Shown piece by piece: positions 1-64,000 of a stretch of 64,000 bases of DNA. The notes under the pieces were generated by a model, which saw only the letters and a list, made by a program, of their open reading frames with translations, made no database searches and was not told the DNA's origin. How positions within the stretch are numbered: the first letter of the stretch is position 1; every line of letters begins with the position of its first letter. The DNA comes from Fratercula arctica (Eukaryota; Chordata; Aves; Charadriiformes; Alcidae), in assembly GCA_947846985.1 (NCBI GenBank), contig CANTUZ010000025.1, positions 5,950,100-6,014,099 of the forward strand, read 5' to 3'. The position numbers and the translations under genes are program-made.

Positions 1-3000
1 TAAGTGAGTTGCAAGGTAATGCAGATAGAAGAACAAATTATTCCAGGAGGACTGCTGCTCCAGTCCGCAGGGGGTGGTTCTCCGGTCCAGGTAGAAACTC
101 ATTTACTAATTATAGACATTAGAGGTGCCCTGCCTCCAGCCAGGAGTAAGAGAGGGATAGCCAAGTTTATTGGACTGTGTGGATTCGATGGCCTGGCACA
201 TTAGAGCCACAAAAGTATAAAGCCCTGGTGGACACTGGTGCACAGTGCACCCTATTGCCTTTGAATCATAAAGGGACAGAATCTGTGACTATTTTTGGAG
301 TGACAGGTGGGTCTCAAGAACTGACTGTACTGGAGGCTGAAGTGAGCCTGAATGGGAATAAATGGGAGAAGCATGCTGTTATCACTGGTCCAGATGCTCC
401 GTGCATCCTTGGCATAGACTACCTCAAGAAAGGGTATTTCAAAGACTGAAAGGATATTGGTGGGCTTTTGGTATAGCAGCTGTAGAGAATGAGGACATTA
501 CACAGCTGTCTACCTTACCTGGCCTTTCAGATGACCCTTCTGTGGTGGGACTGCTGAAGGTTAAAGAACAGCAGGTGCCAATTGGTACTGCCATGGTGCA
601 TTGGCGACAGTATCACACCAACCGAGATTCCCTGATTCCCATCCAGAACCTGATTCGTCAGCTGGAGACCCAAGGAGTGATCAGCAAGACTTGCTCACCC
701 TTTAACATTCCTATATGGCCAGTGCGAAAGTCTGATGGAGACTGGCGGCTAACAGTAGACTATCGTGGCCTGAATGAAGTCACACCACCACTGAGTGCTG
801 CTGTGCCAGACACGCTAGAACTGCAGTATGAACTGGAGTCAAAGGCAGCCAAGTGGTATGCCACGATTGACATTGCTAATGCATTTTTTTCTCTTCCTTT
901 GGCAGCAGAGTGCAGGCCACAGTTTGCTTTCACCTGGAGGGGCATCCAGTACACCTGGAATTGACTGTCCCAGGGGTGGAAACACAGCCCTACTCTTTGC
1001 CATGGACTGATCCAGCCTGCACTGGAGAAGGGTGGAGCTCTAGAACACCTGCAATACATTGATGACATCATTGTGTGGAATAAGACAACAGAAGAAGTTT
1101 TCAAGAAAGTTAAGAAAATAATCAAGATTCTTCTGAAAGCAGGTTTTGCTGTAAAAAGAGGTAAGGTCAAGGGACCTGCATGAGACATCCAGTTCTTGGG
1201 AATTAAATGGCAAGATGGTCGTCGTCAGGTCCCATTGGATGTGATTAACAAAATAACATCTATGTCCCCACCTACTAACAAAAAGGAAACACAAGCCTTC
1301 TTAAGTGTTGGGGGTTTCTGGAGACTGCATATTCCAGGTGATAGTCAGATTGTGAGACCTCTCTATGAAGTGACTCGAAAGAAAAATGAGTTTACGTGGG
1401 GTCCTGAGCAATGACAGGCCTTTGAGCAAATGAAGCAAGAGATTGTGCATGCAGTAGCCCTTGGACCAGTCCAAACAGGAGGGGACATTAAAAACGTGCT
1501 CTACACTGCAGCCGGGGACAATGGCCCTACCTGGAACCTCTGTCAGAAAGTACCATGGGAATCTCGAGGTCGACCCCTGGGGTTTTGGGGTCGGGGATAC
1601 AGAGGATCTGAAGCCAACTATACTCCAACTGAGAAAGAAATATTGGCAGCATATGAAGGAGTTAGAGCTGCTTCAGAGGTAATTGGCACTGAAGCACAGC
1701 TCCTCTTAGCACCCAGATTACCAGTCCTGGTCTGGATGTTCAAGGGTAAAGTTCCTTCTACTCATCATGCCACCGATGCTACCTGAATTAAGTGGGTTGC
1801 CTTAATCACTCAGCGAGCTCAAATAGGAAACCCAAATCGTCCAGGAATCATAGAAGTGATCACAAACTGGCCCAAAGGCAAAGTCTTCACAATGCCACCT
1901 GAGGAGGTGGTAACTCATGCTGAGGAATCCCCACCATATAATGAACTCTCAGATAATGAGAAACAGTATGTTCTGTTCACTGATGGGTCTTGTCGTATTG
2001 TAGGAAAACATCAAAGGTGGAAAGCTGCTGTGTGGAGTCCTACACGACAAGTCACAGAAGAGGCTGAAGGAGAAGGTGAATTGAGTCAATTTGCAGAGGT
2101 AAAAGCCATCCAGCTGGCCTTAGACATTGCTGAATGAGAAAAGTGGCCAATATTCTATGTCTATACTGCCTCATGGATGGTGACAAATGCTCTGTGGGGA
2201 TGGTTAAAGCAGTGGAAGAAGAGCAACTGGCAGCGCAGAAGTAAACCCATCTGGGCTGCTGAATTGTGGCAAGATATTGCTGACCGGCTAGGGAAACTAG
2301 TTGTACAGGTACGTCATGTAGATGTCCACATACCCATGAATTGGGCCACTGAGGAACATCAAAACAATCAGGAAGTGGACCAGGCTGCTAAGATTTTCCA
2401 GACAGGTTTGGACTGGGAACATAAAGGTGAACTGTTTTTAGCTCGGTGGGCCCATGACACCTCAGGTCATCAAGGAAGGGATGCAACATACAAATGGGCC
2501 CGTGACCAAGGGGTGGATTTAACCATGGACGCTATTGCTCAGGTTATCCACAACTGTGAAACATGCAACAAAATCAAACAAGCTAAAAGGTTAAAACCTT
2601 TGTGGTATGGGGGATGATGGCTGAAATATAAGTATGGGGAGACCTGGCAAATTGACTACATCACACTCCCTCAAACCCACCATGGTAAGCATTACATGCT
2701 TATAATGGCAGAAGGAAGCACCGGATGGTTGGAAACCTATGCCATGTCCCATGCTACTGCCCAGAATACCATCCTGGGCCTTGAAAAGCAAGTCTTGTGG
2801 CAACATGGTACCCCAGAGAGAATTGAATCAGACAATGGGACTCATTTCAAAAACAATCTTATAAGTAACTGGGCCAAAGAACATGGCATTGAGTGGGTAT
2901 ATCACATCCCCTATCATGCACCAGTTTCTGGGAAAATTGAGCAATACAATGGACTATTAAAAACCACCCTGATATCAATGGGGGGTGGAACCTTTAAAAA

Positions 3001-3304
3001 TTGGGACAAGCATTTAGCACAAGCTACCTGGTTAGTTAACACCAGGGGATCCATCAATCGAGCTGGTCCTGCTCAATCAGACCTTTTACATACATTAGAA
3101 GGGTATAAAGTCCCTGTGGTGCATGAAAGGAATATGCTGGGGAAAGCTGTTTGGGTTTCTCCTACTTCAGGCAAAGGCAAACCCATTCGTGGGACTGTGT
3201 TTGCTCAAGGACCTGGATGTACTTGGTGGGTGATGCTGGAGAATGGAGAAGTTCAATGTGTGCCTCAAGGAAATTTAGCCCTCGGTGAAAATACTCAGTT
3301 CTGA
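1..3304 (+). pseudogene. pol: ERVL-type gag end and pro-pol, degenerate (copy 1)
   Basis: This is the remnant of an env-less, ERVL-like retroviral gag-pro-pol. In order it shows the gag end, a UAG, protease (DTGAQC near 232), reverse transcriptase (YIDD near 1056), RNase H (FTDGS near 1977) and integrase. The integrase has an HHCC finger with CETC near 2556 and the acidic triad in WQIDY (2647), ESDNG (2826) and SGKIEQ (2930). At least seven breaks are visible: TGA at 447-449 after a 1-bp deletion, then TGA at 962-964, 1181-1183 and near 1412, 1785, 2135 and 2616. No env or dUTPase follows. The 5' end lies outside the window. Two or three of the breaks are shared with the inverted copy 3 at 58668-62014. 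Non-functional. Confidence 0.9.
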
Positions 3305-3665
3305 GCTGTATGATGTTAATTGTTATATAATACTAACAGTGTTCTGTAAGTGTTTTTCAGGATAACATAACGGTGATGAGACCTGAGCTAGTTTCATCAA
3401 GTGGTGTCCAGCAAACTCTTCAGGATGGACATACTACCTGTGAACGTGGTCCACAATGAACTTTACATCATCTTTTCTGCCCTGAGAATCTGCTATGATA
3501 GATGAAAACCTGCAATTATGAACTAAATGAATTTAATGAACTTTGGTGTATAAAGATAAAATCATAAGTGAGAGATCTATGTAGCTATATATATGTATAT
3601 ATTTGATGGAAAAGAAGTGACAGTAATCTGAGCATGATGCAAATGGTATGGAATAAGGGATGGAA
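3305..3665 (+). other. ERVL 3' internal noncoding region of copy 1
   Basis: The stretch between the pol stop and the 3' LTR has no reading frame of note. It ends in a purine-rich GGAATAAGGGATGGAA tract directly before the LTR, in the position of the polypurine tract. A very similar stretch precedes the LTR at 63301, and a related purine-rich end precedes the LTR at 7899. TA-rich bases lie near 3585-3605. Confidence 0.65.
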
Positions 3666-4430
3666 TGTCCTGGTTTGAGGTAAAAGAGAACCAATTTTCT
3701 GTTTGGTAATTTTACTTTTTCGCTGGACCTCTTCTAACTGACTAAACTCTGAAATTCACAGCATATTATTGTTCAGAAACTGTTTGCTCTCAGAGTGATA
3801 AGACCTGATTATACCAAGGAATTGTATGCACAGAGGCTCTTGCTTATACTTATTGCTATAACAACCAAGGTCAGCTAACTTTTTTATATGCCCCGTTAGA
3901 GGGTCGGAAGCGGAAAAGCATAGAGGGATCCCACCTGCAGGGAGGAGTGGACAGGACAGGTGACCCAAAACTGACCAACAGGGTATTCCATCCCATATGC
4001 ATCACGCTCAGTATAAAAGCTGAGGGATCAAAGGGGCAAGGCTGCTCTGGCTCATTTTTTTCTTCAATGGCCAACATCTGAGGAGGACCCTGTCTGTTCG
4101 TCTGTCTTTGATCCCGATCCGAGCATTCCTGACTCTAGTTCTGGAATCCAGCTCCTGTCCGTCGCTGACTCCAGTCTGGGACTTTCCCTGTGTCTGCTGG
4201 TGACGCGATCATCATCCTGGGAGCTGGATACGGTTTTGTATATATTGTATACTTTTTAAAAATTCTATTATTATTTACTATTTTCTTATTTATTATTATT
4301 TTCATTAAAGTAGTTTAGTTCTTTTTCTAAACTCGTAAATCTCCTTATCTCTTCCTCTCCTCTCTTTGGAGAGAGGAGGGGAAGGGTCATCTGTCGTTCT
4401 GATTGGCCAATCTGGCCAAAACCACAACTA
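3666..4430 (+). mobile_element. LTR-A, 3' LTR of ERVL copy 1
   Basis: The LTR starts TGTCCTGGTTTGAGG and ends near CCACAACTA. It has a TATA box (GTATAAAAG, about 4011) and an ATTAAA polyadenylation-type signal near 4304. The same family recurs at 4897-5617 (-), 16438-17181 (+), 51115-51518 joined to 58341-58556 (-), and 63301-63879 (+). It directly follows the copy 1 polypurine-like tract, so it is read as that provirus's 3' LTR. Confidence 0.85.
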
Positions 4431-4871
4431 AGTAACATTCATTCTCTAAACATCCCGAAGGTTTTCCATCCCCTAGTTCTGATGGTGTCACTTTGGCATA
4501 ATCATTAAAAGGTGAAGTAAACTTTCTCCAGGTAAAACCAAAAGTGTAATTAGTGAAAGTCTATCATGTGATGTTCGAGATATGCAGGTACAACCGTTAT
4601 CCAAGCAACCATTTTATACATCTGAAGGCCAATCCACACAAACATAGCACGCTTAAACCACTGCATTCAAACACAAAGAACAAATAAACCATGCAATATA
4701 TTCGGCAAGTTAAGCAGCACTGCATCAATTAACTTCGAACAAAGCTCTCTCTAGGCACGATATAACATTTCGCATAAGAATGACACGATGTGAGCTGTCT
4801 GTTCTCCCTGAGCAAGCTGGAATTCAAACAGTTCGGGCAACCTATCAGAGCTTTGGTCGAGCTCTGTTCGA
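4431..4871 (-). mobile_element. ERVL 5' leader fragment on the minus strand
   Basis: Read on -, this follows the primer-binding site and 5' LTR at 4872-5617, so it is the untranslated leader of a second ERVL provirus. It stops abruptly against the 3' LTR of copy 1, and no gag is reached. The simplest reading is that copy 1 inserted into this older minus-strand element, whose remainder would then lie left of the window. Confidence 0.55.
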
Positions 4872-4889
4872 GCCCCATGTTGGGCGCCA
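4872..4889 (-). promoter_or_regulatory. Primer-binding site, tRNA-Lys(1,2) type
   Basis: On - the sequence reads TGGCGCCCAACATGGGGC, seven bases inside the LTR end. It matches the tRNA-Lys1,2 type of site with one mismatch. The equivalent site in copy 2 (57975-57992) also has one mismatch, at a different base. Confidence 0.75.
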
Positions 4890-4896
4890 ATAAATC

Positions 4897-5617
4897 TGTT
4901 GGAAGTTTAGGCTGTATCAGCCAATAACGTATGACGGATGCTCTCCCCCCACCTCTCACTCCAAGGAGAGGAGGAGGAGGGATAAAGAGATTTACGAGTT
5001 TAGAAGGAACTAAACTACTTTAATGAAATATTAATAATAAAATAAAAAGGAAATAATGAAACAGATGCAATATATACAAAACCATATCAGGCTCCCACGA
5101 TGACAGTCACGTCACTGGCAGGCACTGGGAAAGTCCCAGACTGGACTCAGCGATGGATGGGAACTGGCTTCCAGATCTGGAGTCAGGAACACACGGATAG
5201 GGATCAAAGGCAGATGAACAGAGTCCTCCTCAGACACTGGCCATTGAAGAAAGAGGCCTGACCCTTTGATCCCTCAGCTTTTATACCAAGCATGAGGCAG
5301 ATGGGAATACCCTGTTGGTCAGTTTTGGGTCACCTGTCCTGTCCGCTCCTCCCTGCAGGTAGGACCCCTCTATGCTTTTCCGCTTCTGACCCTACAACAG
5401 GGCAAATAACAAAGTTAGCTGACCTTGGTTGTTATAGCAATAAGTGTAAGCAAGAGCCTCTCTGCATATCGTTCCTTGGTCTTATCTCTCTGAGAGAGAA
5501 CAGTGTCTGAACAACATGCTGTTAATTTCGAGAGACTTCAGTTAGTTAGAAGTGGCTTAGCTACAAAGTAAAATTACTGAACAGAAAGTTGGTTCTGTTT
5601 TACCTCAAACCAGGACA
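4897..5617 (-). mobile_element. LTR-A, minus-strand 5' LTR
   Basis: Full-length minus-strand LTR-A (721 bp). The 5' end (TGTCCTGGTTTGAGG on -) is at 5617 and the 3' end at 4897, followed by a primer-binding site. It lies tail to tail with the copy 1 LTR at 3666-4430. Confidence 0.85.
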
Positions 5618-5970
5618 GCTATGCAGACAATCTTTAGTTATAGTGCTGTCTTTTATTGCTTTATCATATGAGTCTGGTATCAAGTTTTCTTTTATTTTTC
5701 CCAGTATTGATAATGTAAGTAGTATGTAGTCATCAGGGTCATCTTACTTGTCCTTTCAGAGTGTGGATTGAGCATTAGAACTCTCCTGACCTCCAGGAAT
5801 TGCTCTGATTTTCCATGAGTCTCTAAAAAGTAACATCAGCAGGCCAGAGATCTCTTTAGGCAACTCTTTTGGGACTCCTGAATGCTCATTTTCTGGGCCT
5901 CCTAAGTTAAACTGTTATGACTAAGATGTTTTTCTAATGTCCTTCTAAGTTATGAATGGACTGGAAAGTA
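5618..5970. other. No feature recognised
   Basis: Unique-looking sequence between the LTR and CR1. No exon, RNA gene or repeat end was recognised. Confidence 0.5.
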
Positions 5971-6390
5971 GAATCATACAATCATAGAATTGTTAGGGTT
6001 GGAAGGGACCTTAAAGATCATCTAGTTCCAAGCCCCCTGCCATGGGCAGGGACACCTCCCACTAGATCAGGTTGCTCAGAGCCCCGTCCAGCTTGGCCTT
6101 AAAAACTTCCAGGGATGTGGCTTCCACCACCTCTCTGGGCAACCTGTTCCAGTGTCTCACCACCCTCATGGTGAAGAACTTCTTCCTATCGTCCAGTCTG
6201 AATCGTCCCATCTCTAGTTTTAATCCATTCCCTCTAGTCCTACCATTACCCGACATCCTAAAAAGTCCCTCACCAGCTTTCTTGTAGGCCCCCTGAAGAT
6301 ACTGGTAGGCCACTATAAGGTCTCCTGGGAGCCTTCTTTTCTCCAGACTGAACAACCCCAACTCTAAGTATTTCATCATTATCATACCAT
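5971..6390 (-). mobile_element. CR1 LINE, 3' fragment
   Basis: The 3' tail (repeated AATCATAGAATT-type octamers at 5971-5995) and the C-terminal part of CR1 ORF2 are on -, including [11 protein letters not shown] and [11 protein letters not shown] motifs from about 6062 to 6385. It is 5' truncated, as is usual for CR1, and the reading frame is nearly intact over about 107 residues. Confidence 0.93.
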
Positions 6391-7350
6391 CATTCTGCTT
6401 CTTTTTGCAAGGGACGTGTCTCTGTCCCAGTATGCTCCACTTCCATTACTAGTTCATAAATTATTATTTATTGTCTTTCACTTCTCCATTTTCTGCACTT
6501 CCAAACTTCTTCTGTACCTTCCTTGCTGTATTTCTCACTTTTAAATTGTTTGCATTTTTAGAAAATTATATAATTGCTGTTTTCAAAATAGGATGAATTC
6601 TTAGCCAGAATTGTCTGCTTTCTCAGTTGTGTAGTATATTTATTTTTTTGTCTATGTAAAAGTTTTTCATTAAAAACTCTGTATTCATATTTTAATGGGA
6701 TTTTTTTCTCCTTTTAGTTAGTTATCCTCAAAATTTTGTTCAGTTTAAGTCTTCTAGAAATACAGTATGTGCATATGTGTGCATGTATGTATGCGTATGC
6801 GTGTAGGCACATACATGCATGTGTGTTTAAGAATTGTTTTCTATTTATCTGTGATTAGTTTAATCGGGTAGAGATCACCATCGCTTAGGCAACTGGCAAC
6901 TTTTATTTCACTGATTAAGCTTTGTTTGTCAATCATAACCCATCATAGTATGCCATCTTTTTCTGACAGTAGTTTAATATCATCTTTATGTAAACATTCT
7001 TGCTTTCCAAGAGTTAAACGGGACTGCTCTAAAACTTTTGAATTACATTTAGAGAGTGCATTTAGAGATAGATCATCTCTTACATCACAGACCCAGAAAA
7101 TTCCTTTATACAGTATATTCTCTCAGTGAAGAAACTGCATTGCGTGAAAACTGACCTTGTATAAAATCTGTATGCAGGTTTGCTTGAATCTGCAAAATGT
7201 TCCTTTAGGATTATAATACTATTTGTTCTTAACTAGTCATTCTAGAAAAGGAAGTTTTTGCTTCAAGACAGCTGTACCATTAGAACTATTATGCTTGAAA
7301 AAATGAAAACAAAAAGAAGTTATCATTGAACTTTGGTACGAGTGTGAATA
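6391..7350. other. No gene recognised; AT-rich DNA
   Basis: AT-rich sequence with a short TG/TA-rich patch near 6770-6830. I see no coding potential or transposon ends. Confidence 0.5.
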
Positions 7351-7480
7351 TGGTGGGTTGGCCCTGGCTGGAGGCCAGGTGCCTACCAAGCCGCTCTATC
7401 ACTCCTGCTCCTCAGCTCGACAGGGGAGAGAAAATATAACAAAAGGCTTGTGGGTTGAAATAAGGACAAGGAGAGGTCAT
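7351..7480 (-). mobile_element. LTR-F fragment
   Basis: The sequence resembles the first 130 bases of the minus-strand LTR at 31778-32360: GGGTTGGCC, GGAGGCCAGGTGCC and the CTCCTCAGC...GACAGG stretch. Similarity stops near 7480. Confidence 0.6.
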
Positions 7481-7898
7481 TCACCTTGGTGTCTGCAGGG
7501 CTGATGAAACTGAGTAAAGTGCAGTAGTGATGGGATCAGAACTGACCTCAGCAACTGGCGCCCAGCAACTTCATCAAGATCGACATCTTCAACCCACGGA
7601 CCATGGGTATGGGCTGCACCAGATACACCAGCTCGAGCTCTGAAATACAGCATGCAACAGTCCAGCACCACACACCATCTCGCTTGCCCTGAGGGACTGT
7701 TCGAACAGATGGAGCCCAGTCATGGATTAAATTAACTCAACGGACATTTTAGAGGGATGGCCCATAGACTAAGGGCATTATATCTGTATGTGTGTGTATA
7801 TATATATATATCTCAAAGACAGGGAAAAGTGGTGGTAATTAATTGGAACCCGTAAGATCTGGGCATGATGTAGATGGTATGGAATAAGGGGTAGATAA
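7481..7898 (+). mobile_element. ERVL 3' internal remnant upstream of an LTR
   Basis: The last 50 bases (AAGATCTGGGC...GGTATGGAATAAGGGGT) match the sequence just inside the 3' LTR of copy 2 (51860-51910, minus strand), so this is the 3' internal end of a related provirus. A TG/TA microsatellite lies at 7788-7812. The stretch 7481-7700 is not assigned. Confidence 0.5.
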
Positions 7899-8273
7899 TA
7901 TCCCGGTTCCGTCAGAGATAGGGCTAATTTTCCCAAGGATCTGGCACAGGACACAGGTACTCCATACTACGTGAGCCATGCCCAGTCTATAGCCAAGGAG
8001 CTGGCTGGGGGAGGGGGCAGGAAGTCGCCCCTTGGAGCAGGCTGGGGCTTCCCAGGTCGGTGAGTGGTGCTACATTAATCCTGTTTTGTGTATTCCTCTA
8101 TCAGTATTATTGTTGTTGTTTTCCTCTTTTCTTCACTGTTCTGTTAAACTGCCTTTATCTCAACCCACGAGTTTTGCCTTTTTCTTCCGATTCTTACCCC
8201 TATTCCACAGCTGTGGGGGGGTGAGCGAGCAGCCGCGTGGTTCTTTGTTGCCGGCTGGAGCTAAACCACAACA
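7899..8273 (+). mobile_element. LTR-B-like LTR
   Basis: It resembles the 336-bp LTR of copy 2: TTCCG near the 5' end, TTAAACTGCCTTTATCTCAACCC near 8143, and the terminal CTAAACCACAACA at 8261-8273. It follows a purine-rich internal end, so it is read as a 3' LTR on +. Confidence 0.75.
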
Positions 8274-8480
8274 CCTTCTTAAATATGTTATCACAGAGGC
8301 ACTACCACCATCGCTGATTGTCTCAGCCTTGGCCAGTGGTGGGTCCATCTTGGAACCATCTGGCATTGGCTGTATTGGACATTGGGGAAGCTTCTAGCAG
8401 CTTCTCATAGAAGCAACCCCTGTAACCCCCCTGCTACCAAAACCTTGCCATGCAGACCCAATACAATGAAATACTTGTTT
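8274..8480 (+). repeat. Probable dispersed repeat segment
   Basis: GC-richer block following the LTR (TATCACAGAGGCACTACC... to CCAATACAATG). It looks like a repeat I have seen downstream of avian LTRs, but nothing else in this window confirms it. Confidence 0.3.
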
Positions 8481-8794
8481 CTACTGCTATTTCAGGCTTT
8501 TGTAAGTGTGTTTTACTGAGGGGATCAGCAACTCCCAGCACACTGGATGTAAACGTTTCAGACCAAAAGATTTTTTAATTTTCATCCTTGCATTGTATTT
8601 CTGCCCATCCATATGTTGCAAACTTTTACTGTATTATCTTTTCCTACGTAATTGTTGCATGAAAGGGGCAAAGCGGTTTTGGCAGAAGATAAACCCCCTT
8701 GCGTTCTAACACTCCTCACCGAGGTGGGAGGCTAGGTGTGGCTGGGTTTAAATTCTGAGTGATGCCCAATTCACCACTATCAGTCCAGTTGCAT
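8481..8794. other. No feature recognised
   Basis: Short interval between the repeat segment and LTR-D. No gene was seen. Confidence 0.4.
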
Positions 8795-8800
8795 TTAATA

Positions 8801-9820
8801 TGTGTTAAACTATTACGATTTGGATACACTAATAGTGGACTGCACCTTCAGTCTAGTCGTGCTCACAAACTAGCACGGCCACTCTCGAATCTTTGGTCGC
8901 ATTCAATGAGAAACCGAAACGACTAGCTACTTAAACAGTGCAGTTTATTTAAGCAACAGATATATAGGTTCTTAGGATTGCCAGTGATAAATACACTGTC
9001 TGCAAAGCGCGTGCAAATGAAAGTATTGTTACATATACAAAATGCACGACAAAGTTATAAACAATACAGCCTGGCTATAAATGTAGGATAGAGATTCTCT
9101 AGAGAAATTTCTAAGTTTCCCGAGGAAGCACTCGGTATAATCTAAGTCTTACCTGAAGGCATACCTATGGGGGGGAAGAAAGGCTCAGTCTGTCGACTGA
9201 TCCCAGAAGTCAGTGATGGAGTTCTCGACTTGTTTGCGATGGTGTCTTCCCTGGGTATCCCCCCCTTTCTTGGGCTATTTTTATACTATTTTTTTACCTT
9301 CAAGGTGGAGTTTGAGTGACTTTAGTCATACATACTTTAATTATGATTGGTGTGAAATTCTCTCGCTACACAATTAAAGGTGTAGTTTACGAGAAATTCA
9401 GGGCGCAGACTCAAGAAGGAGTGGTCGCACCTTGGAGGCAGGTAGCCTTTGGGATGGAGGTGTGTTTTGGTATTATAATGAGCAAAGTTCACACAAAGGA
9501 CAGCATTTCATCAAAATTTGACAAAATGTTGGCTCTGAGTATCGAGCAGGCAGCTAATTGGCAGCTTATCTGTTTCATGGTATCGTCCTGGTATCCCGTA
9601 TCTGCTATACATCATAAGGTAAAGCCGCGGAATAATTGCATCCCGCCCCGTACCTCATGTAGCTTCACAAGCATCCTTATCGGGGAACCGCGGATGTTGT
9701 ATTCTTCATGCCAGCTGCAGCTGTTTTCTACCTCAGAAGCCTCTTGATTTTATACTTTTCCTTAATGTGTGAACAATGCTGTACTTTTGTATTTTTAGCC
9801 AATTTAGTAATTATTCCACA
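8801..9820 (-). mobile_element. LTR-D, solo LTR of about 1020 bp
   Basis: On - it starts TGTGGAATAATTAC (9820) and ends TTTAACACA (8801). A TATA-like TATAAAAATA lies near 9285 and an AATAAA signal near 8945. Flanks TTAATA (8795-8800) and GTAATA (9821-9826) agree at five of six bases, suggesting a 6-bp target duplication as for alpha- or betaretrovirus-like elements. About 650 bp of its 5' part is repeated on + at 47854-48514, inside another provirus's env. It sits just upstream of the first PIK3R1 exon recognised. Confidence 0.65.
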
Positions 9821-10055
9821 GTAATATGGAAGGTGATTCTAGGACTGACTGAGGTCTCTTAAAGAAAATGCTGTAAAAATGCAATTGTCATAATTTTTAT
9901 TTGCTTCCTGATTAGTTATGGAGTGTTCTCATTTAGGCCTGACAAGTGGGATGTTCGGTACTTAAAAATTAACTGGTTGCACTGTGACATGACTTTCATA
10001 AACAGAAATTGTATTTAACTGTAGCTTAGCTTATTTTTCTTCTTTTCTTTTACAG

Positions 10056-10149
10056 CTTTTTCACTTCCAGATCTTATGGAACAGTTTGCACCTCCTGATG
10101 TTGCTCCACCAATCCTCATCAAGATAGTGGAGACAATTGAAAAGAAAGG
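10056..10149 (+). CDS. PIK3R1: PIK3R1 exon, BH-domain start
   Basis: Acceptor TTTTACAG, donor GGTAGG. The 94-base exon encodes [18 protein letters not shown] and continues to ETIEKK, open throughout, ending in phase 1. Confidence 0.85.
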
Positions 10150-10369
10150 TAGGCTGAAGAACAATCTACCACGTTTTTTTGTTATTTCTGTGAACCAAGA
10201 CTGCAGAATCAGATCCAGAGCTGGCATCTCCCCTTCCTAGAGCTGCTAATGCATCACATTACTCAACAGATATGAAAATAATCTCATTTAAGGTTTGTTG
10301 TATTGGTTTCTGCTCAGTACAGGCTACTTGGTCTGTAGGAGCAAAACCAAAGCTTACTTCAAATGACAT

Positions 10370-10516
10370 TTAATAACTATATTAGTATAAGTATTATTAA
10401 TAATACTTATATAATAAGTATTATATATAATACATATAATATATAATTATATATACTATATAATAATATATATAATTATATATATAATTATATATAATAA
10501 TATAAGTATTATTGAA
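10370..10516. repeat. AT-rich microsatellite
   Basis: Imperfect TA/TAAT repeats (ATATATAATTATATAT type) in the intron between the first two PIK3R1 exons. Confidence 0.9.
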
Positions 10517-11994
10517 AGGTAAGGGAGAAAGGGTTGGTATGTCTTTGTTTTTTCTAACTGATGAGCACCTTAAGTTGCTTATGGAAATGCCATCATGACA
10601 CTGAACTGGATAGAAGGCCAAACAAGTAATGTGTTGCCCCAAAGCAGAAAAAAAAGAAAAAGAATTAAATATGAAAAAGTTACAAGAACTGTTTTTATAC
10701 TTCAGGAGCTGGTTCTTTATTGCAGCTGTATGTTAAGCCAGTCAGTGTTATTGTTATGGGTTTTTTGACCTCCTGTTTTCCCGTGTTGATGTCTCTCCAT
10801 CCTTTTGAGGCTTTCCCCTTTTTTATACTATGGTCCTGCCTCTTTTACCCTTTATCTCTCCTCCTGGCTTTTCCTCTGATTTCACCTTCATAGTCCTGGT
10901 AAAGTAAGGAGCAGCCCAGTGGGTCCTGCTCATTCAGTGACCTTACAGCCTGGGAGTGAGAGGAAAAGTGGTATTTTGATCGGACTCAGACTGTTGTCCT
11001 TAGGGACATCAGTTCTCACATAGTGCTGTGACACTTTAAGAGAGCATAAGCCTTTCCTGAATGAGTAGGAGCTTGGTAATATCAATGAGAAGGGATAATG
11101 TTTAGCAACAGTTTGCATAAGCAAACACTGCTTCCAGGAAACACCACCAATGCTATTAAATTGTCAGTGCTCTGCATCCTTGGGTATGGTCTCTTTCCTT
11201 GTGTCTTCTGTATTTTCTCTGAAGTAGAAAAGTAGTAAACAGTATCTTTCATATGAAAACATTGTATTGGTGTCTTTTATTCAAGTGGATTCTCAGACAT
11301 ATTATGTGACATATACAGATATTTTCTCTCACATCGGTTATGTGACACTCACCCTACATACGCTGTGAGGTTATGAGCTCTACAGATAGTCAAAGGCAGC
11401 CTAAAAGTTACCTCTCCCAAAGAAGGGACTCTGCCACTGTTGACTGCATAGGGTACCAAAGGTTAGGTACATTTGAAACTTTGAAAGTCTCAGTTAAATC
11501 TTTAAAGCTAATTAGGATGTATCAGAACTTTTGTCATGTCCCTGTCCTGTTCCTGTGGGGTATCATGACTCAGACTGCTTACTTATTATCCACCTGAAGG
11601 ACCTGGTGTTTCCAGCTGGCATGTAGAGTGCAAAGGAAGATCTGGCTCCCATGTTGCTCCTGCAAGCTGTTTTCTTCCCTGGGGTATGTGAATCTGTTTC
11701 CTAGTCCTGGCCTTCTACAGTCAGCCCATGGAGAGTTTTACAGAATATGTGGGACTACCAGCACCTCTGATCTTCCTTGGCCAGCTCTTTCTGCAGACCC
11801 AGCAGTTTGCATGTACAAAGAGGTGTCTTACAGCCTTAAAAAGCAATCACATTCCTTAGTGTAGTAGGTGGTAGAAGGATGGTTGGCAGAATGTTGCTAA
11901 TTTATACTGTAAGTATTTGAAGAAAATACAAGTATGTTGCTTCATGGCAAAAGTAACTGGAATGTTAATGTATCCCATTGATTTTGTTTTGAAG

Positions 11995-12069
11995 AGGAGG
12001 AGTGCTCAACTTTGTATGGAACACAAGGCTCAAGAAGCTCAGCAGAATTAAGATGAATTCTTGAATGCA
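11995..12069 (+). pseudogene. PIK3R1: PIK3R1 exon with premature stop
   Basis: The 75-base exon continues in phase 1 from the previous one (E-C-S-T-L-Y-G-T-Q). An in-frame TGA at 12054-12056 follows AELR, where the functional gene encodes glutamine. Donor AGTAAGTA at 12069. The stop would truncate the product inside the BH domain. Confidence 0.8.
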
Positions 12070-12307
12070 GTAAGTACAGTTCTCTTCTTTAAAGCACTAC
12101 ACAGATCTTGTGGTCAGACAGATCCTGTTTTCTTTGCTCCCCTACTCAGCTAGTTCTGAATAATGTAATACACATAATAAACATTTAGGACTTCACTGCA
12201 CCAGTTTCATGTTTTAAGAGAAAACCTAATCTTGCTTGCATTAATTTAGCATTTCTATATTTTCCTATTTTTATTTTTGCTGCTGATATTCCCTGCTCCA
12301 ATGCTAA

Positions 12308-12385
12308 CGAGTAATCCTAGCCCCATACTAGCTACTACGAAGAAAATTAACTGTATCCCAGCCAAAACCAGCACAATGTGACACT
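12308..12385 (-). mobile_element. LTR-E fragment
   Basis: Matches the first 75 bases of LTR-E (24160) on -: GCTGGTTTTGGCTGGGATA and AGTAGCTAGTATGGG. It lies in the PIK3R1 intron from which one exon is missing. Confidence 0.7.
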
Positions 12386-12840
12386 CCCAAACCTTTGCCC
12401 AAGTCATAACTATGCTGGAAGGATACCAGGTTTTACAAGATAAATCTTAACTGCTGCATAAAACACCAAGCACCCAGTTCTGCACACGTATATTTGTTTC
12501 AACTCACATAAACATTTACAGACTTGGGGTCCCAAGTTGTTAATCAAGCTTCCAGTCATAATAGAAGTAGCTACCATTAGAGAAGCTGCATTTGCCCAAA
12601 CCCTTGATTAAAACTTACTTACTACACAAAATAATTACAGGTAAAGCAAAGACCTGTTAAAAATAATCTACTGTTCCATAACACTGCCAACTTACAGCAA
12701 GTCACTACCATTATTCTGAATTCAGCTCTGCACTGTATATGACTGAGTGCCATACAGCTTTGGAAACTATTTGGTTCATCAGATGCCAAATGCCTAGGCA
12801 TGGTGTTGAGCACTGTATGTTCTTCATTTCAAAGATGACG

Positions 12841-12890
12841 TACTTTGGGCCGGGTTGGCCAATGACAAGATGACAGATGCCCTCAGATCT
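12841..12890 (-). mobile_element. LTR-A terminal fragment
   Basis: GGGTTGGCCAATGACAAGATG plus flanks resembles the 3' terminus of LTR-A (compare 63838-63875 on the opposite strand). Only about 50 bases remain. Confidence 0.5.
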
Positions 12891-13589
12891 AGACATGCAT
12901 TATTTACTTATCTATTTAGGTAAACATAATGGAAAATATAAGGCATAACACAGTTCTCTTCATTTTAGTAAGTAGAATGACTATATAAAATCTGGGTGGG
13001 CAATCAAGGATTTATCTGTATTCAGAAAGCTATTTTTTAACTTTTTATCAGTGCTGACAAGGTAAATGTATTAGAGGTCATGGTGTTCTGCAGTATGTTG
13101 GGAGTTGCAGGTTATGAAGTGACAAATACATTCATCTAAGATTCATCATCTACAGTGGTCATTTCAAACAAGTACAGCTTATAGGCTTTCAGCACATGGG
13201 CCAAATATTCTCTAATATGTCTGAAGACAGGATATTGTTACTTGTAACCTTCAAAGTTAGAACAGCACCTGTGAGAATTATCTAGTGCATCTCAGAATTA
13301 CCCAATCATGTGTGACACTAAGCACAAGACAGACTTCTACCAGTACACTCTGAACACATTGTGGTTTTTACCAAAATGTATATCTGTTTCCATTTGACTT
13401 TTAAATACTTGTTCTTTACTCTTCCCTGAGCATTTCACTTTTTTCAAAAGAAGAAACAAGTCTTACTGCACTAATGAAGGACAGAATTATTTTTTGTAAG
13501 ACTGACGCTTCCAAAGGAGTCATATATAGTTTCATTTTACTTGTTGAATGTTATTGTTCTGATATCAAGATCCTTGTATCTGCTTGCAG

Positions 13590-13791
13590 AAGTGCAGAGC
13601 TCAGAGGAATATGCTCAGTTGCTGAAGAAACTCATCAGATCTCCAAATATACCTCCCCAGTATTGGCTCATGCTCCAGTATTTGCTCAGACATTTCCTCA
13701 GACTTTGTCAAGCCTCCAGCAAAAATCTCTTGAATGCAAGATCTCTGGCTGAAATTTTCAGCCCTCTGCTTTTCAAATTCCAGATAGCAAG
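13590..13791 (+). CDS. PIK3R1: PIK3R1 exon, BH-domain core
   Basis: Acceptor TTGCTTGCAG, donor AGGTATGT, 202 bases, open throughout ([15 protein letters not shown] to [11 protein letters not shown]). It is strongly p85 alpha-like, with [12 protein letters not shown] and SSKNLLNAR motifs. It starts in phase 1, so it could be spliced to the donor of the missing exon. Confidence 0.88.
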
Positions 13792-13986
13792 GTATGTGAG
13801 TCATCTTTATTATATTCTATATAGTAAACATGGGTTAGCTATATATAAAAGTAAGTTTAATTAATTCATTTCCTGACCTTACTTCTAATGTGGAGGGCAT
13901 TGTTGTAAATTTTTCCAATGTTTTTTGAATAATACTAATGTATACTTTTGCATTGTTCCTAGTTCTTACTAATTCATCTCTTGCAG

Positions 13987-14066
13987 CTCTGGTAATACTG
14001 AACACCACATAAAAATCCTAGAGGTTTTAATCACAAGTGAATGGAATGAGAGACAGCCTGTACCAG
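13987..14066 (+). CDS. PIK3R1: PIK3R1 exon, BH-domain end
   Basis: Acceptor TCTCTTGCAG, donor AGGTAAAA, 80 bases, in phase with the preceding exon. Encodes SSGNTEHHIKILEVLI and EWNERQPVPG, the junction to the proline-rich linker of p85 alpha. Open. Confidence 0.88.
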
Positions 14067-14104
14067 GTAAAAAATATTTGTAATTAAAAAAATTATATAC
14101 CGTT

Positions 14105-15060
14105 GTCAGAGTACTGGGTCCAGTCCTCTTCAATATATTCATCAATGACCTGGATGAGGGGATAGAGTGCACCCTCAGCAAGTTTGCTGATGGCACAAAG
14201 CTGGGGGGGGGTGGCTGACACACCAGAAGGCTGTGCCGTCATACAGAGACCTGGACAGGTTGGAGATTTGGGCAGAGAGGAACCTTATGAAATTCAACAA
14301 GGGCAAGTGTAGGGTGCTGCACCTGGGGAGGAATAACCCCATGCACCAGTACAGGTTGGGGGCTGACCTGGTGGAGAGCAGCTCTGTGGAAAGAGACCTG
14401 GGAGTCCTGGTGGACAACAGGATGACCATGAGCCAGCAATGTGCCCTTGTGGCCAAGGCAGCCAATGGCATCCTGGGGTGCATCAAGAAGAGCGTGGCCA
14501 GCAGGTCGAGGGAGGTCATCCTCCCCCTCTACTCTGCCCTGGTGAGGCCGCATCTGGAGTACTGTGTCCAGTTCTGGGCTCCCCGGTTCAAGAAGGACAG
14601 GGAACTGCTGGAGAGGGTACAGCAAAGGGCTACCAAGATGATTAGGGGACTAGAACACCTCTCTTATGAAGAAAGGCTGAGGGACTTGGGTCTCTTCAGT
14701 CTGGAAAAAAGACAGCTGAGGGGGGATCTTATCAATGCTTATAAAAACTTAAAGGATGGGTGTCAGGAGGATGGGGCCAGGCTCTTTTCAGTGGTGCCCA
14801 GCGACAGGACAAGAGGTAATGGGCACAGTCTTGAACATAGGAAGTTCCACCTAAACATGAGGAGGAGCTTCTTTACCCTGAGGGTGGCAGAGCACTGGAA
14901 CAGGCTGCCCAGAGAGGTGGTGGAGTCTCCATCTCTGGAGACATTCAAAACCCACCTGGACGCGTTCCTGTGCAACCTGCTCTAGGTGACCCTGCTCTGG
15001 CAGGGGGGTTGGACTAGATGATCTCCAGAGGTCCCTTCCAACCCTATGATTCTATGATTG
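14105..15060 (+). mobile_element. CR1 LINE, 3' fragment with 250-residue open frame
   Basis: The CR1 ORF2 C-terminal part begins at [21 protein letters not shown] codons of the reverse transcriptase and runs open from 14233 to 14985 ([34 protein letters not shown]). It ends in the 3' tail CTATGATTCTATGATTG. Inserted in the PIK3R1 intron. Confidence 0.95.
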
Positions 15061-16437
15061 TTCTTAAATATTAAAATACAACGTAATGACAGTAAATGCA
15101 TGTTGTTTTTATTTTTTAATCAAACTTAATGCAAAAGTGCATAATTACACAACTAAGTAGAAGTTGTTCATATGTTCCATAGTGGTGTGTAACATTTGTT
15201 TTATAAGAAATTGTCTTTTTCATTAAAATCATTTTAGTACCCATAGTTTTTACAGCATTAGGACTTTCATTCCTTTTTCAGTAAACAGTCAATAGGAATC
15301 TGTGAACTTATAAGACCTGTAAACCAATAGAATACATATCGTACAGCGGTGGTAGTGGTGGGGGAAATTCTGGAGATTTTATTTAACTCTCACTCTACTC
15401 CCAGGCAAATTTTCTTAGAAATGCAATAGTCCATAGAGATCATCTGAAGAAAGTAAGATTTCCTCCTTTCTTATATGCATTTTTTAATCCAGAGACTCAA
15501 AAGATTTCTTAATCAATAACAATAAACAATGTGGAAAATATTAACACCCCATTCAGGAAAGTTAATTACACTTGTTTTGATTCTGTGAGTTAGCACCTAA
15601 TTTAGTCAACAAAGAGTAAACCCCACCTCTAATTTATGCAAAAATCCCTGGTTTTAAATCAAATATTTAGTAGGAGCAAGGCAGAGTTGCTAACTGTGTG
15701 CAGAAGAAATTACTAATGCAGGGGGACTTTAGATACTGGCTTTTACAGCTTAGTGACAGAGAATATCCGAACAAAAGATAGGGCAATGTTGAACAGAACG
15801 TTGGGCAAGCTGTAGCTCTCCTGCCTCTCTATTCAAAGTACAAGGTAAAGTTCATGGCAGTAGGATTTGTAGGGCTGCTAAGATTTGAAGAGCTAGAATA
15901 CAGCAACAGAAAAACAGCATCAGAAAAATGCCTTATGTCTCGTATTTCAGGTAGGCCCATTGTATAATGAAGATTAATTTAAAATTAATTTAAAATGTCT
16001 AAGATTTTTATTCCTACAGCTTTGATTGGAAGACTTTTCCAACCTTGCCAGCTCTATTAGTTAGGAACATTTCCCTAATATTTACTATATGTGTATTTTC
16101 AGCTACTTTATACCTGTTAGGTTTCGTTCAATTTTGTCAAAATAATTAAGGAGTCATTTCCAGAACCACTGTGTATTTTTCTTTCTAATATTTCATAACA
16201 ACCAGGAGAGTCCAAACTTTCAATGACTACTTGTCTTATTTTACTAAGAATCAACAAATAATTGCTAATTGTTAAATAATGATTTTATCTTTGCCACGTT
16301 ATAAGCCTTACAAAGCAAAATACGTTATTGAAACCTCTAATATTCTAAAGAGTTTGCTAATAGTATTTTTTGAAAATTATATGTTTGAAAATGCTTTAGG
16401 ATATGTAAATTTATATGGCTTCAGGTGCTGTGGGAGG
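15061..16437. other. No feature recognised
   Basis: AT-rich sequence between CR1 and the solo LTR, possibly PIK3R1 intron. No further exon or repeat was recognised. Confidence 0.45.
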
Positions 16438-17181
16438 TGTCCTTGTTTGAGGTAAAACAGAACCAATTTTCTGTCCTGTAATTTTACTTTCCAGCTAAGC
16501 TTCTTCTAACTAACTGAACTCTCTGAAATTAACAGCATATTGTGGAGACACTGTTTGCTCTCAGAGTGATAAGACCTATGTTTATACTTCATGCTAAGGA
16601 ATGGTATGCAGAGAGGCTCTTGCTTATATTTATTGCTAGAACAACCAAGGTCAGATAACTTTGTTATTTGCCCCATTGGAGGGTCGGAAATGGAAGAGCA
16701 TAGAGGGGTCACACCTGCAGGGAGGAGCAGACAGGACAGGTGACCCAAAAATGACCAACAGGGGTATTCCATCCTATCTGCCTCATGCTCTGTATAAAAG
16801 CTGAGGGATCAAAGGATCAGCTCTCTTTCTTCAATGGCCGACGTCCGAGGAGGACCCTGTCTGTTCATCTGCCTTTGGTCCCGATCCCTGCATTCCTGAC
16901 TCCAGCTCTGGAATCCAGTTCCCACCTGTCGCTGACTCCAGTCTGGGACTTTCCCAGTGCCTGCCAGTGATGTGATTGTCATCCTGGAAGCTTGATACTG
17001 GTTTTGTATATATTGTATGTATTTCATTATTCATTCCTTTTTATTATTTCATTAATATTTTCATGAAGGTAATTCATTTTTTTTTCTAAACTCATAAGTC
17101 TCTTCTTCTGTCTCCCTCCTCTCCTTGGAGAGAGAGGTAGGGGAGTTCATTTCAGTGGCCAGTCCAGCCCAAACCACAACA
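16438..17181 (+). mobile_element. Solo LTR-A
   Basis: Starts TGTCCTTGTTTGAGG, ends CCAAACCACAACA, 744 bp, TATA at GTATAAAAG near 16794. No internal proviral sequence adjoins either end. Flanks (GGAGG and GGTTA) do not form a clear target duplication. Confidence 0.88.
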
Positions 17182-17284
17182 GGTTACAAAGGTAGGGTCA
17201 ACAGTGAGAGTTTCTTAAGTTGCAAAGTGAGAGTTTAAGTTGCACTTAAGAGATCACTTGATTGCATATAGTCCTGAGTTACTT

Positions 17285-17770
17285 CAATGAGGAAAGTATA
17301 AAAGTGGAGCATGTTCAGAGAAGGGCAACAAAGCTGGTGAGGGTTCTAGAGAACAGGTCTTATGAGGAGTGGCTGAGGGAACTAGGGTTGTTTAGCCTGG
17401 AGAAAAGGAGGCTGAGGGGAGACCTTATCGCTCTCTACAACTACCTGAAAGGAGGTTGTAGCGAGGCGGGGGTTGGTCTCTTCTCCCAAGTAACAGGCAA
17501 TAGGACAAGAGGAAATGGCCTCAAGTTGTGCCAGGGGTGGTTTAGACTGGATTTTAGGAAAAATTTCTTCACTGAAAGGGTTATCAAGCATTGGAACAGG
17601 CTGCCCAGGGAAGTGGTTGAGTCACCATCCCTGGAGGTATTTAAAAGACGGGTAGATGTATTGCTGAGGGACATGGTTTAGTGGTAACTTGTCAGTGTTA
17701 GGTTAATGGTTGGACTTGATGATCTTAAATGTCTCTTCCAACCAAAACGATTCTATGATTCTATGATTCT
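17285..17770 (+). mobile_element. CR1 LINE, 3' fragment
   Basis: ORF2 C-terminus ([25 protein letters not shown]) and the tail ATTCTATGATTCTATGATTCT at 17751-17770. 5' truncated. Confidence 0.93.
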
Positions 17771-18971
17771 ACTTGCCTGGTAGCTGCACTGATGGGGCCT
17801 TGGCAGCTCTACTAGGCCAATGGCTATAGAGCTCAATGGGCATTTAAAACTAATTTTTTGATAGTACTTCTGGCATTCAGAGATGCTAATGTTGACGTAC
17901 AAGGCAAGTACTTCTGGTAGCAAAGCCTCACATAGCAGAGCAATCACAGCAATTTTTGACAGAAAGCACACCTTTGAAGGCTTTGAGATCCTTGCAGCCT
18001 TTAAAAATTTCATTCTAAGCCAGCCAGTTCCAAGATGTTTCAAAAGCTTAAGCTTCCCATGATCAAAGGCTCTCTTGAATAACACTGTTATGTTCTCCTC
18101 CTTAAATCCTGTCTACTTGTCAGTGTTGGTGAGGAATTTGGCAATTTATTGCTTCTACTACTGAAGCATATTGAAACATGCAAACTGCATGCGTATAACT
18201 CCTCAACAGTGGCACCTATTCTGTTGATATCTCAGGATACGACAACACATAGCAATATTTTGAGAAAACCAGATTGCTATTTATTCCACCATTTAATTTA
18301 GAATGCAGAAAAGTGATCAATGTTTAGTAATACCACTGTAGGCAAGACAAACATGTAGTTGCCACTTGGTAAGTCATATACTTTGAAAGTAACATCTATT
18401 TGAAAATAAAATTGGGGACCAAATTTTCAGTCTCTGACTTGAAAAATTCTTACCCAGTTTTGCTTGCTGTCTTGTCTGCAAAGGCAGGGTGTATTCAGAC
18501 AGCTTTTTGCATGTTCCAGGTGGTTCACCTCATCTTTTCATTAGTGTATACAAACACAAGTTTTGCATTATAGAAACCAGATGTCCATTCACTTTTCTCA
18601 CAGACCCAGTTTTGCCAATAATGAATGCTGTTAGTGATGAGTTAGTGATAGACCATATAGCTCCTCGCCTATATTTTATCCATACTGTGTTTATTAGCAT
18701 AAAGTAAAAACATTCAGTGGGACAACTCAACTGTATAACTTGTGCCAACATACCTTCTCCCATCTCAGCAAGGCTGGTCCAAGGCTGTAATCACTAGATG
18801 TTTTTAGTTCAGAGAGTCTCCTTTGGGGGTCCCTTCTCTGTCATTGTCAGAATATCTCAGGCAGGCAATCTTTGTCTTAGTCTCCCACACTTACATTTGA
18901 TATAAACTATTTTATCTCTCTTTTTGTATAACACAGCTGAATATGACTAAATGTGCAATTTGTCCACAAAA
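17771..18971. other. No feature recognised
   Basis: No coding exon, RNA gene or recognisable repeat. Confidence 0.45.
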
Positions 18972-19256
18972 CCTACATGATTATTGGTAATGGTAATGGC
19001 TTTAAACTAGAGCAGGGTAGGTTTAGATTAGACATTAGGAAGAAGTTCTTTACTGTGAGGGTGGTGAGACACTGGAACAGGTTGCCCAGAGAGGTGGTGG
19101 AGACCCCATCCCTGGAGACATTCAAGGCCAGGCTTGATGAGGCTCTGAGCAATCTGGTCTAGTTGAAGATGTCCCTGCTTAGTGTAGGGGGGTTGGACTA
19201 GATGACCTTTAAAGGTCCCTTCCAACCCAACAGATTCTATGATTCTATGATTCTAT
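18972..19256 (+). mobile_element. CR1 LINE, short 3' fragment
   Basis: The last 60 codons of ORF2 ([27 protein letters not shown]) plus 3' UTR and the ATTCTATG octamer tail. Confidence 0.92.
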
Positions 19257-20621
19257 TCATCCTTGCCGTTACAACAAACACAACTTCTCTTCTTGCCAGG
19301 AGGGGAGAACGAGGGTGGGACAAAAAATAGGTATATTGCAGCCTATTGCTGGGCTATGATTCCTGTCTGTTAGCTCAAGTTTGAGTAACAGTGAGAACAG
19401 GGAGGTAGGAGCTGTTTCCACTAAGAAAATAAGCTACTGGGAAAACTACCAACTAGACTCAACTTGCTTTCTTACACAGGTCTGTGACCTACTGCTACCT
19501 ATTTATATTCTGTTATAGTCTAGGCCCTGATCTTGGCTTTTAATTCCTTTATTTCCTCAAATATAAAATAAATAATTTTAACACTGCAAAATATAAGCAC
19601 CTGTGGACATCTCCAAAAGATTTGAATCAGACCCCCATATTCTGCATGCAAAATGAACAGGCAAGCAAATACATAAGCATAAGTATTATTATTTGCCAGT
19701 ATCTACAAGTTTTACAGCTATCTATGTAATACAAATACATACCTGGTTCTTTTTTTACATGTATCTGTTCATTAGAAGTTTTGACATTTTTAATCTTTGT
19801 CTTAACGGAAGTCATACTGGGGAACATGCACCTTTTTTGGAAGCACCAGCAATCTCCACTAGCAAAATGGAGAAAGAAACATCTAGGACACTGGCAGGCC
19901 AATGCTCTGGCATTTCAAGTTTATTCCAGAAATAATTTGTATGAAAGTGCAATATGAGATGTAAGTCTGTTCCTTAACAATTTGGAAAACAGCTTCAGAT
20001 GAGACAAACATCCTAGTTCAGCCATTAAGGCCCCCTCTTCATTTACCAGGACAGGCTTCTTCTTACACTACTATGGTATGATCATGTTCATACTCAAACT
20101 TGTCACTATAGTTTTGTGCATACAGAAAAAACACTCACTAGAGGGAAAGACTGCATAATCAAGGATCATCTACCTCTTTGCTTTTCCTCTTGTAGCCAAC
20201 AAATTAAAAGCTATGAGGAAATGCTAATGGGCTATCTTCTGGCAATCAGGATAAAGAGATTTTTAAGCTGCAGAAGAAATTATACTCTCTAGCAATAACA
20301 TCTGACCAGACAACTGATCTATCATAAAACAGGGTTTTGTCTAAGCAAAAAAAACCCAACTTCAATAAAAGCTGATATTACTTCTACCCTGCATACAAAG
20401 AGCAGCAATTCTGTGTAGCAGAAGCAATTGTATTTTGGGGGAAGCAGAAAGGGTAATACTTGCCTCAGTGTTGCAATTACAGCTGCATATATGGCAGTAA
20501 GGACAATACAGAAGCACTGCTAACACTGATGTCCTCATTCAGGGAGAGATGCTGAGCAAGTCAGGGAAACAATGCGGGCCAACCAGTGCTGTAACTGTCA
20601 AAGAGCTGGAGATGAGAGAGA
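19257..20621. other. No feature recognised
   Basis: No gene or repeat recognised. Confidence 0.45.
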
Positions 20622-21546
20622 CTCAATCAGTGGGACTGAGTGCACCCTCAGCAAGTTTGCCGACGACACCAAGCTGTGTGGTGCAGTTGACACGCTGGAG
20701 GGAAGGGATGCCATCCAGAGGGACCTTGACAGGCTTGAGAGGTGGGCCCATCCCAACCTCATGAAGTTCAACAAGGCCAAGTGCAAGGTCCTCCTGCATG
20801 TGGGTCAGGGCAATCCAGGGCCAAGGCTGGGCGGAGAATGGCTTGAGAGCAGCCCTGAGGAGAAGGACTTGGGGGTGCTGGTGGATGAGAAGCTCAACAT
20901 GAGCCGGCAATGTGCGCTTGCAGCCCAGAAAGCCAACTGCATCCTGGGCTGCATCAAAAGAAGCGTGGCCAGCAGGTCGAGGGAGGTGATCCTCCTCTAC
21001 TCCATTCTGGTGAGACCCCACCTGAAGTACTGCGTCCACCTCTGGGGCCCCCAACATAAGAAGGACATGGACCTGTTGAAGTGAGTCCAGCGGAGGGCCA
21101 CGAAGATGATCAGAGGGCTGGAGCACCTCTCCTATGAAGACAGGCTGAGAGATTTGGGGCTGTTGAGGAGAGGGGAGGGGAGGGAAGGGAGAGGAGAGGG
21201 AGGGGACCTTATAGCAGCCTTCCAGTACCTAAAGGGTACCTACAGGAAAGATGGGGAGGGAATCTTTATCAGGGAGTGGAGCGATAGGACAAGGGGTAAC
21301 GGTTTCATGCTGAAAGAGGGTAGATTTAGATTGGATATCAGGAAGAAGTTCTTTACTGTGAGGGTGGTGAGGCACTGGAACAGGTTGCCCAGGGAAGTTG
21401 TCGATGCCTCATCCCTGGAAGTGTTCGAGGCCAGGCTGGATGGGGCTCTGAGTAACCTGGTCTAGTGGGAGATGTCCCTGCTCATGTCAGGGGGGTTGGA
21501 ACTAGATGATCTTTATGGTCCCTTCCAACTCTTAACCATTCTATGG
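20622..21546 (+). mobile_element. CR1 LINE, 3' fragment with purine-rich expansion
   Basis: ORF2 C-terminal region in two open pieces (20572-21084 and 21106-21465) separated by a TGA at 21082-21084. A GGGGAGGGGAGGGAAGGG-type purine tract (21160-21205) replaces the usual EKRRLRGDL codons. The 3' tail is weak (ATTCTATGGTTC). Confidence 0.9.
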
Positions 21547-24159
21547 TTCAATGTGTTGATGTTAGAACTACTACTGAGGATGAGGAGTCTAGTCATCCTG
21601 AGAGTATCATTAGGGCATTAGAAATGTGGCTGTATCAGTCAGATTGACACTACATTAATAATTATATTCTAACAGCTGCTTGTTTTTAATATTGCTTCTG
21701 AATTAATTAATTTTTTGTAATGCAATAGTTTATTTTGAGGGTCCTCCTGGGATTTTTCATATGATCTCTTACAAAAATATAACTCCTTCTCTGTGCATTT
21801 CAAAGTCGATCCTGGGCAATGGAATGTTTTTTAGTAGAACATTTGCACATCTATTAATATGCTGAAAAAAACCTCAGATGCAAATTTTCAAGCTTTATAG
21901 TCTATGGTTAGCTAGCCTCTGCACTTAGGCCTGTAAAATGCTTGAATAATTTCCAAAAGTTGAGTCTTAATACAATGTTACGTAAATTTACAGGATTAGA
22001 ACACAAGTCTGTTTTCAGCACCAAAATCATTCAGTGACCTGATCACGTGAAGTGTTGTGTTTTTATAGTTATCATAGAAGACTCAAAGATAAATTTTTCA
22101 AAATTATCATCTTTAAGATTATTGGTTGTAGTGGCTTGAGTTTCCATAAAAAAATGTTTAGAGACATTGTAATAAAGGAAGATACCTAGAAAAGATATCT
22201 TATTTGTCATATAAGTGTTCTGAGAATGACAATCTATAATAGAATTTTTCAAGTTCAGAAGTTAAGAGGTTTTAAACAGAAAGAATCTTACTTGTTGAAA
22301 ATCATGTAATGAGAACTAAGTGATAACAGGTAAGCCAATGCTGCCAGGTTTTTTTTCTTTTTCACAGACTGAAGTGATAGCTTCCTCCTTTCTTTTTTCT
22401 TTCTGTTATTCTCAAGCCTGAATGAAAACATTCTGTCTAAAATGAGCTGTGCATGAAATTTTAGTGGTATCTTACGCAGTATGTAGATACATTAAACACA
22501 GGTTTGGAGATAACTGATCTGAATAGGGAGGAGATCTTTGTACAACTTGTGTTTTTTTTTTCTTATCGCATCACCTACTAATTATCCTTCTTGCCTCAAA
22601 GCAATAGAAATTATGCAATTGCGCCTTATATCTTAATATATCTTATATATCTTAATATTAATATCTGAAATTGGGCATCCTATAGCTAGAGTGATGCTAT
22701 GCACACCATAGCACAAAAACAGGAGTTACTGTTAGGCCATTATTTGATTTTATTTTATCACAACTCTGGATTGATATTTTTTTCTGTCACAGTGTTTAAC
22801 AGCAAACTATGCATTTTTGTTTGTGAATTAGAATAGTGCTTAGCCCTCCACAAAAGTTGAAGTACTAAAGTTAAAATACATGTTATGCCTATGTGTGCAG
22901 TACGTCAAGACAAAGTAATGTTGCAGGAGAAGTAAGATCAGAGAAATGTTTGGTGTTTTGAAATAATCAGTAACCAGATCCATTTTCTGATTCCTGTCTC
23001 ATTCTTTGTGTTTATCAGTAGGAGGCCTGAAAGCTGGTAAGTGTTACTGGGCAAACTAGATGATTTAGCATCCATTTTTAACACCCTAACTTGATGAGCA
23101 GCCACACAGGCTTTAAAAAGTAACGCTGATTCTACAGTCAGAAACAAAGTGCATGTCTGTAAACATGGTATTCAAAACAGTAGTATTAGAAGAAAGTATC
23201 TTAGTTATAACAGATTATAGTTAACAGTGCTGCTTATGTCTCGCAGATAGAATCTCACACAACATAGAGAGATGTGAAGACACATATGCTTTTAGAGGTA
23301 TATATTGAAAAATGGACTATATTTGTAGGTATAGAAGACTGTATGTTCAGTTCATTTTTGAGGATCATAAAGGCTCTTGGTTTTCCTGTCTGGAGCAGAC
23401 TTGCGCTGGATGCAGGTCCCACAGCTGTCCACAGGGACTGGCAGGTGCTTGGGGTGGCACGGTCGGTTTGACTGAGCTGGGTTGTACAGAAGGAGGTGGT
23501 GCGATAGGAGAGTTAGGAGGGGGTTTGGGGGGATAACTCAGGGAGATGGGAGTCCTCTTGGGGTGGAGGTGTGTTGAGGAGCGTGAAGTGGCTTTGAGTG
23601 TGTGAGATCAAGGTGTGTCTTATCGCAAGAAGGTAAGGAGGTGGTGGGAGAGCGAAAGAGATGTGGAGAGCTGGCGACGTTGTGGGCAGACGGGCTGGTG
23701 AGGAGCAGAGGAAGTGATGATCCATCACTGGCTGGAAGGAGCTGCCATCCTGTATGGATAAATTGAAGCCTCTAATGGCCTGCATGCTAACTCAAGCTGA
23801 GCTGCTTTGTCTAAACTGTCTATCCCAGTTTATTCCCATTTCCCAGGCTTGTAAATAACATTGTAAATAATGGCTCAAGCTGTGAAATATTGCAGTTTTA
23901 AGCATGAAGAGGAAGGTTTAACTACTCACAGGGTCATAGCTAAGAATAAGTGAGGTAATGAGACTGCCTTATATGTAACTGCTTACTTGCTGGGGATGGG
24001 GTGAGAGTTCTGGCAGTATTGCCAAGATGCAGACACTTTGCTTTTAGCTGAACAGAATATTAGCAATCTTGGTGGCATAGCAACCAGAGCAGGGGAGTGT
24101 GAAGGCCGATCTTGTTCCTCTTGAAATTCGTCACAAAGCTGACCTGGACTGAGGTGGTG
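21547..24159. other. No gene recognised
   Basis: Mostly AT-rich single-copy-looking DNA. A GC- and G-rich block at about 23395-23780 stands out in composition, but I could not assign it. Confidence 0.4.
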
Positions 24160-24741
24160 TGCTGGTTTTGGCTGGGATAGAGTTAATTTTCTTCATAGTA
24201 GCTAGTATGGGTCTATGTTTTGGATTTGTGCTGAAAACGGTGCTGATAATACAGGGATATTTTAGTTACTGCTGAGCAGTGCTTACAGAATCGAGGCCTG
24301 CTTCTCACACCGCTCCACCAGCGAGTAGGCTGGGGGTGCACAAGAAGTTGGGGGGGGACACAGCCACGACAGCTGACCCCAGCTGTCCAAAGGGATATTC
24401 CATACCATATGACGTCATGCTCAGCATATAAAGCTGGGGGAAGACGAAGGAAGGGGGGACGTTTGGAGTGATGTCATTTGTCTTCCCAAGTAACCATTAT
24501 GTGTGATGGAGCCCTGCTTTCCTGGAGATGGTTGAACACCTGCCTGCCAAAGGGAAGTAGTGAACAAATTCCTTGTTTTGCTTTGCGTGCGCAGCTTTTA
24601 CTTTACCTATTAAACCGTCTTTATCTCAACCCACAAGTTTTCTCACTTTTACTCTTCTGATTCTCTCCCCCATCCCACTGTGAGGCAAGTGAGCGAGTGG
24701 CTGTGTGGTGCTTAGTTGCTGGCTGGGGTTAAACCACACCA
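24160..24741 (+). mobile_element. LTR-E, solo LTR
   Basis: Starts TGCTGGTTTTGGCTGGG, ends TTAAACCACACCA, with TATA box CATATAAAGC near 24424 and ATTAAA near 24610. Flanks are only loosely repeated. Minus-strand fragments of its 5' part occur at 12308-12385 and 50188-50312. Confidence 0.82.
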
Positions 24742-24798
24742 TGTGGTCAGGCTCAGCCTGTAGTCCTGTCAGTAGTGTCTTGGGGGCACCGCCAAATA

Positions 24799-25085
24799 TC
24801 GTAGAATCATAGAATGGTTTAGGTTGGAAGGGACCTTAAAGATCATCTAGTTCCAACCCCCCTGACATGGGCAGGAACACCTCCCACTAGACCAGGGTGC
24901 TCAAAGCCCCATCCAGGTTGGCCTTGAACACTTCCAGGGATGGGGCATCGACAACTTCCCTGGGCAACCTGTTCCAGCGCCTCACCACCCTCATAGTGAA
25001 AAATTTCTTCCTGATATCCAATCTAAATCTACTCTCCTTCAGCTTGAAACCATTACCCCTCATCCTATCGCTATGTAAAAACACT
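24799..25085 (-). mobile_element. CR1 LINE, short 3' fragment
   Basis: Tail octamers (AGAATCATAGAATGG) at 24800-24815, then the last 65 codons of ORF2 on - ([13 protein letters not shown]). Confidence 0.93.
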
Positions 25086-26708
25086 GTCCCTTGTCAGGAC
25101 TTTTCTGCATCATGTCATTGGCTTGACCGGACTGTTGGCAGCACTGACCATGGTTTGGAGCGTGCAGAAGGCAATCTGTCCCAGGGAGAACAGGATATTG
25201 CACATCCGCACCTCACCCGGCAGAGGGCTCCCCTTCTAAGCTAATAAAAATCAGGCTTTATATCTGATTTAATGGAGAGCAAAATGCATTGTTAGCACCA
25301 TACCTAGCAATGCTGTATTCTTGGTTTAGATTTTGACAGTAGTGTATGCTTTATGTTTCTCAATATCTATTTAAAAGTATTTGGTAAAACTGAAATATGT
25401 ACAACATTATTAGAATTTTTTACAGATTAATGTGTGTGTGTATTTGTATGTAAGTATGTGTAACACACATGCAAGCCTTTTCAACCTGATCAGTTCTCTT
25501 CCTGCTTCATACATCTGTTTTTAGAAACAAATTGCTTTATAGATAGAACACCACTGTGAGTATGACTGCAGAAAGTCGTAGGCTGCTAACTTTCTGCAAA
25601 TACAAATCTATAGATTCAGTGGGCACCACTCAAAGTTTTGAAATTTAAATTTAAATAAAAGTTAAGATGGGGCAATTGTATGAAAATGCAGGTGTGTGCA
25701 TAACGGTGTCTTTTTTTGACAAGACACATAATTCCCTTCTGCAGGATGATTAGGAACTCATTTTTGCACAAAGCACTGGAATCCAAAAATAACTGGACTT
25801 GGGAACAAAGTCTTATCTTTTGTCTCTGTTTGGGTACCTGTTATTTTTAAAATGATAAACAATTAAGTGAACCCGTTTTGAGTTGTCTTATCTCCTTTGA
25901 GAATATGCTTCTGTATTGTGGCCTTCTTAAGCAAAAAGTGTTATCAACACCTTCTGTAATTTTAACAGTAAATAGGAGGCATATCAGTTACTGTCAGAAA
26001 TTGGATTTTTCCTCTTCTCCTGCTGTGTGCTGTCATTAGTTCAGAAATGTGGATTACTGTCTCCATTTGAAGTAGGCTGTACCTTTATGATTGTGCTGCT
26101 TTAGATTATATATAGAACTGACAATTGTTCAAGTAGGCAAAGGCTAAAACAAGAAAAGGTTATAGGTTATATTGTTATAGGTGAAGCTAATCAATAAACT
26201 GTAAAACATCAAAAATGTTCTGCGGATATTTGGGATTTCATTATGAGGTACAAGTGGGTTTGGTATTTTGTAGCATAGGAGGATTTTGGCAGGTTTCATA
26301 TTTAACATTTTGGATTTTTTTTGGTAAGTTTGTAGACTGAGACAGTATCAAAGTGAACATTTCTATCATTTCAAGCACCAGAGACTTATTATGGTTTAGT
26401 TAAAGGAAACAAATACATGAATCCCACTAAAGCAAATTTATTAGGAATTCTGGGACAATTCACTGAGTGGTTTTCAATGATTATTTACTGTCCTGACCAC
26501 TGAGGAAATTCACACATTGCAAATTGATAAAGTAATGAAGTTCAGAGAAATCTTGGAAAACTTTTGACTAAATGAAGATATGAATTTATTCTTCCCCTGA
26601 GATGCAAAGGGAAGACCCATTTCTATTAGAGTTGCGCACACAACCAAAAGAGTAAGAACCATGGAGTTTTCTCATAATAGCTGTTTTAGAGATACATGTG
26701 TTTTAATT
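25086..26708. other. No gene recognised
   Basis: AT-rich DNA with a short TG/TATG repeat at 25430-25462. Confidence 0.45.
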
Positions 26709-27760
26709 AGAATCATAGAATCATAGAATGTGTTGGGTTGGAAGGGACATTTAAAGGTCATCTAGTCCAACCCCCCTGCAGTAAGCAGGGACTTCTTCAA
26801 CTAGATCAGATTGCTCAGACCCTCATCAAGCCTGGCCTTGAATGTCTCCAGGGATGGGGTCTCCACCACCTCTCTGGGCAACCTGTTCCAGTGTCTCACC
26901 GCCCTCATTGTAAAGAACTTCTTCCTAATGTCTAATCTAAACCTACCCTGCTCCAGTTTAAAACCATTGCCCCTCGTCCTGTCGCTACATGCCCTTGCAA
27001 ACAGCCCCTTCCCAGCTTTCTTGTAGGTCCCCTTCAGGTACTGGAAGGCCGCTATAAGGTCTCCCCGGAGCCTTCTCTTCTCCAGGCTGAACAACCCCAA
27101 CTCTCTCAGCCTGTCCTCATAGGAGAGGTGCTCCAGCCCTCTGATCATCTTCGTGGCCCTCCTCTGGACCCGCTCCAACAGGTCCATGTCCTTCTTGTGC
27201 TGAGGGCTCCAGAGCTGGATGCAGTACTCCAGGTGGGGTCTCATGAGAGCAGAGTAGAGGGGCAGAATCACCTCTCTCAATCTGCTGGCCACAGTTCTTT
27301 TGATGCAGCCCAGGAGGCGATTGGCCTTCTGGGCTGCAAGCGCACATTGTTGGCTCATGTCCAGCTTTTCATCCACCAGTACCCCCAAGTCCTTTTCCGC
27401 AGGGCTGCTCTCTATCACGACATCCCCCAGCCTGTATCGATAATGAGGATTGTGCCGACCCAAGTGTAGGACCTTGCACTTGGCCTTGTTGAACTTCACG
27501 AGGTTTGCTCGGGCCCACCTCTCTAGCTTGTCCAGGTCCCTCTGGATGACATCCCGTCCCTCTGGCACATTGGCCACACCACTCAGCTTGGTGTCATTGG
27601 CAAACTTGCTGAGGGTGCACTTGATCCCACTGTCTAAATCATTGATGAAGATGTTGAACAGTACTGGTCCCAGTACAGATCCCTGAGGGACACCACTTGT
27701 CACCCCTCTCCATGTGGACATCGAGCCATTGACCACCACCCTCTGGATGTGAAGGTGGCA
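26709..27760 (-). mobile_element. CR1 LINE with a 312-residue open frame
   Basis: The longest CR1 reading frame in the window (26801-27739, -). It includes part of the reverse transcriptase ([20 protein letters not shown]), the thumb-like region and the conserved C-terminus ([13 protein letters not shown]), then 3' UTR and ATTCTATG repeats. It lacks the FADD-type catalytic box in standard form (FANDTKL is seen), so it is not an active element. 5' truncated. Confidence 0.95.
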
Positions 27761-30700
27761 GACAGGTTTGAAAACATGCTGGGCTATATCCTCCTTGGAG
27801 CTGTAATGCTGGACTCCGTGCAGAGGAACACAGATGAGCAGTAATGCTGGGATACTGCCGGCTTCTCTGTGTGCTCCAGGGCAAAACCTGACGCTGCCTC
27901 AGGCCTGACTTATCAGTGCCTTCAAATAGCCTCTCTATGTGAAATATGGAGACCTGTCTTTGGGGGAATAATTTGGTCTCTTACCAGCCATGTGATCAGC
28001 TGAAAAGACATGGATGAAGAAGATGCTGCTGTTTTTCCCAGGTGAAATCAGTTTGTTAGTCACCACATCTGTATTTCCTTTCTTATCCAGGGGAAATTTA
28101 TGGAACAACACAGGGTGGGATATTGTGACAATAAAACTAAGATAGGAATGACTTCAGTCAAATTACTTCCCAGTCACACTGAGCTCTACCTCAGGGCAGG
28201 AGAGCTGTGTGAAATTCCCCATGCATCTACTACGTGGAAAATTCAAGAAGGTGGCAGGCCCTACGATATTTTTTGGATGCAGCAGTACGTGCATACATAC
28301 CTCAGTTAAACCAAACTTTTCAGTGGAGAATGCTCTGCAGGCTGCACGAGGAATTTCCCTGTCCAGTGAAATGGAAGATCTGGCCTTGCAGAGCCTCAGC
28401 GGCTTCAGCAGATGCAGTAACATGTAGGAACAGGGTCTAAGACAGGAACATTTTTGGGATAAGCTTCAAGAGACTTGAGATGAAAGAGGAGAAGCTGTTA
28501 TGCAAACAGCTGTTGCTCTACTGATAACAAGCAATGTAAACAAGAAAGCCATGGACTGTCAAACAACCCATGAGTACTAGGAGTCCTCAGGATATGTGAA
28601 TAAGATCCTCAGAATGGGTTCACAGTATTGCACCCATTTATGGTAGGCACTGTAGGTTTCTGGACAAGAGAACAATCCTCCTAGGTGAAGACAGACTGAC
28701 CTAGCAGGTGAATAAATGTGTACAACAACCCTCCTGCAGGGCTGTAAGTATTTCAGAGGGGAAGAGAGGATAAACTGACTTAAAAAAAAAAAGCCGACTG
28801 GTGTACAAAGCCATGCAATTAAATTATGTTGATGTTCCAAAATGTCTTGATCTTTGTTACCAATACCAGTGTTACTAAAACTGAAATCTTATCACGGTCT
28901 GTCTATTTACCACAGTAATCTTGGCAGGCACAGACAAGCAAGGCCTTGTCCCCAGTTGTCCAGTGGAGAAAATGCCTCTTATCTGGCTGGGCCACATGGG
29001 CTTCCAGCAGGGTGTGGCCGGAGGCTGGACTCAAGTTGTCTTTTATTAGTGCAAGTCACTTGCGTGCTCGTGCACTCTCCTGGCTGGCTGTGTGTGACAG
29101 CTCCCGGGTAATGCTGGTTCAAAACAGCTATTTTCAGAGGAGGGGAGCAGAGAGGAAGGGAAAGGGATTGCTATTATAGTCTTTGTAAGAACTTTTTCAC
29201 AAGAATCTTCATTTTGGTGTCACGTACAGAAGAGCACATCCTCTATTAGGATGCTCCTTTTACTGGGGAAGGTGGTTAGCTGTGGCAATTAAAAAACACA
29301 GGTTTTTCTCCCTTGTTTTTAGATCATCTATAGCAATGTGAATGCACGTGCTCCCTCAGCATGTCTATGCTGCAGACACTGTGACCACAGTACCTGCGGG
29401 CACACCTGGGCTCACCTGACATTTCTTAGATGAATACAACCAATAACGTGGCCTCAGGTCTGAAGACAAACTGACTAATTGAGAATGTATTCAGCATCTT
29501 AGCCAGGCTATGCCAATGAATAGTCCTCATTTCAAAATGCCACCCTCCCCCCATTTTTAAAATTCAGTTACCCCTTGAAAATGGTATAAAATTGGTGAAA
29601 AGCCTGAGAAATCCATGTCAATGCCTCAGTAAATAAGTAATCATGCTGCACGAGTGAAACAGACTGCTGTAGGATTTTCCAGAAAAGATACTCTGGAGCT
29701 TGGAAAGTGAGTCTACCGCAGCTCCATTACTGTGTCCCATCCTTATTGTACATATCTATGATTTCTAGATCAGATTTGCTGGGTTCATCTCCAGTCAAAA
29801 AACAAAGACTGGGGTCTTTTTGACTGTCTTCAAATGTTAGTATTCCAGCCACTGACAGAGGAAGCAGCTGAAGCAGGCCAAAGCTGCCCCCGCCCACACA
29901 CCTGGTTGTTTTCTGCGGCAACAGGGCTGCAAGGCAAAGCGGTGGCTAGCTTATGCCCTGATATGAAATCAGGATGCACCTCAGAAACTCAAAGAAAGCG
30001 CTCCCATATTTGGTAATACATATGTAGGCCTTGACTGATGCATGTCCATGCCCAATTCAACATGTATGTTTGCTTCTTTGAGCTATCATCTTCAAAGCTT
30101 TTTAGCTCACAAAAAGCATCAGCACAAGTTAGGCAGCTGGTTTCTTCTGATTTTAAATGTCAGCTCTACTCTCTACAGTCTTGAAGCTGAAATAGCTGAC
30201 TATAGGCTCTCCACAAGAAAAATAATGGGAACCTGTGGATATCAGTCCCAGCAGATACTTCACATTTGAAATCTCTCTACGCTTTCACCTCTGTAGCTTC
30301 TGAAGCAAACCTGGCTCTGGAGCTATGAGAACCATCTCCCACTGAGAGAGAGGGACCATGAGATCTGGAAAAAAAGTTTTTCTTCCAATATTTTCCTGAG
30401 CTACCAATTTTCAGTGGATCAATTTGCTGTGAGAGCTACTTGAATGCAAGGGGAAGGGTCAAGGCAGAGAAATATGACAAGATTGTTAATGACTAGCTTT
30501 TCTATTCGCATTGTCTTCTAAAACCTTGAATTTACTTATCTTTTTAATTTTGCTCTGAAGATCATTAAGGGCCAAATTTTTCAGCCCAACATCTTTATCA
30601 ATTTAAAGTTATTGGTGTATTTGTTAGCACTGATGCATTTGATAATCCATGGCTACATTCCTGTGTCAGATAAATGGCCCACTCAGCAACAAGATGTTGT

Positions 30701-31777
30701 CATTCTCTATTCTTTCCTAGGAATTAATCTAGTCATGGACCTTGAAAGAGACTAGGAATGTAAGGCTCAGCATGCATGTACTAGAGTTGATCAAGAATAG
30801 TTCTGCAAGGACAATTCTCATTAAAAAAAACCCACTTGTTTGATATGAAACCCTCACAAGGGTTATGGATTCAGCAGAACTTTTTCAATGTTCAAAATGA
30901 AAAGCAAGACTCCATTTTCCATCTAATATAGCCTGTTTGCCAACAGTGACCATGCTAGTAGTCACTTAGTATACGTGAGGTCTAGGAGAGTCTCCTAGGT
31001 GAGAAGGTGAGAAGTGGCTGAAGTCAGAGATAAGACATCCTAGGTGAATGCTTTTCCCACCAGACTAAAGAGTTAGCTTCACTCCACTGGTAGTTTTACT
31101 CCAAACAGTGCCCAGTCATTATGGCACTCACCAGAGACAAGGGAAGACTGAATTCACATCCCTCCTTCAATGGTTAGTTCACGTATACAGCAAGAAGCCT
31201 CAAGCTTCTTGAAAACTAAGCAGTCTTAGGCTGAGATAGGTAATCTTATAGCTATAAAGATGGTGTTGTTTTTCTCTAAGCAGTCTGATTTCTTGGTTCT
31301 TTACTGAGTATTGCAGTTCAAGAAGTGACATCTAGATCAGAACTACTTTTAGATCAATATTCACATTTCAAGGCCTAATTGGTCTGTGATGTGAGTCTGG
31401 CTTTGGATTCTAAAGAAAGGACTCTAAAGAGTGGGAGGTTTTTCAGCCGTGAGAAACCATCTCATGCAACTGTAGAAATCACATACCTTCTGCTTTGAAC
31501 AGATATAACTTAAAAACAGAATAGGAAACCAAACCCAATCAGAACTAAGGTGACACAGAAAACAGACTGGACCGGTATTTTCATAACTGTACTTTATCCA
31601 CATCAAATCAAAGGAATTTTAGATCCTCAATTTTGGTTTGTCTCATTTTTACTGAAAAGCTCAATACTGCCAAGTCTTTTGGATCAGAAACATGATCATT
31701 TAAACACAGCAGTAACTAAAAGGCCAGTGAATGTCTAAGAAGCTTTTAGGGCTCTAAAAATGTACCGCAGCATAATG
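27761..31777. other. No gene recognised
   Basis: Four kilobases without recognisable exons, RNA genes or transposon ends. Several short open frames exist but none has recognisable protein features. Confidence 0.4.
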
Positions 31778-32360
31778 TGCTGGGTTGACCTTGGCTGGAC
31801 GCCAGGTGCCCACCAAGCTACTCTATCACTTCCCTCCTCAGCAGGACAGGAAGGGAGAAAATAAGATGGAAAAAAAAACACCTCATGGGTCAAGATAAAG
31901 GCAGTTTAATAAAGAAAAAGCAAAGGCTGGGCGTGGAAGCAAAGGAAAACAAAAGATTTATTTCCTACTTCCCATCAGCAGGCAATGTCCAGCCACTTCC
32001 TGGGAAATAGAGCTTCAGTATGTATAGTGGTTGCTCTGGAAGACAAACGCCTTAATAATGAATGCCCTCACTCCTCCTCCTTTCTCTTAGCTTTTATTGC
32101 TGAGCAGATGTCATATAGTATGGAATATCTCTTTGGTCAGTTTGGGTCAGCTGTCCTGGCTGTGTTCCCTCCCAACCTCTTATCCACCCCAGCCTACCGG
32201 TGAGGGGAAAATGTTGGAGAGACAGCCTTGATGCTGTGGGAGCACTGCTCAGCAGTAGCCAAAACACTGGTGTGTTATCAGCACCTTTCTATCTACCAAT
32301 ACAAAGCATAGCACTATGAGGGCTGCTATGGGGAAAATTAACTCCACCTCAGCCAGGCCA
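31778..32360 (-). mobile_element. LTR-F, solo LTR
   Basis: TGCTGGGTTGACCTTGGCTGG at one end and CCACCTCAGCCAGGCCA at the other. The AATAAAG-containing stretch near 31909 and the composition are those of avian LTRs. Orientation (-) follows from similarity of its right end to the 5' ends of LTR-E-type LTRs. No clear target duplication. Confidence 0.6.
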
Positions 32361-33291
32361 AATACACATAACTAACTGTTAACTTATTGGAAACTCCAAA
32401 TCAGAAAAGACCGTTGGGTTTTCTGTTTCAAAGCCCTTCACTCCAAACTACTCCAACCCCAGCACAAATTCATGTGAACTAGAAATGGACAAATATACAT
32501 GATGGGGCTGTGTGTGCCAAAAATCTCTTTAGGTTCACAGACTCCATCTAATCCCAGCACAAGAATATCCCTATAATCTGAATAATCAGAATAATCTGAA
32601 TTATCTTCAGTCCCTATAGATAGATTTGGCTGCTATTCAGATTACTATTTTTACTGTTAAATTAAAGTGATTAGCCCTGCCTACCTGACAAACTAAAGTG
32701 TTTTTAAAAGGTTTCTGCTTTCTTTACCAATGTTTTTAAATGTGAATGAACAGAAATCCCTGGACAGTCCTCCTATCCTTAAAGACATGCATTGTCTGGT
32801 AATGGAGAAAGTTTTCTCTTATCATTTGCATGGAAGCAGAATCAAAGTGCAAAAATCCTGAGTAGGTGATAGAATTACATAGATGATAGAATAGAATTAT
32901 AGGTGATAGAATTAATTAAAAAAAGTTCAGTGGAAGAAGAGTCATATTAAAACTTCACTGAAATAATACCTTTTGGAGGGTATCGGAGGAACAGCTGTTC
33001 AAATGCTGTTCAACCAACAAAATGGTGATCATATCCACTAGGCAATTTATTTGACAGCTTTTTCAATAATATATCTAGCACTGGTGATATTGCATTTGTA
33101 AGTGACAAAGTGTAAATTATCACTCATTTAATTTTGCTGACACAAGCTCTCATAGAGTGCTTTTGTACTAGTGTCATAGAAACCTGTTCCCCTTGTGTGC
33201 CTGAATGCATACATCCAGTGTATCTGAATGATATTTGCAATGGAAAATAGAACTTGTATTTCCCAATTAGAGAGCTTGACTATTCTTACAG
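32361..33291. other. No feature recognised
   Basis: No gene or repeat recognised. Confidence 0.45.
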
Positions 33292-34396
33292 ATGCCTGAG
33301 TTTCTTGAGCTCTTGAGGAGTATCAGGGAGTCTGAGAGAGACAGACTACTGGAACCAAACCCTACCTTCCCTGGGACAGGCCTGTCAGGCAGAAAGGATG
33401 CATGGTACGGAGGATTCCCTATCCTCTCTCCGCCTGGCTGAATGCTGTAATTTAAGGGATAGGGGGCAATGGCAACAAGTTCCTGGCCAGCACAGCAGGC
33501 GCGTCTCCTCCATGACTACTCCACCTTCCCAGGTGCCCTCGCATAATCGGTACGAGACTCTGCAAGTGTAACTGAGCAATGATGAGGATGATGGTTCATC
33601 TAGGTCTGAGGTGTCACCAAGGTTAAGTTGGTCTACACCTGCATCAAAACCACTTCCATAAAGAAAAAAAGATGGGTCACTGTCATAGGAGACTCTCTCC
33701 TGAGGGGAACAGAAGGCCCAATATGCAGACCAATCCCACTTAGGGAAGTCTGCTGCCTCCCCGGGACCCAGGTTAAAGATGTGATGGGGAAACTTCCTAC
33801 CCTGATATGGCCCTTGGATTATTATCCACTATTTATTTTTCAGGTATGCAGTGATGAAGTTGTGATAAGAAGTCCAAGGGCAATCAGAAGAGACTTCAGA
33901 ACCTTGGGACGTCTGGTTAAGCGATCGGGAGCACAATTAGTGTTCTCCTCTATCCCTCCAGTTGCAGGGAATGACGAGGGAAGAAACAGGAAGATCAATA
34001 CCTGGCTCCGAGACTGATGTCACTGGCAGAATTCTGTTTTTTTTGATCATGGGTTGGTCTACACGACACCAGGTCTGCTAGCAACAGATGGGGTACACCT
34101 GTCTCAAAGGGGGAAAAGGATCTTTGCGCAAGAGCTAGCAGGGCTCATTGGAAGAGCTTTAAACAAGAATTGAAGGGGGGAAGGGATGAAACCAGGCTTG
34201 CTAGAGATAAGCCATGGGACAGCACACCAATGTTTGAGGGACAGTGTGCTAGCGAGGTCCTTCGGTCTGCCATCTCAGTTGAGGTAGGGGATGGAGATCC
34301 ATGTGGCAGCAAAGTGAATGGGATCACCCGGACAAACCAGTTTCAGAGCACAAAAGGTGAGATGCGGGGAGTTGTCATTCGACTCAGCTCCATCTC
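33292..34396 (+). mobile_element. CR1 LINE 5' part: ORF1 with esterase-like domain
   Basis: A reading frame at 33628-34017 (VTVIGDSLLRGTEG, then SGAQLVFSSIPPV) is the GDSL/SGNH esterase-type domain of CR1 ORF1. The following DGVHLSQRGKRIFAQEL codons near 34090 complete that fold (catalytic D and H box). CR1 5' portions are rare because most copies are 5' truncated. The fragment is cut at 34397-34402 by insertion of the LTR-C provirus, and no clear CR1 continuation is seen after 49457. Confidence 0.8.
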
Positions 34397-34402
34397 ACCT
34401 TG

Positions 34403-35006
34403 TGCGTAAGGGATAATAGAGGATGGTCCAAGTGAGACATGAAGGAAAATTACTAGTTGAACCAAACCCAGTATACGTGCTGAGAAAAAGGACCTCTGTA
34501 CCGTTGCTGCAAAAACTATGTGCATATCCATGAGAACCTGACCTTCGAAGAAGATAACAAGAAGGGAGTACAACAATGTAGTTGCGTATCAGACAGCCGC
34601 TGTTAGCAAAGCTGGATCACGAGTCTGGTGAGGCTCGCTGCATGCGCTGGCCACGCATGCAGCAACTCTAGCCTGTACTTTTCCAATCAATCTGGTGCAG
34701 GATATAAGGGGGCTGTCTTGGGCCGGAGAGAGGGAGAGAGACATGAGTGCACTTTGAAGATACAGGGGATGCCCTGAACAAGCGCAGTGCCTTGCCTTCC
34801 CTCTACCATACCGATGTGGCTCCTCATTATCCTGCTGCTCCTCGACGGTGCTATGATCTATGGGTTGGTAGGACTCTCTGAAGTAACTTTTGGGACATTT
34901 GGGAACTGCTTAGCAAGGCTTCGCAATAAAGGAGAGTTAACCTTTTTTTTTCCTTTGTGTGGGTTCCGGTTTGTACATTGGAATCTTTAAAAAAGAACCA
35001 GTTACA
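34403..35006 (+). mobile_element. LTR-C, 5' LTR
   Basis: Starts TGCGTAAGGGATAATAG and ends AACCAGTTACA, with a TATA-type GATATAAGGGG near 34699 and GCAATAAAGG near 34924. It pairs with 48853-49452. A minus-strand fragment of the same LTR is embedded in ERVL copy 2 (52612-52835). Confidence 0.87.
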
Positions 35007-35010
35007 TAAT

Positions 35011-35028
35011 TGGCAACGAGGATGGGAT
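35011..35028 (+). promoter_or_regulatory. Primer-binding site, tRNA-Ser(GCT) type
   Basis: TGGCAACGAGGATGGGAT, four bases after the LTR end, complements the 3' end of vertebrate tRNA-Ser(GCT) with one mismatch (CG to CA, as in CpG decay). Confidence 0.65.
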
Positions 35029-35532
35029 TCCAATAATACAAACTGCTTACATACTTTTAACTTCAAATGTAAAGTATTTTAACTAAGTAGGACTCAAAAC
35101 TATATTCCTCACTGTACATTTACATTGTAATGGATAGAATGGAAGAAAAAATGGAATTATAGGATGTCATATAATACGGTTTAAAGAGCTGCATTTTAAA
35201 CTGTATATGATGATTGGTTTATACTAACAGGTGAAATATTGACATCTTAAGCTTCGAATACTACTTGTATTGTCAAAGTAGTCATTATTTAACATCATTT
35301 TTGTGAGATAATTATGTTTCTTTAGCTGTGGTAATATGCAAATAGCAAACTGGATGACAGCAAATGACTATGCAACGTTAAAAAAAAAAAAGAAAAGCCT
35401 AAAGCTAACATTTCCCACTTTAAAAAGAAATACAGTGGGAAGGGCCACGGGTCCAGAAAACAAAGTCACACTATGCTTTAAACAGAAATCTCACAGTCTG
35501 TGTTGCAAAATTATTACAGTAGAGATATGGAC

Positions 35533-35870
35533 AGGGCTTGCTCAGCAGAGTGCACAGCTGCGCCAACATCGCGCTGTCCCCCCACCAGTGAATAGTGGAT
35601 AGGGCTTGGTCAGTGGGGTGCACCGCTGCACCAAGATCACGCTGTCCCAAACCAGTTAACAGTGGATGGGGCTTGGTCAGTGGAGGGCACAGCTGCACCA
35701 AGATCGCGCTGTCCCCAAGCTGGTGAATAGTGGATAGGGCTTGGTTAGTGGGGTGCACAGCTGCACCAAGATCGCGCTGTCCCCCACACCAGTGAATAGT
35801 GAATGGGACTTGGTCAGTAGAGAGCATAGCTGCCAGAAGATTGTGCTGTCCCTGTATGGGGGTGGCCCAT
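35533..35870 (+). repeat. 68-bp tandem repeat in the proviral leader
   Basis: About five imperfect units of 67-69 bp, each with GGGCTTGGTCAGT, GCACAGCTGCACCAAGATCGCG and CTGTCCC. Unit spacing measured at the GGCTTG motif is 68, 67, 68 and 69. It lies between PBS and gag of the LTR-C provirus. Confidence 0.92.
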
Positions 35871-36102
35871 GGTCAGAGCATTGTCTCCCCGAGATAGAAG
35901 TGGTGTTTTGTATGTCTACTGTGTAAGTGTGTGTGGGCGCCAGCTCATACCTGCTGATCAGCATCTGTGCTACTGTTTGGTTTTTGTTGTGTGCAGTGTC
36001 GTCAGGTGACTCTGCTTGAGCAGGTGTTCTGCCCGGTGTGGTGCTGTTCTTGTACGCAACTAGGGCTGACACTCTGTCAAGTGAAGAGTTTGTATGTACA
36101 CA

Positions 36103-36356
36103 ATGTTTAGACGTAAGGACAAGGAGGAGGCGAGCGCACTCCAGGTAGATAGACCAGGGTAGACCATGGAGCCGCGGTGTACCTTATGGGATAAGGGGGA
36201 AACCTGCACTCATGTGGGGCCAGAACCCTGGGGGACCGTAGAACTGATGGAAGTCCTGAAATATTTGGGGGGGGGGGGTTCACCAGCTGACATGCTTACG
36301 CTCTAGGGAATGACTCGCCCATGCAGGGCGTATGGCTGGTTGTTTGCCTATAATAT
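36103..36356 (+). pseudogene. gag: gag 5' remnant of the LTR-C provirus
   Basis: An ATG at 36103 opens MFRRKDKEEASALQVDRPG and then hits TAG. A second short frame follows (MEPRCTLWDKGETC), ending at a G13 run (36261-36273). The position after the leader and the basic N-terminus suggest a Gag start, but no family motif is visible. The nested provirus interrupts it at 36356, and sequence resumes at 46144. Confidence 0.45.
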
Positions 36357-36897
36357 TGTTATAAATACTCCGAGTCCGTAAGGAGTTTAATAAATGTTTA
36401 TTAGATAAGAAAGCAAAAGCAGCGCTGGGCGGCCGGGGAGTCGCAGCTCCACAAAGGCTCGCAAATTCGAATGTCTCAAGCAACTCCTTTTATCTTCTCG
36501 GGGGTGGGTTTCAGCATCCTTAGTCTCCGCCAGGTGCCCCCCTATAGATTGCCGGGTCAGCTAACATATACAAGGATCTGCACCGAGACACAAGCTCAAC
36601 AAACAAATGGGCGTGAGAACGGCGTCACGGGCAGCCGCTCAAGGACATCAATCCTTCATGGCAACATTCCCCAGGTCTCATCCCTTCACCCAGATAAGGC
36701 AGTCATCCGTAGCAACAGCACATGGCAGTATATCATATCATGACATTTACTGCTAGTATAGCAATTAAGTCTTATCGCAAGACAGGATGTCCTGCTTCAC
36801 AGAGCAGGACACTTCCATTGCTTGTTTGGTGCAATAATTACCCTCCTTGTTCAGCTCTCCTGGTCATCAGCAAATTACCTGTTAGTCACCTATTGCA
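36357..36897 (-). mobile_element. Gammaretroviral 3' LTR
   Basis: Starts TGCAATAGGTGAC (36897) and ends TTTATAACA (36357) on -. TATA box GATAAAAGG near 36486-36494 and AATAAA at 36397-36402. Appears identical to 45599-46139. Confidence 0.95.
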
Positions 36898-36898
36898 A

Positions 36899-36912
36899 TT
36901 CCCCCTTTCTGT
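36899..36912 (-). promoter_or_regulatory. Polypurine tract
   Basis: AGAAAGGGGGAAT on -, directly before the 3' LTR, where plus-strand DNA synthesis is primed. Confidence 0.85.
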
Positions 36913-38765
36913 TATTTACCAGTAATTTGCTGATCAAATCTAGATAATACCTCATAGGCTCTATCCAATCTAGAGTTTTCATCCGGTATGATCTCCATTT
37001 CTAGTTGTGACTGCTTTATTACCATCAACTGTACTTTCTCTAACCTGTTTTTAATAAAGGTTACAAATTTATTAATGACACAGGGTCCAAAAGTCAGAGC
37101 CACTACTAGCATTATGAAGGGCCCTGCCAAGGTAGAAATTAAAGTAGTCAGCCACGGTGATTGGTTAAACCACGATTCATACCATGAGGACTGAGCTTCT
37201 CGTTCTCATTTTCGCTTCTCTAATCCTTCTCTTAGTTTGGCTAGCGAATCTCTCACTACCCCTGTATGGTCAGCATAAAAACAACACTCTTCGCCTAAGG
37301 CTGCACATAGTCCTCCGTTCTGCAAGAACAGGAGGTCCAATCCTCTTCGATTTTGTAAAACCACTTCAGACAATGAGGTTAGAGATTTTTCTAAGTAAGA
37401 AATAGACTTTTCTATTCGGGTCAGATCCTCGTCCACTGCCGCTCTCAAGGACAATAGACCTCGATGTTGCAGGGCTAGAGAAGCCGCGCCGGTGGCGGTT
37501 CCTGCGATCCCTAAGCCGACTAAAGTAGCTATAGTTATTGCGGATATCGGTTCCCTCTTTTCTATCCTATGTTTGGTACTTCCCCAATGTAAATACATAC
37601 TTTCTTCGCTATGAAAAAAGATCTTAGGTACCACAGTAACTTGCACACAAAAGTCTGAGTTATTTTTCAGAACGATCGTGGACAAACACGGAGTCAGTCC
37701 AGTTTTGGAACAAGCCCACCATGCCCCTGGACTAGGCAAGACCCATTTGATCCCAGTAGCAAAACTTTTGGTTTGGTTAGTACATAGACTTTGTCTCCCT
37801 CTTGGTACTGTCCCTACACACGAACCCTTTCCTCGGACTTGTTGCAGGGTGATTCCCGCAGTGCGTGCTTTCCAGTCACAGCCGGGACGTATGGTCCCAT
37901 TGGTGATATTAAAAGGGGATGACACTGCTATTCCCTCATAGAAAGGTGGTTCTGAGTTGTAGCACAGCCAACAAGAATTAGTAAGATTCGGGTTGGTCAT
38001 GTTTAGGGTCTGGTAAGCTGCTTTCATCATAGTCCATAAAGGTACTTGGGGTGGGTCCCATGCCTCATCGGTAGGAGTGGGATATGCTTCAGTGGGATAT
38101 GCTTCTGAGGAGTTAACGACCTCAGGCTTCCCCAATTGCCTGTTGAGGAGATCATTGGGCCCTACTACCACGGTCGGGGTTTGTTTAACCTCGCGTTTCT
38201 GAATAAATATTAGCCCTCCTTGGTCTGTCCCCGGTTGCGAGTATCGAAAACCCCAGGTTCGCCCTATGAGCCAGCCGGGATCATCTGGCTTATGGACTGC
38301 TAAATATATACTACCACTGCAGAGAGGTTTCCTATCCGAGGAGGCTCTTGTTCCCCACTGGCCATAATGACGAGTCCCTCCCATTCCTGTGGGTAGTCGG
38401 CACCCTATAGGGGCCCATTCGGTGCTTAAAAATTGATCTTTGACAATGGGGATCCAGGCTGAGGCAATTGTTTCACATCCCCAATAAGCACAATAATAAT
38501 GTCCTGGGGAGTTGCAATAGCCTCTTCCTGGGTTGGAGCTGGGGCACATGTAGTAATGGAATCGATCCTCACAACGTCCTTGAACTTGCTGTGCTGGTAC
38601 TAATTCACAAGGGGATGTCAGGAACCTTGGGGCCCCCGCTGTGATATTTGTCTTTAAAATAGAATATTCTCTACTTCCAAGTACCCATTCATAGGGTTGA
38701 TGGTATGGGTTTCCCCATGTTGTGGTGGCGAGGATTAAGATTCCCAGGAGGAGGCTAGTAGCCAT
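36912..38765 (-). pseudogene. env: Gammaretroviral env, one nonsense codon before the membrane anchor
   Basis: Surface and transmembrane envelope subunits. The likely ATG is at 38765 (MATSLLLGILIL signal peptide); the frame is open a few codons upstream without another ATG. SU has a CWLC motif (about residue 268), several N-glycosylation sites and a basic cleavage site ending EKR (about 407). TM has a hydrophobic fusion peptide, an immunosuppressive-like segment starting LQNRRGLD and a CX6CC motif (CAALGEECC). An in-frame TGA at 37206-37208 ends the 522-residue frame before the membrane span. The same frame then stays open to 36912, holding the membrane span and cytoplasmic tail. As it stands the product would lack its anchor. 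Confidence 0.93.
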
Positions 38766-39018
38766 TCTCCCCACTTTTGCAGCACCCCTCTGCCTTCCTC
38801 GTCTACTCTTTTGCAGAGAGCAATGGGATTTTAGCTTCTTCTCGGCAGCAGTGAGTGATCTTCAGGGGAATCTACTGCCTCTCCTTTCGCCGCGCGTTGC
38901 TCCCTGCTCTGGCTTGGGCAGAGGTCTGCTTATTGCTAGTCTTTCTAATGCAGCCCTGACTCCCCTCGTACGGGAAACTTCTCTATTCCACGAATCTTTG
39001 TCAAATTCCTTAAGCTCG

Positions 39019-39594
39019 TCACAGTCTACTAACTTTCCACAAAAATGTTCCTAATATTTTTGTCTGTCTAATCCCTCTTATATGCTTCATTAGCTTATAT
39101 AGATCCCACCAAATTAGGCTTAAACCCCAATGTTCGTTGTTTTCTATCACAAACCGTATATTCCTGCTAAAGTTATCTGGGTACCCCTCCGTGGTTGTCC
39201 AGTTCCGTTCCAACGTAGGATATAGATGTCGTTCTAGAGTCTCGTACTGATACCGATCCTGGCACATTGGACACACGCCTCTGTGAAAAAGCACTATACG
39301 ATTAGTTATATTTGTTCGTTTACACCTCCCACACTGATAAAACACCCAAAACCCACACGTGAGGGTTTTGCACTGGCAAACTCCTCTCAGTCTCTGTTCA
39401 GCTTTCCAGCTGCCCCAATAAGCTCTGGGATTATTAATTATCCCTTCGGTTATGAACAGTAGCTGGTCACTGTTCCTGGGGAGACCAGACCCCGTGACCT
39501 CTTTTTTTTTTTTTTTTTTTTTTTTTTCTTTCACCAACGGCGATAAAACCCTGTGCCACCGACTCTGCCTTCGTCTAAGGACTTCCGCTGGTCA
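39019..39594 (-). CDS. X2: cysteine-rich accessory frame between pol and env
   Basis: Open from just after a TGA near 39597 down to 39019, with no ATG near its start, so it would need splicing or another mode of initiation. A good acceptor-like GGTCTCCCCAG ends near 39476. Part of the upstream frame is a lysine run made by a 26-T tract (39502-39527). Downstream is a zinc-ribbon-like region: VCQC, then TCGFW, then CGRC and CPMC, and a C-terminal part rich in aromatic residues (WWDLYKLMKHIRG). No known family was recognised. It resembles X1 upstream. Gammaretroviruses normally have no gene here, so this is a candidate accessory gene. The frame is unbroken in this copy. Confidence 0.5.
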
Positions 39595-39709
39595 GAGATC
39601 CGGCCTTTCCATGTATCGGGGAATCCGTTACTATGGTTCCCACCCATCGGGGTCTTGGAATTGCCCCTGGGCGACCCTGATTGCACACTGCCTTAGCACC
39701 CGGTACCAA

Positions 39710-40162
39710 TCAATCAGACTCGTATACCTCCCACAATTCGGGCAGTAGTAATTCCCAGCCGCAAAAGAGCCGAACTATTTGGGCCTGGCCCCCATTTGCT
39801 CCAAGGTGTCTTCGGCAGCGCATGCAATTAGACTGCCTGTTAAAAGCTACACAAGACCAATGATCGCCGCAGTGACAACATTTACACACCACCCAACTTA
39901 AATGTCCGTGGAGAGGGTGTTTTAAACAAGGGATCGCCCCGACGGTCGAAGTAGGGGTTTCTGGTATCCCAGTTTCTACCTCACAACAAAGTGAGAGTGT
40001 CGTGGAGGTCTCTGTGATTCTATATACCCCAGCCCCACCAGTTTGTGGGGGTAAGCGCTCCCTGGACCAGGGTGCGGAGTATACTTTTCGGAGGGTATGA
40101 TCCGACTGCACCTGAAACCACCGGTAGAGGCTGCTTCGGACCCCTTCTTCTGAATTAGTCAT
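39710..40162 (-). CDS. X1: cysteine-rich accessory frame overlapping the pol stop
   Basis: The ATG at 40162-40160 overlaps the pol TGA (ATGA), so X1 follows pol directly. It is 150 residues long. The middle has dense cysteine and histidine residues: HGHLSWVVCKC, CHCGDHWSC, then CMRC. The last part loses the pattern, but another frame over 39715-39770 carries a CPNC pair followed by aromatic residues, as in X2, so X1 has probably suffered a frameshift near its end. No database family is recognised. A zinc-binding function is inferred only from the paired CXXC motifs. Confidence 0.5.
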   Translation of the reverse strand: MTNSEEGVRSSLYRWFQVQSDHTLRKVYSAPWSRERLPPQTGGAGVYRITETSTTLSLCCEVETGIPETPTSTVGAIPCLKHPLHGHLSWVVCKCCHCGDHWSCVAFNRQSNCMRCRRHLGANGGQAQIVRLFCGWELLLPELWEVYESD

Positions 40163-43100
40163 TCACTTAGTGGCTGTCGTTGTAGTCTTACACGGAGAGT
40201 TCCTGGTTCTGGCACCGCGGTCCACTTCTCTGGGGGAAGCGGTCCTTTAATACGGCTAGCATGGGTCCATCCCTTTTCCGCTGTCCGGACTGCCGTATCT
40301 GTTGTAAGCAAGACAACAAAGGGGCCTTCCCAACGTGGTGTCAGGGAAGTTTCTTTCCAGGTTTTGATTAGTACTTGGTCCCCAGGTTGAACGCGATGTA
40401 TAGAAACGTCTAAGGGAGGTCTCTGTACTACCAATCCTTTCTTTTGCAACTCTCGCCTCCTTCGTGTGAGTTCTAAAATATATTCTGTCAGAAGTTTGTC
40501 CTCAACTTTTGGATGCTCTATTAATAACCCAAAGTCATAGGGCATCCCATATAACATTTCAAAGGGGGAGATACCAGTATCCGTCCTTGGCTGGGTCCTG
40601 ATATACAACAGTGCTAATGGTAAGCACTTGACCCAATTCATTTTCGTCTCCACCATAAGTTTGGTTAGGTGTTTCTTTATCTCCCCGTTCATTCTCTCTA
40701 TTCTCCCAGAACTCTGTGGGTGCCAGGGGGTATGATATTCCCACTTCATACCAAGAAGCTCAGTAGTTTCTTTAATAATTTTAGACGTGAAATGTGGGCC
40801 TCGGTCCGAATCAATCACCGCAATGGTCCCATATCTTGGAATGATTTCCTCCAAGAGAATTTTAGTGACTGTTTTTGCGGTAGCTCTTACTACTGGGAAA
40901 GCTTCTACAAAGTGGGTGAGGTGGTCAACCAAGACTAATAAATACTGATATCTTCCTACCTTTGGCAATTCAGTAAAATCTACTTGTACTTTCTCGAACG
41001 GTCGTTTAGCCAATTCACGACCTCCTTGGACCTTTTCCCTAAGTTGTCGCTTGTTTATTTTATGGCAAGTTAAACAACCCTCTAGAGTCCTCTTTGCTAG
41101 GCCATAAATTCCGACGCAGGCATACTTTGTTTCAAACTGGTCTACTAACGCTTGAACGCCCCAGTGGGTTTTATGGTGTAATTTATTCAGTATTCCCCGT
41201 GCTAACCCCTTTGGAAGGATTTCTCTGCCGTCTGGTAACAGCCATCTATCGCCCTCTCTTTTTGCTCCAATTTGTTTTAGCTTGTCTAATTCTCGGAGGG
41301 TAAAGGTTTTTTCTAAGTTCAGTCTTTCAGGTTCCTCTCTCAAGGCCTGAACCATTAATAATGCCGCTCGTTTTGCTTCTGCATCGGCTATATTGTTTCC
41401 TCTTACCGTGGGAGTCAGTCCCCTTTGGTGTCCCCTTACATGTACTATAGCTATTCTCAGTGGACCCCTTAATGCTTTCAAAACTTCTAAGATTAGTTTC
41501 TCGTGGACTAATCCTTTCCCCTGGGTGTTGATTAGGCCTCTCTCCTCCCAGATTTTTCCAAAAGTATGTACTACCCCAAAGGCATACTTGGAATCAGTAT
41601 AAATAGTCCCTGCTTTATTTTCTAAGAGCTTTAATGCTCTTAACATAGCATATAACTCGCATGCTTGTGCGGACCAAGTTTTGTCCAATGGTCCTGATTC
41701 CTTTATCTGAAAGGTATGCCCATCTACAATAGCATATCCTGATTTTCTTTTTCCTTCCACTACTCGTGAAGAACTGTCTATAAATAATTTCTCCCCTTCC
41801 TCTAATTCCTCCTCTTCTAAATCTTCCCTTATCTTTGTCTGTAAATTTATTAGTTGGAGACAGTCATGTACTAAATCTTCTTTAGGCTCCCCATATAAAA
41901 ATTGAGCAGGGTTCTGAAGGGAGGTGGCTTCTATTTCTAATTTGGGGGAGTTAATTAAAATACCTTCATATTTTAGCAATCGACTGTCCGTGAGCCATTT
42001 ATCAGCTCGTTGTTGCAACACTCCTCGAATATTATGGGGAGTATATACTTTTAGTTCACCTCCTAAGGTGACTTTTCCAACTTCTTCCACTAATAATGCC
42101 GTGGCTACTATAGCTTGTAAGCAGGTGGGCCATCCACGACTTACAGGGTCCAGAATTTTAGAATAATAGCCCACCGGCTTCCTCTGTCCAGCCCATCCTT
42201 GGGTTAAAACCCCATAGGCTGTCCCATTATCTACATTGATAAAAAGTTGAAAGGGTTTGCGAATATCGGGTAAACTGAGAACAGGTGCTTCTACCAGATC
42301 TCTTTTTATGCTCTCCCATCGGTCCTCATCCTCAGGTAACCATTTTACCAACCCGTTTTTAGTTAATTTTTCGTACAAGAACTTTACTTTACTGCTGTAG
42401 TTTTCTATCCATTGTCGACAATACCCTAATAGCCCTAATAGTTGTCTTATTTGTCTTTTGTTAGTTGGTGCTGTTAGAGACAAAATGCCTTTTACTCTCT
42501 CGGGATCCAGCTTCTTATACCCTTTTATGAGCCAATGCCCTAAATATTTCACCTCTTCTTCAGTAAACTGCAATTTGGACTTTGAAACTTTCAACCCTTT
42601 AAGACCCAAAAAGTTCAATAATTTGATACTCTCATTTCTGACTTCTTCCTGAGTTTTTCCAGCAATCAATAAATCATCTATGTATTGTATTAAGACTAGT
42701 CCCTGACTCAGTTCATAAGATTCTAATAGCTGTTCCAGGGCTTGTCCAAACAAGTTCGGGGATTACGTAAATCCTTGGGGCAAAACAGTCCACCGTAATT
42801 GTTGTTTCCTATGGGTATTGGGGTTTTCCCATTCAAAGGCAAAATAGTCTCTACATTTCTCTTCTAAGGGACAGGCCCAGAAAGCATCCTTCAAATCTAT
42901 AACACTATACCATTTATAATCTGGGCTTAACTGGTTAAGGATAGTATGGGGGTTAGCCACCACAGGGAACCGGGTAATAGTTCGTTCATTTACCGCCCTT
43001 AGATCTTGTACTAAGCGATAAGACCCATCCGCCTTTTTTACGGGTAGTATAGGGGTATTGTGGGGAGACATACAGGGCTCCAAGAGTCCTTGTGTTAAAA

Positions 43101-43650
43101 GTCTCTCAATTACCGGTTGTAATCCTTCTCTCCCCTCTCTAGAAATGGGGTATTGTTTTATCCGGATGGGCTGGTCTGGGGTCTTTATGGAAACGGTGAT
43201 TGGCTTAATGTCTAGTTTTCCCACCGACTCTGGGCTAGACCAGGTTTCTGGATTGATCTTGGCTTCATCTTCTGCAGTTAACAAGCATAATCTGGCTATT
43301 AATTTTTCTGCTTTTACCTCTAGATTTATCCCTAAATCTACCATTAAGTCACGTCCCAAAAGGTTATATTCTGCTTCCGGAACTAATAAAAATGTCCCCA
43401 CCCCATACTTGTTGGGAGTTTCTATTGCTACATTCTTTATCAGGGGCACCTTAAAGGGTTCCCCCTTTGCACCAATTACTTGAAGTTTCTCTTTTGATTC
43501 TACACACCCAGATGGTAGTTTTTGGACTGTTGATCTTTCAGCACCCGAGTCCACAAGGAACTCGAATACTTCACGCTGAGGACCCAATTTCAGTTTTATC
43601 AAGGGCTCGGTGACTTTAAGGGTCCCCAGCAAATAGAGCCCCTGACCCCC
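40159..43650 (-). pseudogene. pol: Gammaretroviral pro-pol, one nonsense codon in RT
   Basis: Protease (LVDSGAERS), reverse transcriptase (LPQGF, QYIDDLL), RNase H (FIDSS, YTDSKYA) and integrase with a zinc finger (HH...CLTC) and the acidic triad in VQVDF, DSDRGPHF and GRIERMNG. It is translated in frame with gag across the UAG at 43651-43653. One TAA (42763-42765) just after LPQGF and before the YIDD box splits it into 42763-43650 and 40159-42762; no other break was seen. The C-terminal end overlaps the start of X1. Confidence 0.95.
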
Positions 43651-43653
43651 CTA
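43635..43653 (-). promoter_or_regulatory. gag-pol stop-codon readthrough site
   Basis: On - the gag stop reads UAG GGG GGU CAG GGG, in frame with pro-pol. A UAG followed by a purine-rich GGxGGUCAGGG context is the gammaretroviral readthrough signal, completed by a downstream pseudoknot. Confidence 0.8.
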
Positions 43654-44811
43654 ATCTTCCTTAAAAATCTCCTCATCTTGTATTCTCTTTCGGCAGTTCC
43701 TCTGTATATGTCCCTTCTTGCGACAATAAAAACACTCCACATTTCGTGGACTAAATCCTCTCCTTCTTAATTCTACTGGGTCTTTCCGAGAACTTTCCTT
43801 CTTAGCCTGATTCTGTCCTTCCCTTACAGCTGCCACCAGAATTCTGGCTTGTTTCTTCTGGTTTTCTTCTTCTCTTCTCACATACACCTTCTGAGCCTCT
43901 CTTAGTAACTCATCTAACCCTCTTTCCTGCCAATCTTCTATCTTCTCTAACTTCTTCCTTATGTCAGTCCAAGATTTAGCTACAAATTGAGTTTTCAATA
44001 GGGCTTGACCCACCTGACTATCGGGGTCTAACCCAGAATACAGTTGTAAACTCTTTCTCAATCTTTCTAACCATTCGGTGGGGGTTTCATCTCTTTTCTG
44101 TTGTTCATTAAAAGCCTTATTAATATTTTTTCCTCTGGGTACAGAATCTCTAATCCCCTGAATTATCATATCTCGGAGATCAACCATATTATTTCTATGT
44201 GCTGGGTCTTGGTTGTCCCAATTGGGCTGCTGTAAGGGCCATTTTACATCCCCGGCGGGACCATGCTGATGTCTTTGATCCCAGTGCCTCATACCGGCAG
44301 TTCTGATCATTCCTCGTTCTTCGTTCGTGAATAATATTCTTAAAATGGACTCCATTTCGTCCCAAGTGTAGATATTAGGTCCGAGGAATTGATCCAAATG
44401 CTCTGCTACCCCTAATGGGTCCTCTAACAGATGTCCCATTTCTTTCTTAAATTCTCTCACATCCCCGGAGCTGAGAGGTACAGACACAAACCCCACTCCA
44501 GGCTGTGGTCCCCCCATAGCAGTCTCTCTTAAGGGGTATAATAAACTTTCCTCTCTCCTTTCCCTAGTTCGACTTCTAGTTATTCTTTGATTGGGAAGAG
44601 GGGTCTCCTCCCCAGATTCCGTGGGGACTGTTGGAGGGAGATTTGGCTCAGGACCCGGTGGAGGGGGAGCATAGGGTGGGGGAGACGTTGGAGGTTCGCC
44701 TACATCCCACTTCCTCCTTTTATCAGCTTTCTTTTCCTTTAATGAAAACAAGTTCGTAACTTGTGTTATGCCTTGGATCCAAAAAAAAAGGCGTACTCGC
44801 TTTCCTCCTTA
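43651..44811 (-). pseudogene. gag: Gammaretroviral gag, p12-CA-NC part
   Basis: Open from after TAATAA near 44812. It contains a PPPY late-domain motif (PPPYAPPPP), capsid with a major homology region (ETPTEWLERLRKS), a charged helix rich in R, E and K, and a single CCHC zinc knuckle (CFYCRKKGHIQRNC) as in gammaretroviral nucleocapsid. It ends at the UAG readthrough codon. No ATG starts it. It is in a different frame from the matrix segment upstream, so Gag is split in this copy. Confidence 0.93.
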
Positions 44812-44819
44812 TTAAATGG

Positions 44820-45095
44820 TCATTTGTTGTTAACATATATGTTTAATTGTTGGCATATCCAATCCTCAGACGACCCATAAATTGGCCAGCGTAGGTCTTT
44901 TCTTATCTGTTTTCCTCCCCATATCTCCATACAATAATGGACCATTTTCTCCCTAGGTTTCTCTTTCCGAGAAGGGGAACTATCCCAATATTGGATCATT
45001 AAGCCTAACGGGCTACCTGGGGGTATATTAGGAAGCCTACCCCCACCCCGTTTCTCCTGTATGGAACCAGAAGTTTTACCGTTCTTCTGTCCCAT
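44820..45095 (-). pseudogene. gag: Gammaretroviral gag, matrix part
   Basis: ATG at 45095 gives MGQKNGKTSG, with glycine at position 2 as required for myristoylation. The frame is also open upstream without an ATG. Terminated by a TGA at 44820-44822; the capsid part continues in another frame. An A9 run at about 44779-44787 between the two parts is a likely indel site. Confidence 0.85.
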
Positions 45096-45128
45096 CTTCC
45101 GAAAGTGCCTTCTTTCTTTTCCACTCAC

Positions 45129-45576
45129 TCACTTCCCTCCGTTCGTGGCCCACGCCCTCGCGGACTATGGGAACCGCACTACTGGGAGGTCCACACTCAC
45201 TTCGTCTGGTGGATTACTAAATCCGATGGACGTCTCATTCACTCACACTTCGGGTATCCAATCCCCGACCGAACGGAACCACAATATACTTACCCCAGAG
45301 TCTTCATTCGATACATCGAACGGGAACCACTATTCCGGACTCACTCTGGAGTCTTCGTTCGGCTTTTCCGAACGGGATCCGCTACATACTCACTTCCGAG
45401 TCTTCGTCCGGGTCTTCGTGCACAAAGATTACGGGGAAACAAAACTGCAGTATCTCTTTCTTTTTGCTTTCTCACCTCCGTTCGGAAAATCCAGGTTAGC
45501 TAGCCCGGGACTCCCTCCGGGACCATCCAAAGATGGGGCGCCTTCCCAGAGTTGAGTTCCGAAATCAGCTGTCTGG
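45129..45576 (-). promoter_or_regulatory. Gammaretroviral leader with repeated hairpins
   Basis: Untranslated leader between PBS and gag. It contains recurring CGAAGACTC-type motifs and short inverted repeats (TTCGAT-AC-ATCGAA near 45307; GTTCGG-CTTTT-CCGAAC near 45356). Position and structure suit the packaging and dimerisation signal. Confidence 0.55.
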
Positions 45577-45594
45577 ATCCGAGTCACGGCACCA
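45577..45594 (-). promoter_or_regulatory. Primer-binding site, tRNA-His
   Basis: On - TGGTGCCGTGACTCGGAT, four bases from the LTR end, a perfect match to the tRNA-His type of site used by ERV-H elements. Confidence 0.9.
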
Positions 45595-45598
45595 AAAT

Positions 45599-46139
45599 TG
45601 TTATAAATACTCCGAGTCCGTAAGGAGTTTAATAAATGTTTATTAGATAAGAAAGCAAAAGCAGCGCTGGGCGGCCGGGGAGTCGCAGCTCCACAAAGGC
45701 TCGCAAATTCGAATGTCTCAAGCAACTCCTTTTATCTTCTCGGGGGTGGGTTTCAGCATCCTTAGTCTCCGCCAGGTGCCCCCCTATAGATTGCCGGGTC
45801 AGCTAACATATACAAGGATCTGCACCGAGACACAAGCTCAACAAACAAATGGGCGTGAGAACGGCGTCACGGGCAGCCGCTCAAGGACATCAATCCTTCA
45901 TGGCAACATTCCCCAGGTCTCATCCCTTCACCCAGATAAGGCAGTCATCCGTAGCAACAGCACATGGCAGTATATCATATCATGACATTTACTGCTAGTA
46001 TAGCAATTAAGTCTTATCGCAAGACAGGATGTCCTGCTTCACAGAGCAGGACACTTCCATTGCTTGTTTGGTGCAATAATTACCCTCCTTGTTCAGCTCT
46101 CCTGGTCATCAGCAAATTACCTGTTAGTCACCTATTGCA
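45599..46139 (-). mobile_element. Gammaretroviral 5' LTR
   Basis: 541 bp, apparently identical to 36357-36897, with the same TATA and AATAAA positions. Confidence 0.95.
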
Positions 46140-46143
46140 ATAT

Positions 46144-46480
46144 CATGGTTGATCAGGAAAAGGAGTTGAGCCAAAATCTATAGGATGCTCTGTAGGAAAA
46201 TGAGAAACTTAAGGGTGAGCTCTTGTTGCAAAGGCAGACTTTTATGTCAGCTGTAAGTGATGAAAAAAAAACCAAAAAAACCCCAGGAAAAATTAGAACA
46301 GAAATGTGCTGCCTTAGCACAAAAGTATGCCATACGCGCTATGAGAAAGCGACAGAAAAAGAGAAATAGGACACCTGGATCAAAGCAGTATTGTAAGGAT
46401 TTTTTTTTCTTTTTTCTATATATATATATATGTTTATTGCATGCCTTTGTAAATTACTGTGTGATACTCCACAAGACTAA
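46144..46480 (+). pseudogene. gag: gag remnant of LTR-C provirus, after the nested insertion
   Basis: Interrupted frame rich in E, K, Q and L (MVDQEKELSQNL, ENEKLKGELLLQRQ), of coiled-coil type, followed by a basic stretch (KRQKKRN). Continuous with 36356 once the nested provirus and one ATAT are removed. No zinc knuckle remains. Confidence 0.4.
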
Positions 46481-46508
46481 ATGAACCCCAGCAGAAGCGG
46501 TCTCTTGA

Positions 46509-46529
46509 GGGGGGGGGGGGGGGGGGGGG
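46509..46529 (+). repeat. G21 homopolymer
   Basis: Twenty-one consecutive G in proviral internal sequence; its length is likely to be unstable and prone to sequencing error. Confidence 0.9.
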
Positions 46530-46978
46530 AATATTGGAAAGCAATGGAAGATCGGGGAGGAGGATTGTAAATACGCTCAAGGGACTCACACCTGGGTGCT
46601 GGAAAACACATATATCACAATAATTGTTATTCAGTCTCAGGTGCTTGCAAGTAAAACACTTGCACTTAGATAACAGAAGTCTGCGGTGGACTCAGGGACA
46701 CCTTATCTAGCCACTTGAGAATCCTGGTCTGTTGTTGAAGAAGATCAAAGCACAGTGGGAAAACTATGCCTGTTTGAACCCTTTAAATACCAGCAAGAAC
46801 AGGGAGTCCGCACGCGCTCTTGCTAACAAGGACTCTCTCGCTGCCAAGGATTCTTGCTAACAAGGATTCTCTCTCACTCCGTGGTGCCCATTGAGCACAG
46901 GGCCGTTGGCCTATATTTACTTTTGGATAATGCCCCCACTTTGTATCACCAGCCCCCCCCATACTAAAGATATTTGCA

Positions 46979-47130
46979 GGTGCACACATCTGGTATCAAG
47001 CCCCAGGAAAAGTGGGGACCATTGCAGCTGAAGTAGTGGTAGCTGATGACACACAGGCAGTTACAATAGCAGTACCAGGAGAAGCACAGTGGCTACGTGT
47101 GCCTGCTCAGCAATTACGGCGCAGAGATTA
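46979..47130 (+). pseudogene. pol: pol integrase C-terminus of LTR-C provirus
   Basis: A frame reading WYQAPGKVGTIAAEVVVADD and ending LRVPAQQLRRRD then TAG looks like the SH3-like C-terminal end of a class II integrase. The rest of pol has been deleted between 46480 and 46979. Confidence 0.5.
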
Positions 47131-47189
47131 GAAGGCTGGGGGGGGGCGGGGGGAGGGGACGGGACTCTAACCATTTCTACTGTTTATAT

Positions 47190-47853
47190 CATTGAATAGG
47201 TACCTGCAAACACACTACCTCCGTGATCAAAACATATGGGTAACTCTGGCTAATGCGACAGGACAAGATATGCTGTGTCTTAGCACAGCCACACTCCAAA
47301 AATCCATTCACGACGCGCCTAGTGGGAGTGCCGCTAACAACTAGTGAATTCAACATGATGATCAAGGGCATCGCTGCCGGCCCCGGCCTCCAGTCGGATG
47401 CAAGTATCATCAAAGTAGGAGACAGCTGGCTCCCATATACTGGGGAGTCCCCTGCATTACCGCCCCAGGAGCTCTGCATTTCAGGAACACTAAATGTGGA
47501 CCTATGTGGTTTTTTTTTTTCCTCTTCATCAGTACAAACAACAACACAGTCTCCTGGTGGATCAATGCCACCACCCCGTGGTATCAGAATAACACACAAT
47601 GGTGTAATACGACTGACTATTTTTAATCTCAATGTCACTGTAGCTTTATGGTTACAACAGAACCAAACATTACACCGGCATCGACGCGATGTACGTGCAT
47701 TTCCCCCAAACTGCAATGACCAAACTGAATTCTGGGGTCCTGCCAGGACCATAGTCACATCCTTTTTAGCCCCGGGGAGCTGCCAGTGCACAAGTGCTGA
47801 TGACCCTGAATAAACTTGGATGCTGGTTAGCCAAGTTTAGTAATGCTACTAGT
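47190..47853 (+). pseudogene. env: env surface subunit and fusion-peptide remnant of LTR-C provirus
   Basis: Frameshifted SU sequence (NIWVTLANATGQDMLCLS in one frame, VTVALWLQQNQTLHRHRRD in another). It has a basic RHRR cleavage site near 47680, followed by a CN...WGPAR...LAPGSCQC stretch typical of the alpharetroviral-type N-terminal TM. Continues to CWLAKFSNATS near 47822, where LTR-D interrupts it. Confidence 0.7.
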
Positions 47854-48514
47854 TGTGGAATAATTACTAAAATGATCAAAAACACAGCATTGTTCACACC
47901 TTAAGGAAAGGTATAAAATCAAAAAGTTTCTAGGGTAGAATACAGCTGCAGCTGGTATGCGAGGAATCCACTGCATCTGCAATTCCCTGTACAATATTGC
48001 TTGCAAAGCAATGCGGGGAATGGAGTGGGATGGAAATTCTACGGCCAAGCCCTGTGATAATCCAGCAGATATGGGAACGAGATGGTCCTATGGAACTGAT
48101 AAGCTGCATGCTTACTACCCTGAGCCAACAGTTTGTCAAATTTTGACGAAATGCTGTACTTTGTGCAAACTTTGCTCATTACAATGTCATTATAATACCA
48201 AAACACACCTCCATCCCAAAGACTACCCGCCTCCAAGGTGCGACCACTCCTCCTTGAGTCTGCGCCCTGAATTTTTCGTAAACTATACCTTTAAATGTGA
48301 GGCGAGAGAATTTTACACCAATCATAATAAAGGTATTTATGACTAGAGTCACTCAAACTCCACCTTGAAGATAAAAAATATTATAAAATAGCCCAAGAAA
48401 GGGGGAATATCAGGAAAGACACCATTGTGAACAAGTCAAGGAGGACTCCATCACAGACTGCCTTTGACTTCCGGGACCAGTCGACAGACTGAACCTTTCT
48501 TCCCCCCATAGGGA
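47854..48514 (+). mobile_element. LTR-D 5' part inserted in env
   Basis: Begins exactly at the LTR-D 5' terminus (TGTGGAATAATTAC) and follows the minus-strand sequence 9820-9167 to the CCCCCATAGG motif, then stops. The rest of LTR-D (R/U5 side) is absent. It carries a 129-codon open frame (47957-48346) that is not recognised as protein coding. Confidence 0.7.
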
Positions 48515-48852
48515 TGCCTTTGGCTCACGGACATGGTTGTCAAGATTTTAAAGGATTGTGTTGTATGAATCTAAGTGACCACTCCACATCCATCCATGCC
48601 CAGTTGCAAGAACTGCACAAGACTGAACCAGCATCTTATGGAAACCACTGGGTGGAACCCGTTTGCTGGATGGACTTGGGGGTGGGGTTGGTTGAAGCAC
48701 ATTATACTCATTGCCTGTGTAGGAGGAATTTGTGTTATGTTTAGTATGCTGTTTGCCATGTTTAATAAGCATTATACGATCAGTTGTAGATGCTGCTTTG
48801 CATTGTACCCTTGTACGAGTTGTAGAATACCGTCGTGTCCCAACTATGGACA
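48515..48852 (+). pseudogene. env: env transmembrane subunit remnant of LTR-C provirus
   Basis: LAHGHG followed by CX6CC (CQDFKGLCC) and [17 protein letters not shown], the disulphide-loop region of an alpha/gamma-type TM protein. A membrane-span-like frame follows near 48700-48790 with palmitoylation-type cysteines, then the 3' LTR. Broken by frameshifts. Confidence 0.8.
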
Positions 48853-49452
48853 TGTGTAAGGGATAATAGAGGATGATCCGAGTGAGACACGACGGAAAAC
48901 TACTAGTTGAACCAAACCCAGTATACGTGCTGAGAAAAAGGACCTCAGTACCATTGCTGCAAAAACTATGTGCGTATCCATGAAAACCTGACCTTTGAAG
49001 AAGAAGATAACAAGAAGGGAGTGCAACAATGTAGTCATGTATCAGACATCCGCTGTTAGCAAAGCTGGATCATGAGTTTGGTGGGGCTCGCTGCATGCAT
49101 TGGCCACGCGTGCAGCGACTCTAGCCTGTACTTTTCCAATCAATCCGGTGTAGGATATAGGGGGACTGTCTTGGGCCGGAGAGGGAGAGAGAGACATGAG
49201 CGCACTTTGAAGATACAGAGAATGCCCTGAACAAGCGCTGTGCCTTGCCTTCCCTCTACCATACCGATGTGACCCCTCGTTATCCTGCTGCTCAGTGGTG
49301 GTACTACGATCTATGGGTTGGTAAGACTCTCTGAAGTAACTTTTGGGACATTTGGGAACCGCTTTGCAAGGCTTCACAAAGAGTTAACCTATTTTTTTCC
49401 TTGTGTGGGCTCTGGTTTGTATGTTGGAATCTTTAAAAAAGAACCATTTACA
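48853..49452 (+). mobile_element. LTR-C, 3' LTR
   Basis: Starts TGTGTAAGGGATAATAG, ends AACCATTTACA, 600 bp; several differences from the 5' copy are visible, so the insertion is older than the nested provirus. Confidence 0.88.
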
Positions 49453-49457
49453 CCTTG

Positions 49458-50187
49458 ACAGATGCTTATTGATCCCTATCTATGCAGAGGTAACTTGGGG
49501 GGAGCTGTGGAAATGGCTCAGCCCGGGGTTGTCTCAACACTGCATTACAATAAGAACCGAAACACGAATGGTGCCTTTAACAAACAAAATGCCCTGAGTC
49601 ACCTCCCACCACTATTCAGTGAGTGTGAGACCAGACATCACAAAATAAACATTGCTACCTAAGGGGCCATCAAACCACCAGAGATAACCATCCCAGACAG
49701 TGTAATCCATTCAGGCACAATCCTGCCCACCCATTGAATCAGGATACTTAAACCTTAAGTTTTGGGAAGGAAAATGGGGGAGTCTTCAAACCATACAGCT
49801 GGCCTGTAGGAGATTCTTCCCCCCTTGTCCAGGACGCTGTGCAAGGTAACTTCCCGGGACTGAGTGGCCTTACCTGAGAGAGAGAGAGGGTAAGTGATTT
49901 AATAACGTACGTATGATGTCTAGCATGCTCTAAGATCGTGATTTGTGCACTCGTTTAAGGTATTCATATCTAGCACACTGGTGGTTTGTGTTGTTACTTT
50001 TTGGGATCACTTGTTAGGTTGTAATAGTGTGTTCTGTGAATTGGTTTTTTTTTTCCTTAAATTGCAATAGTGCATTCTTCCATTGTATCCATAAAACTTG
50101 CAATAGTGGCGTATCAGACCTGTGAGTGAAGTCCAAATAAATTGTTAATTTGAACCTCTCAGTGAAGTCTTTTTCTCTCCACCACAC
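49458..50187 (+). other. Possible LTR 3' portion; otherwise unassigned
   Basis: A purine tract (GGGAAGGAAAATGGGGGAG, near 49765) and an AATAAA at 50136 followed by an LTR-like end (CTCTCCACCACACA, near 50187) hint at an unrecognised LTR. No second copy in the window supports it. Confidence 0.3.
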
Positions 50188-50312
50188 ACTGCTCAGCCAT
50201 AACTAAAACATCCCTGTATTATCAACACTGTTTCCAGCATAAATCCAAAACATAGCCCCATACTAGCTACTATGAAGAAAAATTAACTCTATCACAGCCA
50301 AAACCAGCAGAG
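50188..50312 (-). mobile_element. LTR-E fragment
   Basis: The first 125 bases of LTR-E on -, with AGTAGCTAGTATGGG and GGTTTTGGCTGTGATAG. Confidence 0.8.
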
Positions 50313-51114
50313 GGGGACAGTTTCAAAAGACTTCTCAGTGAATCAATCATCACCTTCATTGGCATTGCTGGCAGTTGCTGGTGGTACATACTGAGCTGGA
50401 TAGGAAAGGAGGATGTCTGGTTTTGATATACAAAATGAAGGAAGCTAGTTTGGTATAAAATTAAACATAGGGGAGACACAGCATTTACTGTTTGTGTACT
50501 GAGGTCCTGCCTTAACATCTTCTCTTGGTTAAAGATAATAGCTTGTCAAACAAATGAAGGCTTATCAAGCCCTGCAAATGATCAGTCTAAGGTCTTCTCC
50601 ATGGGAAGGTACATATCTATGTAGAGATGCACCAGACAGTCCTCCCTGCCCCCGTGTGTATATCTGGTTCACATAGCAGCAAGCAGAAGATGGTTGGCAT
50701 CATTTATTCAGCTGTTTTCCCTCATCAGCACTGCAGCTTCCATCTATCCCTACTGTCCTGTGTCTTCTAACTGCTGATCAGCAATTGACAATTTTAACTA
50801 TTATTGCTAGGACCTCTTGAATCTGAAACTACAATCCTGAAGAGGAAGGTAGCCACAAAAGAGCAGATGAAAGCTTTCATGTAGAAAGGAAATTAATAAT
50901 TGCTCTTGCATAGAGCAAAGCAAGCTATTAATCATACCTACAAGCAAAAAGAGGTAAATTGCAAAACAAAAAATACCCCTAAAACAAACAAACCAAAATC
51001 TTGTGATCACCTGGAAGTACAAGCCAACTCAAAGAGCACCTCACAGAGCAGCTGGAAGAGTTCTTTACATCATCACCAACAGTTACCATGCAAGAGGCAC
51101 AAGTCAGTGGTAAG
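50313..51114. other. No feature recognised
   Basis: No gene or repeat recognised before the LTR-A at 51115. Confidence 0.45.
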
Positions 51115-51518
51115 TGTCGTGGTTTGGGTCAGACTGGATGCTGAGATGAACAACAGATGCTCTCCCCCACCTCTCTCTCTAAGGAGAGGAGGGAGAGAGA
51201 GAAAGAGATTTATGAGTTTAGAAGAAACTAAATGACTTTAATGAAAATATTATTAATAAAATAAAAAGAAAATAATGAAATATATACAATATATACAAAA
51301 CCGTATCAAGCTCCCAGGATGATGATCACATCACCGGCTGGCACTGGGGAAGTCCCAGGCTGGACTCAGCGACAGGTGTGAACTGGATTCCAGAGCTGGA
51401 GTCAGGAACACACAGATTGGGATTAAAGGCAGATGAACAGACAGAGTCCTCCTCAGACGCTGGCCATTGAAGAAAAGAGACTGACCCTTTGATCCCTCAG
51501 CTTTTATACTGAGCATGG
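51115..51518 (-). mobile_element. LTR-A, 3' half, split by ERVL copy 2
   Basis: Minus-strand LTR-A from its 3' terminus up to its TATA region. The sequence continues at 58341 once copy 2 and one GGCAG are removed. Confidence 0.85.
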
Positions 51519-51523
51519 GGCAG

Positions 51524-51859
51524 TGTCGTGGTTTGGCCTCAGATGGCAACAAAGAACCACGTGTCGCTTGCTCAGCGCTTCCCAGTAAGGGAAGGATCAG
51601 AAGAAAAAGGCAAAACTCTTGGGTTGAGACAAAGGCAGTTTAACAGAACAGCAAAGGGAACGAGAAAACAACAACAATAACACCGACAGAGAAATATACA
51701 AACGCGAATACGGAACCGCCGCTCCCCACCGGTCTGGACCCAGGACGCCCCAGCCCACTCCAAACCCGACTGCCGGCCCCCTCCCTCCTTTTAATCTCAG
51801 GGTGGGCGTGGCTCACATGGCATGGAATACTTAACCCTGTCCCTGCCGGAACCAGGACA
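51524..51859 (-). mobile_element. LTR-B, 3' LTR of copy 2
   Basis: On - it starts TGTCCTGGTTCCGGCAGG (51859) and ends CCAAACCACGACA (51524). Confidence 0.92.
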
Positions 51860-52138
51860 TTATCCACCCCTTATTCCATACCATTTTGCCACGCCCAGAT
51901 CTTACAGTTTTCGGAACATGTGACTGTATACCCGGCGTAGCTCATGCACACAGTCCATGGGCCGAAGATGCAGATCTTGAGGAAGTTGCTGGGCATCAGC
52001 TCTGATCCCATCACCACTTTGCTATACTCAATTCTTCAAAGTCCATCTGTCCTTAATTTGGGTGATTCTTACTGCAGTACAGCCAATAGCAATTATAGTA
52101 ACCAGGACATACAGTGACAGTGTTGCACACAATTTGAT
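51860..52138 (-). other. Copy 2 3' internal noncoding region
   Basis: Between the pol stop and the 3' LTR. Purine-rich GGTATGGAATAAGGGGTGG adjoins the LTR as polypurine tract. No env sequence. Confidence 0.7.
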
Positions 52139-52611
52139 TCATTGGCTATTATCCCCCAAAATCAGATCCCCATGAGGTACACATTGGACTTCCCCATCCT
52201 GCCGCATTACCCACCAAGTGCACCCAGGTCCTTGGGCAAAAGCAATCCCACAGATGGGTTTGCCTTTGCCTGAGGCAGGACTAACCCAGACTGTCTTCCC
52301 TAACATATTCTTCATGTGCACTACGGGGACCTTATCCCCTTCTACAGTACGTGGAAGTTTTGATTGGGCAGGGCCAGCCGGATTGGTAGATCCCCTGGTA
52401 TTAACTAGCCAGGTAGCCTTTGCTAAATGTGCATCCCAATGTTTTAAGGTCCCACCACCCATTGCTCTCAGTGTAGTTTTTAACAGTCCATTGTACCGTT
52501 CTATCTTCCCAGAGGCTGGTGCGTGATAGGGGATGTGATATACCCACTCAATACCATGCTCTTTGGCCCAGGTGTCTATGAGGCTGTCTCGGAAATGAGT
52601 CCCACCAAACC
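52139..52611 (-). pseudogene. pol: ERVL integrase C-terminal part, copy 2
   Basis: Open frame with DTWAKEHGIEWVYHIPYH, SGKIERYNG (catalytic glutamate) and the C-terminal DNA-binding part (CTWWVMRQDGEVQCVP), ending at 52139. It repeats the segment at 52836-53135, from which it is separated by an LTR-C fragment. Confidence 0.88.
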
Positions 52612-52835
52612 CATGATCCAGCTTTGCTAAGAGCGGCTGTCTGATACGCAACTACATTGTTGTACTCCCTTCTTGTTATCTTCTTCTTTGAAGGTCAGGT
52701 TCTCATGGATACGCACATAGTTTCTGCAACAACAGTACTGAGTCCTTTTTTTCTTGGCACGTATACTGGGTTTGGTTCAGCTAGTAATTTTCCGTCGTGT
52801 CTCACTTGGACCATCCTCTATTATCTCTTACACAA
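52612..52835 (-). mobile_element. LTR-C fragment inside copy 2 pol
   Basis: Corresponds to LTR-C positions 48853-49074 on -. Its 5' terminus (TGTGTAAGAGATAATAG) joins pol at 52835/52836, as in an integration joint. Its other side is truncated at CAAAGCTGGATCATG and joins an earlier part of pol. Confidence 0.85.
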
Positions 52836-55818
52836 CTACGGGGACTTAATCTCCATCTACAGTACGTGGAAGTTTTGATTGGGCAGGGCCAGCCGGATTG
52901 GTAGATCCCCTGGTGTTAAGTAGCCAGATAGCTTTTGCTAAACATGTATCCCAAAGTTTTAAAGTCCCACCACCCATTGCTCTCAGTGTAGTTTTTAACA
53001 GTCCATTGTACCGTTCTATCTTCCCAGAGGCTGGTGCGTGACAGGGGATGTGATATACCCATTCAGTACCATGCTCTTTGGCCCAGGTGTCTATGAGGCT
53101 GTTTCAGAAATGAGTCCCATTGTCCGACTCACTTCTCTCTGGGGTACCATGTCGCCACAGGACTTGCCTTTCAAGGCCCAGGATAGTGTTCCTGGAGGTG
53201 GCATGGGGCACAGGGTATGTTTCCAGCCATCCAGTGGTTGCTTCCTCCATTGTGAGCACATGGCGCTTGCCTTGACGGGCTCGTGGCAGTGTGATATAAT
53301 CAATCTGCCAGGCCTCCCCATATTTATATTTCAACCATCGTCCTCCATACCAAAGAGGCTTCAAACGCTTGGCTTGCTTGATTGCAGCACGTGTCTCACA
53401 TTCATGGATGACCTGTGCAATAGTGTCCATGGTCAAGTCCACCCCTCGGTCACGAGCCCATCTATATGTCACATCTCTTCCTTGATGGCCTGAGGTCTCA
53501 TGGGCCCACCGAGCTATGAATAGTTCACCCTTATGTTGCCAATCCAGATCCACCTGAGCCACTCCAATCCTAGCAGCCTGATCCACCTGCTGGTTGTTCT
53601 GATGTTCCTCCGTGGCCCGATTCTTCGGTACGTGGGCATCTACGTGGCGTACTTTCACAACCAGATTCTCTATCCGGGCAGCAATATCTTGCCATAGTTC
53701 AGCAGCCCAGATGGGTTTGCCTCTGCGCTGCCAGTTGCCCTGCTTCCACTGCTGTAACCATCCCCACAGAGCATTTGCCACCATCCATGAGGCAGTGTAG
53801 AGATAAAGTACTGGCCATTTTTCTCGCTCGGCAATGTCCAAAGCCAGCTGAATGGCTTTCACCTCTGCAAACTGGCTCGATTCACCTTGTCCTTCACTGG
53901 CTTCTGCAACTTGTCGTGTAGGACTCCACACAGCAGCCTTCCACTTTCGATGCTTTCCCACAATCCGGCAGGACCCATCAGTGAACAGGGCATATTGCTT
54001 CTCATTTTCTGGCAGTTTATTATATGGTAGGGCCTCTTCCGCACGCGTCACCTCCTCCTCTGGTGACATTCCAAAATCCTTGCCTTCTGGCCAGTCCATG
54101 ATCACTTCCAGAATTCCTGGGCGACTGGGGTTTCCCATTCGAGTTCGCTGTGTGATCAGTGCAATCCACTTACTCCATGTAGCATCAGTTGCATGATGTG
54201 TGGTGGGGACCCTTTCTTTGAACATCCAACCCAGCACCGGCAGTCGAGGTGCTAAGAGGAGCTGCGCTTCTGTACCAACCACCTCCGAAGCAGCTCGAAC
54301 CCCTTCATATGCTGCCACTATCTCCTTTTCTGTTGGAGTGTAGCGGGCTTTTGATCCTCTGTATCCCCGACTCCAAAACCCTAGGGGTCGACCCCGGGTC
54401 TCCCCTGGTGCCTTCTGCCAGAGGCTCCAGGTAGGGCCATTCTCCCCAGCTGCAGTGCAGAGCACATTTTTCACATCTTGTCCTGCCCGGACTGGCCCCA
54501 GGGCCACTGCATGGACTATTTCCTGTTTGATTTGTTCAAAAGCTTGTCGTTGCTCAGGACCCCATTTGAAATCGTTCTTCTTCCGGGTTACTTGATACAG
54601 AGGGCTTACAATCAGACTGTAATCTGGGATATGCATCCTCCAAAAACCCACAATGCCTAAGAAAGCTTGTGTTTCCTTTTTGCTAGTTGGTGGAGACATA
54701 GCTGCTATTTTGTTGATCACATCCATTGGGGTCTGATGGCGTCCATCTTGCCATTTTATGCCTAAGAACTGGATCTCCTGTGCAGGTCCCTTGACCTTCC
54801 TTCGTTTTATGGCAAAACCAGCTTTCAGAAGGATAAGGACTATTTTATCCCCTTTCTCAAAAACTTCTTCGGCTGTGTTTCCCCATACGATGATGTCATC
54901 AATGTATTGCAGATGTTCTGGAGCTCCACCCTGTTCCAGTGCAGTCTGGATCAGTCCATGGCAAATGGTGGGGCTGTGTTTCCACCCCTGGGGCAGTCGA
55001 TTCCAGGTGTACTGGATGCCCCTCCAAGTGAAAGCAAACTGTGGCCTGCACTCTGCTGCCAAAGGGATTGAGAAGAATGCATTCGCTATATCAATCGTGG
55101 CATACCACTTGGCTGCCTTGGACTCCAGTTCATACTGCAGTTCTAGCATGTCCGGCACAGCAGCGCTCAGCGGTGGCGTGACTTCATTCAGGCCACGTTA
55201 GTCCACAGTTAGCCTCCACTCTCCATTGGATTTTCGCACCGGACATATGGGACTGTTAAAGGGTGAGCGAGTCTTGCTGATCACTCCTTGAACCTCTAGT
55301 TGACGAATCAGCTTATGGATGGGAATCAGAGAGTCTCGGTTAGTGCGATATTGCCGCCGATGCACCGTTGTGGTAGCAATCGGCACCTGCTGTTCTTTGA
55401 CCCTCAACAACCCCACAACAGAAGAGTCCTCCGAGAGACCAGGCAAGGCAGACAACTGTTTAAATTCCTCCGTCTCCAAGGCAGCTATGCCAAAGGCCCA
55501 CCGATACCCCTTTGGGTCCTTAAAATACCCTCTCCTGAGGTAATCTATACCAAGGATGCATGGAGCCTCTGGGCCAGTCACAATGGGATGCTTTTGCCAC
55601 TCATTCCCAGTTAGGCTCACTTCAGCCTCCAATACAGTCAACTCTTGGGATTCCCCTGTGACCCCAGAAATACAAATGGGTTCTGCCCCTCTATAGCTTG
55701 ATGGTATTAGGGTGCACTGTGCTCCTGTGTCCACTAGAGCCTTATACTCCTGCGGGTCTGATGTGCCAGGCCATTGAATCCACACTGTCCAATAAACCCG
55801 GTTGTCCCTTTCCTCCAC
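52836..55818 (-). pseudogene. pol: ERVL pro-pol, copy 2 main part
   Basis: Protease (DTGAQC), reverse transcriptase (LPQGWKHSPT, YIDDIIVWG), RNase H (FTDGSCR), integrase zinc finger and the first two catalytic aspartates (WQIDYI, ESDNGTHF). Breaks: TAA at 55198-55200 where copies 1 and 3 have tyrosine (VDYRG), and a stop after NGTHF at 53104-53106. The integrase finger reads CETR where copy 1 reads CETC, so one zinc ligand is lost. It is in the same frame as gag, after a UAG. Confidence 0.93.
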
Positions 55819-55839
55819 CTGGCTGGAGGCAGGGCCCCT

Positions 55840-57579
55840 CTAATACTGGTCATGGTATCCGGTACTCACTTCTTGCAGAAATGACTTGGAGGTTCCTTCA
55901 AGAGGATCAGAAGCAAGATCAGGCCTTCTGCTCTGTCTGGGGAACTGCCCACTGGAAACTGGGGCGGCACTTTTCCTGGAGGGATCCCCTTTTGTGGTTG
56001 TCCTTCCTTGCAACTCCTGTACCCGTGTCCACAGGATCCAAGTAGGTTGTCCATCCCACTTCCTCATGTCCTCTCCATGGTCTCGCAGGTAGAACCACAG
56101 GGTGCCTCGTGGTGTGTACCCTCTGTAGACTCTCTCTCGAGTGGCGAAATGCCTGCTCCTAATAGCTGAGATGCTGGCCCGTACAGGTGGGGAGTAGGAC
56201 ATATTCTCTTCAAGTTGCTGAAACTTCCGGGACAGTTTCTCCACAGCTGAGACAAAGGGGGAAGAGAGGCTTTCTTCATATCGCCGGAGCTGGCCAGCCA
56301 CCTCATCCACCGTTGGTCCTTCTTCACCTTTCCATTCCATTACTGCCAGTGAGTTGGCATATGACGATGGTGCGCTCCATACAAACTTCCGCCACATGGG
56401 CCTTGTGCAGTGCACCTCATCAGGGTCCGTGGGCAAGTCTGTGTTGTCCAAGTCATAATAAATCATCTCCCGCACAGCTAATTCTCTCAGGTACTGGATA
56501 CCTCTTTCCATGGTGGTCCACTTGCTTGGGTGACATACAACATCTTCACTGAAGGGGTACCTCTCCCTCACGCCTGACAGGAGTCGTTTCCAGAGGCTGA
56601 GGGCTTGGGTCTTCTTTCCAATTGCCTTGTCAATGCTGCCTTCCCTAGACAGGGATCCCAACGGCCTGGCTTCCCTACCCTCTAATTCCAGGCTACTGGC
56701 CCCGTTATCCCAACACCGAAGCAGCCAGGTGACAATGTGCTCGCCTGAAAGTCGGCTAAAATCTTTTCGCATATCCCGCAGCTCACTCAGGGATAGGGAT
56801 CGGGTAATTAACTCTGGTTCTGCCTCTTCCTCCTGTCCTTGTGATGGCCCTGGTTCATCGTCATCTCTTACTAAGCGAACCGTTTTCTTTGTGTACTTCT
56901 TCTTTTGTATGGGGGCAACGGATACTGGCATGGGTTGGTTCCCTGGTTCAGCAGCAGTGGCTGTCACCGGGGTTGGAGTAGCTGCAGTGGCTGCCACAGG
57001 GGTTGCAGTAGCCGCAGTGCCTGTCGCAGGGGTCGCAGTAGCCGCAGTGCCTGTCGCAGGGGTCGCAGTAGCCGCAGTGCCTGTCGCAGGGGTCGCAGTA
57101 GCCGCAGTGCCTGTCGCAGCAGCGCCTGCCACAGGGGCCGCAGCAGCCGCAGCACCTGCCGCAGGGGCCGCAGCACCTGCTGGTCTGGTCTCTGTCTCTT
57201 TCTTCTGAGGGTGCTGCATAGCACTGAGCAGTGCCTGGTAGATACTAGCCAGGGCCCAGCACAGTGCGGTGAGTTGTGCCTCTCTAGAATAGCCACAGCA
57301 TTTTCCCTTCAGATATTCTACTATTCTATCAGGGTCCTGTAATTGTTCAGGGGTGAAGTCCCAGACCATTGGAGGTGAGAAGTTCTCTAAGTACCTGCCC
57401 ATGTTCTCCCACATGCCATGCCACCCCTGACTGTCCAGCCTCGGAGCAGATCTCTGGGTGGTAGTCTTAAATAGTTGTTTAACCCTAAACGAGACCTGGA
57501 ACATATTCAGCAGACATAACACTAGGAGCATGCTGGTTTGAGCATCCCAAGGATATTCAAAATTCTCAGAAGCCGTCAC
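55840..57579 (-). CDS. gag: ERVL Gag, 579-codon open frame
   Basis: A long open frame ending at TAG (55840-55842). It begins at a GTG at 57579 with no in-frame ATG nearby. The middle part has an alanine/threonine/proline-rich tandem repeat (ATGTAATATP unit) made by a 30-bp minisatellite. No zinc knuckle is present, as is usual for ERVL Gag. The C-terminal half is rich in arginine and aromatic residues. The real start is probably an ATG at 57647-57645 in another frame, across a G7 run (57627-57633), so this copy may carry a 1-base indel there. Confidence 0.8.
   Translation of the reverse strand: MTASENFEYPWDAQTSMLLVLCLLNMFQVSFRVKQLFKTTTQRSAPRLDSQGWHGMWENMGRYLENFSPPMVWDFTPEQLQDPDRIVEYLKGKCCGYSREAQLTALCWALASIYQALLSAMQHPQKKETETRPAGAAAPAAGAAAAAAPVAGAAATGTAATATPATGTAATATPATGTAATATPATGTAATATPVAATAATPTPVTATAAEPGNQPMPVSVAPIQKKKYTKKTVRLVRDDDEPGPSQGQEEEAEPELITRSLSLSELRDMRKDFSRLSGEHIVTWLLRCWDNGASSLELEGREARPLGSLSREGSIDKAIGKKTQALSLWKRLLSGVRERYPFSEDVVCHPSKWTTMERGIQYLRELAVREMIYYDLDNTDLPTDPDEVHCTRPMWRKFVWSAPSSYANSLAVMEWKGEEGPTVDEVAGQLRRYEESLSSPFVSAVEKLSRKFQQLEENMSYSPPVRASISAIRSRHFATRERVYRGYTPRGTLWFYLRDHGEDMRKWDGQPTWILWTRVQELQGRTTTKGDPSRKSAAPVSSGQFPRQSRRPDLASDPLEGTSKSFLQEVSTGYHDQY
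56960..57185 (-). repeat. 30-bp in-frame minisatellite in gag
   Basis: Four nearly identical 30-bp units (GGGGTCGCAGTAGCCGCAG type on +) at about 57000-57115, with more degenerate GCAGC-rich units on both sides. The unit is a multiple of three, so the Gag frame is kept. Confidence 0.9.
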
Positions 57580-57896
57580 ACCTGATCCAAAGGAGAAAAG
57601 GGAGGCAAAAGAGCTGGGGAAAGTGTCCCCCCCTCCATTTCCCCCATAGACTGGGTGTAATTATTAATAAATTCTGAGAGGTGGTGCCCAATGTACGGAC
57701 AGGACAGCAATACCACATAAACACCCCAAAATAACCGTCTAACAAGTGATGTTGTCATATCATAAGCCGATACTGCACAGGACAGCAAAATGATAATCCT
57801 CATCCCCCTCCCAGAAGTAACAAATATCATCCCAGGGAGTGCATAAAACACACAGGAATTTACATAACACAGCCATGAGAACAAACCAAGCAACAT
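57576..57896 (-). CDS. Hydrophobic frame directly upstream of ERVL gag
   Basis: ATG at 57896, 106 codons, ending three bases into the gag frame. Contains three hydrophobic stretches (MLLGLFSWLCYVNSCVFYAL, IIILLSCAVSAY, FWGVYVVLLSC), then MGEMEGG, which may be the natural Gag start in this frame. Either the hydrophobic part is chance leader sequence, or it is an N-terminal membrane extension of Gag. Low certainty. Confidence 0.35.
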   Translation of the reverse strand: MLLGLFSWLCYVNSCVFYALPGMIFVTSGRGMRIIILLSCAVSAYDMTTSLVRRLFWGVYVVLLSCPYIGHHLSEFINNYTQSMGEMEGGTLSPALLPPFSPLDQV

Positions 57897-57974
57897 AGTG
57901 ACCAGTGACTATTTACCTAACAAATTTGTTTTTTCAAGCTCTGGTTGGATTCTGTCGTTGTCTCAACCCTTCGA

Positions 57975-57992
57975 GCCCCACGTTGGTCGCCA
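57975..57992 (-). promoter_or_regulatory. Primer-binding site, tRNA-Lys(1,2) type
   Basis: On - TGGCGACCAACGTGGGGC, seven bases from the LTR end; one mismatch to the Lys1,2 type. Confidence 0.75.
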
Positions 57993-57999
57993 AAAGGAC

Positions 58000-58335
58000 T
58001 GTTGTGGTTTGGCCTCAGATGGCAACAAAGAACCACGTGTCGCTCGCTCAGCGCTTCCTGGTAAGGGAAGGATCAGAAGAAAAAGGCAAAACTCTTGGGT
58101 TGAGACAAAGGCAGTTTAACAGAACAGCAAAGGGAACGAGAAAACAACAACAATAACACCGACAGAGAAATATACAAATGCGATTACGGAACCGCCGCTC
58201 CCCACCGGTCTGGACCCAGGACGCCCCAGCCCACTCCAAGCCCAACTGCCTGTCCCCTCCCTCCTTTTAATCTCAGGGTGGGCGTGGCTCACATGGCATG
58301 GAATACTTAACCCTGTCCCTGCCGGAACCAGGACA
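58000..58335 (-). mobile_element. LTR-B, 5' LTR of copy 2
   Basis: 336 bp, TGTCCTGGTTCC...CCAAACCACAACA on -. TATA-like ATTAAAAGGAGG near 58261. Confidence 0.92.
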
Positions 58336-58340
58336 GGCAG

Positions 58341-58556
58341 ATGGGATGGAATACCCCTGTTGGTCAATTTTGGGTCAGCTGTCCTGTCTGCTCCTCCCTG
58401 CAGGTGGGACCCCTCTACACTTTTCCATTTACGACCCTCCAACAGGGCAAATATTGAAATTAGCTGACCTTGGTTGTTCTAGCAATAAGTGTAAGCAAGA
58501 GCCTCTCTACATACCATTCCTTGATATAAATTACAAATAATCAGGTCTTATCATGC
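58341..58556 (-). mobile_element. LTR-A, 5' half, split by copy 2
   Basis: Continues 51518 in LTR-A (U3 region from GGGATGGAATACCCC to GATAAGACCTG). The 5'-most 120 bases of U3 are missing. Confidence 0.82.
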
Positions 58557-58583
58557 TGAGGACTTTGGAAGACCTCAGACCTG

Positions 58584-58646
58584 TGTTGTGATTTAGGCTG
58601 GGCTGGCCACTAAACAAATGACAGATGCTCTCTTTAACCTCTATCC
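58584..58646 (-). mobile_element. LTR-A 3' terminal fragment
   Basis: TGTTGTGATTTAGGCTGGGCTGGCC at its left end, matching the LTR-A terminus on -. It breaks off after about 60 bases, close to pol copy 3. Confidence 0.65.
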
Positions 58647-58667
58647 CTTCCCAAATATATTTGAAAA

Positions 58668-59332
58668 TTTTAGCAGTCTTATCCACTTGTTGATTGTTTT
58701 GATGTTCCTGTGTGGCCTGACTAGTGGGTACGTGGGCATCTTCATGATGTATCTTTACAACTAGCTTCCCTAGCCAGTAAGCAATATCTTACCATAATTT
58801 GGCAGCCCAGATGGGTTTATCTCTGCACTGCCAGTTGCTTGGCTTACACTGATTTAACCATCCCCACAGAGCATTGGCCACCATCCATGAGTCAGTACAG
58901 AGAGAGAGTATTGGCCACTTTTCTCCTTCAGCAATGTCTAAGGCCAGCTAGATGGCTTTTACCTCTGCAAATTGACTTGATTCACCTTCTCCTTCGGGAG
59001 CTTCTGCAACTCATTGTGTAGGACTCCATACAGCAGCTTTCCCCTTTCGATGTTTTCCTACAATACAACAAGATTGACCAGTGAACAGAACATACTGCTT
59101 CTCATTATCTGGGAGCTGGGAGTTAATTATACAGTGGGGCTTCTTCAGCATGTGTCACCACCTCTTCTGGTGGCTTTCTGAAGGCTTTGCCTTCAGGCTA
59201 ATTTGTGATCACTTCTACAATTCCTGGACGATTTGGGTTTCCTACTTGAGCCCACTGTGTGATTAATGCAACCCATTTATTCCATGCAGCATCAGTGGTA
59301 TGATGAGTAGAAGGAACTTTAACCTTGAACAC
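58668..59332 (-). pseudogene. pol: ERVL pol copy 3, RNase H part
   Basis: Degenerate minus-strand RNase H region (counterpart of copy 1 at about 1770-2370) with several stops. The integrase part is absent. A solo LTR at 59333-59975 separates it from the remaining pol. Confidence 0.85.
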
Positions 59333-59975
59333 TGTTCTGGTTTGAGTGACACAGGACTAATTTATCTTCTAATGCTGGGGAAAACTCCACTTTTGGAAGA
59401 CTCTAGTGTCTGAATTTATGAAAATATTTACTTTATAGCCAGCTAGGCTATGTGGGATTCAAGGTCTCAGTGTTTTCGAGCTCTCCAGGTGCAGGGATGA
59501 GGAGGCACAAGACCTGGGCACTTGACTCAACCTGGCCAACAGGATTATTTCATACCATGAACATCATATTCAATATAAATTAGAAAGTTTGCTGCGTAGT
59601 CTCTCTCTCCCTTAATGGCGGTGGTCCAGAGAACTCCTTGCGCTGGTGCCAGACCCCTGAGGCCTTCTCTTCCTCCAGAAGCTGTTGCGCTCGCAGTGTC
59701 TGACATTTGCTGTCCACTGCTGGGAGTGCACAGCTTCCTACAGATAGAATTGGCTGAGTATAACCCTTGTTTATTTTATATTGGTATCGGGATCAATGTT
59801 GGTTCTTTAGTGTTATTGTTAATTATTTAGTTTTACCCTATTAAATCTATTTATATTTCAAACCTCATGTTTCCTTGCTTTCCCCGATTCCCCTTTCCAG
59901 GTGGGGAGGAATCATTGGGTGATAGAATAATGTCTAAACAACAATCAATTATTATGTGTTTCTCACACCATAAAA
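59333..59975 (+). mobile_element. Solo LTR inserted in pol copy 3
   Basis: Starts TGTTCTGGTTTGAGTG, with a TATA-like CAATATAAATTAG near 59571 and ATTAAA near 59840. Flanks AACAC (59328-59332) and AACAT (59976-59980) interrupt the pol sequence at one point, giving a 5-bp target duplication with one difference. Distantly LTR-A-like. Confidence 0.8.
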
Positions 59976-59980
59976 AACAT

Positions 59981-61557
59981 CCATCCCAGTACTAGTAATC
60001 AGGGTGCCAGGAGGAGCTGTGCTTCGGTACCAATTACCTCTGAAGCAGCTCTAACTCCTTCATATGCTGCCAAGATTTCTCTCTCAGTTGGAGTATAGCT
60101 GGCCTCAGACCCTTTGTATCCTTGAGTCCAAAACCCTAGAGGCCAACCTCAGGACTCCCCTGGTGCTTTCTGCCAGAGGCTCCAGGTAGGGCCATTGTCC
60201 TCAGCTGCAGTGTAGAGCACATTTTTAATGTCCCATCCTGTTTGGACCGGCCCAAGGGCTACTGCATGCACAATCTCTCGTTTAATTTGCTCAAAGGCCT
60301 GTCCTTGCTCAGGACCCCACATAAACTGATTTTTTTCCGGGTCACTTGATATAGAGGGCTTACAATCAGACTGTAATCTGGGATATGCATCCTCCAAAAA
60401 CCCACAATGCCAAAGAAAGACTGTGTTTCCTTTTTGTTACTACACGGGGATATAGCTGTTATTTTGTTAATCACGTCTATTGGGATCTGACAACGCCCAT
60501 CTTGCCATTTAATTCCCAAGAACTGGATGTCTCATGCAGGTCCCTTGACCTTACCTCTTTTTATGGCAAAACCTGCTTTCAAAAGAATCTTGATTGCTTT
60601 CTTACCTTTCTTGAAAACTTCCTCTGCTGTATTACCCCACACAATGATGTCATCAGTGTATTGCAGATATCCTTCTCCAGTGCAGTCTGGATCAGTCCAT
60701 GGCAAAGAGTAGGGCTGTGTTTCCACCCCTGGGGCAGTCAATTTCAGGTGTACTGGATGCCTCCCCAGGTGAAAGGAAACTGTGGCCTTCACTCTGCTGC
60801 TAAAGGAATAGAGAAGAATGCATTAGCAATGTCAATTGTGGCATACCACTTGGTTGTCTCTGACTCCAGTTCATACTGCAGTTCTAGCATGTCTGGCACA
60901 GCAGCACTCAGTGGTGGTGTGACTTCATTTAGGCCACGATAGTCTACTGTTAGCCGCCAGTCTCCATCAGACTTTCGCACTGACCATATAGGAATGTTAA
61001 AGGGTGAGCAAGTCTTGCTGATCACTCCTTGGGTCTCCAGCTGACGAATCAGGTTCTGGATGGGAATCAGGGAATCTCGGTTAGTGTGATACTGTCGCCG
61101 ATGCACTGTGGCAGTACCAATTGGCACCTGCTGTTCTTTAACCTTCAGCAGTCCCACCACAGAAGGGTCATCTGAAAGGCCAGGTAAGGTAGACAGCTGT
61201 GTAATGTCTTCAGTCTCTACAGCTGCCATACCAAAAGCCCACCAATATCCTTTCAGTCTTTGAAATACCCTTTCTTGAGGTAGTCTATGCCAAGGATGCA
61301 CGGAGCATCTGGGCCAGTGATAATGGGGTGCTTCTCCCATTTATTCCCATTCAGGCTCACTTCAGCCTCCAGTACAGTCAGTTCTTGAGACCCACCTGTC
61401 ACTCCAAAAATAGTCACAGATTCTGTCCCTTTATGATTCAAAGGCAATAGGGTGCACTGTGCACCAGTGTCCACCAGGGCTTTACGCTTTTGTGGCTCTA
61501 ATGTGCCAGGCCATCGAATCCACACAGTCCAATAAACTTGGCTATCCCTCTCTTACT
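59981..61557 (-). pseudogene. pol: ERVL pro-pol copy 3, protease and RT part
   Basis: Near-duplicate of copy 1 in the opposite orientation: protease (DTGAQC), RT start (WRLTVDYRGL), YTDDIIVWG (first residue of the box followed by T instead of I). It shares with copy 1 the frame-breaking deletion (TGA 61253-61255) and the TGAs at 60738-60740 and 60532-60534. Non-functional. Confidence 0.9.
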
Positions 61558-62014
61558 CCTGGCTGGAGGCAGGGCACCTCTAATGTCTATAATTAGTAAA
61601 TGAGTTTCTACCTGGACCAGAGAACCACCCCCTGCGGACTGGAGCAGCAGTCCTCCTGGAATAATTTGTTCTTCTATCTGCATTACCTTGCAACTCACTT
61701 ACTCGTGCCTGTAGGGCCGAGGTAGGTTTTTTATCCCACTTACTCATGTCCTCTCCATAGTCACAGAGGCAAAACCACAGGATATTTCATAGTGTGTTCT
61801 GTTTCCTCTGAGTTGGTCTCGTAGGAGGGTGTCTTCTCCTAATGGCTGCAACACGGGTCCACACAGGGGAAGAATAGGATCTCTCCTCCATCCTAGATAG
61901 TTTATCAAACAGTTTATCAAACAATTTCTCATTTTTCTCAATTGTTTTATCAGTCAACCTTTCCACAGCTGCTACAGTGAGGGGACAAGAGAGACTGTCT
62001 TCATACTGTCGCAA
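61558..62014 (-). pseudogene. gag: ERVL gag C-terminal remnant, copy 3
   Basis: Frames matching the C-terminal third of copy 2 Gag (RQYEDSLSCP, SSPVWTRVAAIRRRH) and its end, with a UAG before the protease. It stops at 62014, where a CR1 fragment begins. Confidence 0.8.
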
Positions 62015-62942
62015 CTAACCAGCTCCCACTCCCCTCTCCCCTCCAGTACTTTTTCCCGTGTTACCCTGCCAAGCAGGTCCCTCAAGAGGCCAAAGTCTGC
62101 TCTCCTGAAGTCCAGGGTAGCGAGCTTGCTGTGCACCCTCCTCGCTGCCCTAAGGATCTTGAATTCTACCATTTCATGGTCACTGCAGCCGAGGCTACCC
62201 TTGAGCTTGACATTCCCCACCAGCCCCTCCTTGTTGGTAAGGACAAGGTCCATCATAGTTCCTGACCTCGTTGGCTCCTTTACCATTTGAAGAAGAAAGT
62301 TGTTATCGACACATTCCAAGAACTTCCTGGATTTCTTGTACCCTGCTATGTTGTCCTTCCAACAGGTATCGGGGTGGTTGAAGTCCCCCATGAGGACCAG
62401 GGTTTGTGAAAGCAATGCTGCTCCTATCTGTCTATGGAGGGCCTCATTGGCTCCGTCGTCCTGGTCAGGTGGCCTGTAGCAGACCCCCACTGTAATGTCA
62501 CTCGCCCCTGTGTTCCCTTTAATCTTGACCCATAAGCTCTCTGTTGGGTCTTCATCCATCCCCAGGTGGAGCTCCATGGACTCCAGCTGTTCATTGACAT
62601 AGAGGGCAACACCCCCTCCTCATCTCCCCTTCCTGAAGAGTCTGTAACCCTCCATTCCAACACTCCAATCATAAGAGCCATCCCACCACATCTCTGTGAT
62701 GCCAATAAGATCATAGCCCTGGAGGCACGCGCACATCTCCAACTCCTCTTGCTTGTTTCCCATGCTACATGCATTTGCATAAAGGCACTTCAGCTGGGCG
62801 CCCAATGAAGCTGACTCACTGGCTGGAGTGGTTGAAAAACCCAAAATTGTGGTGGTGACACCAGCTATAGAGCCATGTTTTGACAGACTGCACATGTCTG
62901 TTTCTTTCAGAGTCCCTGCCTGTAACTGGGAGAACAGAAGAA
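62015..62942 (-). mobile_element. CR1 LINE fragment: ORF2 start and endonuclease
   Basis: On - the sequence carries LKCLYANACSMGNKQEELE, GITEMWWDGSYDW, VCYRPPDQDD and LVLMGDFNHPD, the exonuclease/endonuclease/phosphatase-type endonuclease of CR1 ORF2. It is broken into three overlapping frames. Both ends are truncated, and it bridges gag copy 3 and a plus-strand pol end. Confidence 0.92.
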
Positions 62943-63140
62943 AAGTCCCTGTGGTGCATGAAAGGAATATGCTGGGGAAAACTGTTTGGGTTTCTCCTGT
63001 TTCAGGCAAAGGCAAACCCATTTGTGGGACCATGTTTGCTCAAGGACCTGGATGTACTTGCTGGATGATGCTGGAGAAATTTAGAAATTCAATGTGTACC
63101 TCAAGGAAATTTAACCCTTGGTGAGAATACTCAATCCTGA
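62943..63140 (+). pseudogene. pol: ERVL pol C-terminal end (+)
   Basis: Matches copy 1 from about 3105 to 3304 (VPVVHERNMLGKTVWVSP, GPGCT) and ends with TGA at 63138-63140. Only the integrase C-terminal end remains. Confidence 0.88.
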
Positions 63141-63300
63141 GTCTGCCAAAATAGATGAAAGTCTATAATTATGAACTAAATTGACTTAATGAACTTTTGT
63201 GTCTAAAGATAAATCATAAATGACTGATCTGTGTATATATATGCACATGTATGTGCATGTGTATATATTGGATGGCTATGGTATGGAACAAGGGGTGGAA
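63141..63300 (+). other. ERVL 3' internal noncoding region
   Basis: Parallels 3490-3665 of copy 1, with TA/TG-rich bases at 63228-63270 and purine-rich GGAACAAGGGGTGGAA before the LTR. Confidence 0.75.
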
Positions 63301-63879
63301 TGTCCTGGTTTGGGGTGGAACAGAGCCAACTTTCTGTTCAGTGGGAGAGGCTCTTGCTCTTACTTGTTGCTGTGGCAACCAGGGTCAGCTGACTTGGTTG
63401 TTTACCCTGTGGAGGGGTTGCACCTGTGGGGAGGAGTGGACAGGTCAGGTGACCCAAACTGACCCATAGGGTATTCCATCCCATGTGCATCATGCTCAGT
63501 ATAAAAGCTGAGGGATCAAAGGGCTTTGGTTGGCTCTTCTTCAGTGACTGCTGTCTGAGGAAAACTGTGTCAGCTCATCTGTCTTTTTGATTCTGGTCAG
63601 TGTGTTCCAGTTCCTGTTTGTCACCGAGTCCATTATGGAACTTTCCCAGTGCCTGTCAATGACATCTGCCTGGGAGCTTGATAGAGTTTTGTGTATATTT
63701 GTATATATTGTATCTATTTTATTGTTTCCTTTTTTATTTTATTATTAATGTTTAATTGAAGTAGTTTAGTTTTTTCTAAACTCATAAATCTCTTTATCTC
63801 TTTTTTCTCTCCTTGGAGAGAGAGGTGGGGGAGAGCATCTCTCATCTTGTCATTGGCCAACCTGGCCCAAGCCACAACA
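63301..63879 (+). mobile_element. LTR-A, 3' LTR
   Basis: TGTCCTGGTTTGGGG to CAAGCCACAACA, 579 bp, shorter in U3 than other LTR-A copies. TATA GTATAAAAGC near 63500. Confidence 0.87.
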
Positions 63880-64000
63880 TAGTCAAAACCCCAAACTGGG
63901 TGTTTCTTCTATCTCTTAGAGGAGAACTAATCTTATGCAGATCTCTACCAGCAGAAACAATGCAGCAATAATAGTAAAAAAAGAAATGAGTTCTGCTATA

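What the first reader, a model, noticed from the sequence alone, without database searches (positions are those of the whole stretch)
39019..40162. Two cysteine-rich extra frames between pol and env of a gammaretroviral provirus
Gammaretroviruses are simple retroviruses, and env normally overlaps or closely follows pol. Here about 1.4 kb separates them. It contains X1 (150 codons, its ATG overlapping the pol stop as ATGA) and X2 (open about 190 codons, no ATG). Both have paired CXXC or CXC motifs of zinc-ribbon type. Their position, the tight ATGA overlap and open frames in a recent insertion suggest real accessory genes. Function is unknown.
Basis: partly seen in the sequence, partly recalled or inferred. 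Interest (0 to 1): 0.88.

Follow-up and report, generated by a model that had tools for sequence, protein, structure and literature searches.

The report
Two extra frames in bird retrovirus
A young retrovirus fossil in what is most likely a bird genome carries an unusual extra stretch between two of its standard genes, with one probable and one possible small cysteine-rich protein gene of unknown kind, which would matter because this branch of retroviruses is thought to do largely without such extras.

Summary
A young class I (gamma-type) provirus lies on the minus strand (LTRs 36352-36899 and 45594-46141, 1 mismatch in 548). Its pol ends where relatives' pol ends, yet env starts 1393 nt later. 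That interval holds X1 (150 codons, ATGA overlap with the pol stop) and X2 (190 codons, no useful ATG).

Both frames are longer than chance: 14 of 10000 shuffles reach 190 codons; a second frame of 148 came in 0 of 10000 (at 150, 1 of 2000). Both carry CxxC-x16-CxxC.

They are not equally supported. X1 has the codon usage of this virus's genes (0 of 2000 shuffles reach it on synonymous codons, 11 on all codons); X2 does not (1489 of 2000). Neither has a relative in a protein search that found 319 relatives of the integrase. X1 and X2 do not resemble each other beyond cysteine spacing. The window's only A/T run of 14 or more, A26, lies between X1 and the X2 core, a possible recombination scar.

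Best reading: X1 a probable accessory gene, X2 a possible one. Function, conservation and expression are unshown; the own-genome search did not complete.

The parts
36352..36899 (-). 3' LTR of the provirus (TG..CA trimmed 36357-36897; flanked by ATAT)
   Evidence: 548-nt direct repeat, 99.8%; end sequences
45594..46141 (-). 5' LTR (TG..CA trimmed 45599-46139; flanked by ATAT: 4-bp target duplication)
45577..45594 (-). primer binding site just inside the 5' LTR, tRNA-His type
   Evidence: sequence; the tRNA-His assignment is recalled, not tested
44820..45128 (-). start of gag (matrix, MGQ..), in another frame than the rest of gag: frame broken near 44808-44822
   Evidence: reading as matrix is by position and recalled
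43651..44808 (-). rest of gag: capsid (Gag_p30, E 1e-26) and one CCHC knuckle (E 0.0026, just below cut-off); stop, then pro in the same frame
42763..43650 (-). protease and start of reverse transcriptase, ending at an in-frame stop 42763-42765
40159..42762 (-). rest of pol up to integrase; natural end as in relatives
39710..40162 (-). X1: 150-codon frame, ATG overlapping the pol stop; CxxC-x16-CxxC at residues 93-116; codon usage like the viral genes
39578..39709 (-). continuation of X1's frame after its stop (44 codons), weakly gene-like codon usage
   Evidence: 35 (synonymous) and 46 (all codons) of 2000 shuffles as high
39502..39527 (-). A26 run on the sense strand between X1 and the X2 cysteine core; only A/T run of 14 or more in the window; it lies inside the X2 open frame
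39019..39591 (-). X2: 190-codon frame without upstream ATG; CxxC-x16-CxxC at residues 87-110
   Evidence: codon usage does not support it
37206..38765 (-). env (TLV_coat, E 7e-98; CX6CC motif), with an in-frame stop at 37206-37208; the frame is open again below it

Best explanation
The interval is an extra block in the parental gamma-type virus that carried at least one true accessory gene, X1, and possibly a second, X2. SHOWN: a young provirus whose pol ends normally, an extra 1393 nt before env, two unexpectedly long sense frames, each with the same CxxC-x16-CxxC quartet; X1 with the codon usage of the virus. INFERRED: the proteins bind zinc and act as small regulators or adaptors (binding nucleic acid or a host protein, as cysteine-rich accessory proteins of other viruses do). 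INFERRED: they would be made from spliced messages; X2, lacking a start codon, would need an upstream AUG brought by splicing (one acceptor-like site among many lies at 39476, inside the X2 frame just below the A26 run; crude score).
For: Frame lengths: longest frame >=190 in 14 of 10000 and second frame >=148 in 0 of 10000 dinucleotide shuffles (earlier run 1 of 2000 each). X1 codon score (frame 0 minus mean of the other two, synonymous codons only) 0.194: within the range of 30 windows of this virus's genes (min 0.090, median 0.204; these windows were also the training set) and above all 60 out-of-frame windows; 0 of 2000 shuffles and 2 of 924 host-flank windows as high; on all codons 11 of 2000 and 10 of 924; without the pol-overlap end 1 and 7 of 2000. 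CxxC-x16-CxxC in both frames; a pattern scan for CxxC-x10..30-CxxC in six frames of the interval gave just these two. X2 matches zinc-binding Pfam profiles weakly (IS91 zinc domain E 4e-4, IFT121 zinc finger E 2e-3, both below Pfam cut-offs). pol end natural: 39 of 120 relatives align to within 20 residues of its end, and 38 of these 39 end within -6 to +15 residues.
Against: No relative of X1 (0 at E<=10, 12 candidates) or X2 (0 at E<=0.001, 31 candidates) in the protein database although it holds 319 integrase relatives, up to 91% identical; 0 relatives in viral contigs. X2's codon usage is not gene-like: 1489 of 2000 shuffles and 683 of 924 host windows reach it. G+C is flat over codon positions in both frames, unlike pol. 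X2 has no start codon; X1's ATG has T at -3 (weak context; recalled rule, sequence). X1 matches no Pfam or NCBIfam family at E<=10. AlphaFold without alignment gives no usable fold (mean pLDDT 40.8 for X1, 42.5 for the X2 core). No expression data.
Confidence: 0.5

Rival explanations
1. The interval is a non-coding insert or spacer (for example an RNA-processing or leader region for env) and the open frames are chance, helped by base composition.
For: No protein relatives; X2 codon usage at background; X2 lacks a start; flat G+C over codon positions in both X1 and X2.
Against: Frame lengths and the two equal quartets are rare in shuffles; X1 codon usage. RNA folding is not unusual (z -0.01 and -1.15, 20 shuffles each) and no Rfam family matches at E<=1, so there is no positive sign of an RNA element.
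Confidence: 0.3
2. X1 with the stretch behind it is a captured host messenger RNA: the A26 run marks the copied poly(A) tail where recombination rejoined the virus.
For: A26 is the only A/T run of 14 or more in 64 kb; it begins 182 nt below the X1 stop. G+C is 0.52-0.55 in the three 200-nt blocks from 40159 to 39560 against 0.41-0.47 in the four pol blocks from 41159 to 40360. Capture between pol and env has precedent: KIT-ligand in CrocERV29 (PMC4299795, passages read). That retroviral capture can leave poly(A) at the junction is recalled.
Against: No AATAAA before the run (sequence printed). No protein resembles X1 in a search whose sources include NCBI and UniRef bird proteins. X1 shares the codon usage of the virus. 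The G+C rise begins inside the end of pol (block 40359-40160 is 0.54). The purine-rich edges also allow simple slippage.
Confidence: 0.1
3. X1 and X2 are the remains of one accessory gene, or two halves of a spliced one, split by frame changes and the A run in this copy.
For: X1 has a start, X2 none; X1's frame stays gene-like for 44 codons past its stop (35 of 2000 shuffles as high); a CPNC knuckle lies in a further piece, 39634-39774. gag, pol and env of this copy each carry at least one break too.
Against: X1 and X2 differ in codon statistics and each has its own complete quartet. No copy to compare.
Confidence: 0.15

Closest known systems
Simple gammaretroviruses and class I ERVs
   Same: Gag_p30 and TLV_coat Env, gag and pol in one frame parted by a stop, one CCHC knuckle (weak match), 4-bp target duplication, tRNA-His type primer site as recalled for HERV-H
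   Different: 1393 nt with two long frames lie between pol and env; [quoted passage not shown]
Central accessory region of lentiviruses (vif, vpr, tat; recalled, partly named in PMC5512871)
   Same: Position between pol and env; small frames
   Different: No direct comparison was run; the searches of X1 and X2 named no lentiviral protein; Gag and Env are of the gamma type
acc3 and acc4 of fish foamy-like ERVs (PMC5512871, passages read)
   Same: Unexplained frames between pol and env without known domains
   Different: Frames of 465 and 334 codons, foamy-like virus, Lys primer site, found in several fish lineages
CrocERV29 KIT-ligand capture (PMC4299795, passages read)
   Same: Extra frame between pol and env of an ERV without loss of viral genes
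   Different: There a recognisable host gene with signs of purifying selection; here no host relative found

Membership tests
Gammaretrovirus-like (class I) ERV | Gag p30 capsid and TLV-type Env | tested here: met
   Gag_p30 E 1e-26, TLV_coat E 7e-98
Gammaretrovirus-like (class I) ERV | gag and pol in the same frame, parted by one stop | tested here: met
   ORFs 43651-44808 and 42763-43650 abut in one frame
Gammaretrovirus-like (class I) ERV | 4-bp target duplication, TG..CA LTRs | tested here: met
   ATAT on both sides
Gammaretrovirus-like (class I) ERV | Usual simple layout, env overlapping or adjoining pol (typical rather than strictly defining) | tested here: not met
   1393 nt between pol stop and env ATG
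Retroviral accessory gene | Conserved reading frame across relatives (purifying selection) | not testable with these tools
   No related DNA found; the genome search not answered
Retroviral accessory gene | Coding signal in the sequence itself | tested here: inconclusive
   Met for X1, not met for X2
Zinc ribbon protein | Two CxxC knuckles at ribbon-like spacing | tested here: met
   CxxC-x16-CxxC in both
Zinc ribbon protein | Match to a zinc-ribbon profile above cut-off, or ribbon fold | tested here: not met
   X2 only below cut-off, X1 none; models of low confidence say nothing. So neither is filed as a member
Host gene captured by a retrovirus | Recognisable host relative | tested here: not met
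   No match in the protein searches; Pfam gives only sub-threshold zinc domains for X2

The most novel reading that the evidence does not exclude
A lineage of complex gamma-type retroviruses circulated recently in birds, with a lentivirus-like central region between pol and env that encodes two zinc-ribbon regulators, perhaps ancient duplicates that keep only the CxxC-x16-CxxC spacing.
Probability: 0.28. Interest if true: 0.85.

Novelty: new variant of a known kind. Interest (0 to 1): 0.6.

Why it matters
Accessory genes are held to be a property of complex retroviruses. A recent bird provirus of the simple branch with such a region would show that this branch can become complex, give a new family of small viral regulators to test, and offer a dated case of accessory-gene birth. 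In the listings of ten paper searches ([quoted passage not shown] papers outside that library were not searched.

Tried and rejected
X1 and X2 as detectable relatives of each other: not supported. BLASTP finds nothing; the Smith-Waterman score is matched by 1053 of 2000 shuffles, 1244 of 2000 with cysteines kept; with the four cysteines anchored only 2 of 42 other residues agree and 901 of 5000 shuffles do as well. Equal spacing is the only link.

X1 or X2 as duplicated pieces of gag, pol or env: no match better than E 2.7. Other copies in the window: none. Known RNA element: none; unusual folding: none. Solved structures by sequence: two X2 hits at E 0.45 and 0.6, none for X1. The structure models were too poor to search with, so no fold search was made. 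The bacterial promoter and terminator scan has no bearing on an animal genome.

Reading on of X1 into the CPNC piece 39634-39774 in another frame: not supported, the codon score there is negative.

The first codon-usage script had the matrix piece in the wrong frame and is superseded. An earlier count gave the RT stop three bases off; 42763-42765 is right.

The splice-site scan used a crude home-made score; acceptor-like sites are many and none is singled out.

Full report
The provirus. Two 548-nt copies, 36352-36899 and 45594-46141, differ at one position. Trimmed to TG..CA they are flanked by ATAT on both sides, a 4-bp duplication. The element is on the minus strand. gag carries Gag_p30, env carries TLV_coat, and gag and pro-pol share a frame parted by one stop. 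Of 319 relatives of the integrase piece 120 are listed; those that bear a species name are birds apart from one shark entry (P0117), the closest named one being Glareola pratincola at 91% over 81% of the query. The host is therefore most likely a bird; CR1-like open frames in the window (family recalled) fit. The copy is defective: gag changes frame near 44808-44822, RT has a stop at 42763-42765, env has a stop at 37206-37208.

The interval. pol ends as its relatives do: 39 of 120 relatives align to within 20 residues of the end; 38 of these end within -6 to +15 residues, one runs 57 further. So the 1393 nt between pol stop and env ATG are extra, not lost pol. X1 (39713-40162) starts in ATGA at the pol stop. 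X2 (39022-39591) has no Met before codon 168.

More than chance? In 10000 dinucleotide shuffles of the interval the longest frame reached 190 codons 14 times and the second longest reached 148 never. A smaller run gave 1 of 2000 for 190 and 1 of 2000 for a second frame of 150. With the A run shortened in the script the longest frame is still 183.

Codon usage. A model trained on the separate pieces of gag, pol and env scores X1 at 0.194 (synonymous codons only), inside the range of 30 windows of the viral genes (which also trained it) and above all 60 out-of-frame windows; 0 of 2000 shuffles and 2 of 924 host-flank windows reach it; with the all-codon score 11 of 2000 and 10 of 924; leaving out the 12 nt at the pol end 1 and 7 of 2000. 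X2's core scores -0.045, reached by 1489 of 2000 shuffles and 683 of 924 host windows. So X1 looks like a gene of this virus and X2 does not. Against X1: its G+C is flat over codon positions, unlike pol. The 924 host windows are six frames of half-overlapping stretches and include repeats.

Cysteines. Both frames hold CxxC-x16-CxxC (X1 93-116; X2 87-110). In residue shuffles CxxC-x14..18-CxxC appears in 116 of 10000 for X1 and 7 of 10000 for the X2 core. A scan of six frames of the interval for CxxC-x10..30-CxxC gave these two only. The motif was chosen after seeing it. Beyond the cysteines X1 and X2 are not alike, so duplication is possible but not shown.

Relatives. X2: 31 candidates, none at E<=0.001. 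X1: 12 candidates, none at E<=10. The same database gave 319 relatives of the integrase piece, so it holds this kind of virus; but small unnamed frames may not be predicted as proteins, and the search needs shared 5-residue words, so a fast-evolving gene can be missed. Viral contigs gave none for X2, X1 and integrase, prokaryote contigs none for integrase; these collections are not expected to hold bird genomes. The own-genome search did not answer in nine tries. Hence conservation is untested.

The A26 run (39502-39527) is the only A or T run of 14 or more in the window. It sits between X1 and the X2 core, inside the X2 open frame. It could be a copied poly(A) tail from host mRNA capture, but no AATAAA precedes it (sequence) and no host relative was found. 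Slippage in a purine-rich tract is as likely.

Mechanism. I think X1, and less surely X2, are small zinc-binding regulators or adaptors made from spliced messages. Zinc binding rests on spacing and on weak profile matches for X2; regulation is inference from the habits of accessory proteins in other retroviruses. I put 0.5 on at least X1 being a true gene of the parental virus, about 0.25 on the regulator reading in particular.

Literature. Accessory frames between pol and env are known in lentiviruses and in fish foamy-like ERVs (PMC5512871, passages); a captured KIT-ligand sits there in a crocodilian ERV (PMC4299795, abstract and passages). OVEX1 of chicken has no obvious accessory frames (PMC2717909, abstract and passages). 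Snakehead retrovirus has several small frames and a 3' ORF whose product had minimal effect on replication (PMC12193657, passages): a caution against reading function into a frame. Jern and others note that unknown accessory genes are hard to recognise and their absence hard to ascertain (PMC1224870, passages). One study of bird ERVs that I wanted was not held.

Noticed in passing
52835-57660 (and inverted partner 118-3120): Second LTR-type element (by its pol-like translation, not searched) with a 606-codon frame and pol-like frames abutting in one frame; 81% like an inverted partial copy at the window's left end. 59976-61701 and 1-1740 are a further inverted pair, 92%.
   Followed up: no
39502-39527: T26 on the plus strand is the only A/T homopolymer of 14 or more in 64 kb.
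   Followed up: partly
35510-35852: Five tandem copies of a 71-nt unit, spacing 67-69, the others 68-89% like the reference copy, outside the 3' LTR.
   Followed up: no
39578-39709: X1's frame keeps weakly gene-like codon usage for 44 codons past its stop.
   Followed up: partly
39634-39774: CPNC knuckle in an open 47-codon piece in the pol/X2 frame, below-threshold zinc-ribbon matches (E 0.04-0.06).
   Followed up: partly
45288-45417: Three imperfect 30-nt repeats, spacing 51 and 49, in the viral leader before gag.
   Followed up: no
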